Source: Psococerastis gibbosa (taxonomy: Eukaryota; Arthropoda; Insecta; Psocodea; Psocidae). Taken from it: a stretch of DNA of 64,000 bases. A model generated the notes under the pieces. That model was given only the letters and a program-made list of their open reading frames with translations. It made no database searches and had not been told where the DNA came from. The stretch lies in contig OZ020485.1 of the NCBI GenBank assembly GCA_963971405.1, forward strand, positions 42,839,469 through 42,903,468. Reading direction: 5' to 3'. Shown here piece after piece: positions 1-64,000 of this stretch (position 1 is its first letter; the number at the start of each line of letters is the position of its first letter). A program made the translations under genes and the position numbers.

Positions 1-111
1 ATTAATTTATCAATTTGATTTCCCAGCGTATTTTGCACTCATTTGTTTAAAACAATTGAATAAACCCCGGTATTAAATAATAATCCACAAATCGCCATGA
101 TCGGGCTGCTG
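1..111. repeat. End of a GATCATGGCGATT-type MITE
   Basis: Ends with AATCGCCATGATCGGG, the inverse of the GATCATGGCGATT terminus seen at 731, 40192 and 43381. Its inner part (caatttgatttccc ... aataaaccccggtatta) recurs at 1188-1262. It lies in the last visible RPE intron. Confidence 0.6.
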
Positions 112-165
112 AGAGGCTATTGACAAATAATTTGCAGCTAAGCCACATCTCACAAAGTACTATAC

Positions 166-3100
166 CTGAGAGCAAGCCTCCACTGTGACAGGCCCAACAC
201 CTCCATCCACCTCAATGTTCAGTCCCGGCTCACGTTCCCGAAGTACTTTAACTTTGCTCATCATGTCAGCCATGAATTTCTGACCTCCAAAACCAGGCTC
301 AACTGTCATCACAAGTACCAAATCAGCTAAGTCGATGTATTGCTCCACAGCAGATACAGGCGTCCCTGGCTTTATCGCCAAACCAACCTGTTAAATTAAA
401 TATTACTTTTTTTTTTAAATGCAATTTTATTCATAATTTAGATTTCTAGTCTAGATGTTGAAATAGGAAGTACTCATTCAGATCTGATCAACGGAGATAT
501 CCTGACTTCTCGTCGAGAGGCTGTTAAGTCCTATTCTCAAAGCATTGGATTTTATAGCTTATTCCGCGAGTACATTTTATTTGTAAATCACGTCATTGCT
601 TTCGTGGTATTCCCAACTTAAAAACTTTCTATTCAGGTCAAACTGACATTTCTTCTTGCAATTTCATTTTGAGGGTACAAAAAAAAGTTCATGAATAATA
701 AGTGATTTAAAAAAGATTTGGCCCACCCCGATCATGGCGATTTGGGGTTATTATAATATCGGAGAGGGAATGGTTGCATTGTTTAATAATTGACGGAAAT
801 CTCTATGTATAAAAATGAATCCCTATTTCCCTTGGTCACGGCATCACGCGTGAACGGCTGGACCGATTTCACTATTTTTTGTTTGTTGTGTTTGTTATTG
901 TCAGGAGAAGGTTTTTATGACGGGAAAAAATTAAAAAAATTGCGCCGAAAATTAGAAAATTCTGGAAATTGAAGTTGTGTAATGCTAGCCTCGAAGGGGT
1001 AGAGCTGCGTAATTCCCAACGGAACCATACGAGGCCCCGAAGGTGCGAGCTGCCGCCCACCGTAGGCGCAAGGGGGGGGGGGGGGCGGAGCGGTCCCAAG
1101 CCTCGCTTGCAATTACTACACATTAAAATTTTAATTAATGTGTCTCCATCTAAGGGAGAAAAAATATTGAAAACTCACTAAAAATATTAATTTATCAATT
1201 TGAATTTCCCGCGCACTTTACACTAATTTGTTTAAAACAATTGAATAAACCCCGGTATTAGGCGTATTTTGTTACACGAATATTTTACATTTGAACACAG
1301 ATCCGTATTAGAAGTTGGACCAATCAGGGAACAGAAGGAATAGAAGCGAAAATTGTAACAGAATGAGCGTATTGTGATATTCTGATATTATATTCTAAGC
1401 AGTATACATGAATTTAAATTAAAGGCGCCAATCCAAAATTTGAAGAAAAGAAATGATATCAATATCACCCATTATTAAAAATAACTAAAACAACTAACAA
1501 AAATAAATAAAAAAACAGTAGAAATTGGGCCGTGGTTAATTTGAAAGTTGAATATGGAAGTTCACTTCCATATCGACTATGGACCATCAGTGATCTGTCC
1601 ATTTTCTACTGATTCTTCATATGGCGAAAGCCTTTGTAGTTACATTTAAAAAAGTGAACCCTATACAAAGTCACACCGACAGCATACCATTAACATGTTA
1701 GTCGTCACAAATCCAAGATGTCAGCGTAGGCCATAAAGAAATTTTTGAAAGTGTAATTTTTGTAATCGTGTCAAAAATAAAAAAAATTAACCGAAAAAAA
1801 TGCATATCTGATCTACCTCCCGAGTTAGGTTGAATATTATTGAATTTATAATACTAATCCAGATAAAGAATCGAACATTAAATACGCTCCACCCCCTTTG
1901 GTAACAAAATGCACCAAATCCAGTAATCCAAATTAGAATTCGTGTAACAAAATAGGCCTATTATAATAATCGAGCTGCAGGTACATTCTCCTTGCCTTAA
2001 TTGAAATGTACTGACCCTCATTCCCGCTTCACGGACTTTGCGACACACATCTGGAATTTGGTCCATCACGGGCTCAATATGGAATGTATACTGATTGACT
2101 CCAGCATCAGCCGTTGGCTCGATCCACTTAAACAGTAAGAAGTTTGATTTTGCCTACTGGCCACAAAACTTACAGATGTACGTGCACCAAACACCATCTA
2201 ACAATTTACCAATCGACATAAATACGATACAATAAAATAACGCAAGTGTGCGATGCTGTAACGAAATTGGCCAGCTTAAATCCGAACAACTGTAGATTAT
2301 AAGACCTACATATTTGATGCATATACATAAGTATATAGGCATAATACCAGGAACCGTAAATGCAATAAAAAATAAAATTAATACAGGAACATCGAACAAA
2401 TAAGGGCACATGTCTCACCTTGACCCTAGAATCTTCCCTCCTGAACTCAAGGACAATTAAGATTTAAGAACGAGAAAGATCTCAGGAAGGAAGTTATAAT
2501 TATTTATCCTGTTTCTATTTTAAAACTTTTTTTGAAAATGAAAACCTATGTTTCAAATTTATATTTGTGAATCCATTACTTTTTCTTTATAATCCCTAAT
2601 TTCGTCCCAGGATATTTTCCCAGATAGAGCTTGACATTCCAGGCTGTCCGTAAAACCACCCTCTGGTAATCCTACCCAAGGACCAAACACAAACCCTATT
2701 ATTAACATTATCAACCAACCAAGTAGTCGGCATAAAAAACAAGCAAGCTGGCAGTTTTCATTTGGTATTGTTGATATATTTTGTGATGCTGACATTACAG
2801 TGTATTTTTATTGACCTGTAAATCTATACGTACGGTATGTATATTGTATGCTAAGCCATGAATCGGCTTGCTTACCTGCAAAGGGTTGGAAACCATCATG
2901 TGACTTTCTAGGAAAGCTTCAGGTAATTTGTTCCTCAGGCATTTAATCACCGGGTGTCCAAAAGTCAAGTTTGGCACAAAATGACCATCCATTACGTCAA
3001 GGTGGAGGTAATCGGCACCTCCGTCTAAAGAACAATAAATTGAGTTATCAGTACCTACAGTACAACTCAGTTCTTCTCAGACTATTAATTAGGATTTAGG

Positions 3101-3633
3101 ACAATAGAAATAATAAAATACGGCATTAACAATTTGTTCGAGCTTATAGAGTGAAGCGTAAAGGAAGGTATGTTACTCTACGACACTACGAAGTAAAACT
3201 TTATGACTTCACTCGTCGCCAAATGCCTGCAATTTCACCCACCAATGGACAGGAAAGTAATAAAAAATTAAATTAAATTGGCAATCAGTTGACAAGTGTT
3301 AAATGAAAATAAATTTACTCTCGCGTCTTTGAGCAAGCTATCTAATAAACATTTTCTGGTTGGTAATATTTGAAACTTATACTGCAACCTCTATTAGGTG
3401 AGTTTAGTAACCTGGCGCTGGGAGCTGGGTTACTAAACTTTATTCTATGCGATGACCGTGATCCTAAAAATGTAAAAAAAAAGATTGTTGTAAAATACTA
3501 CGCTGATCAGATCAAGGACATTACCTAAAAGACGCTGAGATTCATCGTACAATCTTGATAAGTCAGCACACAGAATGGATGGACCAATTTTGGCAGTTAG
3601 AATAGCATGCCGCTCTCCTTTGCAAGTAATCAT
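166..3633 (-). CDS. RPE: Ribulose-5-phosphate 3-epimerase (partial, 3' end off window)
   Basis: Interconverts ribulose-5-phosphate and xylulose-5-phosphate in the cytosolic non-oxidative pentose phosphate pathway. Four exons fit in phase on the minus strand: 3633-3525, 3024-2876, 2126-2016 and 387-166, giving 197 residues. All junctions are GT-AG. The family signature [13 protein letters not shown] is near the N terminus. Metal and active-site residues are present: H44 and D46 in LHLDVMDG, H78 in SHMMV and D184 in EVDGGVGP. The last exon (the usual AGANMIVSG segment and the C-terminal helix, about 30-40 residues) must lie left of base 1. The start at 3633 gives a short extension, [13 protein letters not shown], before the usual start; a further upstream exon is possible but not seen. 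The large third intron is full of repeats. Confidence 0.93.
731..1262. repeat. Longer GATCATGGCGATT-type element, one end missing
   Basis: Begins CCGATCATGGCGATT and ends in the inner block shared with bases 1-80, without the closing inverted terminus. It includes a G-run at 1071-1085. It lies in the RPE intron and has no coding potential that I recognise. Confidence 0.5.
1545..1660 (+). repeat. Penelope-like element 3' tail (relic)
   Basis: A stretch reading ggaagttcac...cgactatgg..ccatcag...tctactg.ttcttcat..gcgaaagccttt.tagttaca matches, with divergence, the tail that follows the GIY-YIG ORF at 57233-57345. It is a short old relic. Confidence 0.45.
1661..2015. other. RPE intron sequence without recognisable features
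   Basis: AT-rich intronic sequence. I see no ORF, RNA gene or clear repeat here. Confidence 0.4.
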
Positions 3634-3996
3634 GATTGTCAACACTGATATCCTTACTAGGTATAAAAGGTGGTTGAAAACTGGAATTACTAAAAGCAAT
3701 TAATTACTGGAGAATAAAAAAGAAAAATTTATTTAAAATTACGAAAAACTCGTCATTTTGGTTTACCTAATTTGTTTATTGTTTACTTCTTTATTCCGCC
3801 ATTACTTGTTGCCAACATAACAACCAACAACTATTTATTATTTGTTGGAGTTGGGTTGGAGAACTGTAGAGCTGTAAACAAAAGTCAAAACGTCAACCTA
3901 TGAACCTAAGACCTGACGTCAACAGTCAATACTCAATACTGAATATGTACCTTGATTAATAGAATACTGAATAGTAAAATTAATATTAAAATAACT
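3634..3996. promoter_or_regulatory. Shared divergent promoter region of RPE and the GGT-like gene
   Basis: Only 363 bases separate the RPE start codon (minus) from the GGT-like start codon (plus), so both promoters and 5' UTRs must lie here. No convincing TATA box or initiator was assigned. Confidence 0.5.
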
Positions 3997-6900
3997 ATGG
4001 ACCCAGGTGAGCCTATCGTAACTGTAAAGCGTGGAATGGTAATTTGAGTCTTGATAGCCACAACTTACTTGCGTACTGGCCTACCCATGCTATTTCTGCC
4101 ATTGCCCATTGGACGCTGATATCACTAGTGATTTATTTAAGTTTGTTGCCCACCGACCTACCTTTAACACTGGGCATTCGGCAACTCATCAGGTGAGCAG
4201 ATTCCAGAGTAGGGAGGTCCCACAAACTTCTTGGCTGTGACTCTAAGGACGCCGTTTCTCCTAGAAACGATAAAAATAATAACGATTTGTACTACTACTG
4301 ACCTAATAAATATAATTATAAATAATATAGCCACCCCAACGCGAACGGCAGCTCCAGCCTCCAGACAAATCCAAGATTAAGACGAATGGACCTCTTTCGT
4401 GTAGGAAAATGGTTGTACCCAACCGATCGATTAAGGGTTGGCACCCTACCCAATCAATCAAAACGTTAGGATTTGACGTCATGTCACTAAGGATTTCTAC
4501 ATAAAATCATGACAATATTTTTTGTATTTTATGTTTTTCTTTCTATTTTAGAACCAACTATTCCTGGACCCTATATTCCTCCTCAGCACACCGAAAACTC
4601 ACCACTGAAGCAGAGTTTTTTTTATTCAACAAAAAAGTCTTTTGAAACCTGGCTCTGGGGTTGGGATTTTTCTTTAGACGGTACCAGGTCTCTCAAGATG
4701 ATTGTAGTGGCTCTCTTTGTGACTACTGGAGCGATCACGTTGGCATTGTTAGCTCAGGTATATGCCGGCAATCAGGCACCGATTCATGGAGCTGTGTCTA
4801 CCGACAATACTGATTGCTCATATATAGCGTTAGACACATTAAGAAATGGCGGAAACGCAGTCGACGCTGCCGTAGCTGCTACCATGTGCCTTGGTGTTGT
4901 CAATTTCCACGTAACTGGTGTAGGGGGGTGAGTTATTAATTTTTTACTCATGAATGAGCTAAGAAGGTTGCAGTTGCAGAAAGTGAAGCATAGAACAGTT
5001 TTCTAACAATATTGGACACGTCATCGCTTTGTTCAACAGAACATTATCAGTCAATGTAATGAGTTTCAGGAGCGAGGAACATGTTGTTTTGGTGGATGAT
5101 TTGTTACCGTACTTGAGACCGGCCGCCATACCAAGTTGAATCCAGCGGACCAGAGCAGGTTGAAAGCTGCAGATAACTTGGTCGTGTGCACAGTGCCGGT
5201 AGGGAAACATGGTAGGACTTGCCCTGGTCACCTCCGAACTAATCGTGTGACCTCACTGTGTTTCCCAAGTGGTTCGGAATCCACTATAATCAGGAGGTCC
5301 ACTGTCCTATGGGCTGGCATAGGACAGTCAAGTCGGGGTCGCTCTATGGGCCCAAATATGAGGCCTAAGTCGTTATTAACCCGACGAACACTACTACTAC
5401 TACCACCTACCGTACTTGAGAATGCTGAAACTTGCTTCCACTGACAGTTAACCAGGAAGAAGTTACATGGTTTGCTACTGAATCCTAGTGTGTATAACAT
5501 TAGGATTCAGTAGCAAACCGTCGTGCTAAGCTAAAACACCCAAAAAACTCAACCGATTTTAGATTTTTTTTATATGTTCTTACTTCTCTGAGGTAGATTG
5601 GTAGATATGAGGTTTCTATAGCATGAGGAAGCCATAAATAAATTTATTTCCTGAGTTACTTGACAATTTGTGTTTGCTAAAAATTGAATTTCAGATGGTC
5701 GATGTTGATAGAATACCATATCCAATAATAACAAAGCTAAAACACGTTCGGAAACGTTTCGGCGATCGGGTGAATACACAGCTGTCTTTCTCTTATAAGG
5801 CGGCTATTCCACCGGCCAATTTGTTTCATTTGTAATACTGTCACTGACGTTTGTTCTGTTTTAAGGAGACTATTATGTAGATACTTAACTTATGTATTAT
5901 AAATTAAGTTATAATATGGTAGCAGACATCATTAATAAGTCTCTACTATATTATAACTTAATTTATAATAGATAAGTTAAGTATCTACATAATGGTCTCC
6001 TTGAAACAAAACAAACGTCAGTGACGGTACCACAAATGAAGCCGGTGGAATAGCCGCCTTAAACGTGGTGGAGATAGCATATCCGTCCCTACTTCGATAT
6101 TGCGTTTAAATAACATCGCTATGACGATATAGGGTGTTTAGTTTAGCAATGGCCGAGGTCAAGACTTAGCGTCGTACCATATCGAATATATAGGAAATGG
6201 GTCTGGGGTGATCCCCTCACGCTGCATACGCGGCGATAAGGCGCCCATTCCATTGACGTGGTAGCAGACATTCAAGACTTAGGCTGCGTTTCCACCGATC
6301 TCGCATTGCAGAATGCAAATGACATTGACGGAAATTAGAATTTTTCTTTTTATAGAAATCTATTAAAATGTTTGTACTTAACATATCCCATGACGCCATT
6401 TTTTGATTTTAGTTTGTTTGTTAGTGATTTTACTGTATGATCATTGATCAATTTTAACTATGGCATAGAGGAAAATAAACATTTCTGTCAATTCTGCAAT
6501 GCGAGGTCGGTGGAAACGGCACCTAAGTCTTGAATGTCTGCTACCACGTCACCGTTTTGGAAATAGCCCTAGCCGGTCAATGGAATGGGCACCTAAGGGG
6601 GAAGAGGAAGAAGAAGTTTAGTTCATATCTCGCAGCAGCAATATTTATGTCAAAAAATGTGAATGGCAAAAATACTATTTCCACACATCAGACGTCCTCT
6701 CAAATCTCAAAACCTTGAGGGGGTTTTAGCTTAACACGGCAGTATACTACTGACTTTTAAGTACAATTCGTAAGTTGCTTTTCGATGCATTTGCAGGGGA
6801 GGACTATTTGTGGGATATAATCAGAAAAATAAAGAGGCATTCGATGTGATAAACTTCCTTCCGACTGTTCCTGAAAACGCTGGGGCATCTGTACCCTCCC

Positions 6901-9900
6901 AGGAGCAGCCTGGACAGACAGTTGGGGTGCCTGGGTTTGTGGCAGGCCTAGGTGCCGCCCATGAGCGCCACGGCCGTCTTCCATGGTATGACCTTGTAAT
7001 GCCATCTGTTAACCTTGCAAGGTAAATTGTAATTATTTACATATACTATTGTAGTATTAAAAGGGCGTCGAATCCAATGGCTGGGTCATGTACACCGTAT
7101 GCAAGCGGAGAGGTCGCCGAAGCTAGTTTTCGAGGTCACTTTCAACCACCCTAGGCGTCCAGGTAGGCCAAGACTATGGTGCCCATTCCATTGACCGGCT
7201 AGGGCTATTTCCAAAAATGGTGACGTGGTAGCAGACATTCAAAACTTAGGTGGCGTTTCCACCGACCTCGCATTGCAGAATTGACGGAAATGTTTGTTTT
7301 CCTCTATGGCATAGTTAAAATTGATCAATGATCATACAGTAAAATCACAAACAAACAAACTGAAATTAAAAAATGGCTTCATGGGATATGTTAATTACAA
7401 ACATTTTAATAGGTTTCTATAAAAAGAAAAACAAACATTTCCGTCAATGTCATTTGCAATCTGCAATGTGAGGTCGGTGGAAACGCTACCTAAGTCTTCA
7501 ATGTCTGCTACCACGTCACCGTTTTTGGAAATAGCCCTAGCCGGTCAATGGAATGGGCGCCTATGGTAGAGAGACCAAGTGCTCGAAGATGTGCACGCCT
7601 CCGGCACCCGAGATTGGAAGCGAGCGGCGGAAGATCGTCCGAGGTGGCGTGGTGTAGTGGCAGCGGCCAAAAGTCCCCCCGGGCTGGACGCGCCAACCTA
7701 AGTCAAGTCAAGTTATTGTAGTATTACCTTCATACTTTTTTCCACCTCAGAGAACTTTATTTTTTGTCTATTTGTCATCTTAGCAAAATATGCAGGCAGT
7801 ATAACCAAATGCTTTATACTTGTGCGAGTCTCTACATGCCATGCATGCGATTGGAGACGTGTCGTAACTCAACACTGGTACTTAACCTACAAAGAAGACT
7901 GAAGAGGCAAATCGGATACATTAATTTAATTGCTAGTATGCGATTAACCTTAAAAAAATTAAACCTACCGTACATTTTTTTTAATTTGTGACCCCTCTTC
8001 GGGAATTAGAATTACCTGTTCCTTATGGAATTTTATTATGCTATGGCTGCAATAAATAAATGGTTACACTAAGAAAAGTTTTTTATTTCTGCAAGTTTAG
8101 ACATTCCAAGTTTGTTGATGTACTATCCTAAGGCGGCTATTCCACCGACTAATTTGCTTCACTAATCGTGGTACCGACGTGGTAGCAGACATCATTAATA
8201 AGTCTCTAGCTGCCATATTTTAAGGAGATTATTATGTAGATACTTAACTTATCTATTATAAATTAAGTTATAATATGGTAGAGACTTAGTAATGATGTCT
8301 GCTACCACGTCGGCACAATGATTAGTGAAGCAAATTGGCAGGTGGAATAGCCGCCTATCTCTGACCTCTCATTAACAGCACCCCCACTACGGGTTTTTTG
8401 TGCAAAACAGATTTTTGCAGGAAATATCGTTCAAAAATATCCGTTAAACTTGCAAAAATGTTCCTCTACATGTGGCCTTTACTAACGTTATAAGTTCTTG
8501 AACTTCTTCCTTGGAACTTCCACACTAATTGTTTTTGTACAAAATACCAAATTCATTAATAGTGGCCAATCTGTGTTTAAAAGAGGTACCTACCTACCTA
8601 TATATTATAGTATTCTGTGGTACCTACTGTATATATCACATATCGAAATTCAAAATGCTCAGAAATTTTTTTTAAGAGTTCTTCGATTGATGTCTCATGA
8701 GTTATTTGATTTTATCCCCTCGGACTGTCTCTTAAATCACAGTTTAGCCTTATCAAAATGCGTGACTTTAATAATTTACAGAAATGGCTTTCAAATTCCG
8801 GAGCAATTAGTTGCTGCAGCATCGTGCATTGTCGAAAATAAGTTTAACGCCCCTCTTGCGGACATATTGGACGGATTAATAGCGGGAAAGAATTTGACTC
8901 TTAGCCGACTAGCCTCTGTTTTAGAACAAATTGCTATTAAGGGCCCATCAGGTTTGTTACTACATTTCTTTCATTACCCTAGAGTCTAGATCTTGCGTTA
9001 GTTGTTTGTTTATCCAGGGTTTAGAGTTAGTTTTAGATTTAAATTGCTTGTGAACCGATGGTTACTTCTCAATTGTAATGAAAAATTGATGCGATAATGT
9101 AGCAATGAATGCTGTTTCGGCAGTGAGCTCATCAATTGAAATTTTACCTCTGAAATTATAATTGATTTTTTTGCTGATTTCAGTTTTTTACAATGGATCT
9201 CTGGCCGAGGAGATAGTTTACACTGTAAAAACAGGTAATGGGAGTATGAGTGCTTCAGATTTGGCCTCCTACAAACCTTCCATAGGAATGTCAATGAGTG
9301 TTAAATTTGGTGACTACAACTTCGTTCTACCGGCATCAACTTTCGGAGGCAGATTTCTCACCAGTTCGATAGAATTTCTGCAGGTATTGTTTCGGTACCT
9401 TTTGTCATTAGTCTATATCATTTAGCCATAATAGTTCACCCGTTAATTAAAACCTTTGTTTTCATTTACCGAAATAAAGTAGTCTACAAGATGACATAAC
9501 TATAATTAATTATTGTTTCAACCGTAGTATCCGTTTAGTATCTGGACGTTGGACATATTATAACCAAAGGGCAACTAACTTTACTTTATGCTGCGTCCAA
9601 AAATCTAATAACACAACCCACCACCGATTTTGGGTGTGAAAGACCATATTAAAACAAAACAGTTGGCTTGTGCTGTTTTAGCTTGATGTTACACACTGAA
9701 GATAGGCTATCATAAAGTAGAAGAAATGTTCCTCTTCATTTTGATACATAGTATGTAGCCGTGGCGAACAGCAATTGACCACAGTTTTGAAACTCCTTTG
9801 ACCTGACATCGTCAGGGACCGTTATTTTTTTTTACAAATCACGTTCAATGACAATGGCCGATATAGTGACGGCTACGTGATGTACATCAAAGCGTAGATG

Positions 9901-12618
9901 AATATTTTTTATAGTTTATGACACCTCACGATCAATATTTCTTGAGAAATTTGACTTTGTGCTAGAAATGGGAAGGGGGGGAGGGGTCCATTTGCTGAAT
10001 GTCATTATTTAAGCTCTTTACTAGTTTATAGTCTTGTGTCCATTTCAGCGCAAAGAATTCAATCTTGAAGATCACATGACGAATGAAACTCTACGGGATT
10101 TATCGGACGCATTATATGACACTTTGGACTCTCTGCTCCCTGATAAAAACCTAGTGTCTACTTTGCCAGTGCCAGCTGCAAGCGTAGTCACAGTCATGGA
10201 CGCCGATGATAATTACGTTTCCATCGTCAGGTAGCAAAATATTCCACATAGTGCAATAAGGGGTCAATGTCGTGGTTTTTTCTTAGAAATTTTCTTTTAG
10301 GCACCCTCTAACTAAAAGTCTGCAGGTCTAAAAAAATAGGACCGGAGAATTTTTACTAATTCAACGTCATCACCGTATCTTTTTCTGAAATAACGTGCTT
10401 CCTTTCTCTAGAACGATGTTTATTTAAGTGTTCTAAAAAATAAAATAAATAGAAATTGTCTATCGACTGGTACTTAAACGATTGTCGTCGGCCATCATTC
10501 AAACTGGAATGTCGTCACGCTCAAAGTATAAAGTGACTTTGATTCTATTTTTCTGGTACTAATCAAACTTGGAACATCGATCCTCTATGCCAATAGCCAT
10601 TCACAGAAATATAGAGAACGCACGAGCCAAGCGCAAGTTCCTTAAAGTAGTTTCTTTTGTTATTCAGCTTTACAAGTTCATGGACGTAGCTTAGCGAAAT
10701 ACCGATTTTTTTTTAGTGGGCTAAACACATGGTTGGGCTCTCAACTCTTCACTGACTCTGGATTTCTTTTGAATAATGCCGTGGCAAATGGAGGGTTTGA
10801 AAGCGATGGACGGACAATGTCTTTAGCTACACCAGTAATTGTTGTACCTAATGAAAATGTATGTGGCCAGCGACTTGTATCAGGTTAGTTTGCTCCGCTT
10901 GTGCACCATTTTCATCCTCAAATAAACGGTGATTTGTAGGAATGATAGGTTTTCGTATTGTATAATTTGTAGAAGTTTATATGATATGCGGCCTTCACTA
11001 ACTCCAATTGGCCACATTGAAATCCTTCCTCAGGACTACCACGTCCACACCAATTGTTTTTTGTTCAAGTCAAATTTAATAATTGTGATCAGTCTGTCTT
11101 AGAAAAAGGTACAAATCTTAGATCAAAATGCTCTGAAAAATGTCTTTTGTTTGTACTGATATTTTTGGCAGCTCTATGATTGATATTTTTTTATGAGATA
11201 GTTGATTTTTACACTTATGAGGCTTCCTCCCTCCGATTGACACATAACAGTGTGGTCAGTATTATTTCGTTAACTACCTTTATGCAACTCAGTATCACTG
11301 ATTATAATATATGTTTGTTTGTTCCTGCATAATTTTTTGTAGCGGCACCGATTTTTATCAAACTAGGCTAAAAAATGCAAGATACAAAATTAAAGTTATT
11401 TAGGTTACAAATCACAATGAGGGGATTCAAATTTTTATGCTTTTCCCCTACCCATTGTCTCTTAATGTCGTTTAAAATATATGAAAATTTAGCGAGGCTC
11501 TCTATTAAGAGATGTGACTGATTTCATTGTGTTATACTGACTGGTAAGTTGCCCATATACAATGCAATTTGTTCTATCAGCTGATTGGAAAGCAACCCTT
11601 CATTATTCAGAATAGACGGTTCTGTACATTTTGTGTTAATGGAACTGCGATTCTATAGTGTTAACTTTTTTTTTCGTGCAGGAGCTGGAGATGTTCGAAG
11701 TTTAGTGCAAGTATTAACAGAACTTCTTATCTTCCGCCAAAGCCTTAATGTCAGCATAGAAGCTCCAAGATTTGAAGTTGGGAATCAAATCCGTACTATA
11801 ACTCTTGAAGGTAATTTCGAGATCGATAACATTTGGTTTACATGTAGGTAAAGCGGCTAGAATACTTTGACAATAGACCTTGGTTCTCTGACAAATGAGG
11901 CGTTGTTGAGTTTTTGCTGTCCTCTGGGCCTACTATGACGATTATGAAATGTCAAAGTAAACGTGACCAAGTTGTAGGGTAGCAACAAATAAAAAATGTA
12001 TATTGGAAAATGAAAAACTAGTGTAAATTTAAAAAAAAACAGGCAGGGTGGGCAACAGAATTATTAATAGCTTTGTTTTGACTGTATTAGGCTTATGGAG
12101 AGAACCATCCGCTTACGTTCAGCCACAACTGCGGAATCGTTGATTGACTGAGCGACGGATGGCCACCTTGCTAGCCTGAAGTTGTAACCTTACAAGTTAC
12201 AACCTGGTCACATTCCATTTGACTAGGTTTGGCTAAACTGAGCTTATGGTTAGGCGATATCTATTAAATTTTATTATCGTTGCCCCAGTTTGCTTTATGT
12301 TGGTATTTTAGAATACATGCATTATTATTTGTATTCCGAAGCCATATCAAGTAATATGAATAAATAAAATAGAAAAAAATATAATATATTAAAAAAATAT
12401 TTTGTCTTGTTTCAGATAAGCACGAACCAACGTTCAGTGAAAGTATGGTTGATTCGTTGAAAGCAATGCCAATGTCTGTCGGGTCGAATAAGCCATGTCC
12501 AGTGGCAGATTCGCTTTCCATTGTACCCTACGGCAGTATCAATGCCATTACAAAACTGAAAGACGCCATGTGGCCGTATTCGGACTCTCGAGGCGGGGGC
12601 GAAGCTATGCTTTTATGA
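3997..12618 (+). CDS. Gamma-glutamyltransferase-family type II membrane protein, probably inactive
   Basis: Nine exons, all GT-AG and in phase: 3997-4006, 4552-4927, 6797-7021, 8782-8951, 9184-9383, 10049-10230, 10717-10883, 11682-11810, 12416-12618; 553 residues. The N-terminal tail is followed by one membrane anchor (about residues 53-72), then the family block LRNGGNAVDAAVAATMCLGV, PGFVAGL, and a C terminus SDSRGGGEAMLL like the usual SDSRKGGEPAG. GGT normally cleaves glutathione and self-processes with a nucleophilic Thr. Here the aligned Thr position is Ala371, the substrate-binding Arg of the NAREVAP motif is lost, the Asp of NNEMDDFS is lost, and the Gly-Gly of VVGAAGG reads SGAGDV. 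No exon for the usual EAFR-YA-R-LGDP helix was found in intron 5, so about 50 residues may be missing or unrecognised. This looks like a pseudoenzyme. A polyadenylation signal AATAAA is at 12626. Confidence 0.88.
5105..5415 (+). mobile_element. LINE 3' end fragment with trinucleotide tail
   Basis: Shares ggtcacctcc, ccaagtggttcggaatccac and tataatc.ggaggtccac with 14080-14430. It ends in a (CTA)n tail, as truncated LINE 3' UTRs do. It lies in intron 2 of the GGT-like gene. Confidence 0.55.
5467..5524. repeat. Short perfect hairpin
   Basis: Arms of about 22 bases (GGTTTGCTACTGAATCCTA and its complement) around a 14-base loop. It may be a tiny MITE or a palindromic scar. It is intronic. Confidence 0.6.
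5799..6058. mobile_element. TWA-flanked MITE, family B
   Basis: Termini GGCGGCTATTCCACCGG and its complement, flanked by TAA/TTA. The body contains the nested palindrome around ataacttaatttataatagataagttaa. Other copies are at 8132-8355 and 17060-17293. A 3-bp TWA duplication and GG start fit Tourist/PIF-Harbinger-like MITEs. Confidence 0.75.
6240..6593. mobile_element. Two-layer composite MITE, copy 1
   Basis: Outer termini GGCGCCCATTCCATTGA and GGAATGGGCACC, flanked by TAA on both sides. An inner family-A MITE (6282-6523) sits inside the outer palindrome at its TTA centre. The left outer arm lacks the ccggctagggctatttcc block kept in other copies. Intron 2 of the GGT-like gene. Confidence 0.8.
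7054..7700 (+). mobile_element. LINE C-terminal fragment split by a composite MITE
   Basis: Before 7177 the frame reads RRIQWLGHVHRM and RPGRPRLW. After 7562 it continues with DVHASGTRDWKRAAEDRPRW. These are typical of the C-terminal tail of non-LTR retrotransposons (QWLGHV...RWxD...DWxxxA.DR..W). The MITE at 7178-7561 interrupts it. Intron 3 of the GGT-like gene. Confidence 0.75.
7178..7561. mobile_element. Two-layer composite MITE, copy 2
   Basis: Outer termini GGTGCCCATTCCATTGACCG and GGTCAATGGAATGGGCGCC, flanked by TAT on each side. The inner MITE lies at 7249-7490. Both arms of the outer layer are complete. Inserted in a LINE tail. Confidence 0.85.
8132..8355. mobile_element. TWA-flanked MITE, family B
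   Basis: Termini GGCGGCTATTCCACCGAC and GGTGGAATAGCCGCC. Internal gacgtggtagcagacatcat in both orientations and the ataagttaa palindrome. Intron 3 of the GGT-like gene. Confidence 0.8.
8383..8710 (+). repeat. Dispersed repeat family D
   Basis: Shares ccccactacg, ggaaatatcg, aaaaatatccgtta, cttcctt, ccacac.aattgtttttgt and gctcagaaa with 10985-11215, 25666-25848 and 45893-46228. It has no ORF and no evident terminal repeats. It could be a SINE or a MITE. Confidence 0.5.
9384..10048. other. Intron 5 of the GGT-like gene
   Basis: Searched for the missing GGT helix exon. No frame gives the family motif. No repeat was recognised. Confidence 0.4.
10985..11215 (+). repeat. Dispersed repeat family D
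   Basis: Divergent copy: aattggcca, cttcct, ccaattgttttttgtt, ctgtctta and atcaaaatgctc match the copy at 45893-46228. Intron 7 of the GGT-like gene. Confidence 0.5.
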
Positions 12619-12977
12619 CGTAAATAATAAAACAAACACTGGTGCTGGAAAGAGAGAAGATATTAAGAATTTAAGTGGGAATCGTAAGTTGATATATTAA
12701 TAATTTCTTATATTTCATTGTAAATTATCATTACAATATTTCGCATAGTCTAGGGCCCTAGGCTACATTTACAACTTTTCCATCTGGGAAGTTTTTTTTG
12801 TTATTAATGTTAATTAGGGCGCGAGGCCACGTTGTGGCATATGCACAAAGACGGGGAGAAGTATCCACAAAGGTCAATCCGAGACTGGCTTGCTAGTGAC
12901 ACTGCAACCACGCGTTCCGTTTCGAGGTAAATTAAATTTAATGGTCACGTAACAAACGTCAGTTAAGTTTACAATAA

Positions 12978-13449
12978 GGCGGAGTTTCCACATACGTCAA
13001 TCGTCAATGAGAAATATGAAATTGAAGGACATTTCAATTTTACTCTATGCCATTGTTAAAATTGATCAATGATCATAGAGTAAAATCACGCGCTGCAAAC
13101 AATAACAAACTAAAATGGCGTCATGGAATATGTTAAGTACAAAAATTTTAATAGATTGTTTATAAAACAGTTTTCATTTATTAAACAGATCGGTGAAGGT
13201 CGATCTTACTTCGGATCTCCTACTATTATTGGGTTTTATTTAAAATAATAAGTGTACGAAGAAAACAAATACAAACAAAATTTCAAAAAACAAATGCAAA
13301 CAAATTTCAAAAATTTGGCGCATACGTTTCAATAGAAGAAAAGTGTCAATAGTTGAAACAACATGTGGAAACTCCGCCATCAATGAAAAATTGAAATGTC
13401 CTCAATTTCATATTTCTCATTGACGATTGACGTATGTGGAAACCCCGCC
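12978..13449. mobile_element. TWA-flanked MITE, family C (long)
   Basis: Termini GGCGGAGTTTCCACATACGT and its complement near 13449, flanked by TAA. The inner region shares the bidirectional ttttactctatgcca.tgttaaaattgatcaatgatc block and ggcgtcatgg.atatgttaag with family A. A shorter relative is at 13567 and a longer one at 45119. Confidence 0.8.
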
Positions 13450-13566
13450 TAATTGCATCTAGCTACCGATGAAGGCAAATAAGTGCACCATATGGATTGT
13501 GCTATGGCGTATTTCGGTTTGCTTATTTATGGACATTGGATACAAGCTCGATGCCAGAATTGTTAA

Positions 13567-13709
13567 GGCGGGGTTTTCCACATACGTCAATGGTCAATGG
13601 TAAATATGGTATTGACGTTTTAGCAGACATTAAAGACATACTAAAAGTGTCTGCTACCACGTAAAAACCATATTTACCATTGACCATTGACGTATGTGGA
13701 AACACCGCC
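13567..13709. mobile_element. TWA-flanked MITE, family C (short, near-perfect hairpin)
   Basis: Termini GGCGGGGTTTTCCACATACG and its complement, TAA on both sides, with the centre holding ttttagcagacattaaagac and agtgtctgctaccacgt in inverted order. Confidence 0.8.
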
Positions 13710-14079
13710 TAATGTAAAAATATTTTAAAAATTAGCACAAACATGATGGCCAACCTTGTGTCTGTTAAGTTGCCAGCGATGCACTGTCGTCTGCTTCAAA
13801 GTTCAAACTTGAAACAAAGCTATTTCATCAAAAAAGTACGAAACGTTTCGCCCCCTAGTTATTTGTATTGACAGGTAATTATTATTTGACAGCAATTAAC
13901 GTTTCCTTCTTATTGCTGTCTTGGCCGCTTTTTACCTTACCAATCACAGTTGTACAGCTTGCGAAATTTAACTAAGTCCTGACTGCTTTTGAGACAACAA
14001 TGCACCTGCTAGCTAGACATACGTTGTGTTTTTGTTAAATGGTTGAAAGCTAGGTTTTTTGTAATGCCAACGGCCTTAC

Positions 14080-14430
14080 CATGTTGATTCTATTAGAGCA
14101 GAGCATGTTTCAAACTGCGGCAACTTGGTAGTGTGCACAGCGTTGGCAGGGGAACCTGGTGGGACATGATAACGCGCTTAGGCAGTATAAGTCGAGTCCT
14201 GGTCACCTCCGATTTAATCGTGTGACTTTACCATGTTCCCCAAGTGGTTCGGAATCCACTATAATCGGGAGGTCCACCCTGTTAGTCAACTTCCCTTTCC
14301 CCGAGGTGAAAGAGTCTGCCCTTAGGGTGCCTCAAGTTAACAAACAGACTCACTCCCCCCGCCAGGCTGACAGGGTTGCTTAAAAGCAGAAATGCTGAAA
14401 GTAGGCGTTAGCAACAACAACAACAACAGG
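14080..14430 (+). mobile_element. LINE 3' end with (CAA)n tail
   Basis: Same family as 5105-5415; ends in caacaacaacaacaac. It lies just upstream of the CREG-like first coding exon. Confidence 0.55.
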
Positions 14431-14719
14431 TTTTTTGTAATTAAAAAAATCTCTATTCCGTTGACTGGCCCCATGCTAGCTATGATTGTGCTGGAAATAG
14501 GGGGCAAACTCATAGGAATAAACCCAGTGTTTATTTATCTTCCAATTAATTTCTTGCCTATAACAGTCTATTGAAGAATGACGTTAAATCTCAATGGTTG
14601 AGCTCATAGGAAAATATTGGGCAGAATCATTTTCCTTTTCGAAGAAGTCCATTCTTTGTTGGGCAGAAAAGAATATTTGACCGGGAAAGTTATTTTTGTT
14701 TGTTTTAGGCACAAATAAC

Positions 14720-17700
14720 ATGTTGAAACACTTACTAATTGCTTCAATACTTGTACACTTGGCGCTTCTAATTGAAGTAGTGCCTGAGCAGACTGAATTG
14801 CTAACAAATAATGTAGATGAACCTAAAAAATATCACAACCATGAGCATAGAGAGAGCAAGGAATATTATGATAAAACACGAGGAGAGAAAAAGCACAAAA
14901 AGTACTACTCCGAAGAGAACAAAAAGCAAGGAAAATTTCATGTAGATAAAAATAATGAGTTAGAATTAAACCAACTACACAAAGAAAGAAAAACTTATTT
15001 TGAAGATAATGAGGCAAAGGCTTACAAGAACAAGCCTAGGCACCACGAAGAAAAGCGTTACAACCACGATGGCAAAAAGAAATACGGAGTAAGTGAGCGC
15101 TTGATAGTTGCAAATATACAGGAGCAGGCCACGCACCCCGTCGATTTGTCATCTGATACGGATGTCAATAATAAATTAATGGGAAAGGCTGTCAACCCAA
15201 ACAGTGAAATAATACCAAACGCTTTTATAAAGAAAGATTTTTACGCTGAGATGAAGAAACTTGATCTGACTAAAGTTCCCGATGCTAATGACACTATTCT
15301 GATGGCCCGGTTTATTGTCCATAACGTCGGTAAGTAAGCATGCACTAAATAACTTATGCAAGTGTACAGGAGCGCTAGAACTTCTACCGTAGAAGAGGCA
15401 ACAGCGTAGACCAGGGCAGGTAAACAGGAATCAGGACTTGCGTCACTGTCAGTGGAACGTCGCAGTTATAGCAATTCGGTGGTCGTTTGCCATAAGATGA
15501 CCTTGTGTAAGCCTGGAATGTCCCAGACGCATACGCGACAACAAAATTTTCTCCAGTCTGTGAGGGTGGCTCGGTGTTGCCCAACAACCCAAACCGGGCT
15601 TACGTGTAACTTGTAATAATGTGATGGACCACTCCAGTCTCCCTGCGAGTCGCGCCCCTGTCGCGTAGCGGCCACATCGCTTGCATCTGCTTCGGGCCGC
15701 TACTGGGTAAGCTGGACCAATTTTGTTTGGAGCCATCGGTGTATAATTGGGCCCACTGTGATTCAGCGTGTTAGTTTTTTATATTATTGAAACTAGCCAA
15801 ATATATGGAAGGAGGCGTGGGTAGTTTTAGGTGGTTATAAATAAGTGTTCCCAGCTCTAAATATCCACAAGTGCTAATAACATTCCCCAAACTTGTTATG
15901 AGTTGATGACTGATGGAAACATCAAGCACGGATTTTCGGTAAACTTATTAAATTTTTACTTACAGATTGGGCAGCACTAGCCACGGTAACAGCACGCAAT
16001 GGAGTCAAGCACAGCCCATATGCCAATATTATTTCCATGAGTGACGGACCAGTTGATCAAGGTAGCGGTGTGCCGTTTTTCTATATGACGCCAAAGGACC
16101 TTTCCTCCAAAGATCTAGCGGTACGTACTGCAGCCACACAGTTTAGGGGTATTTGTTCTAGTTTTACCCGGTTCTTATTTTTTCAATAAAACATATATTT
16201 TTAAGGCACACGATAAATGACCATGCATACATGCAAAAAAACGTCCGCAACTCGCGCGTGTACAGGGCCATAGATTAATTAACAATAATTATGATAAATT
16301 ATCGGCTCTGGTCTAACAAACATGAGAGACCATCATTGTAATTTTAATTATTTTAAAATCTTAAAAAAAATTAAAATAAAAAATCTTAAAAAAATTACTG
16401 GACTCCCTAAGGTGCGCCACCTACAAAGAACTGAAAAGGACCGCACAAAACAGACAAGAGTGGAGGAGAAAAATAAAACATTCGCTGCAAACCAATCCTT
16501 AGATTGCAACTCAAGAAGAAAAGGTGATAAAAAAACACAACTGAGGGAGAAACGTTTTATACGATGTAGCTTTTATGAAAAGATCACTGCTTGAGGAGCT
16601 TGCCGCTAATACCCCCAACGTAAATGTCACAAACCATTGCTTTTACTTGCCAATTTATTTGGTATTTGTGTGTCTGTAGCCTGACGATGAACTAGTGCTG
16701 AAACTGTTTTTCAGGAATACTTTAGTCTCAGTCTGTCCCTATTCCTTTAAAGAGTTCATGGGGACTGACCTAGGTAGTCTTACTTATTAAACCACTCTTC
16801 AGGGCTGTTAGGAATTAAGTTGTTTGTTTGTTTTGTCAGGTATTTGTATTTTATTTTTTCACAATTGAAGCCCTAATGATGACGTGAACAGTTAATTATT
16901 AATTTATTACGTATGTACTTGCAATTTGTTTTTATGACGACGTCGAACTGCAACCATGGACTGCATGGTTGCAGGCGAAATGACACGAAATACACACGAT
17001 TTACGATTTACTTGACAAAGTTATTTCATTTTTTACAATAAATTATCAAATTTATTTAAGGCTGCGATTTTACTTGATTTGTGATTAGATATTTTTTTTT
17101 AAGGAGACTATTATGTACATACTTAACTTATCTATTATAAATTAAGTTATAATATGGTAGAGACTTATTAACGATGCCTGCTACCTTAACTTAATTTATA
17201 GATAAGTTAGGTATCTACATAATAGTCTCCTTAAAACAAAACATACAAAAATCTCAAATCAAATGAAGTAAAATCGCCGGTGGAATTTCCGCCTAAGCGG
17301 CCTTTATTTTAATTTTAGAAAGAAAATAAAGCATCTATTACCGTGACGCTAGCTCAAACGCCCTACTGCCGCCAAGAAGGCTTGGATCCTGAAGACCCAA
17401 GATGTGCTCGAGTTACATTGTCTGGCAAAATAAAACCTGTGAAGGCTGGCACAATGGAAGATGAATTTGGACAAAAGGCGCTGTTTACAAGGCACCCTGT
17501 TATGAAGACCTGGCCACAAGGTGATAGTCAATAACTTCTCAACCTAAATTCGTCCATATAGCTGTTGGCAGACCAGACATTTGTAACACACTTGGACTGC
17601 GACTATTTTTTGCTGCCATTCAAGTAAAACGGCAGTTCCAGGATACTGTTTTATTCAAGAGAGATGGGACATTGGAGCGCGCCAGTATTTTTAAAATCCT

Positions 17701-18021
17701 GGGACCACCTGCTACGGGTTTTTCAATGGCTGGCCATAGATGTGCCTCAAGAAATTCAAAAACAGATTTTGGGCTGGTAGCGAATGTCCCATCTCTATTA
17801 TATAGAACTCAAGTTAAGTAACAACTATCCTGCCTATAAACCCTGTATGTTGGTGACCTAGCTGCAGTACAAATAAATGTATTTTCATTGTTATTTCAGA
17901 TCACGGATTTTACATTTCAAAATTAAAGATCGGCCAGATAGTTTTACTAGATCAATTCGGCGGGCCTAAGAACATAGACGTTGAAGAGTACCTTAATGCA
18001 GAGGATCACGTACATGGTTAA
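14720..18021 (+). CDS. CREG1: CREG homologue with charged N-terminal extension
   Basis: Secreted/endolysosomal glycoprotein of the cellular-repressor-of-E1A-stimulated-genes family, which has a flavin-binding-like split-barrel fold. Four coding exons in phase: 14720-15329, 15966-16120, 17319-17520, 17900-18021; 362 residues. Residues 1-20 form a signal peptide. The CREG domain starts near residue 193, with ARFIVHNV-DWAALATVTA, SDGPVDQGSGVPFFYMTP, VTLAQTPYC, TRHPVMKTWPQG and VLLDQFGGPKNIDVEEYLNA. Between them lies an extension, mainly residues 35-125, rich in Lys, Glu, His, Asn and Tyr, absent from the roughly 220-residue vertebrate proteins. An acceptor-like tttgttttag just before the ATG suggests a 5' UTR intron. 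It converges on HYPK. Confidence 0.92.
15380..15745 (-). mobile_element. LINE C-terminal fragment
   Basis: Minus-strand reading gives MRLGHSRLTQGHLM, the motif that follows the RNase H domain in many arthropod LINEs, with frame changes around it. It lies in CREG intron 1. Confidence 0.7.
17060..17293. mobile_element. TWA-flanked MITE, family B, abutting a splice site
   Basis: Contains the family-B core aaggagactattatgta.atacttaac and its inverse. The right terminus GGTGGAATTTCCGCC is followed by TAA. It ends 25 bases before CREG exon 3. Confidence 0.75.
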
Positions 18022-18715
18022 ATCCAGTTAACTTCGCAGTAGCCGCTCTCTTTTGAAATATAGCTCGACTGAGTGATCTTCCATTGCCCTTCCTCATTGT
18101 GATGTTTTACTTGCCATTTTACATGTGTACATGTAAATGCACACCAATGTAATTTGTGTTAGTGTGAACCCAAACAACTATTGTATTACATAATAATTTT
18201 ACTCCTTAATGATTTCAAAATACCTTAATGCGCAGTAGGTCTAACCAAATATTACTGTGAAAACATGCCTAGGCGATATGAGTTTTCAAGCAGTCTTTAG
18301 ATAAATTTACAAAATTGTAAATAAGAGGCCGGTAAGTAGGCTACAGCCGTCGAAATTATCTCGAAGTCATGCTTGCTTTATAGGGGTGCTGGTAGAAAAG
18401 AGTAAAAAAGTTAAAATGGGGAAATAGCAAAGTACTTGATGCTCATTCTGTGGGGTAAGAATTGATGTTTTATGCTGCAAGGAACTGCTAACGGGTGGAC
18501 GCTACGTTCTTATCTTCTTGTTTTAGCTATGTAATTTGTCTTTGATTTTTGCAGCTTTTGTATTTTTTTTTTAATAATTTATGGCCGACCGGTGGGCTTG
18601 TTTTCGATTCTTCATGTGCTGTTTGGAAATGTTAGGTTAACAGGTTTCCATGGCATCATTTTTCTAATAGAAAAACTGGAGTTCTACTCTACCATCTTAC
18701 CTCAGTTTCCCTTAA
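18022..18715. other. CREG 3' flank
   Basis: Presumed 3' UTR and intergenic sequence between convergent genes. I see no ORF or repeat. Confidence 0.4.
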
Positions 18716-18833
18716 GGCGCATATTCCACCGACGTCAATAGTTCACTATTGACGTGTAGACAATTTTTTACACTGTCTTTAATGTCTGCTACCACGTCAA
18801 TAGTGAACTGTTGACGTCGGTGGAATATGCGCC
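18716..18833. mobile_element. Short TTA-flanked MITE
   Basis: Termini GGCGCATATTCCACCGACGT and its complement, with a central aatgtctgctaccacgtcaat shared with the other families. 118 bases. It lies between CREG and HYPK. Confidence 0.8.
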
Positions 18834-19147
18834 TTAGGTAAACCCAACACAGTGAATACCCATTATGTCCACTTCGACATTCACGGGTCGTCAGTGATAA
18901 TAGAAATCCTCGTTAACTCCACTGAGTTTCTAGAAAAATGCTAATTAACAATTTGCCCACAATCTCCTTCAATAGTTCCAGACAATAATAATTTAATGAT
19001 ATCCTTCACATTTTATTATATCAGGTATTACTGCATTGGACACACATAATACAGTGAGGCAATTAGGTATTGTTCAATGCTTGGCCTGGACATATCATTA
19101 GAATTGGTAACAAAAAGAAATAAAAAATTAGTGCATTGTAAACATTC

Positions 19148-22100
19148 TTATTGAGTAAGAGCAGCAAGGGCACGAACCAAACTGCCGTCGTGCTCACGTA
19201 GTGATCTTTCTGCCTTAGTTCTTGTAATTTCCAGTTCTCTTACCTGAAAGCAATTTAACATTCAAAAAGTAGTTCTAAGGTTATCATTGAAGGGGTTTTT
19301 ATTGGCGTATGCCCATTGAACCATGTCCCGCCAACGAACCCATCGGGTTTCGAACATTATTAGTATTGTTTCCGAATGAATTTCTAGCCTTTGGCAGACT
19401 GCTTCACTCTTAGATGCCAATCGGCACCGTTTACAAGTGCCAATGGTGAAGCTCAGAGATACACATGGTTACCATTGACACTGTAACAGGCGTTACTTCG
19501 TCAAAATCATGTACGTGAACGAGTCAATCTTAAGGTAACTGCGGGCCTACTATGTCATTTAGCATCAACTAATTCCTGGGGTTAAAAATGTAAACAAAAC
19601 AATTTTGAAATTAAAATTATTTTTTAATACATTTTTAATCCCAGGTTAAAATTACAAATAATCGTCATAGTAGGCTCACTGAAGTAGGTTAACTAACCTT
19701 CACTTACTTACTATTATTATTATTGTTCAAAAAACACATTTTATAGCATTCAGTTGCAGAGAAGCTTCCGCACCAACAGTAGAGCAACTTCACTTGGGCG
19801 ACGACACCGTGGCAAGAGTATGGAAAAGCAAATTTCTAGGAGTATGAATTGACTCAACGTTAAGCTGGAAAGTACATGTAGAAGAAGTAGTAAGGAAAAT
19901 GAGAAGAGGCTGCTTTGCCCTGCGCCAACTGGGTGGGATAATCTCGAAAACGGACCTGCGAATGGTTTACCACGCAATTGTTGAATCACACGTATCATAT
20001 GGCATAGTATGTTGGGGGCAATCAACATGGATGGATAAGGTGTTGAAGCAACAAAAGCGAGCTATAAGAATAATGGCTGGAAAATGTCAGAGACATCCAT
20101 GTCGGCCTCTATTTCAGGAACTCAAAATACTTACCGCTCCAAGTATATATGTACTGCGCAGTGCTACACTGGTTAGAGACCACCTAAATGAGTATCCTGC
20201 AAATAGGGATCGCCACAGTCCCCATAAAAGACATGCCGGAGACCTTTCAGTCACAGCAGCCAGGCTGACAGCCCGACAGCGCAGTCCACGAACCGCAGGC
20301 ATCCGCATATACAACGCTCTACCAGAAGCCATAAAACAGGAGCCTACGGCTAATGCTTTCAAGAAAGCACTAATTAATTTTTTGATGCAACGAAGATTGT
20401 ACAATCTGAAGGAACTTTGAAGCTACCTATATTTATTTATTTATTTATTTTTTATATTAGGACGCTACATGACTGTGCTCCATGTCTGATTATTATTGTT
20501 ATAATAACATGTAACAAAGATGGGCAAATACACTTTGATTGATTGATTGATTGATATTATTTTAAGGTACTTTTACTAGAAATTACTTGCATACTTTGGG
20601 GTCAAAAAATGAGGGATGGTAGAAAACGAATTCTTCGACGTTATAGCCTACATGATTTTTTATAATAGCCTACAGTGCGATAGTTAATAATAATAATCAA
20701 TGTGCAAAATATTTGGCAGTTTACACAAACCCGTGTAAACTTTATTTTCAAACGCGAACTGATACGCTACACGATATACACTGATACGACACCCTTACAT
20801 CAGCACTATAGGCAACAACTATCAGATACGATGTTAATTCTGCCATAGAGGTCAATACGTACCCAGTGGCCATCAGACTGGCTTCCCCCAATAAGGCGGG
20901 GTTCCCACCAACCTCTCATTGCAGAATGCACATACGTTGACGTGGTAGCAGATGTCATTCATAAAGGCGTGGTTTCCACCGAAAAACCTCTCATTGCAGA
21001 ATGCAAATGACATTGATTTTTGTTTTACTCTATGCCATAGTTAGAATTGATCTATGATCATGTAAAATCACAAACAAACAAACTAAAATTAAAAAATGGC
21101 GTCATGGGATATGTTAGGTACAAACATTTTAATAGACTTCTATAAAAAGAAAAATTCAGATTTCCGTCAATGTCGATTGCATTCTGCAATGAGAGGTCGG
21201 TGGAAGCCCCGCCTAACCATCAATAATAAACGCCGTACCATCAAACCAATGATAAACAAATGGCGAACTTCCTCTCGACAAGAGGGATGTTCAATAGACA
21301 ACGAATAGGCAAAACAAGGTTCACCTATGGCCATCTGATGCGTGGCGAATCAGCTCCTCTATGTGGTCACTGCAATGCCTATCTAACAATTGAACCCAGA
21401 TATAACCTACCGCCACCTCACACTCTACCCGATCTACTCGGCAATAGCACCATCGCCGAATCACAATCCGATTTCCTAAATGTATAAACCTTCATACGGG
21501 TACGGAGAATGGCGTATAAGACACAACGCTGAAATCGACGCCGCTCTCAACGGAGAAGACATAGTAAGGTTCATTAAAGCACAACGATTAAGGTGGCTGG
21601 GACACGTTGTAAGGATGTCTGAAGAACGCATGCCACGAAAAATGTACAAAGCAAGCATGACGGGAAGACGACTGCCAGGACGGCCAAGAAACCGCTGGAA
21701 GGACGAGTTAGAGAATGACCTTCGCGAGTTGGGAGTCTCCAGATGGTGGAGCGTTGTGCAAAACCGAGAAGAATGGAGGAGTGTTGTCGAGCAGGCCAAA
21801 GCCCACCAAGGGCTGTAGAGCCGGAAGAAGAAGAAGAAGAAGATAAACCTTCATACACAACTGTAACTTTGAATCAATCATCCCAACAATCAATTCCTTT
21901 ACCCACACCCTCAAGCAAAAAACATAGCAAAACTGTTTTAGACGGTCCCTTGGCAGCCTCGTTAAGTCCAGTGCAGTCCTGATAGCAGTTTGCCAAATCA
22001 TTAACACCACCTATCACAAACCCCCACCTAACGGCGCAAATGCCCGCACGCCTTTAAGTTTCCTCCCAACCAAAACTCGTAAACTTATCCTTTTGTAGTG

Positions 22101-23533
22101 CTGGAAAGGATCAGAAATTTTAGCTTTGCCCTTATCAGACTACTTACAATTAGATCGACGTCTTCTTTCTTTACAGCAACTTTAGCAAGTTCTCGTTCTC
22201 TCGCCATTTTGTCCTGTGCTTCTTTTGACCTTTTATCACCGATGAACTGCAACTCCTGTTAAGGTAAACAAGGTTAAGTGTGAAATGAGTCCGACTTTTC
22301 AATAATAATAAAAACACTATTCTGGATTCTAGTAAACTTTAATGTCGAAAGAAGAAGATACGCTAAATAAATCATCATCTGTACGGTTTTTAATTAGCTT
22401 AGCGTCCGTATGAACCAGTAGAGCCCAGTTAGTTTACAACAGGAGTGTGGGTTCATAAAAAACTGCACCTGGCATAACAAGTGTATTCAAATGGTTTGTA
22501 AATAGGTGAGTACGGTCAGGCCTGAACTTATTTTGAATTGCAACCCTGAAATTTTTAATTTCTATTGAAGGGGCGATGCTCCTTAGCTGAGGAAAAATGC
22601 GTGCAAGTGTCCTCTTTTTAGTTATACACTGACCGGAATTTATGACGTAAAGTACTTAATAGTTTATTAACAAGGAAACACTGACTTAGAATAGAATTTT
22701 GTTTTGTTAGTTTAGGTACCTCAGATAACTCAGAAGCAGTTACCAGTCCCAGTGGATATTTTTAAAACACCCCATGCTTAAGAGTGTACAGCCCGTAGGA
22801 AATTGGCAACCCGAAATTTATTACTTTTAATTTTTTATTTAATTAACTAAGCATGTTATTAAAGATTTGGCTCATCAAAGTTGTAGAAGACTACTTCATG
22901 CATCATATAACAAGGTATTTTTAGTTTTCGAAATTGTAGTTTTTTTATAAAATCGCTTTTACGTGAAAAGTTATTGTTTATAAAATATCTGCATGTTTAT
23001 GAAAAAACTACACTTTCGAAAATTAAAAATATCTTCTAATATGATGCATGAAGTAGTCTTCTACAACTTTGATGAGCCAAATCTTTAATAACATGCTTAG
23101 TTAATTAAATAAAAAATAAAAAGGAATAAATTTCGGGTTGCCAATTTCCTACGGGCTGTACACTCTTAACCTTATGGGTTTAAAGCGTCTACTAATAATA
23201 CATAGAATCTCATGTTGGTAATTGCTTACACACTGAATCGTTGAAAAACAGCAGAATAATAAAGGTGATCATGTAATATTTTTTTAAATTTTATCTGAGG
23301 GATTGGGGACCTAGTTTGCCAAAAAGATTAAGGCAACCGGCCAAGGTCTATGAGTGGATTAATCAGCGTCAACTTACGGAAACGTCGGCGGAAGAGGCAA
23401 TTTCTTTTTCTTCGGCATAGTCAGTAACTTTTTCTAAATCTGCAGCACCGCTGTCATGTTTTGCACTTTTCTTTTGAGCAACATCTTCCTTTTGAGTTTC
23501 ATCAGAATCTCCATTTATATCGTCATCGGCCAT
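19148..23533 (-). CDS. HYPK: HYPK, huntingtin-interacting protein K
   Basis: Small chaperone-like protein that binds the NatA N-terminal acetyltransferase and ribosomes, limiting aggregation of nascent chains. Three exons in phase on the minus strand: 23533-23378, 22255-22148, 19243-19148; 119 residues, close to the human length. It shows KHDSGAADLEKVTDYAEEKE, then GDKRSKEAQDKMARERELAK, and the UBA-like C-terminal domain VKKEDVDLIVRELEITRTKA followed by ERSLREHDG. A minus-strand AATAAA lies at 19017-19012. Intron 2 is filled by LINE and MITE fragments and intron 1 by a large fold-back element. Confidence 0.95.
19738..20555 (+). mobile_element. LINE reverse transcriptase C-terminal region with TGAT tail
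   Basis: Reads KMRRGCFALRQLGG, SHVSYGIVCWG, KQQKRAIRIMAG and, near the end, IRIYNALPEAIKQ, the thumb and C-terminal part of a CR1/jockey-like reverse transcriptase. One in-frame TGA lies upstream in the LGV-IDSTLSWK motif. It ends in (TGAT)n at 20537-20553. It is 5'-truncated and lies in HYPK intron 2. Confidence 0.8.
20895..21213. mobile_element. Family-A MITE, solitary, with partial end duplication
   Basis: Starts GGCGGGGTTCCCACCAAC, ends GGTCGGTGGAAGCCCCGCC, TAA on both sides. The cctctcattgcagaatgca end block occurs twice at the left. The core ggcgtcatgggatatgtta matches the inner layers at 6282, 7249, 46344 and 55779. Confidence 0.8.
21236..21490 (+). mobile_element. LINE post-RNase H fragment
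   Basis: Reads RQRIGKTRFTYGHLM and PLCGHCNAYLTIE, the zinc-knuckle region after RNase H. It is truncated on both sides. Confidence 0.7.
21490..21846 (+). mobile_element. LINE C-terminal fragment with (GAA)n tail
   Basis: Reads KAQRLRWLGHVVRM, GRPRNRWKDELENDLRELG and EEWRSVVEQAK, a typical C-terminal tail of endonuclease-reverse transcriptase elements, ending in (GAA)n. It is 5'-truncated. Confidence 0.8.
22782..23165. mobile_element. Large fold-back element with TTAA flanks (copy 1)
   Basis: 384 bases with arms of about 170 bases: GAGTGTACAGCCCGTAGGAA at the left and its complement at the right. TTAA stands at both ends. Related copy at 36566-36863. It lies in HYPK intron 1. The TTAA target suggests piggyBac-type mobilisation, though the ends do not begin CCC. 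Confidence 0.75.
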
Positions 23534-23599
23534 TTTGGGTACGGTAGGATTGGTGTAAAGGACGAAACTGAAAGCGCACAGCCTAATATGTAATAATGG

Positions 23600-25665
23600 C
23601 GTAAGTTACAGGTAATAATTGTGTGCGACAATAAGACTGCATCGTTTATAGTACATTAATTATCCAAAAACCTTAGGCGAAATTATTCACAACTAGAGCC
23701 GTAGCGTTAAAAATTAAACTGGCAAGAACGCAACGGCCAACTATGTCTCTTGGAAATAACATAAATAAAAACTCCGAATTTAATGACTGAAGGAATAATG
23801 AGATGGGGATTAAACATTTTACTGTCTAATCTGATTGATATATTCAACTTATGCAATATAAGCAGCTGCAAATGGTTCGGCTACGTTCACACAATGGTGC
23901 CGTATGTTCGCGGGTACCTACAATAACCCACCCTGAACCGAACACCCATGTCCGGAACAATTCAGGTTTGTTGCTCCTTTGTTCCGTAAAAAAAAAAAAA
24001 TACTTTTGACCGGACAAAAATTTGTGCAGTTTTTTGTTTGCTGAGAGAGATTTTTATTCGGCTTGAGCTGTGCACCCAATTTTGACACCTGCCATCTTCC
24101 GATTTTGGTTTCTTAAAAAAGGCTTTTAAAAAAATCAGGTTGTTATATTGAATTACATAGAGGAAAAATGGATTGATAATTGATATAGGATAAAAATATT
24201 TAAGCACCACACATAGGCCTAGTTACCATTAAAATAATAAAAATCTTACGTGGGTATTCAGTTTAGGGTGTGAGTCACTATTCCACCTAGCTAAAAAGGG
24301 TTTATGAGTCTTCATTGGCATTTATATTATTAGCAGTTAGCAAGAGGCAAGAGCTTGTTATCTGAGACAGGCAGGCGTTTTTTTTACAAGCAAGGTAGCT
24401 AGGTACAGAATTATGGTTACCTATCGTCTTAAAGATAATAATACTGTGCACATATATTTTATTGCTGTTTGTCGTAGCGGCCATAAAGATGAGAGAACCA
24501 TAAAAGAACATTTTGATCGCTAATGGCTATTGTATATTTTACTCCTGGCTCTACAGCTTCTTGGCCTGCTCTACAGTACAATCCACCAGTCATCTCGGTT
24601 TTATAGGCTATACTATAATCAGGGCGTAATATTCTATGATTATTAAAACGTTTCGTAATAAAAACTTACCTAACGCAACAACGTTTAAACAACTTTAAAA
24701 GCCACACCACACCAATATCTTTCTGTTATATTCCTCGCAGCTTTCAAAATGGCGAAATTTACACTGGATCCGGGATCGGGATCATGGTTGTTGTGTACAA
24801 ACCCAGTGTCACTAGTCAAGATGCGATTTTTTTGCAGACTATTCTCCCGCTAAAATTAATGTTTGGTGCCACCTGCCACGTTTTCTTTGATCAGTCAGAG
24901 GGGTAGATTTAATTTATTATTATATTTGCTACAATTATAATATTATACTAGCAGTATTTACTATAGGCTCCATTATAATTACATTATCTATCGTTGGCTG
25001 TGACCAGCCAATAGTTTCATACTTCTTAGGGGTAGCGGTAGGGCTTTAAAGAAGCCTCATTTTTAAATGTGCTAATGTCTATTTTACCAATTTTCTTTTG
25101 TTGGGGGTTTAATTATGTAAATACAATAATGTTTAGTCATCCATTATATTATCTAGATGACGTAGTCGAGGCTAATATGGCATTTTTATGTTGGTGTAAA
25201 AATTTAGACAAGTTTTCCAGAAGCATGGTAATTCGAATTGTAACTGCAGCAGCTGGTAAAACAAAAAAAAAGAAGGCGAATTAAATCAGTAAGGTAATAT
25301 TTTAATTTAGGCATGACAGTAAAAATGTTACCAAGTACCTAACTGTGATTAATTAATTTCCCTTGTATAAGCTATCTCCTATACAATTCAGAACTTGGGA
25401 CTTATGAAGTGAATGGAAGCAGTTTTCTAAAAGTATGGCCTACTATCGCCACTCTAAAACAACTTTTAACTAGGTTGGGAACAGTATTAAATTCTCTCAT
25501 CAAATAGCAATGCAGAATTAACTACAATAATACCTAATTATAATTAATAACTGTTCTAGAACTCCTTAGCACCTAGATAGTAATGTTTCCCTTAAATTCC
25601 ATTAGTAGTATCATAGTAGTAGCATCTCGTACAGTACAACCTAAAACTATACCTAACGTTCAAAA
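23600..25665. other. HYPK upstream intergenic sequence
   Basis: AT-rich and without long ORFs. A 71-codon ORF at 25069-25284 resembles nothing I know. I see no RNA gene or clear repeat. Confidence 0.35.
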
Positions 25666-25848
25666 TTGCTAGCCGTCAATAAATCGGAGTTCCTCCACTA
25701 CGCGCTTTTTGTACAAAATATTTTTTCACAGGAAATATCGTTTGTACAGCCGTCAAAAATATCCGTTACATCGGCAGAAATGTTCCTCTATATGACATGT
25801 CCACCCCCCACCCCTTCATCCATGGTATCCTACATTGTATATCTGCAC
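25666..25848 (+). repeat. Dispersed repeat family D, interrupted by Transib
   Basis: Shares cggagttcct, ggaaatatcgt, gccgtcaaaaatatc and gaaatg.ttcctct with 8383-8710 and 45893-46228. The Transib insertion begins directly after it. Confidence 0.5.
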
Positions 25849-25929
25849 CGTCGCACAGTGGGGTATTTGCCCGATTTAGCTGGCCAAAACTCAGAAAATC
25901 AAGCGATTTTCATGAAACTTGGTGGAAAG

Positions 25930-26185
25930 GTGGATCTTAGGTAGAAAAAAATTACAAAAAAATTTTGTTAAAAAAAATTCAAGATGGCGGCCAAAATCGA
26001 CCAAATTCTATATCTCAGCTTATTATGAATTAATTCAAGCCAAAATTCATATTTAGGTGCATCTTAGGTAGAAAAAAATTACAAAAAATTTTTGTTAAAA
26101 AAAATTCAAGATGGCGGCCAAAATCGGCAAAAGTCTATATCTCAGCTTATTATGGGCTAATTGAGGCCAAAATTCATATTTAGGT
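25930..26185. repeat. 127-bp tandem repeat, two units, inside Transib
   Basis: The unit atcttaggtagaaaaaaatt ... aagatggcggccaaaatcg ... ctatatctcagcttattatg occurs at 25934 and again at 26061. It is subterminal to the left Transib end. Confidence 0.85.
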
Positions 26186-26538
26186 GGAAATATATCATAT
26201 TAGTTGATATGCAAATTTTGACAGCCATAAATAAATTATTTATTTATTAAATAAATAAATAATCAAATATTTGGGTAGTCAAGATCAGCTTATAACCTGA
26301 ATCTAGCCTTTAAATTGGTCAAAATATTTTCGTTCGGTAGCCTATGTAGGCCTAGATATTGATTCATTAAATGCCAAAGGCAAACATTAAGTGGTACAAT
26401 ACAAGCAGGCTAAATACCCCGATAAGCTGGATTTAGGAAATTTAAAACATTAAACATTAAAACAGTGCCGATTTGTATATTGCAAAAAGTAGAGAGATCA
26501 GAGGCAACTTTCTGCTATTGGCTCCCTTTCCCCTTCAG

Positions 26539-29500
26539 TTATTCATCTGATTCTGATGAGCTGGCTGATTCCTCCTCTATAATTAGCATGTTAGTGCTCT
26601 CTTCTGATAATTTTTTGGATGGTCTTCTATGCAGCCGTGTATTGATGTATTCAAGAGACAGCAAGGGGTCTGAAGTTAGAAGCAGTCTGTTTAACACATC
26701 CTCATTTGTGGCTATGCGAGAACATTTTCGCGAATACCCCTTGCGGTACTTGCGGAGGCTTTTGTTCCGTGCTTCCGCTGCCTCCTCTGACAACTGGCCT
26801 AAAATTAAATCGAATAATTAATGAAAAATATATAATTATATAAACTATTGTAATAGGTATATAGAATACAGTACAATCACATCATTGAAAAAGTATAGGT
26901 TAGTAATTAAATTAAATACCAATAGGCAGAAGAGAGCTCTCGACTATTACAGGCCCGTGGACCAACAACTTGTGGAGGGTCGGTGTCATTGGGTACCATT
27001 GATAATTTGTCACGTATAATTCGGCAGTTTCCTTCGTATAAATTCCAAATTTTTCAACATCAATTTTCCTCGTAGAACACAATACCTCGATGATTACTTT
27101 GAGGCGTTGGATTAAGGATAAGTCAAACCCTGGAACAAATAAATAACAAGTTAATATAATATACTAGAGATAAATTGAGCATTTTATATAGGCCTATATA
27201 GCAATGTAATGTGTTTTCAAAAATAAACAGTAGGGTACCTACGTAGTATATGAACAGAGAGGAGGAAAATATTTCTTCATTCGACTCACCTGTTATATCA
27301 TGCGCTTTTTCTGGACTCTCAAAGAATCTTCGTGATGTATTGCCATCGTTGGTATTGCCTGCCCCTGCTTTTGGCACGTCCACAATTAGGCCCAGTTCCG
27401 TTTTGAATCTGCGTTGAATTTCCTTTTTTCTTTCTTTCATTATTCTTTTCCCTTCTACGTCTTTTTTCGGCACCTTCCACTTTTTCAATGGCAGCTTGTA
27501 CGAAATTTTTAAAATGCTTTCCATTAGTCTTATTCTAGCGTGCAAAGTGGATAACCCAAACTTCAGGCTCTCCTCATTTACCTTTCGCGATATCGTCAGA
27601 TCATTGAAAGTGTTCATGTTACCTCCACAAATGTAACATGCCATAGTGGATCTTGTGTCAGTAGCAGCATTACACACCTTTCCGTCAACCATTGTGGGTA
27701 ACATAATTACTTTAATTTTGTATGTCTTATCAAAGACATTCAAAGTTACATTATTGAAACCTGTCAGCGAATCTTCAATATGCTGCATCTCTTCTTGTGT
27801 CCCTTCGGCAGTTTCTTTTTTGAAATGAATTCTTATAGGCCTACACAATCGCGGAGAAGAAGGCAGAGGATTCACCCAGATCGGTAGTCCTGTCTGAGTC
27901 GAGACGAGTTTCAATGGCACCATGGAACTTTGGAAAACTGCTGAATCAGAAGCATTTACTTCGTCCTTGAAGACCTGCTTGTATTCTGCCTGCTGACTCC
28001 CATCACAGCCCCATTTCGAAATTAATGTGAGCTCGCGTTCTTCTGGCATTTCCGGTAAAGCTATCAATAGCCTGTGCGTCGTCAGCTTTAGAAGTTCTTT
28101 TAAGTCCACTTCCGCCTTTGTTTCAGTTATGGTTACAGCTTCTGGAGCCGGGTAGCATTTCCTCTTTTCTCGTTGGACAATACTGTACGAAGGGTACAAT
28201 TTTTTATTTGTGCCTGTGCCTCTAACGATATTATACTGATTTCTAGTTAGATCTGCGTCCACGATCATTCCGAGTGCCTCTTTCGCAGTAAGTGTGTTTT
28301 TCACCAAGCTGCTGTGCCGGTCCTCTTCTATTACCATCTTAATTTTCTTCACTTTTGAAGGAGAACCCATCAAGCCATCCATTACTGAAGCTGCTTGCCT
28401 CTTCCCCTTTCTATATATCTTAGAACGAGCAGCAAGAAGCAGTTCTTGGGAATCAACTTCCTCCACAATTTTTTTCACCCTCCTTCTTTTTGTCCGACCC
28501 GAACTAGAAGCGAAGTCCGCATTTGGCCGTCCCGGCTTTACCTCTGTACCTCCCTCGTGCCATACCAGTTCCAACCACTGGCGGTGTTTTTCTACGAAAC
28601 GATTATCCATATAGTTACAACACTTTCTTCTCTCGTTCAGCTTGGATTTCAATCTAATGAATTTCCCTAATAAAGAACGTGGCACGCTTTCTTTAAAATT
28701 GTTGCATTTTTCGTCGAAATTCGTCCCACTGTTGGTCATTATCTTACAATAAATGTCTTTGTGACTGATTTTGGACGACCAAAATCGCATTTCTGCAAGA
28801 AAAAAATTAATAATTAGTAAACGCCAAGGAAATTTGGGCCTATGTACAATAGAGGCATTGCCACGCCCTCTAGCAGGGTTTACCTATAGCTGACAGCAGA
28901 CAACAGCGCGCCGGGGCGCACTGCGTCTCCACCACTTTAATTAGTTCAACTTCAGTCACACAGATGGCCAACTCATCGTTCTTTTTCCAATAAATAAACA
29001 ATAGGCTATTAATTATGCGATACATTGAAATAATATTTGTTTAGGAAGCGTAATTGCAACATTTAGCCTACATGTGCTGTGATGTAAGCATAAAAGTTAT
29101 ACTCAGTACCTAGTAGGTGAAATGTTTTGCTATTAACTTCCATGCATTATTATTCAATTATAAAATTAAATGTGTGCTTAATTTAGTATTCTACAGTAAA
29201 TACTACCTTCATTTTGGTTTCAGGGTTCATCACTAAAGTATTGAGCCTACATTATCTTACAGGAACACATTACAGTATATCTGCCTACTAATATAATGTA
29301 GGTTGCAGACCAGACTTTCAGTGAATATTGTAGGAAAAGGGGGACGAACGGGGACGAGATTTCTACTAATCCTTCATCTCAATAAGTCAAACTATACACA
29401 GTAATAAGAGATAGCCCGGGATCGGGTGGGGCTCTTGACATATTCCTAGTTTGAAAAGCCAAAAAAATTGCAATTTAGCAAAAGTTGTCACTTTCATCAG

Positions 29501-29582
29501 CAATTTAAACCCAATTAAATAGCATGAAACTAAACAAACATAATATTAAAATGTTCTACTAACCTTCTTTGTCCAAATCCAT
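26539..29582 (-). CDS. RAG1-core-like Transib transposase, intact
   Basis: DDE recombinase that should nick at CACAGTG ends and make hairpins, as RAG1 does. Four exons in phase on the minus strand: 29582-29564, 28792-27290, 27129-26920, 26798-26539; 663 residues, no breaks. Catalytic residues align with mouse RAG1 D600, D708 and E962: D270 in KWGCDGSQQAEY, D376 in TMVDGKVCN and E586 in SEEAAEARNK. D270 to D376 is 106 residues, against 108 in RAG1. PSSPRLCRPIRIHFKKET matches the RAG1 PKPNSELCCKPL region. CYIC (392-395) and the pair H560/H565 in LHKLLVH match the zinc site. NDGNTSRRFF matches MNGNFARKL. A KPGRP motif plus basic KRRR near residue 95 recalls the RAG1 nonamer-binding GGRPR. No RING finger. 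The C-terminal tail is acidic. Confidence 0.93.
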
Positions 29583-29856
29583 AACGGGGTTAAAGTCAAA
29601 CAGAGCTTACAAAATTAAAAATAACACAAATTTGGCTGTGCTGAGTGTTGCGTAAAAAATGCTCACAAAAACAAACAAATAGCCACTTTGGCAACGTAAT
29701 AGCAAAAAAACCGCGTTATATTTTGCCGCCAATCTTTTAAATTAAAAAACTTTGAAGTTTTTTAAATAAAATTAGCCTATATTGATTCAACTTTGTTACA
29801 TTTTGCAAAAATCACTTTTGGCCAGCTAAATCGGGCAAATACCCCACTGTGCGTCG

Positions 29857-30262
29857 TTTCCATTCCTCGTCATTTGTTGGCAGATGTTGTTGATAGTAGC
29901 ATGTAATGCTAATTACCAATAATCCATCGATCACAGTAAAGTTGATTTAGTGGTACCACAAAAACCGTGCAATTAACGATTCCGCATAATTTTAATCAAA
30001 GCACTCCTGAAGGCGTCCAACTTGTCGATCGATCGATCGTGGAGCTTTGGCCACATCTCACTTGAGATCAACATGTACAACTTTCTGGTTCTTCCAATGG
30101 AATTTCTTCAAATTCAAATGCTTCGTTAAGTAAACCGACCTGAAAATAAGATATAGTTAAAAATCGCTTAATTACTGTATTATATGGTAGGCAAGGCCGT
30201 AGCCAAGGGGGGGGGGGGTTCTAAAAAAATCCTGGCTACGGCCTTGATGGTAGGTAGGTATA
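29857..30262. other. Flank right of Transib with a short poly-G hairpin
   Basis: Mostly featureless. At 30189-30247, aaggccgtagcca and its complement enclose a G-run. Confidence 0.4.
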
Positions 30263-31157
30263 CAGGGTGATTCACACCTCCCGTCTACACCCCATATTTC
30301 GGTTATTATGAGGAATTTGGAGATAGGATAAAAATTTTTCGTGTAGGTGACTTTATATAAGACGTGCGCCAGGTATCAATGGAAGCTCTTGAAGCGGTCT
30401 CTCAATTGACATAACAAATTATGAGTCTGGTGGTTTGGGACTAATTAGTTTTGTACCTTAAATGAATATTGACTTTTTGCTTTCCAATTTATACGTAGTA
30501 TAAGGAAAGCTTTGTGATGGTCGAAATTTTCGATTCCGAGATTTCAACGGACTTGAGGTCCCAGGAACCGAAAAAAGTGGTTTTTACGAAATGTCTGTCT
30601 GTCTCTCTGTATGTCTGTCTGTCTGTGCGTCGATTTCCGGGCAAACTACTCGGCCGATTTTGATGAAATTCGGCATGTAGGTTCACAAAAATCATACCTC
30701 GGGAAGATATTTGGGGCCAACTCAATGTCGGGGGGTTTTATTCTCAAAAAATTCCAAAAAAACGTCTAAAAAAATTATTTCCCAAAAACGGCTCCAACGA
30801 TTTCTTTTAAATTCACATATATGTATGTATATATATACGTATATTGTAGTTGTTATTAATGTTGATAAAATGCGGGGGGTCACTTGCCCCTTGATAGTTT
30901 GCTTCTGGGGGTAAAAAAATAAAAATAACTAAATTTTAATGGTAAATTAATAATAAATAATATTTCTGCAAAACCATTCCATCGATGATTTCTACCTTCA
31001 GGCATGTTTTAGGTGTTAAATTGAGTAACGAAACCGGACAGGTTGCTTTCCCAGAAAAGTATTTGGTTTTGTACAAAAAAAATTTTTTTTAAAAAATGAT
31101 GGAAAATTCACGCTCAAATGCATTGGGTGCCCTGCCAGTATTGCTCTGTGGTAATGT

Positions 31158-34100
31158 AGTTAGTTTAGTTTAGCCAACGCCCGTCTGTGGCAGTAGAGCC
31201 ATTTGACGCCGAGCCTCCCAGTATCGTTTTGTTAGATCAGCAGGTAGATGCTTGAGTCTGGAGCAGGTGTGTAGGTGACTTGCGACCATGGTCCCGGAGG
31301 AGCAGAGGGGACACACGTCTGAGTCACCCCGACGAAAGAACCGGCAGAGGTGTGCCTGCAGGTAGTCGTGGCCAGTCTCGAGACGGAACCGGGCGACTGC
31401 TTCACTTCTCTCGAGGTTAGCTGGGATGTGGCCTGGAGTCGCAAGCTTTTCCCATACTTTTCCAGTGCTTAGGTTCTTGAGGATGTTTTTTGAATGTTTT
31501 GAGACAATTGTGTCAATTTGATTCCTTGCCGCCTGGAGGGTTTGGTGGATCTCAGGTTGCTCGGATTCTGCTCCTTTTTTTGCCATTTCATCTGCCTTTT
31601 CATTGCCATCGAGGCCGACGTGGCTTGGGACCCATTGAAGTCGAACATCCCATCCCGTATTGATTAGGTTAGCTATGGTGTTGCGGCAGAGAATAGTGCG
31701 ATGGCAGTCCGTGCTGTTGTTGCTACTGAGGGATCGAATGGCAGCCTGAGAGTCTATTAGGAACACGACCTTGTTTGGTGTCACGTCGAGGGTTTGTATC
31801 TTCTTAGCCGCTTCGATGATTGCACACATTTGGCCATCAAAGTTGCTTGCGTTTTTTCCTACGGCAGAACTTAACTGGAAGAACTTGCAGAAGGATCCAG
31901 CACCAGCAGCATTTGTTTCGGGAATGTAGGATCCGTCAGTGTAGACATGCAGCCAGTCTTGAGATGGGTAGAGTTCGTGGATTGTTTCGATGGCACTTTT
32001 TTTTAGTTCGATGGCGCTTGTCGCTTGTTTATTAGTAGAGAGATTCGTTAGCCACAAATTAACTTTTGGTAAGGCTGAGACGACCGTGGCATAGTTTTGC
32101 AGGGGTGCAGGTCTGGCTACAGGAATCTGGTATTTTCTATGAAGAGCTTCAGCGTGGTCTAGGGGGGTGATTTGGGTTTTCAGTCTCTGAGTTGCCGCTT
32201 TGTAGTTACCCCAATGTTTTCCATCGACTCTCTTAGCTCTCTCCCAAAATTTAAGAGTGCATTTGTCCCTTCTGGCTTCAAGCGGTTCTAGACTGGTTTG
32301 CAGTTGCATTGCCGCAATAGGGCAGGACGTGGCACCCCCAGTAATGGTTCGTAGGGCGTTATTCTGTACAACGTCGTACTTAGTTAGACTGGTATCAGAT
32401 GACAGCGACACAACTTCACTTGCATATTCCATGACTGGGCGTACGTAGGTCTTATAAGCTGTACTCAAGACATCCTGCGTTGCCCCCCATTTCGTTGTTG
32501 TCAGCCGCTTCAAAAGGTTATTACGTTTCTGTGCCTTTTCAGCAGTAGATGTTATGTGACTGTTGTATGAGAGTCTCGAGTCCAAGGTCACGCCAAGATA
32601 TTTGGAGAGTGATGTTTGTTGAAGGTCCACCCCCTTGTATTTTACGTTGAATCTGTTTGCTTTTGTTGACAAGGTAAAGAGTTGTGCGGTTGTTTTCTCC
32701 GTGCTGACTTCCATTTTGTTTTGTTTCGACCATTTTTCTAGTTCTTTGAGGGCTGAGTTGATAGCTTCCTGGAGACGTTTGATGTCCGTGCCGGTTGCCC
32801 ATATAACCACATCGTCAGCGAAGAAAAGGCATTGTATTCCAGGAATTTTATCGATGGCCATTTTGAGATCATTAATCATGACGTTAAAAAGCAAGCAGCT
32901 ATGAACTGCGCCTTGCGCTAGACCTTGTCTCTGCTGTCTGTACTTGGAGATTCTATTTTGGAATTTACAACGTATAAAGCGCTGGGACAGAAAGCTTTTG
33001 ATCCATTCGAGCATCTTGCCTCGTACACCCTCTCGGCGGAGTTTATTCATAAGCATGAGCCGCCATATTTTGTCATATGCAGCTTTAAAATCAACACACA
33101 CAGCTAACGTGGATTGCTTGTGGTGGAAGCCATCTTTGACTGCTTGCGTAAGTTTCACGATTTGATCAATTGTAGACCTATGTTTTCGAAAGCCAGCCTG
33201 ACAATCGCTTATAGCCTCGTTGGATTCCAAAAATTCACACAGTCTGCGTTCTACCATTTTTTCGGCAACCTTACAGCACACGCTGGTGAGTGATATAGGA
33301 CGATAGCTGCTCAGTTGGTTTGCTTGTTTCCCCTTTTTTAAAAGAGGTATAATTTCAGCTTTTCTCCACTGCTGGGGAACTCTTGTATTCCATGTGAGGT
33401 TGATAAGCTTCAAAAAAGTTCGCTTGGCAGAGGCTCCAAGATGGCGGATGAAGTCTGGGAATATTTTGTCAGGTCCTGCAGACTTTCCCTTTTTCAGGGA
33501 TGCAATAGCCAATTCAAGTTCGTCGCTGGAGAGGGGCGCGTCGAAGGTGGGGTGTGACTCTCTAGGAGCTAGGTTAGCTTGGGCAGCCTTCCTTTCTTCT
33601 GATGTGACATGGAGTCTACTGACAGTGGCGTAGTGTTTGCAAAGAGCGTTGGCTATTTGTTCAGGCTTGGTGAGCTTCTTGCCTCCTCTTGAGAGAATTG
33701 GTTCCCAATGCTGGTTTGATTTTTCGTTATTGAGGCTCGATATGTATCTGTGAGCTTTGATCCCATCTTTGCGAAAATCCAACTTTGACACAAAATTTCT
33801 ATAGGAATCCTTCTTCGATTGTATGATGCCGCGCTTGAGGCAGGATTGCTGTTTTCTCAGTTCAACACAGTCTTGCAGGCTTTTTGAAAGTTCAGCTTTG
33901 CGTCTCGCTTTATTTCTGTTGGATTTCAACTTGTTAAGGGCTTTGGTCCAAAATGGTTTAAATTGTTTCACCTGCCCCCTCGGGATACTTGCCTCAGCAG
34001 CAATTAGGATTCCTTTGACAAAGCGTTCGGTGGATTGGTCTGGATTGTCGTCTACAAGGTTTTCTGTTATCACTGCATCAGACTTTTCAGCAAATTTGTT

Positions 34101-34563
34101 CCAGTTCGCTTTCTTGAAATTCCATCGCGTGAGCATAGGTCTTTTTGGTTGGTGGTTTTTACTTTTGATGTTGAGGCACAAGGGTCGGTGCCCCCATCCG
34201 TCCATTGCATCGGCGAGTGTGAGCTCAGTTCTAGCCATCAGGCTGGCGTTCACCAGTGCGAGGTCGGGGGTGCTGGAATGTCCGGAGAAGGAGAGGAAGG
34301 TCGGTTTAGACGGAACGCGAGTCAAGTTTGTTGTATCGAGCAGATTTTCTATGCGTTTTCCGGCTCCGTTGATTGAGCTGTAACCCCAGCGCGTCGAATG
34401 AGCGTTGAAGTCGCCTATAACGATGCTGTTTTGGTGTCGAGTTAAATCAGTAATTGCGTCTACGTTTGGGATATTGTTCGGGGGGTTGTAAAGGCCGATG
34501 ATTTTGAAATGTACGCCGTTCGGCCATATATCTATGCCCACAGCTTCCAATTTATCGTTGATG
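31158..34563 (-). mobile_element. LINE with endonuclease, reverse transcriptase and RNase H, ORF unbroken
   Basis: Flanked by an 11-bp duplication TGTGGTAATGT (31147-31157 and 34564-34574). One reading frame of 1126 codons (34550-31170) covers the end of an EEP endonuclease (IIGLYNPPNN, VIGDFNAHSTRWG), a reverse transcriptase (AGPDKIFPDFIR, YRPISLTSV, FADDVVIW), RNase H (YTDGSYIPET, FLIDSQAAI, WVPSHVGLDGNEKADE) and a Cys/His tail (CPLCSSGTM). The N-terminal half of the endonuclease is missing, so it is 5'-truncated and not autonomous. The 3' end carries short taaac repeats. RNase H points to the I group. Confidence 0.93.
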
Positions 34564-34724
34564 TGTGGTAATGTGTGAATTTACCTTACCTCTAGTGACG
34601 TCAGGTGGGCAACCCCCCCCCCCCGATATCGGAAATGTAGCCATAGGAAAATTATTTACCATAAATTACTCATTTTCTCTATCTACTAATTTTGATAAAT
34701 TGGAAAGCATGTTCGAGTAACCTA

Positions 34725-34870
34725 GGACCGGTTCTTTTGTTCTATTACTAAGCTAACCTAGCGGAGTTAGGGCTATAAAGCCCTCTCTTACACTCAACTA
34801 GAAACTAGGAAGGCCCGCGACCGCCTGCTTTACATGCCCTCCGAAGCATGGCCAGAAAATGTACCTTACG
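34725..34870 (+). repeat. Dispersed repeat family G
   Basis: Segment ctagcggagtta...aaagccctctcttacactcaacta recurs at 51335-51440 (minus) and 51752-51832 (plus). Confidence 0.55.
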
Positions 34871-35017
34871 GCGCAGACTAATTATTATTGTGTCACTCCC
34901 CCCCCCCAATTTTTTTAATGCAACTAAAAGATAATTCGACCCCGACTATACAATCGAAGTTTTACCCAATATCAAAATTCCTCATAATAGCCGAAATATA
35001 GGGTATCGAAAACCCTG

Positions 35018-36565
35018 AATAATGCAATCTTAAATTGATTTATGTTTCCAGCAAAGAGAAATCTGGACAGAGATGGACTCGAATCTACGATCTATGTCAT
35101 TCCGAGAACATAATATAGTGGAGATGGTAACAATACATTGCAGTATTATATGGTATATACTAGTATAACACTGACTTTAAACTAACTTTGGTTGAAGAGG
35201 TAACCTCCTCGTTATATCCTCGAATTTCGGTTAGATGGTAACAACTTCAGTTCTATATAGGAGAGATGGGACATTCCAGCCCGGCACAAATATTTTTTGA
35301 AACCTGGGACCACAGAACAACATAATATATAAGAACGTTAACTCAATGGTAATATTTTGTTAGGGAAAGACTGTCAACTGCCAAAAAAAAAAAAAAATAG
35401 TAATGTTGGCCCTCCCGCGTCAGAATCATTCGCTCCTTTTTTCAAATTTTGTGTGGCCGGGGCCCCGGCCGGCCCGGCTTCCGCTCCCTTCCTATTTAAT
35501 ATTATATTGACCTATTTTGTATTATATAATTGATTTTTAATGACTACTCTGGTATGTACTCTGACAACGTTGTTAGTATTCACCTTATTTTAAACAAACT
35601 TTTTTTTTTCATAGTTCCACACTAAGCCGTACCTAACATATTAAATACAAAATTAAGAAATACTCAATGACCAACACACATTATACTTATTAAGAAATAT
35701 ACATTTCTTTTTATTACTAAATTGAACTCAGTCCATACAAAATCCATCTACAAATTATTTGTGATAACGTGAATAGCCCGAAATGTAATGTATCAACACG
35801 TCGAAATAGATTGTTATGTGGAAATAGGAATACATTCTCGTCCTTGCTCTTCTTCTGGAAAGTCGAGACTGACATCTTGAGCAGGTTCCACCTATACTCA
35901 TCATCGGTTGCGAGCCTTCCCTTGCTCGGTGATGAGCCATTCGCCGCCAATAAACCGAATCCTTCAGGCTTTTGCATAGCGAACAATGTCTTCTTCTTCC
36001 AGCATCACGTCTATCTTTCTCCTCCTTATCAAGGCGGCATGCATGTTCATCCCGAACTAGATTCTCTTAATAAATCGCTGACATGACATCTCCTGAAAGT
36101 TCAAATGATATGATAAGCCAAACTACCCGCACAAATATGAAGAAGAAAAAGTAACGATGCTTCTCCTTTCTCCGATCACATGGTGTGTAGAGACCTGTGC
36201 ATCTTAATACCTTGCCACTTCATATACTGTAGGTACCGTAATTGATCATTTATATATTAATTTCCATTATAGGTTACTAATTGATCGGAACATGAGTAGG
36301 CAGCCATGGTACAATTACTGACCATGGAAATTTGACATTACCTACACTAATTAATAAAATTGAAAGCATATTTGGGTAAACTCGCACCAGTCCGTTACAC
36401 AAGGATATTTCCACAAATCTAACAACATAGATAGTGTCACTTTTCCTGTTTCTGGAACCGTAAAAGCAGCATGTAAATCTGTCGAATAGGTACTCGAAAT
36501 GCCAATGCTTTCGTTATAATAGCGTAGGTCTACACATAGGAAAGGAAAAATAGCAGATTAGTTAA
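35018..36565. other. Unassigned sequence
   Basis: The minus strand at 35755-36060 has open frames with a C-x-x-C pair (HCSLCKS) but no family that I recognise. The rest is AT-rich with no clear repeat. Confidence 0.3.
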
Positions 36566-36863
36566 AGAGCCCATAGGAAATTGTCAGCCCGAAATTTAAA
36601 ACTTTTTATTTAATTAACTAAGCAAGTTATTAAAGATTTGGCTCATTTCAGTTGTAGAAGTCTACTTTATGCATCATATAATAAGGTTATTTTTTACAAA
36701 ATATTATCATGTCGATGAAAAAGCTACAATTTAAAATATTAGAAATACTATATCTTATCATAGGATGCATGAAGTAGTCTTTTACAACTTTAATGAGACA
36801 AATGTTAAATAACATGATTCGTTAATTATTTCGGGCTGCCAATTTCCTACGGGCTGTACACCC
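36566..36863. mobile_element. Fold-back element with TTAA flanks (copy 2)
   Basis: Divergent, shorter copy of 22782-23165: agcccataggaaattg at the left, caatttcctacgggctgtac at the right, TTAA on both sides. Confidence 0.65.
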
Positions 36864-36924
36864 TTAATATACTATCGTCACCCCTATCTGAGATTGCTAG
36901 AAAATACTTACTTTGCACTATGGA

Positions 36925-37300
36925 GTTCAACTTGTCAGCACCGACGACTGCCATTTTCATACTTCTTACTACTGGGTTCCAGCTTCAGGTGATGCCGATG
37001 GCCAGATGATTCATTCACCAGTGCCCAAAGATTCTTCCGTCCCAGAATTTTTTCTATTCCTCCTCCTCCCAATGCCGTCACGAGTAAGTCCTTCTCCCTG
37101 CTTGGAATGGACCATTGCGGGAGAATATGCTCAAGAGTTTCTTCATCCATTCCACAGGCTCGACACAGTGCTGAATCCTCCAGGTTGAAACAGTGGAGAT
37201 ATTGGTTTGTGGCTCGAGCTGCGAAGGAGGCAACCTCGCGAGGGATTCCCTTGAAGTTCGCCGAGTCACCAGGCTAGGGCTGAAGTAGGTGTAGCGACCT
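36925..37300 (-). mobile_element. LINE C-terminal zinc-knuckle fragment
   Basis: Minus-strand frame reads NLEDSALCRACGMDEETLEH followed by IL, the usual C-terminal CCHC-like motif of non-LTR elements. It is truncated. Confidence 0.65.
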
Positions 37301-37444
37301 TCCAACCCTACTTCCTCCACAGCGGTTGATTCATTCCATTTTCAACTCCTGCACTTCGGATTTTACGGTCACAACTGGAACGACAGGCTCCTGTACAAAT
37401 CCTGGCCGCTAGGAGGTAGCTGGAGTGACAATGACGATGGAGGG

Positions 37445-37995
37445 CAGTGGCGTAGCCCCCCCCCAAAAATGAGCAAAACCGCTTCTTTAAGATATTTCGG
37501 TAAAAAATTCTCCAGAGAGAGTCCCCCATTTTCCAGTTTTAATGATAAATTTATGGTCTGCAAGTTCAAAACTGTTATGCTGACAAACTATTTCAGGCCT
37601 ATCTTATAAAAAACATTCACTGAGATAGCCCCCGGGCCCCTCTTATTACCTGTAATATTCTCAACATGAAAAATATAAACATAAATGCTTTGAAAGTGTG
37701 TAAATTCCACTATTTCGAGCTTATTCTTTTTCAAAATAATTCTCCCGGGGGAGAACCCCGGGCCCCCCGTTCTCTAGGGTATAATATGTGAAAACCTCAC
37801 TAATTTGGGCCCATTTATCTTTTTTTTTCTCTGGGGGATGAGTCTTGGGGTCGTAATGCCCCCCCCCCCCAGAAATTTTGGTTATTTACGCCAATGCACC
37901 CCATTCGAAAACCTATCGGAAGCAGGCAAACTTTATGCATTGATGTTGCACGAAAACTAGACCCCCACCCGAAATAAATTCTGGCTACGCCACTG
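37445..37995. mobile_element. hAT-type non-autonomous element
   Basis: Termini CAGTGGCGTAGCC and GGCTACGCCACTG. The 8-bp flanks atggaggg and gtggaggg agree at 7 of 8. The interior holds C/G runs and ccccgggccc blocks. No ORF. Confidence 0.7.
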
Positions 37996-38022
37996 GTGGA
38001 GGGACTGCCTGAAACGTGGGCA

Positions 38023-38604
38023 TTACGTTGGACGGATGAATTTCGCATAGCCTACCGCTTTCCTAAGAAAAGCGGAAAACACAATCTTTCCATCATCATT
38101 CAAATGCAACTTATCACGATTATTAAAGAGCTCTTTCTTAATCTGATAGGTTCCATTTGATGAGATCATGAAGGGAATATACGTCCGAGAATATAGAACA
38201 TTGTTTCCGTAGCGCCTACAGAGTTGACAAAGTAAAACATTACTCGTGCGTATTTTCTCTCGCAATTCTTCGTCGAATCTTGGCAAAATCGAGGACACTA
38301 CAATGGAACAGCGCTCAATAACATGGAGCCGGTCCAGCAATTTCTGCATTTCGGCCACAAACTCCTCGGGCGTTTGACGGGTATTGATGTTCCGGGCTCC
38401 AATGTTATTGGTCCCAAAGTGCACAATAACGATCACATACTTTAAACTCGATTCTACCACCATCCGACAAATTTTCATGGTTGTCAATCGATTGAGCTTT
38501 GCGCCACTCCAGGGCACTACTTCAGCGACTCGTCCGTCCAATTTAACCCCACGGACCATAGAGTCCCCCACAACGATTATTCTAGGCTTACACTTCCTCG
38601 CCAT
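38023..38604 (-). CDS. SGNH/GDSL-type hydrolase-like ORF, probably transposon-derived
   Basis: A 193-codon ORF with a lipase/esterase-like SGNH fold signature: block I IIVVGDSMVRGV, block III FGTNNI, block V DKLHLNDDGK holding the Asp-x-x-His pair. There is no signal peptide, so it would act in the cytosol or nucleus. An acceptor-like ctgtttcag stands just before the ATG, so it may be a downstream exon of the THAP ORF 185 bases upstream. Such domains occur in CR1-type LINE ORF1s. Here no reverse transcriptase is adjacent. The substrate is unknown. Confidence 0.65.
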   Translation of the reverse strand: MARKCKPRIIVVGDSMVRGVKLDGRVAEVVPWSGAKLNRLTTMKICRMVVESSLKYVIVIVHFGTNNIGARNINTRQTPEEFVAEMQKLLDRLHVIERCSIVVSSILPRFDEELREKIRTSNVLLCQLCRRYGNNVLYSRTYIPFMISSNGTYQIKKELFNNRDKLHLNDDGKIVFSAFLRKAVGYAKFIRPT

Positions 38605-38788
38605 TGTCTGAAACAGAATGGAAATGCGCTCATTATGATCTTTTTAAACATGTCAGTGTGTTTTAATTTTATGACATGTTAAGCCAAAAGAGACCTTAAA
38701 TGACCTATCTTATTACTTTAAATGGCTGATAAACATAGTAGTTTCCTTACTAACTACTATGTAAAACTTGCCGTCATTCATTGTTAAA

Positions 38789-40042
38789 TCACTTCATCTT
38801 CGCAATAGCATTGTAGGCCCTCGGTGCTAATTTATAAAAAGCAACAGCTAGTGCTTTTTGCTTGTTATTCCATCTTCTGCCCTTGCTTGGTCTGCCTCTG
38901 TTGTGCAGTTCTCCTTCGACAATATGGAATGCTAGAGGAGATAGCTTGTCTTGAAGGGCTTCATTGACTTGTACCTCCAGATCTTTCAATTTATCCTTCA
39001 AACCAGCGGCCTCAGCGCACTTACGTATGTACCCAGTTCGAAAAGCCCGAGCCATTTCTCCAAGCTTAGCCCGTCGTGGGGTAAGGTCTTTCTTCATCAA
39101 TCCCAACTGTAATGGGTTCAGCTTTTTGTTTTCTAATAGGCGACGTCTCTTCGGTGGACTAGGGATGAAAAGTTTACGCTGGGCTTTCAGTTTCGATGTC
39201 TTGCATTGATTGGTATCCATGGATCTAGCTTGCTGTGCGATAACTCCGTCTCCATGGTCATCCGTATAATGTACGGAAAAGTTCTCGCCAGCAGAGGCAA
39301 ACGAATTCTGTTCTTCGGCATTGGAGACTGTCATTGGCGTCCTTTCCATTTCATGTGAAGTTACTTCCCAACCCATAGGTGTGCTCTCATGCTGAACGAG
39401 AACTCCGTCACCTTGGACATCCGTATAACATACGGAATCAGGATCAGAGAAGTTCTCGCCAACAGAGGCGAATGAATGCTGTTCTTCGCCATTGGAGACT
39501 ATCTTCGGCGTCCTTTCCATTTCGCAAGAAGAAACTTCACAATCCATAGCTGTGCGCTGATACTGGGCAATCACCCCATCATCTTCTGCATCCGGTTCGA
39601 GTTGTACTGAGCCAGCAGGAGAAACAGAACTATTGGGAAGGGTATTGGGGCATGATGTGCGAGTAGGCTCTGGGGTTGTACATAAGAATTCATGGGAAAG
39701 AAAAACAGGTGAATTATTTGCTTCACGGCTGCAACTAGCAGGTGGACTTGGATAGGTACGGGAAGACTCATCTGACCCGACTATGAGAATCCTCACAGGC
39801 AAGTTAATTCGGGGAATCGAGCCACGAATCAGCCTTTTCGTAAAGTGGAGATCACGATACTGAGAGTCAGCGAAGTGTCTACCACAAATGGAGGCTCGTT
39901 TGAATTTTTCACCGTAGTTAATCGGTTTCCCTGCCAGCAGCGACCAAACCTCTTTGAGATCTTTATTAGGAGGAAACATATGCATGGATACACCGCGTTT
40001 CGATTTCTGTGAACAGAATTCTACGCAACACCTAAGACTCAT
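38789..40042 (-). CDS. THAP zinc-finger protein, P-element-transposase-like N-terminal half
   Basis: 417 codons. Residues 1-80 form a THAP domain: LRCCVEFC (C-x-x-x-C), EVW Trp, SICGRHF (C-x-x-H) and a closing SIPRI. A long acidic Ser/Glu-rich middle has two related copies of a block around GDGV.(A/V)Q...MERTP. A basic stretch PPKRRRL and a coiled-coil follow. It closes with GRRWNNKQKALAVAFYKLAP and a stop, matching the helix-turn-helix start of THAP9/P-element transposases without the catalytic part. It may be a domesticated DNA-binding fragment or a first exon. Flanking inverted repeats were not found. Confidence 0.75.
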   Translation of the reverse strand: MSLRCCVEFCSQKSKRGVSMHMFPPNKDLKEVWSLLAGKPINYGEKFKRASICGRHFADSQYRDLHFTKRLIRGSIPRINLPVRILIVGSDESSRTYPSPPASCSREANNSPVFLSHEFLCTTPEPTRTSCPNTLPNSSVSPAGSVQLEPDAEDDGVIAQYQRTAMDCEVSSCEMERTPKIVSNGEEQHSFASVGENFSDPDSVCYTDVQGDGVLVQHESTPMGWEVTSHEMERTPMTVSNAEEQNSFASAGENFSVHYTDDHGDGVIAQQARSMDTNQCKTSKLKAQRKLFIPSPPKRRRLLENKKLNPLQLGLMKKDLTPRRAKLGEMARAFRTGYIRKCAEAAGLKDKLKDLEVQVNEALQDKLSPLAFHIVEGELHNRGRPSKGRRWNNKQKALAVAFYKLAPRAYNAIAKMK

Positions 40043-40191
40043 CTCTACCGGTTTTAATAAAATAAATAACTGAAATAGTTGAAAAAAATAAAATACTTAT
40101 CTGTTGTCAATTACTGTCAATATTTTCTCACCAGTTCAAGTGCTCCAGTGTCCAGGTGGCTCCTGCACATAAAAATAGTTTAGTTAGGCCT

Positions 40192-40342
40192 CCTGATCAT
40201 GGCGATTATAATAAAGGGGTTATTATAATTCCCAGATATTAAAAATGTAAACAAGAGAATTTTTAAATCATAGTGCTATTCAAAATTTGTATGTTTACAG
40301 TTTTAATCACAGGAGTAAGTTCATGGCAATCGCTATGATCAG
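40192..40342. mobile_element. GATCATGGCGATT palindromic MITE
   Basis: Begins CCTGATCATGGCGATTATAA and ends with gcaatcgctatgatcagt. Its middle tattaaaaatgtaaacaag matches 43431-43443. A degenerate copy of 43381-43543. Confidence 0.7.
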
Positions 40343-41174
40343 TCTGTAGGTGGAATGACTTTAAAAGGTGTGTTCAATTAGTGCCACATAGGCTACTATT
40401 TCTACTTGTAATTGAACATTTTATTTACCTTACAAAACCTTATTTTTGCCTCCACAGTCAATATTTCATTACAATTCAGAATATGTTAAAATGTTAGTGG
40501 AATAAGGTCACTGTCAACACACAAGTTAGGTTGTATATGCCAGCTACATTAAGGTGCAATTTGTGTATCAAGTTATTGTGTAGATTAAAATGCAATTGTA
40601 ACGTAATTTGCATTTTTCAAACAGTTACTAATAAGATCTTACACATGGTCAAAACTGACTCGTAAGTGTCCAACTAAACGTGATTAAATTATTGTAGGTC
40701 ACACATTTCACATTTTTTTGTTAACTAGGCATATATGGTTGTGCTAACATCTTACGGGCATATCTCATAGCACTGACAAGAGATCTATCAAAGTGAGTGC
40801 GTAAGTTTTAAAAATTTGAATTTAAAAATTTGTAATTTACCAAATGTACCTTTTACTATTTTTCCTTCTCACTTGAACACTTCACAAACAAGGAATGAAT
40901 GATGAATTAAACAAATTTTAGTTGTTTTGCTACACAAATGAGTTGCACATGCTATCGATTTTCCATTTTGAAAATTAAAACCATGTAATATATGTAAGGT
41001 GTTGGATGGTATACAACTGAAAATGTTTAAAAAAAAACAGGCACATGAAATATGTTTACTCACCTCACTTCCCGTCGTAGTTCAATTTGATATTGGCTCA
41101 CAAACTTATTAAAATTTATAAAATTATTAAAGGCCGCTGTGTGTTGTCCAGTCCAATGTCGGAATACTCGGAAT
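40343..41174. other. Unassigned intergenic sequence
   Basis: AT-rich. No ORF or repeat that I recognise. Confidence 0.35.
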
Positions 41175-42976
41175 CAGTGTTGCCGGACGTGTCATATGAA
41201 ATATCACGCCACTGACGTTCAAAATTCACGACATATCACGCAAGCAACTAATCGGCTAATATATATGCATATTAATATAATATATACATATAATATATAA
41301 TTTATATTAAATTTTTTAATATGGTAACTAAAAAATATGTCATTTGTTTTGCTAATTTTATCTAACAACTTCTATGCTTAGCTTGTAGTGGGGCTGAAAA
41401 ATCTGTGTGAATTATTTTTCTTACTTCCAGTGGCGTAACGATAGTTTTTCGAGGGTGGCGGTGTTTAATTTGCCCCCCCCCCCCATTTTCATGATAGTGT
41501 AGAATAAGGGGAAAACCGTTCTCAAGGACTTTCGCAGCATTTAAATTAATGACATTACTGTCCGTCGCACAGGGGCCCGGGGGTTCGGGAGACGTGAACC
41601 GGGGCCCCCCAAGGGTCGTAATGAATATAAATACAAGCAAGGGGGGCCCGGGTCAAAATTTTTGAAAAATAAGCCTGAAATGATGGGGTTTTACGCAATT
41701 TGATAGGAGTAATGTTTCGATTTTTACAGGCGATGTAGATAGGCTACATACGAACGAGTGAGTCTGGGGGTCTCCCCCGGGTGAAGATTTTTGTAAAATA
41801 CCTGAAATACGGGGTTTTACGCATCTTGCCAAAAATGTTTAGATTTTGTAGATAACGACTTTATTAAGTTGTTACGTTTTGATGATTTTACAGACAATGA
41901 ATATAATTACGAGCAAGGGGGGCCGGGGGTCTCCCCCGGGTGAAATTTTTTTTAAAAATAGGGCTGAAATGGTAAGGGTTTTACGCATTTTGATAGGACT
42001 ATTGTTTCAATTGTACGGACGATGAATATAACTACATACAAGGGGGATCGGGGGTCTCCCCCGGGTGATTTTTTTTTTTTTTTTTTTTTTGAAAAATAGG
42101 TCTGAAACAGTGGGGTTTTAGGCATTTTGATAGGTTAACGCTTAGATTTTACAGGCAATGAATCCAATTACGAGCAAATTCTTGAAAGATGAGCATGAAA
42201 TGGTGGGGTTTCATGCATTTTGATAGGAGTAACGTTTCGATGTTTACAGGCGATGAACATAGGCTAATTCCAAACGAGGGGGTCCAGGGGTCTCCCCCGG
42301 GAGAAGACGTTTGTTCAATAGACCTGAAATACGGGGTTTTACGCATCTTGCCAAAAATGTTTAGATTTTTCAGATGAGCACTTTATTATGTTATTACTTT
42401 TTAAATAATTCGGCCCAAAATATTGACTTCCTATAAAATCTTGGGGTTTTAAGGCTTTAAGTGGTCGCCTTATTCGCTTGAACAAAAGAGTTCAACCTCT
42501 TTTGAGACATTGTGGTTCGTAAATAAGTAGTTTTTTTTTATTAATTTTCAATCCGAAAAAGACCTCTCACACGTGGCATTTCTTTGTTCTATAATATGCA
42601 TGTTTGTTATCTTTTTCGATTTTGCGCCCATGTGGCGCAGAGGCAGACAAATATGAAATAATGAGCAAATCACAATGGCCGCCCGCCGGCCGAGTAGATT
42701 TGGAATATGATTTTTGGAGTTGTGTTGGGGTCTTGGCACTTGTGGTCTGTGGTCCTAGATCAGGTAAGGTAAACAGCATTTTTCGGCATTTTTTTTTTTT
42801 AAAGTTTTCATTTTTCCATGGTTTTAATTTTTTTATTATTTTATTGGTTTAAATTTCAATATTTTTATTTAATTATAAAATCAATTTTGTCTAAAATACA
42901 CGCACTTTACACGCACATCACGCAAGCTCTGAAAATACACGCATTTCGTGATTTTTCACGCAAAACGGCAACCCTG
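41175..42976. mobile_element. hAT-type element with internal minisatellite
   Basis: Perfect 8-bp duplication CTCGGAAT (41167-41174 and 42977-42984). Ends CAGTGTTGCCGGACGTG and, inverted, CAGGGTTGCCGTTTTGCGTG. No transposase is visible. A second terminus CAGTGGCGTAACG at 41428 marks another hAT-like insertion inside. The left 115 bases recur at 63883-64000. Confidence 0.8.
41590..42400. repeat. Degenerate tandem array, unit about 120-150 bases
   Basis: Repeats of gggggtctcccccgggtga ... tgaaat..ggggttttacgca ... gtttcgatttttacaggcgatgaa at about 41640, 41770, 41930, 42055 and 42290. It lies inside the hAT-like element. Confidence 0.75.
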
Positions 42977-43380
42977 CTCGGAATGTCCGTTGTTTTCATA
43001 GAAATATATTAACTAGAACGGCGGGAGGCATAGTAACCCTTACGGGGCGCCCCTTTATCATAAGCCAAATATCAGAGATAAGTATCAACGTTAAATATGT
43101 CGAAGTCTTACACATTGCAGAACGGATATCTGACTCGGTCTCAACCCTGTAATTAGCTTATAGAGGCTACACTAGCCGCCATGTTGACAAGGATCTGCAG
43201 CCACGGGATGTTTGTAGTAAATCACAAACAGGTGTTACCAACATAAAATTAAAAAAAATTACAATTTCGCGGTTGGCTATCGTGTGTTGGGATCAGGGCC
43301 AAATGGCCAATCAGAACAGTTCCCGCGTATAACAAAAACCTCCATTGAAGTTAAACGCCCCTGCCTGGGACCACCTGCAG
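42977..43380. other. Unassigned sequence downstream of the PPxY gene
   Basis: No ORF or repeat. No downstream exon of the PPxY gene was recognised here. Confidence 0.35.
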
Positions 43381-43543
43381 CCTGATCATGGCGATTATAA
43401 TACCGGTATTTATTTAATCCCCTGGTATTAAAAATGTAAACAAGATAATTTTATAACGGAAAGTGCTATTCAAAATTTGTTTGTTTACATTATTAATACC
43501 AGGGGATTAAATAAATACCGGTATTATAATCGCCATGATCAGG
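43381..43543. mobile_element. GATCATGGCGATT palindromic MITE, perfect 50-bp arms
   Basis: Arms 43381-43430 and 43494-43543 are exact inverse copies, starting CCTGATCATGGCGATTATAA. The 63-base loop contains aaatgtaaacaagataatttt. It is joined to the last exon of the PPxY gene and provides its stop codon. Confidence 0.9.
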
Positions 43544-46500
43544 CTTCTGTTGGCTGATCATTGTAATAAATGTCTGTTGTCTAACCTGACTTTCCGAGCT
43601 ACTGGCACGAAGAAAACTTGAACTTCCACGAGGAGTGCTGACTACTGATGTGAGTAACGATGTGGCATCTAGCAACAGCATGGTGTTCACGGCTTCTTGG
43701 TACGATGGTGGTTCTTGAGGTAACCCCGGTGATTCTAATTCCACGATTGCCGCCGAAATAGTAGCAACTTGCTGAGAAGATGTCTCACCTACTACCACTT
43801 CTTCGTAAGACGGCGGCTTTTCAGGTTGATATTCGTAGGGCGGCGGTCTGTCTTCGAGTCTTGCTAACACAAATCTATGGAACAATAAAGGTGTCATGTG
43901 ATTTTGGGTTTGTGTTTACTACCAGCAGCCCAAATACATTAATAAATCCCCACAGCTTCTCTCGGCTCACTCATATCAATTATTTGCCTTCTACAATAAA
44001 AATACGTGATTGTGCACATCTACAGGCCTAGAAAGTCATAAGTTAGATTGACCTTCGTATAAAAAATTCTCCTTTGTTCTAGCGAATACTTAACATCCAC
44101 ACTGTTGCAAATGATAGCAATTTTTCTTGTAGATTAATGTACTTCACGTAATATCACATATTTCTTTCGATTCAGGGATCATGTAACACCAGGCTCGAAC
44201 ATTCAGATAACATAGTTATTTAGCAGCAACTCGCGGCTAACCCATAACGTAACATCTGAACCACTTAGGTCATCGCCTTTGCCAGCAGATTACATTATAA
44301 TTTATTCGTTTTATAATTATAAACCTACAAATGGTATTTATTACTTGAATCAGACAGCTACCGTTGCCTAGGTCCTAGGAGACCTTGCAAAGAAATAGAG
44401 TTTGCGGTGTCTCCAGCATTGATGTTTGGTTGGATTCTTATTTTTGGCATCAGCGGGTCGCTAGCTCATTTATTTAATTTTTTCCATGTCATGGAAGTGG
44501 TCAAGTGGTTGGTCGAAGTCAGCCTAATTTTTACTTTTTACCTTCTTTTATTTTTTATGAAAATGTTATGTTACGTATGATAATAATGTGAAAAATATAT
44601 TGTAAATTGGTTAGCTGGTAGAGTAGCCTTTCGGGGCTAAAGCTCGCCTAATATAAAGCCGTTTTTCATTTCATTTCATACGTTCCCAGGCCTAGGGCTA
44701 CAGACTAGACAAGTTTTAATTATTAAGTAACATTTACAATAGTTGTTCCAACCAAAGTTCATACCGAACTGTGAACCAATCCCCTTCTTTTAATGCCTCT
44801 TCTTTCGAAGTTTTGCTATCTTCATGACAATTTGGACCTTGGAGACTGCTACTCTGAAAAAGGGAAGTTGTGCTTTTGCCAAGCCATTGCCTCAGGTTTT
44901 TCAAAATGGTTGTTCTTCATCTGCCGTGAGCCCTCTGTCCTTCTATATCATCCCTCTGATTAGTCCATGCAGAAAGCGGTACTTTTCGTTCCTCATCACA
45001 TGATCAATCTATACATAGTGTAAAACTTATTTTCACTCATTTTATCAATAAATTGTAGTAGCTTCTCCTCCAGCGGGTTACAACTGTTCTATTTCTAACT
45101 CAATTGGTTATGCCTATAGGCGGGTATTCCACATACGTACATCGTCAATGAAAATTATGAAATTGAAGGGCATTTCAATTTTACTCTATGCCATTGTTAA
45201 AATTGATCAATGATCAATTGATCATAGAGTAAAATATTAGAATATTAGAAGTTCTTTGGAAAAATCACAAGCAAACTAAAATTAAAAAATGGCGTCATGG
45301 GATATGACAAGTACAACTATTTTAATTGATTTCTTTAAAAAGAACGCATTTCTGTATACAAATTATAATAAGGTTTAAATAATAAGGCGACGAAGAAAAC
45401 AAATACAATTTCAAGAAACAAATGCAAACAAATTTCAAAAATTTGGCGCTTACGTTTCAATAGAAAATTGTCAATTTTTGAAAAAACATGTGGAATGGCC
45501 GCCATCAATGGAAAATTGAAATGTCCTTCAATTTCATAATTTTCATTGACGATGTACGTATGTGGAATACCCGCCATAGGCTGCATACAATATACGTACC
45601 TTTGGATAGAGTTAAGACTGCGCGTTTCAGACGGGCGCGGCCGTGGACCGGGACCATGACCACAACATCTTGGCCTGATAAACGTTCTGTAGATGGCAAG
45701 AAGAACAGCAACGAACGTGACGCAAAGGGCAATAAGAATGGCGATTTTGGCGGCAGTAATAAAGTCAATGCCATCTTCCCTGAAACAGAGTAGAGAAATT
45801 CAGGTAGTGAAACAGATTATTAATTAACCAATCATTAGTCAGCCACACTTATTCAGGATACACCAATATGGAAGCGACTTCAGCATTAAGAGGAAATCGG
45901 AGTTCCCCCCCCCCCCCCTTACACGTTTTCTGTACAAAGTCGATTTCCACAGGAAATATCGATCGTAAAGCCGTCAAAAATATCAGAAATGCTTCTGTTT
46001 CTTTTTCGATCTATGACACATGGCAATCTCCAACACCAATTGGCCGCAGTTCTTGAACTCCTTCCTCGGCTCTACCACACGTTTCTTGTTCAAATCAAAC
46101 TCAATAATTGTGGCCTATCTGTCTTAGACAGATATCATATCAAAATGCTCAGAAAAAATTACTTCTGTTGTCCTGATAGTTTTGACAGCTTTACGATTGT
46201 GGTTTCATGATATTTTGATGTTTCTTAAGACCAGCTTTTGCTATCTTTCCAAAATTTGGAAGGACGTAGTTAGGTGCCCATTCCATTGACCGGCTAGGGC
46301 TATTTCCAACAACGGTGACGTGGTAGCAGACATTCAAGACTTAGGTGGCGTTTCCATCGACCTCGCATTGCAGAATTGACGGAAATGTTTATTTTCCTTT
46401 ATGCTATAGTTAAAATTGACCAATTATCATACAGTAAAATCACAAACAAACAAACTAAAATTAAAAAATGGCGTCATGGGATATGTTAAGTACAAATATT

Positions 46501-49500
46501 TTAATAGATTTCTATAAAAAGAAAAATTCTAATTTCCGTCAATGTCATTTGCATTCTGCAATGCGAGATCGGTGGAAACGTAACCTAAGTCTTGAATGTC
46601 TGCTACCACGTCACTGTTTTTGGAAATAGCCCTAGCCGGTCAATGGAATGGGCGCCTTAGACCAGCTTTTGCTATCTTTCCAAAATTTGGAAGGACGTAG
46701 TCAACCTCTTTTGAGACTAAGATTATTTCATAGATGTGCCCATTTTTCGGCATATGTGCCATCAATCACACAAATAACATTGTCAAGACTAAATATTGTA
46801 CTTACGAGCATGTATAATCGTCACAGGTGGTACACTCTCGGCTAGGAGCTGAAACATAAAAAGAGAAAGAAAAATAACGACGTAAAGATTAAAAAAAAAT
46901 AGCCGTACGTCTTGTTACGCCATGTCCCATTTCGACTGCCATTACCAGTTAACCCGGATCAATAATTATTCAAAGAACGATTAGAGTATACTGGAATTTA
47001 GCCACATGTAAGTCGTGAAATAACGACTATAACGAACTTTTTTTTTTTTTTATCCAACGTCCGTCCGTGGCAGTTCTGCCATTCGACGTCGAGCCTCCCA
47101 GTATAGACTGATGATGTTCTTCGTTGTTGCTTGGAGTTGGGCACAGTGGTGAAGGTGGTTAGCGTCCATTCTTCCTGCATGACACAGGGGGCAGTTGTCG
47201 TCATCTGCTAGGCCGATTCTGTGGAGATGGGCTTGTAGATAGTCGTGCCCTGTCAGAGTGCGGAATAGGGCCACAGATGCGTGCCGCTCTAGGTTACGCG
47301 GTATTGCTCTATCTGCCGCTAAGCTCGCCCATTGCTTTCCTTCGCTTTCGTTCTTCAACCGACTTGAAGTCTGGCGCGAGATAGTGATGTCAATGTGGTT
47401 GCGGGCGGCTCTCAAGGATTGGGGCTGAATGGGTTGCGGCTCCGCAGCTCCTTGCTTTGCCAGCTCGTCGGCCATGTCATTTCCCTTGACTCCGACATGG
47501 CTTGGGATCCACTGGAGCCATACGGTCCAACCGACGGATATCAGGTCAGTGAGCGACGTGCGGCATTGTATTGTTCTTTGACAGTCGGTCGGAGTATTTT
47601 TGCTTAGTGCTTGGATTGCAGATTGGGAGTCAATGAAGAATACAGCTCGTGTAAGTGGCGTATTTGAGTTCCGTAGGCAATGAACAGCTTCTTCTACGGC
47701 CCATATTTCTCCGTCGAAATTACTGGAGTATTTTCCCACTGCAATGTGTTTTTCGAATAGACTTGAGTATACTCCAGCCCCTGTGGAGCTCGTTTCAGGT
47801 ATGTATGATCCATCTGTATATATGTGGACCCATTCGTGCGGTGGATAATGAAGGTTAATGGTTTCTAATGCGGCCTTTTGTAGTTCAATTGGGTTGGTCA
47901 TAGCTTTCGTCGTGGTCAAACTGTGCAGCGTCGTTCTTGAGTATGGCAGCGTAACAGCAGAGGTCGTGTAGAGAGATAGAGGGGCAGGTTCGCCGAGCTG
48001 CAGGTTGTACTTTTCGATTAGCGTTTGGGCATGTGTCAAGGGGGTGTTCTGGGTTCTTAGGCGAAGGCTTGCTTTGGAGTATGAATTCCAGTGCCTTGTG
48101 TCCACTCTCTTAGCTCGCTCCCAGTACTTCAGATTCAGTTTATCACGTCTTGGTTCTAGTGGTTCGATTCCTGTCTGCAACTGCATTGCGGCTATCGGTG
48201 TCGACTTGGCCCCTCCGGTTATAGTTCGTAGAGCATTATTCTGGACGGTATCTAGCCTCGTTAGGTTCGTGTCGGAGGCCAAGGCTATCACTTCAGTTCC
48301 ATATTCCATCGCTGGCCTGACGTAGGTTTTATATGTTGTTGCCAAGACGTCTTGTGTTGCTCCCCATGCAGTTGCTGCGAGCCGTTTCAGTAGGTTGTTA
48401 CGCTTTTGAGATTTTTCAGCAGCTGTAGAATATGGTCTTTCCATGTTAGTTTTGTGTCCAGTGTCATTCCCAGGTACTTCGTTGTAGTAACTTGTACAAG
48501 AGGAATTTCTTTATATTTTAGTTGGACTGCGTATCTCCTGGTGCTCATTGTAAATAGTTGTGTAACAGTTTTCTCTGTGTTAATTATCATCTTGTTCGTA
48601 TCTGCCCATTTTTCTATGTTTTTCAGGGTTGTGTTAAGTGTGAATTCTAGACCTTGGATGTGGCTGCTGGTGGCCCATATAACTATGTCGTCGGCAAACA
48701 GTAGGCACGATACTCCTGGGGTTTTCTCGACAGCTTCTATGAAGTCGTTGATCATTATATTAAATAATAAGCAACTTATGACCGCGCCTTGTGGTAGACC
48801 TTGGCGCTGTTGTCTGTAGAAGGAGGCTACATTCTTAAAGTTGCATCTTATCAGTCGTTGCGATAAGAAATTTTTTATCCAGCGATACATGTTCCCTACG
48901 ATGCCTAGAGATTTCATTTTCTTAATGAGCATTGGGCGTAGCACTTTGTCGTAGGCAGCTTTGAAATCGATGAGTACTGCCAATGTTGATTGTTTCTTGT
49001 GGAAGCCGTCCTTCACTGCTTGAGTGAATTTGACCACTTGATCTATCGTGGAACGATTTTTCCGGAATTCTGCTTGGTGGGCACTAAGGAGCTCGTTGCT
49101 TTCGAGGTATTCTCTTAGTCTTTTCTCTACCATTTTTTCAGCCACCTTACAGGAAACGCTGGTGAGGGAGATAGGTCTGTAGCTTTCTGGTTCAGTAGCT
49201 GCTTTGCCCTTTTTTAACAGTGGTGTTATTGTTGCCTTCTTCCAGGAGTGAGGTATAGTTCCTTCCCACGTGGCGTTTACAAGGTCTAGGAAGGTTTTAG
49301 TCGCTTCGGTACCAAGGTTGCGGATGAATTCTGGGAATATCTCATCTGGTCCTGCCGATTTCCCTTTCTTTAAGGTTGAGATAGCTGCCTCTAGTTCTTC
49401 GTAGGTAAATTTTGTGTACATGGTTTTAAACTGGGCTTTCGTGGGGCAAGTGGCTGTTGGTCGAACTTGGAGGTTTCTCCTTTCAGCACGTGTGAGGTGG

Positions 49501-52500
49501 GTTCTGCTTACTGCCGCGTAGTGTTTGCACAATGCGTTAGCTATATCTTTTGGTTTTGTTAGAGTTTTATCATTTTTTATTATTGGCTCAAATCTCTGTT
49601 GCGTTTTATTATTGTTAAGGCTTCCTATAAATCTGTGCGCTTTGAGGCCATCTTTTCTGAAATCTAATTTGGCTGCAAATGATCTGTACTTCTCCCTCTT
49701 GGCCTGTATTATTTCCCGCTTGAGGGTGGCTTGTGATTTCCGCAATTTAACACAGTCGGCCATATTCTTAGTTCTCTCTGCCCTTTTCCTAGCGAGATTT
49801 CTGCCTCGTTTGAGTGTAGTGAGTTTGGCGTTCCAGAAGGGTCTGTGCTGTTTCACTTGTCCTCTTGGAATGCATTTCTTTGCTGCGTCTAATATTGCTT
49901 CTGAAAACCTTGCTAATGATCTGTCGATGTTGTTGCAGATTATGCTCACTGGTAGGAGTTCATTTGTTAGTGTTGCGAATCTTTTCCAGTCTGCCTTTTG
50001 GAAGTTCCATCTAGGGAGTCGTTGTGGTTTATGCGCCCTTTTATTTTGGATTTTTAGGAATAGAACTCGGTGTCCACACCCTTCGACAGCGTCAAGGAGA
50101 TCCAGCCTGCATGCGTTAAGACAAGTTCTGGTGTGCTGGTGGATCCGGCAAATGAGAGGAATGTTGGTCCAGAAGATATTTGTATCAGGTTTGAGTTGTC
50201 TAGTAGGTCTTCCACCGTTTTTCCTGCGCGGTTGCGGGATGAATATCCCCACCGAGGGGAGTGTGCGTTAAAGTCTCCGATAACGATGCTCTTGTTGTGG
50301 TTGCATATGTTGGCGATTCGTTCTATGTTGGGGGCATTGTTAGGAGGGTTGTACAAGCCGATGATTTTGTAGTGCTTTCCGTTCGGCCACGCTTCCACAC
50401 GTACAGCTTCTAGTTTGTCTGTATCGGTCATTTTGTGGATGTTAGTCACTTTACTGGCAAACGTATTCTTCATGCCGACAATTATTCCCGACGCTACTTG
50501 TCGTGATCTTTTCATTATATGGGTAGAGTAGAGTATAACGAACTAGATCTAGACGTTTGGTTCCAATGAAACTGTGATCAAAGCGGAATTTTTCTCACTT
50601 CAATTTTCTAACTACATATTTAGCAATCACTATTCGACTGAACCATTAAAATTTAAGTGACGCCTATCTCATTATATTATTGAATTGGCAGACATGGGCA
50701 ATCGTCAGCCGATTCCGAAATAATAACAATATCCAAATACGCGTCTCTCAAATTTTAAGAATCAGTCGGCCGAAGTTAGACTAATATTATCATAATGCAT
50801 AAGTCTAGCCTAAAAATAATTAAGTGGGTAGGTATGCTCCTTTAAATCCCTTGACCATTAGGTGCACTTACAGTGAAAATTAATTTAATAAGCAAAACTG
50901 ACATACGGGGACATTTGAAACTCGAGTTGAGGTCCACGACGCAGCAAATGCACTCATTCTGGAGATCCAAGCAGCAAATTGAACCGCAATTATTGTCCAA
51001 TAAACAAGTCTGGTTTAGACCTGTAAAGTCAAAATTGAATTAGGCCAACATAAGTCATATAGTGTTACAAAGCAGAACCACTGATAATTGAATTGATTGG
51101 CTACAATTTTAAAAAGACAATCGGTAGGTAAGCAAAGAATAACCAAGTAGCAGCTTCAAACCCGAAATGGTGTAAATTAGAGAAGTATGGTTTATACGGT
51201 TGAGTTAATATTATTAAAATAAACATTGTTCCAATAATATGTACAAAATATGATTTTTTCCACATTATACTGTTGGACCAACAGTGGAATAGGTTGGTTA
51301 CCATGTTAAGGTAAGGTACACAGGGGCTACATATGCTTCGGAGGGCATGTAAAGCAGGCAGTCCCGGGCCTTCCTAGTTGAGTGTGAGAGGGCTTTACAG
51401 TCCCAACTCCGCTGGGTTGCGCTTAGTAATAGAACAAAAAGTCATTATTGAATTTAATTTAATGGTAAACCAGGTCAAGGGCTGAGGTATAACGTAAATT
51501 AATGCAGAAGATCTCAAGGGTATTTCAGTGTTCTAAGTTCGTTCATCCGGTGCTCTGATGTAACAAACATTATCTTGCATTATAAGCCTGAAATAGTGAC
51601 AATCAAAGATAAGACCAAGACCTTGTTATTTGCATTTACAGCAATACACAGCGCCCTTATTATATGCCAACCACAAGAAATAACAATGACCTTGATAAAT
51701 AGGAAGAGCTAACTATAAATAAATAAATAAACAAATATTGACTTTTTTTCAATTACTAAGCCAACCTAGCGGAGTTATAAAGCCCTCTCTTACACTCAAC
51801 TAGGAAGATTCGGGACCGCCTACTTTACATATAGCGTGGGTCAGTTTTACTAGCAGTTGGACTGACGAGTATCTTACTGTGTTTACTCACGTCTTATTTT
51901 TTACAATTCAATCATTACTTAAGGCCCGGTAGCCACGGATAATTCTCGCAGTCGCGATTTGCCGACGCCCTTTCCAGGGATAGGACTTGGTGAATGGTAG
52001 GTGCAAGCCCACAGAGTCTGTCTCAGGAGAGTTCTATGATCTGGCGTGTCTATAGGGAAAACTGTGCACTTTTCTGCGGTCGGCTTAACGCCAGCATCCA
52101 AAATCGTTAAGAAATCTTCTGCTAGCCCTATGGCTACAATGGACAAGACGTCAGCATAAAGGAAAATCGTCCGTGGATACCGGGCATTAGAGGATATGAA
52201 ACGTAGATATTCATGCAAAAAATTTTCGGTTTCTATTTGTTATTTAACTTACTACCTAAGATATAGACATTTGGCATATTCAAGTTGAAAACTACGTCTT
52301 ATCAGGACTAAACTATGACTATGAACACAACAGGCAATGTAAGTCCAACTTACTCTTTGTTAAATAGTATTACACTATTGCCATTATCCTTTACCAATAG
52401 ATTATAAAAAATAAAAAAAACTGACTATTTGACGATCTTACGTCATACTTTTTTATATATGTTTCTACAATGTATTGATTGAATTTAACCTAATAAGAAG

Positions 52501-54716
52501 AGAATATATTGTATTTCTTTAGTTAAGGTCACCCTTCCCCAGCCTCATTTAAAATTAAAAAAAAAAAGAATCAAATTACAAGCGTCGTTCAGGTCAAGGG
52601 GGGGGGGGGGGGGGTGGAGTTCTAGGGGGCATAGGTGGATACCTACGTCATTGAACATAATTCTTATTGAAAATCGCTTCTCAAATGCTTGATTACAAAC
52701 ATTTGCCTAGGAATCAATGTTGTGAAAACACATTAAAAAGACTTATCTTGGATTTTTGCACTGCTGGTAACAAAATTTGTTAAAACAGAGACGTTGCCAT
52801 GTATAATAATAACCGAAATCTAGCCGCAACATTGCACAGCTCTAAATCGCTCGCATTGAAACTGATGGATGTGAATGGTGCATCAGGTAGACACTTCTGT
52901 TATCTTTATCATAGGCACTAATTAAACTTACGCCTACGTGCATAAATTAGAACTCAGTCTCGACCTCGAGACTACGCACAGAATCGCGAAGGGAATACAT
53001 CATATACAAGACAACTCTTCGGAAAAGGTTTAGAGAGTTCATGAAGTAGGCTACAAAGGTACAGTATACCTATTCATCCACATATTTCCTACCCATGCAT
53101 TGATTTTGCCGTACTGTACTGCATGAAATGCTTGTGGGCACACTACCTAAAATTGAGCTTGATTTTGCACTTCTTAATAACGCCGTAAAAATGCAGAATT
53201 TAAAATGTTCCCAAAACTAGTCATTAGGGGTTCACACTTACCTGAGGTAAAGTGGGATTCAAAGTGGGAGTTAAATATAATAATTTAACATAATAACCAT
53301 AAAATACCAGACATTTTGTTACTTACCTATATCTAGTTTCTATTTTCCCTGACTTTTCCCACTTTAACGAAGGTAAAACACACAAAATTTTCAAACCTTA
53401 TTTTATTTGACTGCAAGAGCTATCTTTTTTTTTCAGTTTCAGTTGCACAATAACAATCATCATGAGTATATTATAGTCGGGTTACATAATAAAAAAGTGA
53501 CATTTGCTTTCCGATCACTCAATAAGTCAGATCTCTGTAACAACAAAAATTCCATAGGAATATTTTTCCATTCTCTGGGTCAAATTATATTAGCCAGGCA
53601 AAGATTTCTAAATATTTTGTATACAAAGCAGGCCTGGATATTTTTGACTATATATTAGGTACTTAATTCTCCACGGCCGCAAATAGCCTATTTTAAAATG
53701 ATCCCATGAAAAACTTGTAAAAGAAATCAACCGGATTCATTGCTAGTATGATTTACGTCTCCTCCATAAAATCCGCTTAAGGCACTTACACTTTTTTTTT
53801 TTCTAGAGGAATGGTAACTTATAATTTTCTGGTGTGAAAATTCAAATTCACTACGAAAGCTCTTTTTTTTATGAATTTTTCATAATGCCGTTTTCACATC
53901 TTTGCGGCTGTGAAACAAAGAATTCATTTTGTCAACAAAAAAAACCTAGGCCGGTTTTACGTATGGAAATCTCTGCCTTCAGTACAATAAAAGCTACAAT
54001 AGTAAGTATTGCAGACTTTTACTTTGTTTAACTTCATTGTGAGATGATTTGGCAGAGATACCGCAAGTTAGGCTATTTTTAATTCTGATACTTAACTTAG
54101 AAAAAACCTGGCAAATCCACAAGATTGATAACACAAAGACAGGTTTATGATAATGGCATTGTGAAATTATACCCCATTGAAAAGCCCCAAAATCATAAAA
54201 CTATGGTGTAAGGCTAATGTTTCAATTCAATCTTAGCAGTGAAGGGTACACATTATACCAGACATACTGTGGACTATTAATTTATTGGTAAAAGTTAATG
54301 GCAATGGTGTAATACTATTTAACAAAGGTTTTTTTATTTAACAGAGTATTTAACAAAGTTGGACTTACATTGCCTGCTGTTTTGCCGCCCTAATTGTTCG
54401 ATGACTATGTGGCCCTCTAATGACTATTAACACAGCAGGTATTGTAACTCTAACCAACCCTTTGTTAAACGGTAACTATTAAACCTGGGGCGGTCGATGG
54501 GTTACATATGAAGTTTTTATTAACATGGGAACCTCTTCTTTAAGGCCATGAAAATGTATTCAGCACCGATTCTCACACTCACTTACTTTCACATAAATCT
54601 TGGCCAGATTTAATAGTTCGCCTCACTGAATGAACTGAGATTCCATCTACACTTAGTTCTTGCCCCCGACACGACAAAAAAATGCACGGCAGAAAATAAA
54701 TGAGTAAAGAGACCAT
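43493..54716 (-). CDS. Shisa/WBP1-like single-pass membrane protein with three PPxY motifs
   Basis: Five exons fit in phase: 54716-54587, 51020-50907, 46848-46806, 45779-45600, 43874-43493; 282 residues. There is a signal peptide (MVSLLIYFLPCIFLSC), then a Cys-rich ectodomain of about residues 42-95 with CGSICCLDLQNECICC and CTTCDDYTC. One membrane helix (about 107-126) is followed by a basic and Pro-rich tail with PPPY 166-169, PPSY 176-179 and PPSY 211-214. This layout fits the STMC6-type families (Shisa, WBP1/VOPP1, CYYR1), whose PPxY motifs bind WW domains of NEDD4-type ligases. The exact family is inference. The last 16 codons and the stop come from a MITE. A donor-like CAG-GTTAGA just before could allow another 3' exon. 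Introns hold a LINE and MITEs. An upstream in-frame ATG exists at 54776. Confidence 0.8.
44580..44685 (+). mobile_element. LINE 3' end
   Basis: ggttagctggtagagtagcc, then tttcggggctaaagctcgcc, then ttcatttcatttcat: a typical truncated LINE 3' tail with short terminal repeats. Intronic. Confidence 0.5.
44770..44990 (-). mobile_element. Possible LINE C-terminal relic
   Basis: Minus-strand frame gives LFRVAVSKVQIVMKIA-like text after a Gly/Trp-rich stretch, as in LINE tails. Weak. Confidence 0.3.
45119..45575. mobile_element. TWA-flanked MITE, family C (long)
   Basis: Termini GGCGGGTATTCCACATACGT and its complement at 45556-45575. Core ggcgtcatgggatatga and ttttactctatgcca. It begins 25 bases inside the intron after exon 4 of the PPxY gene. 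Confidence 0.8.
45893..46228 (+). repeat. Dispersed repeat family D, longest copy
   Basis: Runs from cggagttcccccc through ggaaatatcgatcg, gccgtcaaaaatatc, ccaattggccgcagttcttg, ccacacgtttcttg, aataattgtggcc and catatcaaaatgctcagaaa. No ORF or visible termini. Confidence 0.55.
46273..46656. mobile_element. Two-layer composite MITE, copy 3
   Basis: Outer termini GGTGCCCATTCCATTGACCG and GGTCAATGGAATGGGCGCC with TTA on both sides; inner MITE 46344-46585. It is further flanked by a 43-base direct repeat (46228-46270 and 46659-46701). Confidence 0.85.
47039..50533 (-). mobile_element. RNase H LINE, 5'-truncated, two frame changes
   Basis: Flanked by an 11-bp duplication TATAACGAACT (47028-47038 and 50534-50544), with a 3' A-run. 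Same family as 31158-34563. The reading frame is split into 50515-50054 (endonuclease: VIGDFNAHSPRWG), 50252-48387 (reverse transcriptase: YRPISLTSVSCKV, FADDIVIW) and 48444-47050 (RNase H: YTDGSYIPETS, WIPSHVGVKGNDMADE, then CPLCHAGRMDANH), so there are frame changes near 50.1-50.25 kb and 48.4 kb. It lies in intron 2 of the PPxY gene. Confidence 0.92.
50545..50906. other. Intron 2 remainder of the PPxY gene
   Basis: No ORF or repeat. Confidence 0.35.
51335..51440 (-). repeat. Dispersed repeat family G
   Basis: Inverse match to 34740-34860: cttcggagggcatgtaaagc and gagtgtgagagggcttta. Confidence 0.55.
51752..51832 (+). repeat. Dispersed repeat family G, short copy
   Basis: ctagcggagttataaagccc, then tctcttacactcaactagga; same orientation as 34740. 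Confidence 0.55.
51923..52185. mobile_element. MITE with GGCCCGGTAGCCACGGA ends
   Basis: Left GGCCCGGTAGCCACGGA, right TCCGTGGATACCGGGC, preceded by TAA and followed by ATTA. It generates a spurious 99-codon ORF. Intronic in the PPxY gene. Confidence 0.65.
52322..54400. mobile_element. Possible 2-kb element with long inverted ends
   Basis: The left segment aggcaatgtaagtccaac...ctttgttaaatagtattaca is matched in inverse at 54289-54383, with a 30-base insertion. A further degenerate copy of the end (acagcaggtattgtaactc) lies at 54431-54450. No transposase was seen. The interior is otherwise AT-rich. Confidence 0.45.
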
Positions 54717-54799
54717 TGCAACACACAATTTTTCCGGATATTCTAACACAGCGAAACGGGAATGACAATATGGCACTAAGTAATCATAAACATGTATAG

Positions 54800-55707
54800 G
54801 CTCCTATACTTCGCCAAGAGTACAGGCAGATTATTCTAAATGGATCGATAATGTTTGCTATCTGTGCTGCGTGAAGATAAGATTGCCCACAATGCACAAA
54901 TTGTAAAGATGTTAAGAACTGGTTAACAACGGATGACGTCTATGACCATGTGTACGGAAATGAATTTATTAATTTAATTTATTATAATTTAACTTATATA
55001 ATTAATTTATTAAAATATTATTATTATACTGCATATTGATGATTCATGTTCCAATGGGGTGCCTTGTGCCTTCGTCTGGCATTCCCTATCAAGACAAATT
55101 TTTCATAAGACGATAACTTTTCGGTTGTGGGACGGGTAATTAAAAAAATCTTTGGAAATCTCTGACTAGTTAATATAATTTGACTCAGAGAATGGAAAAC
55201 GGAAAATATTCATTTGGAATTAATGCTTCAAAAGATCTGACTTCTTGAGTGACATTTCTCATCGGAAAGCAAGTGTCATATTACTAATGCATATTGTGTA
55301 TTTCTGAGGTAAAACCATTCTGTTATCCGATGCAGTGTGTGCCTTGTAGTTGTGCACAATTTCGAAGCATGTAACATGGATCAATAAACCATTTAATGTA
55401 GTAATCCTACTTGCGCTCCGAGATTACCATCTAAACATATACAGGGACATTATAATAGTAACCATGAGTATACGGAATACAATAAATAAATATGTCTCTA
55501 CCTAAATAATCACACGCCTCCTTTTCCTTTTTTAACTCCTTCGCCCTAATTTTCTCATTATACTCTCTATACCAGTCCTAGTTCATTTGGACAGAGGATT
55601 TCGCATAAAACAGCAAAACACATTACCGGACGAGTTTTAGAAGTCGTAGAGAAGCGAAATAACAATAGCCTGCAATTGTGTGGGTCCATGGATTGGGTTA
55701 TTTTTAA
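54800..55707. other. Unassigned sequence upstream of the PPxY gene
   Basis: AT-rich. The region should hold the PPxY gene promoter, but no element was assigned. Confidence 0.35.
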
Positions 55708-56096
55708 GGCGCCGATTCCACCGACCGGCTAGGGCTAAATACAAAAACGGTGACGTGGTAGCAGCCATTCAAGACTTAGGCGGGGTTTCCACCGACCTCG
55801 CATTGCAGAATGCAAATGACATTGACGGAAATGTTTGTTTTACTCTATGCCATAGTTAAAATTGATCAATGATCATAGAGTAAAATCATAAACAAACTAA
55901 AATTAAAAAATGGCGTCATGGGATATGTTAATTACAAACATTTAGATTTCTATAAAAAGAAAAACAAACATTTTTCCGTGAATGTAATTTGCATTCTGCA
56001 ATGTGAGGTCGGTGGAAACCCCGCCTAAGTCTTGAATGTCTGCTAGCACGTCACCGTTTTTGTATTTAGCCCTAGCCGGTCGGTGGAATCCCCACC
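55708..56096. mobile_element. Two-layer composite MITE, copy 4
   Basis: Outer termini GGCGCCGATTCCACCGACCG and GGTCGGTGGAATCCCCACC, TAA on both sides; inner MITE 55779-56025 with ends GGCGGGGTTTCCACCGACCT. The best-preserved inner ends. Confidence 0.85.
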
Positions 56097-56099
56097 TAA

Positions 56100-56267
56100 G
56101 GCCCGGTGCACATGGACGATCTTGCAGTTGCGTCTTTTCTATTGTAGCCACAAGGCCAGCAGATGATGTATTGACGATTTCGGAAGCTGACGGCAAGTAG
56201 ACTAACCATTCACAAAGCCCTATCCATACAATGATAAAATACGTCGGTAAATCCGCCCGAGTGTACC
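56100..56267. mobile_element. Possible MITE with GGCCCGGTGCAC ends
   Basis: Starts GGCCCGGTGCACATGG directly after the TAA of the composite MITE and ends gcccgagtgtacc followed by TTA. The termini are only roughly complementary; the end is related to 51923. Confidence 0.4.
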
Positions 56268-56315
56268 TTAAAAATAAGCCAATCCATGGATCCGCACAAT
56301 TGCAGCACTCTATAG

Positions 56316-57441
56316 CAGTGGCGTAACAAATTTTTGGGGGCCCTTACAGAGCAGTGGGGCCTCCCTACAATTTTATGCAATTACACTAGGCTTAAACTTG
56401 CATTTTCTTTTCTTAAATTAGTTATTTATTTATTTTTATATTTTTTTTTCCAGAAAATCCCCCCCCATCTAGGATGGAGAGCCTAGACAGAACACTACGG
56501 CTGCAGACAGACCCCAACCTATAGGAATGGTGTGTTTGCCCTACATAAAGAAAGTCACGGATCGCATTGGGAAACTTTTCGAACGTCATAACAACAAAAC
56601 CGTGTTCAAGCCTACGCAACAGCTCCAATGCATGATAAGATCAGCCAAGGATCAGAGAGACCCATTAACATCAGCCGGTGTGTACCGAATTCCTTGCTCT
56701 TGTGGAGAAGTATACATAGGTACGACTAAACGCAGCGTAAATACGAGGATAGAAGAACATAAACGAAGCTGCCGCCGTCTACAACCGGAGAAGTCCGCGA
56801 TTGCCGAGCACGTACTAACACAATCTGGACACACGGTGCACTACAATCAGGCGACTGTCTTGTCACGGGCTACTCAATATTTCCCCAGACTACACAGAGA
56901 AGCTATTGAAATATACAAGCACCAACACAATTTCAACAGAAAGGAAGAAGGCTTAAAGGTGAACTCTGGTATCCGGCGCTGAACAAAACAACAACGAAAA
57001 GGATGACGTCAGCCAATTGGGAAAAACAAGGTAATGGAAATTCCCCAGCGGGACATGTTGTGTTGAGAGCGAGCACATCCTCGCTCTCAACACAACAACA
57101 ACAACAACGTCCAGGTATAAAGGTCAGTGCGCAGCCCCCTACCCAGTCACTCGCTACGGAGCCACCGAGGTACAACCTTCGAAGTCTACGCAGCGCCCGC
57201 CACTGAAGATGTCGACCGCAGATGTTGACGAAACGTTTGGAAGTTCACCTTCAATTCGACCATGGCCCATCAGCCCGGATTCTACTGGTTCTTCATTTGA
57301 CTCCGGTCGTGAAAGCCTTTGCAGTTACAAAGTTGAAATTATTTATATTATTTTAACTATGCTGATAATATATTTTATATTATTGGAGTATTTATAGTGT
57401 TAGCGCCTTGTATTACTTGCTACCCTTCTGTTACGCCACTG
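56316..57441. mobile_element. hAT-type ends enclosing a Penelope-like fragment
   Basis: CAGTGGCGTAAC at 56316 and GTTACGCCACTG ending at 57441, with 8-base flanks agreeing at 6 of 8 (ctctatag, ctcaatgg). The same type of end is at 37445 and 41428. Inside lies the GIY-YIG fragment. Confidence 0.5.
56527..57397 (+). mobile_element. Penelope-like element fragment with GIY-YIG endonuclease
   Basis: A 151-codon open frame carries the GIY-YIG nuclease of Penelope-like elements: AGVYRIPCSCGEVYIGTTKR, then NTRIEEHKRSC and SAIAEHVL. It is followed by a Gln/Thr-rich stretch, RYNLRSLR, and a non-coding tail related to 1545-1660 and 58545-58640. The reverse transcriptase is absent, so only the 3' part survives. 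Confidence 0.85.
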
Positions 57442-58233
57442 CTCAATGGAGGTTATTTTTATTTCGATTCTCTACGACTTCTACAATCTCTTGATCGTGA
57501 CACTTTTTAATTACATTTTTCAGCAAGTCGTCAAAATGTTTCCATCGACGTTCTGAAGATAAATATAATTGATAAACACTAATACATAGCATGTATAAGG
57601 CAGTAACTTGGTGAATTAAATATAAATGGTAGTGTCATCCCTAGTGGTCCTCCATGGGCGACCTATGTCTACAGACCTCTTATTAATCTTAAATAAAGGC
57701 TAATAAGGATGCAAAAGATTGGAGTAATTAGGCTAAACTCGTAAATTCTGTGTAAAACATACAGCAAAAGAACCAAACAGTATATTCACATGATATCAGA
57801 CAAATTTTTGTAAGATCCGTTACCACGAACGTAAAAGAAGCTACCAATTGCGACACCAGAACGATCTCCGGCATTTGGAGGAAATTGGTTATTTTATATT
57901 AGATAAAAAAAGTTTTTGGCGTAGCTAGCCTACGAACATGCATTGCTAATAACTTCTTTAGACAATACCAATGTTGGTTACCACAGGTCTCCCATAGCTG
58001 CATATGCAGAGACGAGTACGAGCATTCTACCAAAAATTTTTGTAAAAAAAAGTACATATTATGTGCATATATGAATACCATAGAAGAACCCTAAATATGA
58101 CTGATTTGTGGGGATTGTCTGCGTAAAAAAAATTCAGTGATTTCTGTTTCCACCTTTATTTTTGTTTTAACTTAATCAATTAATAATAATAATAATTATT
58201 AATATCTCAATTAAAAAACGCTTAATTACTACC
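57442..58233. other. RRS1 3' flank
   Basis: AT-rich, no ORF. It should contain the RRS1 3' UTR on the minus strand. Confidence 0.35.
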
Positions 58234-61200
58234 TTATCTCCTCTTTCTGCCACCTTTGGATTTTCCTCCAACTCTTTTCTTGGCGCCAGGCTTTGCTCCC
58301 ACACCCGCCTTACTTGTTTTTGCTTGTGGTCCTCGGAATTTACCACCTTTTGCTCCTGTTTTGGTCTTGCCAGCGGAAGTATTTTTCTTTTTCGTAGGTC
58401 TTTTTTTCTTATTCTCCCTAAAATAAATTTAAATAAATACAATATTTGACTAGATGTTTCTGTTTTCTTGACATTCACCTTTTAGCAGTCAATGAATATG
58501 ACTAAAATCCGTGCTGTGCCTCCTATATACAATCTTAAAGTTTACGTAATACCACTGAAGATGCCGACCACCGATGTTGAATAAACGTTTGGAAGTACGC
58601 CAATTAACCTAGATTCTACTGTATCATCATCTGACTCCCGCCGTAAAAGCCATAGAAAAAACTGATATTTATTGTCATCCATGCAGTCTAATTATTTAAA
58701 AAAAAATCATACTACATGACTATTGCAGAGGAAGATTTCCACATTTTTTTAATGAAGATATTCAATTTTCATAGGAATCATGGAAATAAAAACCAGGTTA
58801 ACCGCCAAAATCATTATTTTGAGTTATCACGATTTTTGTATGCCATAATGTCGTGACTTGACAGACTTGCCATCTATCTAACAACTGCAACTACAATTTT
58901 GCGACTATCGCTTGCCGCCGTTTTCAGAACATTGACCATGTCACTGAAAAAACTAATTTCGCATTTTTGGCGGTTAACCCGGTTTTTATTATATATAAAT
59001 ATTAGAAACGTACTCAGCATTCATAACGTGAACTTCTTTGTCAACAGCATTTTCAATAGTTATCTTGGGTTTTTTGTTGAGAATATTATCTACTAGCGCC
59101 AGACTCCGTTTCTTCTCATCCGTGCTGGTATGCGATAACTTCCGCTTGCTGTTTCCCGGCAGCATGTCCTTGACGTTCTTTGCCTGTTTCTCTTTAGGCA
59201 ATGCTGCTTGAAACTTGCCCAATGATGCGGTAGAAACCTTAGCTAATGTCAACGCAGCACCTGTTGAATAGAACTAAGCCATTTAGAGTAAACAGGTCTT
59301 AGATGTAAATACTTTAACAATTACAATTAATACTACCCACCGGAAAAAGGGTCTGTAAATATTTCAATTGAAAAAATAAGACATCAGATACCAACGGATA
59401 CTTTCAAACATTACTGTACTATTATTAAATTAACAAAAAATCATCAAATTGGAACAGATTTAACCTAGGCCAAAGTGATTTTAAAATTACTCTACGAGAG
59501 GAAGGATAAAATCTCATAGTACATTTTCCAGTTCTGTCATTATTTTTGAGACTACAAAATCACTCAATTAAATAGGTTAAATAATATAAATATACATTTT
59601 GATAAATTCTAATTACTCCTCTAAAGTTCTTTTAGGAATATTCTTGAAGAGTAGAAATCAGACGTAACAAGGAAAGAACATATCATTTTTTATTTATATT
59701 TTTAAATTTTCTTTCGATTTTAATTTCCCTGACTTTTCACGTACTTGAGTACCCACAACATTCGGACTAAGAGACAATTAATAATATATTCATAAGTTTG
59801 TAAGAGATTGGATACCACATATATTGCATAATAGTTTTAGTCCTTACCAAGCTGCTCAGACGTTGTTTTAGCCGTGGGAACTAGGCCAGTTTTCGGAATT
59901 TTAATCTTATTTGCCTTTGCCAAATTTCGTAATCTCTGGAACTCATTCTTAGCAACTCTTTCACTTTTTTCCGATTTCTTTTTTTCAAATTGGTCTTCAT
60001 ATGGGTCAGCATTTCCAGGAACTTCAATAACCCAATCCTTTTCTTTTTCAGCTTCAGCGCGTTTGTAACCATGTAAGGGCACCCATTTCTACAAAATAAA
60101 AAAACATAATAAATGCATGCTTCTTATCCAATATCAACTTTATTAATATTCAATAAAACAAAGCTTGAGAGGCGTTTTTTAAGACATTGGAACTATAACA
60201 TGAGAATTAATTTTCTTAAGAAAACAATTTTTTGTGCACCAAATGATTAAAATGGCCAAAAAACAAAAAGGCCTAATTTACAGCAAGTGGCTAGACCCAG
60301 CATGACTCAGAGTGCTGGGCCTTGAAAAGGCCGAAGAAGAAAGACTGCATGTGGCCGAGATGCGGATGCTACGACGGCCCCTGGGCTTCACACTAGCTGA
60401 TAGTCCCCGCAAAGACGAAATAAGAGCTGAAATGAACACTGCTGGCATGGTCGATAAAGCTCGGGAACGATGGCTGCCATGGTGGGGCCACGTCGAAAGA
60501 AGGCAACTAAATGACCTGATAAAACGGGTAAAACACATCGAAGCTGAGGGAAAAAGAAGTCGAGGACGGCTCAGGCTGACAGAAAAGCAAAAATCAACCA
60601 AAACCTCAGAATTGTAGGAGCAACTGCAGCCGAAGCACAGAATCGCAAGGAGTGGAAGAGAACATGCCGTACCGCTGACCCGTCTTAGGCGTAGAAAAAG
60701 TAAAAGTAAAGTACTTATTAACTTTATAATGTCCAAAATTACCAGTAGAAACATAACAGAAATTAGAGGTTAATGAAAAACTGGACTTGGCGGGATTCGA
60801 ACCCACGATCTACGCCTAACCGCTCGACCACAAGCCCACACAAGAACAGTTGATGAATGATTATCCTCTAATTTCTGTTATAACCTGGAGGTTGCTTCTT
60901 CAATCACAAGTTAATTTAAAGAGTCAGTGTTATATACCCCATACAGGGTTTGTGCGGAAAGTAATGTCAGTGATTTTTTTTTTTACCGAAACTGTACGCA
61001 CAAGCGCGCGGTTTACTGGCTCAGATTGTGGTGGGGGGATCTGGCAACAAGTTGGCTACCGATCGTTGTATTGCTCACATCAGTTGTTCTATGTGAGTAG
61101 GTACAGTAACCCGGTGCAAGAAGAAAAAAAGCGTTTGCTTGAGTAACGGATGGCAATCAAGTTTTGTGTAAAACTGGAGAGGAGTGCTGCGGAAGCCATT

Positions 61201-63819
61201 ATAATGTTGAAGAAGGCTTTCAACTAAGATTGCCTTTCGGGTAGGCAAATTTTCCGGTGGCACAAGGTCTTCGCAGAAGGTCGAGAAGACGCCAACGTCG
61301 AGCCCCGCGCTGGACGGCCATCAACCTTCACTACTGTTGTCTGTTGAAGGTTTTAGTAATGTTTAATTCATCGGAAATCAAACGAACACTTACACGACGA
61401 TCATTGTTCAACAAGTCACGCACATGTTGCATATTGTCGTTGGTAGTGGAGATTGATGGCCGTTCAGCGCGGGGCTCATCGTTGGCGTCTTCCCGAAGGC
61501 TTTGTGCCACCGGAAAATTTGACTACCCGAAAGGCAGTCTTCGTCGAAAGCCTTCTTCGACATTATAATGGTTTCCGCAGCACTCTTCTCCACTTCTACA
61601 TAAAACTAGATCGCCATCTGTTGCTCAAGCAAACGCTATTTTTCTTCATGCACCGGGTTACTGTACCGACTCACATGGAACAACTGATGTGACCACTACA
61701 ACGATCGGTAGCCAGCTGACGCTTGTTGGAACTTGTTGCCATATCCCCCCACCAAAATCTGAGCCGGTAAAGCGCGCGCTTGCGCGTAGTCTCCGTAAAA
61801 AAAATTCACTGACATTACTTTCCGGACAAACCCTGTATAATACTGCAATAATGTGTAAAGCATTACCTTTATGGCATTTAGTAAGCTTACAGACTTGTTC
61901 GGTTAGATAGCTGTGCTAACGTGTCTAACATTACGAATCATGTCAATACAAGCATATAAGTAGAGGATATTCATCAACTGTTCTTGTGCGGGCTTGTGGT
62001 CGAGCGGTTAAGACGACGCCCCGGTTAGGCGTAGATTGTGGGTTCGAATCACGCCAAGTCCAGTTTTTCGTTATCCTCTAATTTCTGTTATAACCTGGAG
62101 GTTGCCTCTTCAACCAAAAGTTAATTTAAAAAGTCAGTGTGATATACCCCATATAATACTGCAATAATGTGCAGTAGAAACATGTCTAATATGATAATAG
62201 GGTTGGCGTGAAAAACGACAGTAGATGCAGACTGTGTGAAGTTGAAGAAGAAACAGCTGAACACATTCTCTTTGAATGTGAAGCGCTGGAACAAACTCGA
62301 TACCAAACTCTTGGCCACCCTAGGTCTGAAGAGGACACCATCCGATCTAATCCCATCACAAAAACACTAGAATTTATCAAAAAGACTGGTGTTATAAGAT
62401 GGGCGTAGACGGCAAACGTGGAAGCAAAAGACCTTCTAGGTCGACGCTTATAGGAACTGAAACGAGTAGGCCCCACGAAGGGAAAAAAAAAAAATGATAA
62501 AGACAATATCATCTTTAAAATTAGAATGATCAATGCGATGAGACACAGACTTTAGTTAATCAATCAATGAATCTTAGGGTAAAGGCCAAGTGAAGCTACC
62601 CCGAGGTTCAAAAAGTCGGATGAAAATGCATATGAATTGGAAGGCAAACGCCCCATTGTCAAGATAATTATATTCTAAGGATTGTTTTATTTACATGTCT
62701 CCAACATGTTCCTTCCATAAAATTTGTCGTAAGCAATAAGTTCCTGTACCAGCCAATGTAAAAATTCGAGATAAAATGGACTGAAGTAAATAATTATGCT
62801 TTTCCGACCTTAATTAATTCAGAAATGGATTTCACTTCAGCTAATAAATAAGCGATATGCCAAATTTTGCTATTTTATTAGGGGGTAGCTTAACTAGATC
62901 TTTACCAATCTAGTCTCTGACCAAACAAAGTGGGTTTGACGGCGTCCATAAAACGCTCTCTAACCCGATGTATTTATAGTTCTTTACTGATTCATGGTTC
63001 AACGGCCCATAGAGTTGTCTAAAATAGATATATTGAAAAACAAACTAAGAGACTACACAGAGACGTTATAAAAATTATGTCTTTTCTTATTTATTGCTAC
63101 AATTATATATATATATATTTTCATTCAATTCTTAACTTATTATTGAAACATACCTTCAGCATCTCGTCCCATTTCAGTTTGTCCTTCTTTTTCTTTTGAA
63201 TACCTTTTTCTTTAGCGAATCTCTCCCATTTGGTAGGCTCTCTAGGCTTAGGTGGTGGCATGGCTCTAGGTAAAATAGTCGTCGGCTTTGGAAGTTGAAT
63301 GAACACTCCGTCTTCATTTTTCTCTTTAGGCAAAGCGAACACTTCATTAAATAGTAACTGTGCATTATCTCGCGCTAATTTCCTTAAGTCATCTTCCAAA
63401 TTATTCCTAGAAATATGTCCAGTTATATTATTGTATAATAACAATGGTATTTTGTTTTAGAAAATATTAGTTTTCTGTCGGTATCATTTTGTGAGTTTCC
63501 TTGGTGACTTCGTGGAACTTGGGAACATCTTGGGAAGAAGTAAAATCCACAGTAAATATAGTTACAGTGTATCATTACGTTTTTACATCTCCCTAGGATG
63601 GTGTGTCATTTTATTATAATAAAATTTAACTATGGTTTGCAGCAGGTTATTGACGCAATAACCAAAACTTGTTACTCACCCAGTAAGTTTCAGTTCATTT
63701 TCATCATACGCCAGAAGGGAACCTAGGTCGAATTTGAGTTCTAAATGCTTCTTAACAGTCGTACTTTCACGGGCTTTCTTTTCATCTTCTAAAATTCTAT
63801 TTATTATTTCAGATGCCAT
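58234..63819 (-). CDS. RRS1: RRS1, ribosome biogenesis regulatory protein
   Basis: Nucleolar factor that brings 5S rRNP into the pre-60S ribosome with RPF2. Five exons in phase on the minus strand: 63819-63680, 63406-63154, 60088-59848, 59260-59014, 58417-58234; 354 residues (human 365). The N terminus MASEIINRILEDEKKARES leads to HLELKFDLGSLLAYD, then LARDNAQLLFNEVFALP, PPKPREPTKWERFAKEKGI, DWVIEVPGNADPYEDQF, RVAKNEFQRLRNLAKANK and LAKVSTASLGKFQAALPKEK, all RRS1 family blocks. The last 60 residues are a Lys/Gly/Arg-rich tail. Intron 2 holds LINE, tRNA-derived and mariner sequence. A hAT element begins 64 bases upstream of the ATG. Confidence 0.95.
58545..58640 (+). repeat. Penelope-like element 3' tail (relic)
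   Basis: ccactgaagatgccgacc, aaacgtttggaagt and gattctact match the tail at 57200-57345. It lies in RRS1 intron 4. Confidence 0.5.
60285..60695 (+). mobile_element. LINE C-terminal fragment
   Basis: Reads RLHVAEMRMLRRPLGFTLAD, WLPWWGHVERRQLND and GKRSRGRLRL, a typical LINE C-terminal tail (HVAEMRMLRW...RWWGHV). 5'-truncated; RRS1 intron 2. Confidence 0.75.
60782..60837 (-). repeat. tRNA-derived sequence with internal deletion
   Basis: Acceptor-like GGGCTTG pairs with CAAGTCC. B box GGTTCGAATCCC is intact. About 16 bases of the D/anticodon region present at 62006-62022 are missing. Part of a tRNA-related repeat, not a working tRNA. Confidence 0.7.
60944..61835. mobile_element. Palindromic mariner derivative
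   Basis: Ends CAGGGTTTGTGCGGAAAGTA and, inverted, CAGGGTTTGTCCGGAAAGTA, with TA on both sides. The two halves are inverse copies of the same mariner transposase start (QIFRWHK helix-turn-helix): plus strand at 61180-61320, minus strand at 61593-61440. It cannot encode a full transposase. Confidence 0.85.
61955..62165 (+). mobile_element. tRNA-derived repeat (SINE-like), with empty site for the mariner
   Basis: Head 61990-62062 folds as a tRNA: 7-bp acceptor, GTCG/CGAC D stem, 5-bp anticodon stem ACGCC/GGCGT, B box GGTTCGAATC. The loop CCGGTTA lacks U33 and the T stem has a mismatch, so it is a pseudo-tRNA. The body ctctaatttctgttataacc ... gatataccccatataatactgc follows. Confidence 0.7.
62200..62495 (+). 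mobile_element. LINE C-terminal fragment with A-run
   Basis: Reads KNDSRCRLCEVEEETAEHIL and FECEALEQTRYQTLG, the R1/jockey-type C-terminal zinc knuckle. It continues to an A-run at 62484-62495. 5'-truncated. Confidence 0.75.
62500..63120. other. RRS1 intron 2 remainder
   Basis: AT-rich, with a short (AT)n run at 63105-63117. No other feature. Confidence 0.35.
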
Positions 63820-63882
63820 GCTTTATTTTCAATAAAGAAAGTTGAAAGTAAAATGTAAATAAATATGGTTTCGTGGTAATAC

Positions 63883-64000
63883 CAGTGTTGCCGGGCGTGT
63901 CATATGAAATATCACGCCACTGACGTTCAAAATTCACGACATATCACGCAAGCAACTAATCGGCGAATATATATGCATATTAATATAATATATACATATA
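63883..64000. mobile_element. hAT-type element, left end, runs off the window
   Basis: CAGTGTTGCCGGGCGTGTCA and the following 100 bases are nearly identical to 41175-41290. The other end is beyond the window. Confidence 0.75.

Follow-up and report, generated by a model that had tools for sequence, protein, structure and literature searches.

A complete and probably recently inserted Transib transposon in the genome of Psococerastis gibbosa

The window analysed here, a stretch of 64,000 nucleotides of Psococerastis gibbosa DNA, contains at 25854–29851 a complete Transib element of 3,998 bp, with no lesion seen in its ends, reading frame or splice sites. We put the probability that it is a complete, autonomous DNA transposon of the Transib superfamily that inserted fairly recently at about 0.95. 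One copy is seen within the 64-kb window. The element adds to a known kind and gives no basis for a new one, because full-length, spreading Transibs are already documented, as reported for Transib1 of Drosophila (PMC12230796).

Termini and target site

The element lies between two plus-strand copies of the 5-bp sequence CGTCG (25849–25853 and 29852–29856). It is bounded by 36-bp terminal inverted repeats (TIRs), the left at 25854–25889 on the plus strand and the right at 29816–29851 on the minus strand, which are identical at 36 of 36 positions and diverge from position 37 onward. A preliminary description of this DNA had called both the duplication and the inverted ends perfect, and they are. 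The Transib target motif is given as CGNCG (PMC4735498), and the CGTCG on both flanks fits a 5-bp GC-rich site of this type. When the target duplication is counted in, the inverted pair reaches 41 nt at 98%, because CGTCG is nearly palindromic. As expected of a Transib, both TIRs open with an RSS-like CAC heptamer, CACAGTG (25854–25860 and 29845–29851), which we take to be the consensus RSS heptamer.

No CACAGTG or CACNGTG starts were found in 25,000–31,000 beyond the two ends, and the 18-base start of the TIR, with up to 3 mismatches allowed, matches the 64-kb window at those two ends alone (0.05 matches expected). A query of 12 TIR bases, at up to 2 mismatches, matches the window more often than expected (12 matches against 4.1): two are the ends, one is an internal site near 26408–26432 and the rest are scattered. 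With a 14-base piece there is no such excess (6 matches against 3.8 expected). The internal site had been noticed by eye as TIR-like, and its score is reached by 102 of 300 shuffles. As this score and the 14-base count are both unremarkable, it was dropped as a feature. An empty paralogous site was sought through the flanking repeat at 25681–25794, which has copies near 8381 and 45894, and none was found, because the similarity of these copies ends short of the insertion point. Nor did the window contain further Transib remnants detectable by tblastn, all matches outside the gene having E values of 0.23 or worse.

The consensus of the RSS nonamer is ACAAAAACC. Weak nonamer-like stretches occur at 25883–25892 on the plus strand in the left end (6 of 9 positions) and at 29813–29822 on the minus strand in the right end (5 of 9), each 22 or 23 bp past the heptamer, these two spacers being tied as the best of the 17 scored per end. 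An A-rich nonamer-like element has been described at 20–22 bp in symmetric Transibs and in a 12/23 arrangement in asymmetric ones, and symmetric TIRs with 20–22-bp spacers are known for some Transibs (PMC8355894).

The 3′ non-coding part of the element holds two tandem 127-bp units (25928–26181) that are 92% alike, differing at 10 of 127 positions, and that each contain a perfect AAGATGGCGGC. This sequence, presumably a YY1-like motif, has 6 matches in the window at up to one mismatch against 0.62 expected, two of them in the 127-bp units, and a literature search pairing Transib with it found no paper.

Elsewhere in the window, two related non-LTR retrotransposon bodies lie on the minus strand, one (31170–34580) encoding endonuclease, reverse transcriptase and RNase H within a single 1136-residue frame and the other (47050–50267) encoding reverse transcriptase and RNase H by two overlapping frames. 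At 38023–40096, also on the minus strand, a THAP-domain frame (38789–40096) sits beside a GDSL/SGNH-like frame (38023–38643; Pfam under cut-off), and the two are perhaps parts of another transposon. Members of a repeat family of about 325–390 bp match one another at 6251–6596, 7178–7562, 20892–21216, 46273–46657 and 55705–56089, several of them on both strands, like foldback or MITE-like elements. Two tRNA matches (60753–60943 and 61958–62153, one typed as tRNA-Thr) are embedded in repeated sequence that is longer than the tRNA, which suggests a SINE derived from a tRNA. A 169-residue frame at 56473–56982 on the plus strand has no Pfam match; by eye it is presumably like the GIY-YIG nuclease of a Penelope-like element.

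The transposase gene and its relatives

The transposase gene is on the minus strand, where four predicted exons join in phase into 663 codons and a stop, with no internal stop. Recomputing the joins returned the unbroken 663-residue protein of the preliminary description, and its translation has D270, D376, E586, H560, H565 and the motif NDGNTSRRF at the positions given there. The coding part of exon 1 (29564–29582; 19 nt with the ATG) is placed by frame and splice signals only and, with intron 1 (28793–29563; 771 bp), is the least certain. Exon 2 (27290–28792) encodes a GRP region that is possibly NBD-like, D270, D376, C392/C395 and NDGNTSRRF, exon 3 (26920–27129) encodes the zinc pair H560/H565, and exon 4 (26539–26798) encodes the catalytic E586 and the stop codon. 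Intron 2 (27130–27289; 160 bp) and intron 3 (26799–26919; 121 bp) are, like intron 1, predicted GT...AG introns. Measured from stop to stop, the element's longest frame has 586 aa, compared with 184 for the longest in 300 single-base shuffles.

A phmmer search of the 663-aa protein against the PDB returned 7 distinct sequences at E up to 1. One is the HzTransib transposase of Helicoverpa zea (PDB 6pqn and relatives), which matches query residues 175–656 at E 8.3e-116, with 202 of 470 aligned residues identical. The alignment crosses the exon 2/3 (ITG/FD) and exon 3/4 (PIG/QL) junctions without a gap and so supports both. Because the match begins only at residue 175, exon 1, which contributes 7 residues, is without homology support and is the weakest part of the predicted gene model; M8 in exon 2 could be an alternative translation start.

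D270, D376 and E586 align with HzTransib chain residues 109, 208 and 419, which a constant offset of 17 turns into D126, D225 and E436, the published catalytic triad of HzTransib (PMC6941560). The comparison with HzTransib that had been proposed for this protein therefore places its triad on the known one, and with it the protein has what defines the Transib superfamily, homology to a known Transib transposase with an aligned DDE triad. Among the zinc residues, C392 falls on HzTransib C224 and H560/H565 on H392/H397, while C395 falls on C227 within the same ungapped alignment piece as C392. The two proteins, which were set side by side by protein sequence only, the gene here having three predicted introns, thus share the DDE triad, the CxxC, the H-x4-H and an NDGNT(A/S)RRF motif. 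They differ at the N terminus, where the PDB chain has about 166 fewer residues.

Direct similarity to RAG1 is much weaker. Amphioxus RAG1L matches at E 3e-5 and five vertebrate RAG1 sequences match weakly at E 0.0018–0.0057 in the same search, and the Pfam RAG1 model scores 19.3 bits, under its cut-off of 25. The score of the RAG1 match comes from the residues around E586 and the histidine pair alone. The vertebrate RAG1 core and amphioxus RAG1L share with the protein a distant homology near E962 and the ZnH2 histidines. The preliminary description had equated D270, D376 and E586 with D600, D708 and E962, which we take to be the RAG1 residue numbers. For E586 this holds, as the printed alignment sets it opposite the glutamate of NESGNK in RAG1. 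D270 is weakly placed: it faces the aspartate of RAG1 CDG only within a stretch worth 2.7 bits in zebrafish RAG1 (0.6 bits in RAG1L), which is not significant alone, and D376 can be placed against RAG1 through HzTransib only. In a weak printed stretch RAG1 E649 is opposite a P of the protein here, and RAG1 R848 is presumably opposite a T. The label 'RAG1-core-like' consequently fits at a remove, through the strong HzTransib match, the direct RAG1 match being weak. Single-protein scans, with a reach of close relatives, confirmed no relative in viral (7 pattern matches) or prokaryote (37) contigs.

About 166 residues precede the part of the protein covered by the solved HzTransib chain, and from the triad offset of 17 we infer that full-length HzTransib is likewise without most of them. 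This N-terminal region has GRP at positions 94–96, then a basic stretch and then an LLLAARSK...MDGLMGS segment that by eye resembles the mouse RAG1 NBD. A local alignment to that domain scores 40, a borderline value equalled by 44 of 2000 shuffles, and neither residues 1–208 against the PDB nor residues 1–157 against Pfam gave a match at E 10, so the likeness is suggestive. A structure prediction for exon 2 without an alignment had a mean pLDDT of 34 and was disregarded. GRP-type NBDs are reported for both Transib subgroups (PMC9435367), and the GRP region here is possibly NBD-like.

Classification, age and alternative readings

Judged by its sequence, the element is a Transib, because no RAG2-like gene, RAG1-type zinc N terminus or RAGL-type tail was found. 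The Cx2Cx3GHx4C motif, reported as the zinc tail CTT1 (PMC7204232), is absent from the protein. Its sole CxxC is at 392, which argues against a RAG1-type RING or zinc N terminus. For a RAG2-like or cargo gene, we sent to Pfam 10 other element frames (52–131 aa) of the 80 listed for 25700–30000, a list that includes the transposase exons; none of the 10 has a match at E 0.1, the frames left out being shorter or in some cases similar in length (two of them, with 95 and 85 aa, run across the left end), and a RAG2L broken up over very short exons would escape such a frame-based search. RAG2 was also not found among the long frames of the window (15 of at least 150 aa listed, and 9 window frames besides the transposase scanned). 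What the exons and the two short introns leave free is a left part of 685 bp, the 771 bp of intron 1 and a right part of 269 bp, scant space for a second gene. Within the frames examined, the element therefore has the single transposase gene without RAG2L of a Transib, and the convergent RAG1L–RAG2L pair of a RAGL or ProtoRAG transposon was not found in the element or the long window frames. Together with the HzTransib match at E 8e-116 and the aligned triad, this agrees with the earlier call of a Transib and not a ProtoRAG.

The protein differs from RAG1 and RAG1L in having no RAG2 partner, RING or CTT1. The span from C395 to H560 is 165 residues, the same as from C227 to H392 in HzTransib; the corresponding span in mouse RAG1 is about 207 residues. 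By this length only, the RAG2-binding α11–α12 region is judged absent. Subgroup I Transibs are described as having asymmetric TIRs, CTT1 and the α11–α12 region, and Subgroup II Transibs as having symmetric or asymmetric TIRs and neither CTT1 nor α11–α12 (PMC9435367). With no CTT1, a stretch from CxxC to H-x4-H as short as that of HzTransib, the only Transib sequence compared, and symmetric TIRs, which that description permits in Subgroup II, the element fits Subgroup II, from which no difference was seen in these features.

The undamaged gene, TIRs and target-site duplication (TSD) indicate that the insertion is probably recent, as had been claimed, unless selection maintained the gene. Of the 5,967 single-base changes that the coding region allows, 308 would create a stop. 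Under neutral decay the probability of an intact frame would be about 0.04 at 1% divergence, assuming 0.1 indel per substitution, and about 0.05 at 3% divergence for stops alone; taken without the gene, the TIRs and TSD date the insertion less well (P 0.08 at 3%). Under these assumptions, this suggests a neutral divergence since insertion of less than about 1–3%. The copy may be active. A recent invader among full-length Transibs is Transib1, whose spread in Drosophila melanogaster took place from 2013 to 2016; set side by side by description, it measures 3,030 bp against 3,998 bp here (PMC12230796).

Three other readings can be weighed against that of a complete Transib transposon. A RAGL or ProtoRAG transposon that had lost its RAG2L could account for the E586/H-x4-H region shared with RAG1L and RAG1 and for the RSS-like heptamer, and an origin of Transibs through RAG2L loss has already been proposed (PMC7204232). 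We consider it extremely improbable here, given the gulf between the HzTransib match (8e-116) and that to amphioxus RAG1L (3e-5), the lack of the Cx2Cx3GHx4C tail and of a RING-type N terminus, and the failure to find a RAG2-like frame in those examined in the element and window. The locus might instead hold a Transib gene that has decayed or been domesticated by the host, and be no mobile element. This is in keeping with the single copy in view, and is very unlikely in the light of two intact TIRs, an intact TSD and an intact coding frame; domesticated genes usually lose their ends.

There is a more substantial chance, about one that we would give to a serious but less favoured option, that the transposon is as described and silent, because it is not transcribed, is spliced wrongly or is silenced by the host. 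With a putative exon 1 and a putative promoter there is room for such silence, and the frame, splice sites and ends bear no lesion that would produce it. This reading overlaps that of a complete, fairly recently inserted Transib, which makes no claim of present activity.

Proposed mechanism and significance

By analogy with HzTransib and RAG, a transposase dimer would bind both ends and nick at the edge of CACAGTG, forming hairpins on the flanking DNA and leaving blunt transposon ends, as reported for HzTransib, whose cleavage closes the flanking DNA in a hairpin and cuts the transposon end blunt (PMC6941560). Joining of these ends to a GC-rich CGNCG target at positions 5 bp apart would produce the observed CGTCG duplication. 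A RAG2-like partner would be unnecessary, Transib being reported to function without RAG2 (PMC11844651).

It is doubtful, on the features read from this one copy, that the element is both mobile today and equipped with an NBD-like domain, apparently missing from HzTransib, and symmetric RSS-like ends with 22/23 spacers. Were this true, it would provide a native, RAG2-free test-bed for heptamer-plus-nonamer recognition before the 12/23 rule. Transibs are related to the RAG recombinase and lack RAG2. Being complete and having exact RSS-type heptamers, the copy described here could join HzTransib as a second experimental Transib. While leaving current views unchanged, its main use would be in asking what the extra N-terminal region does.
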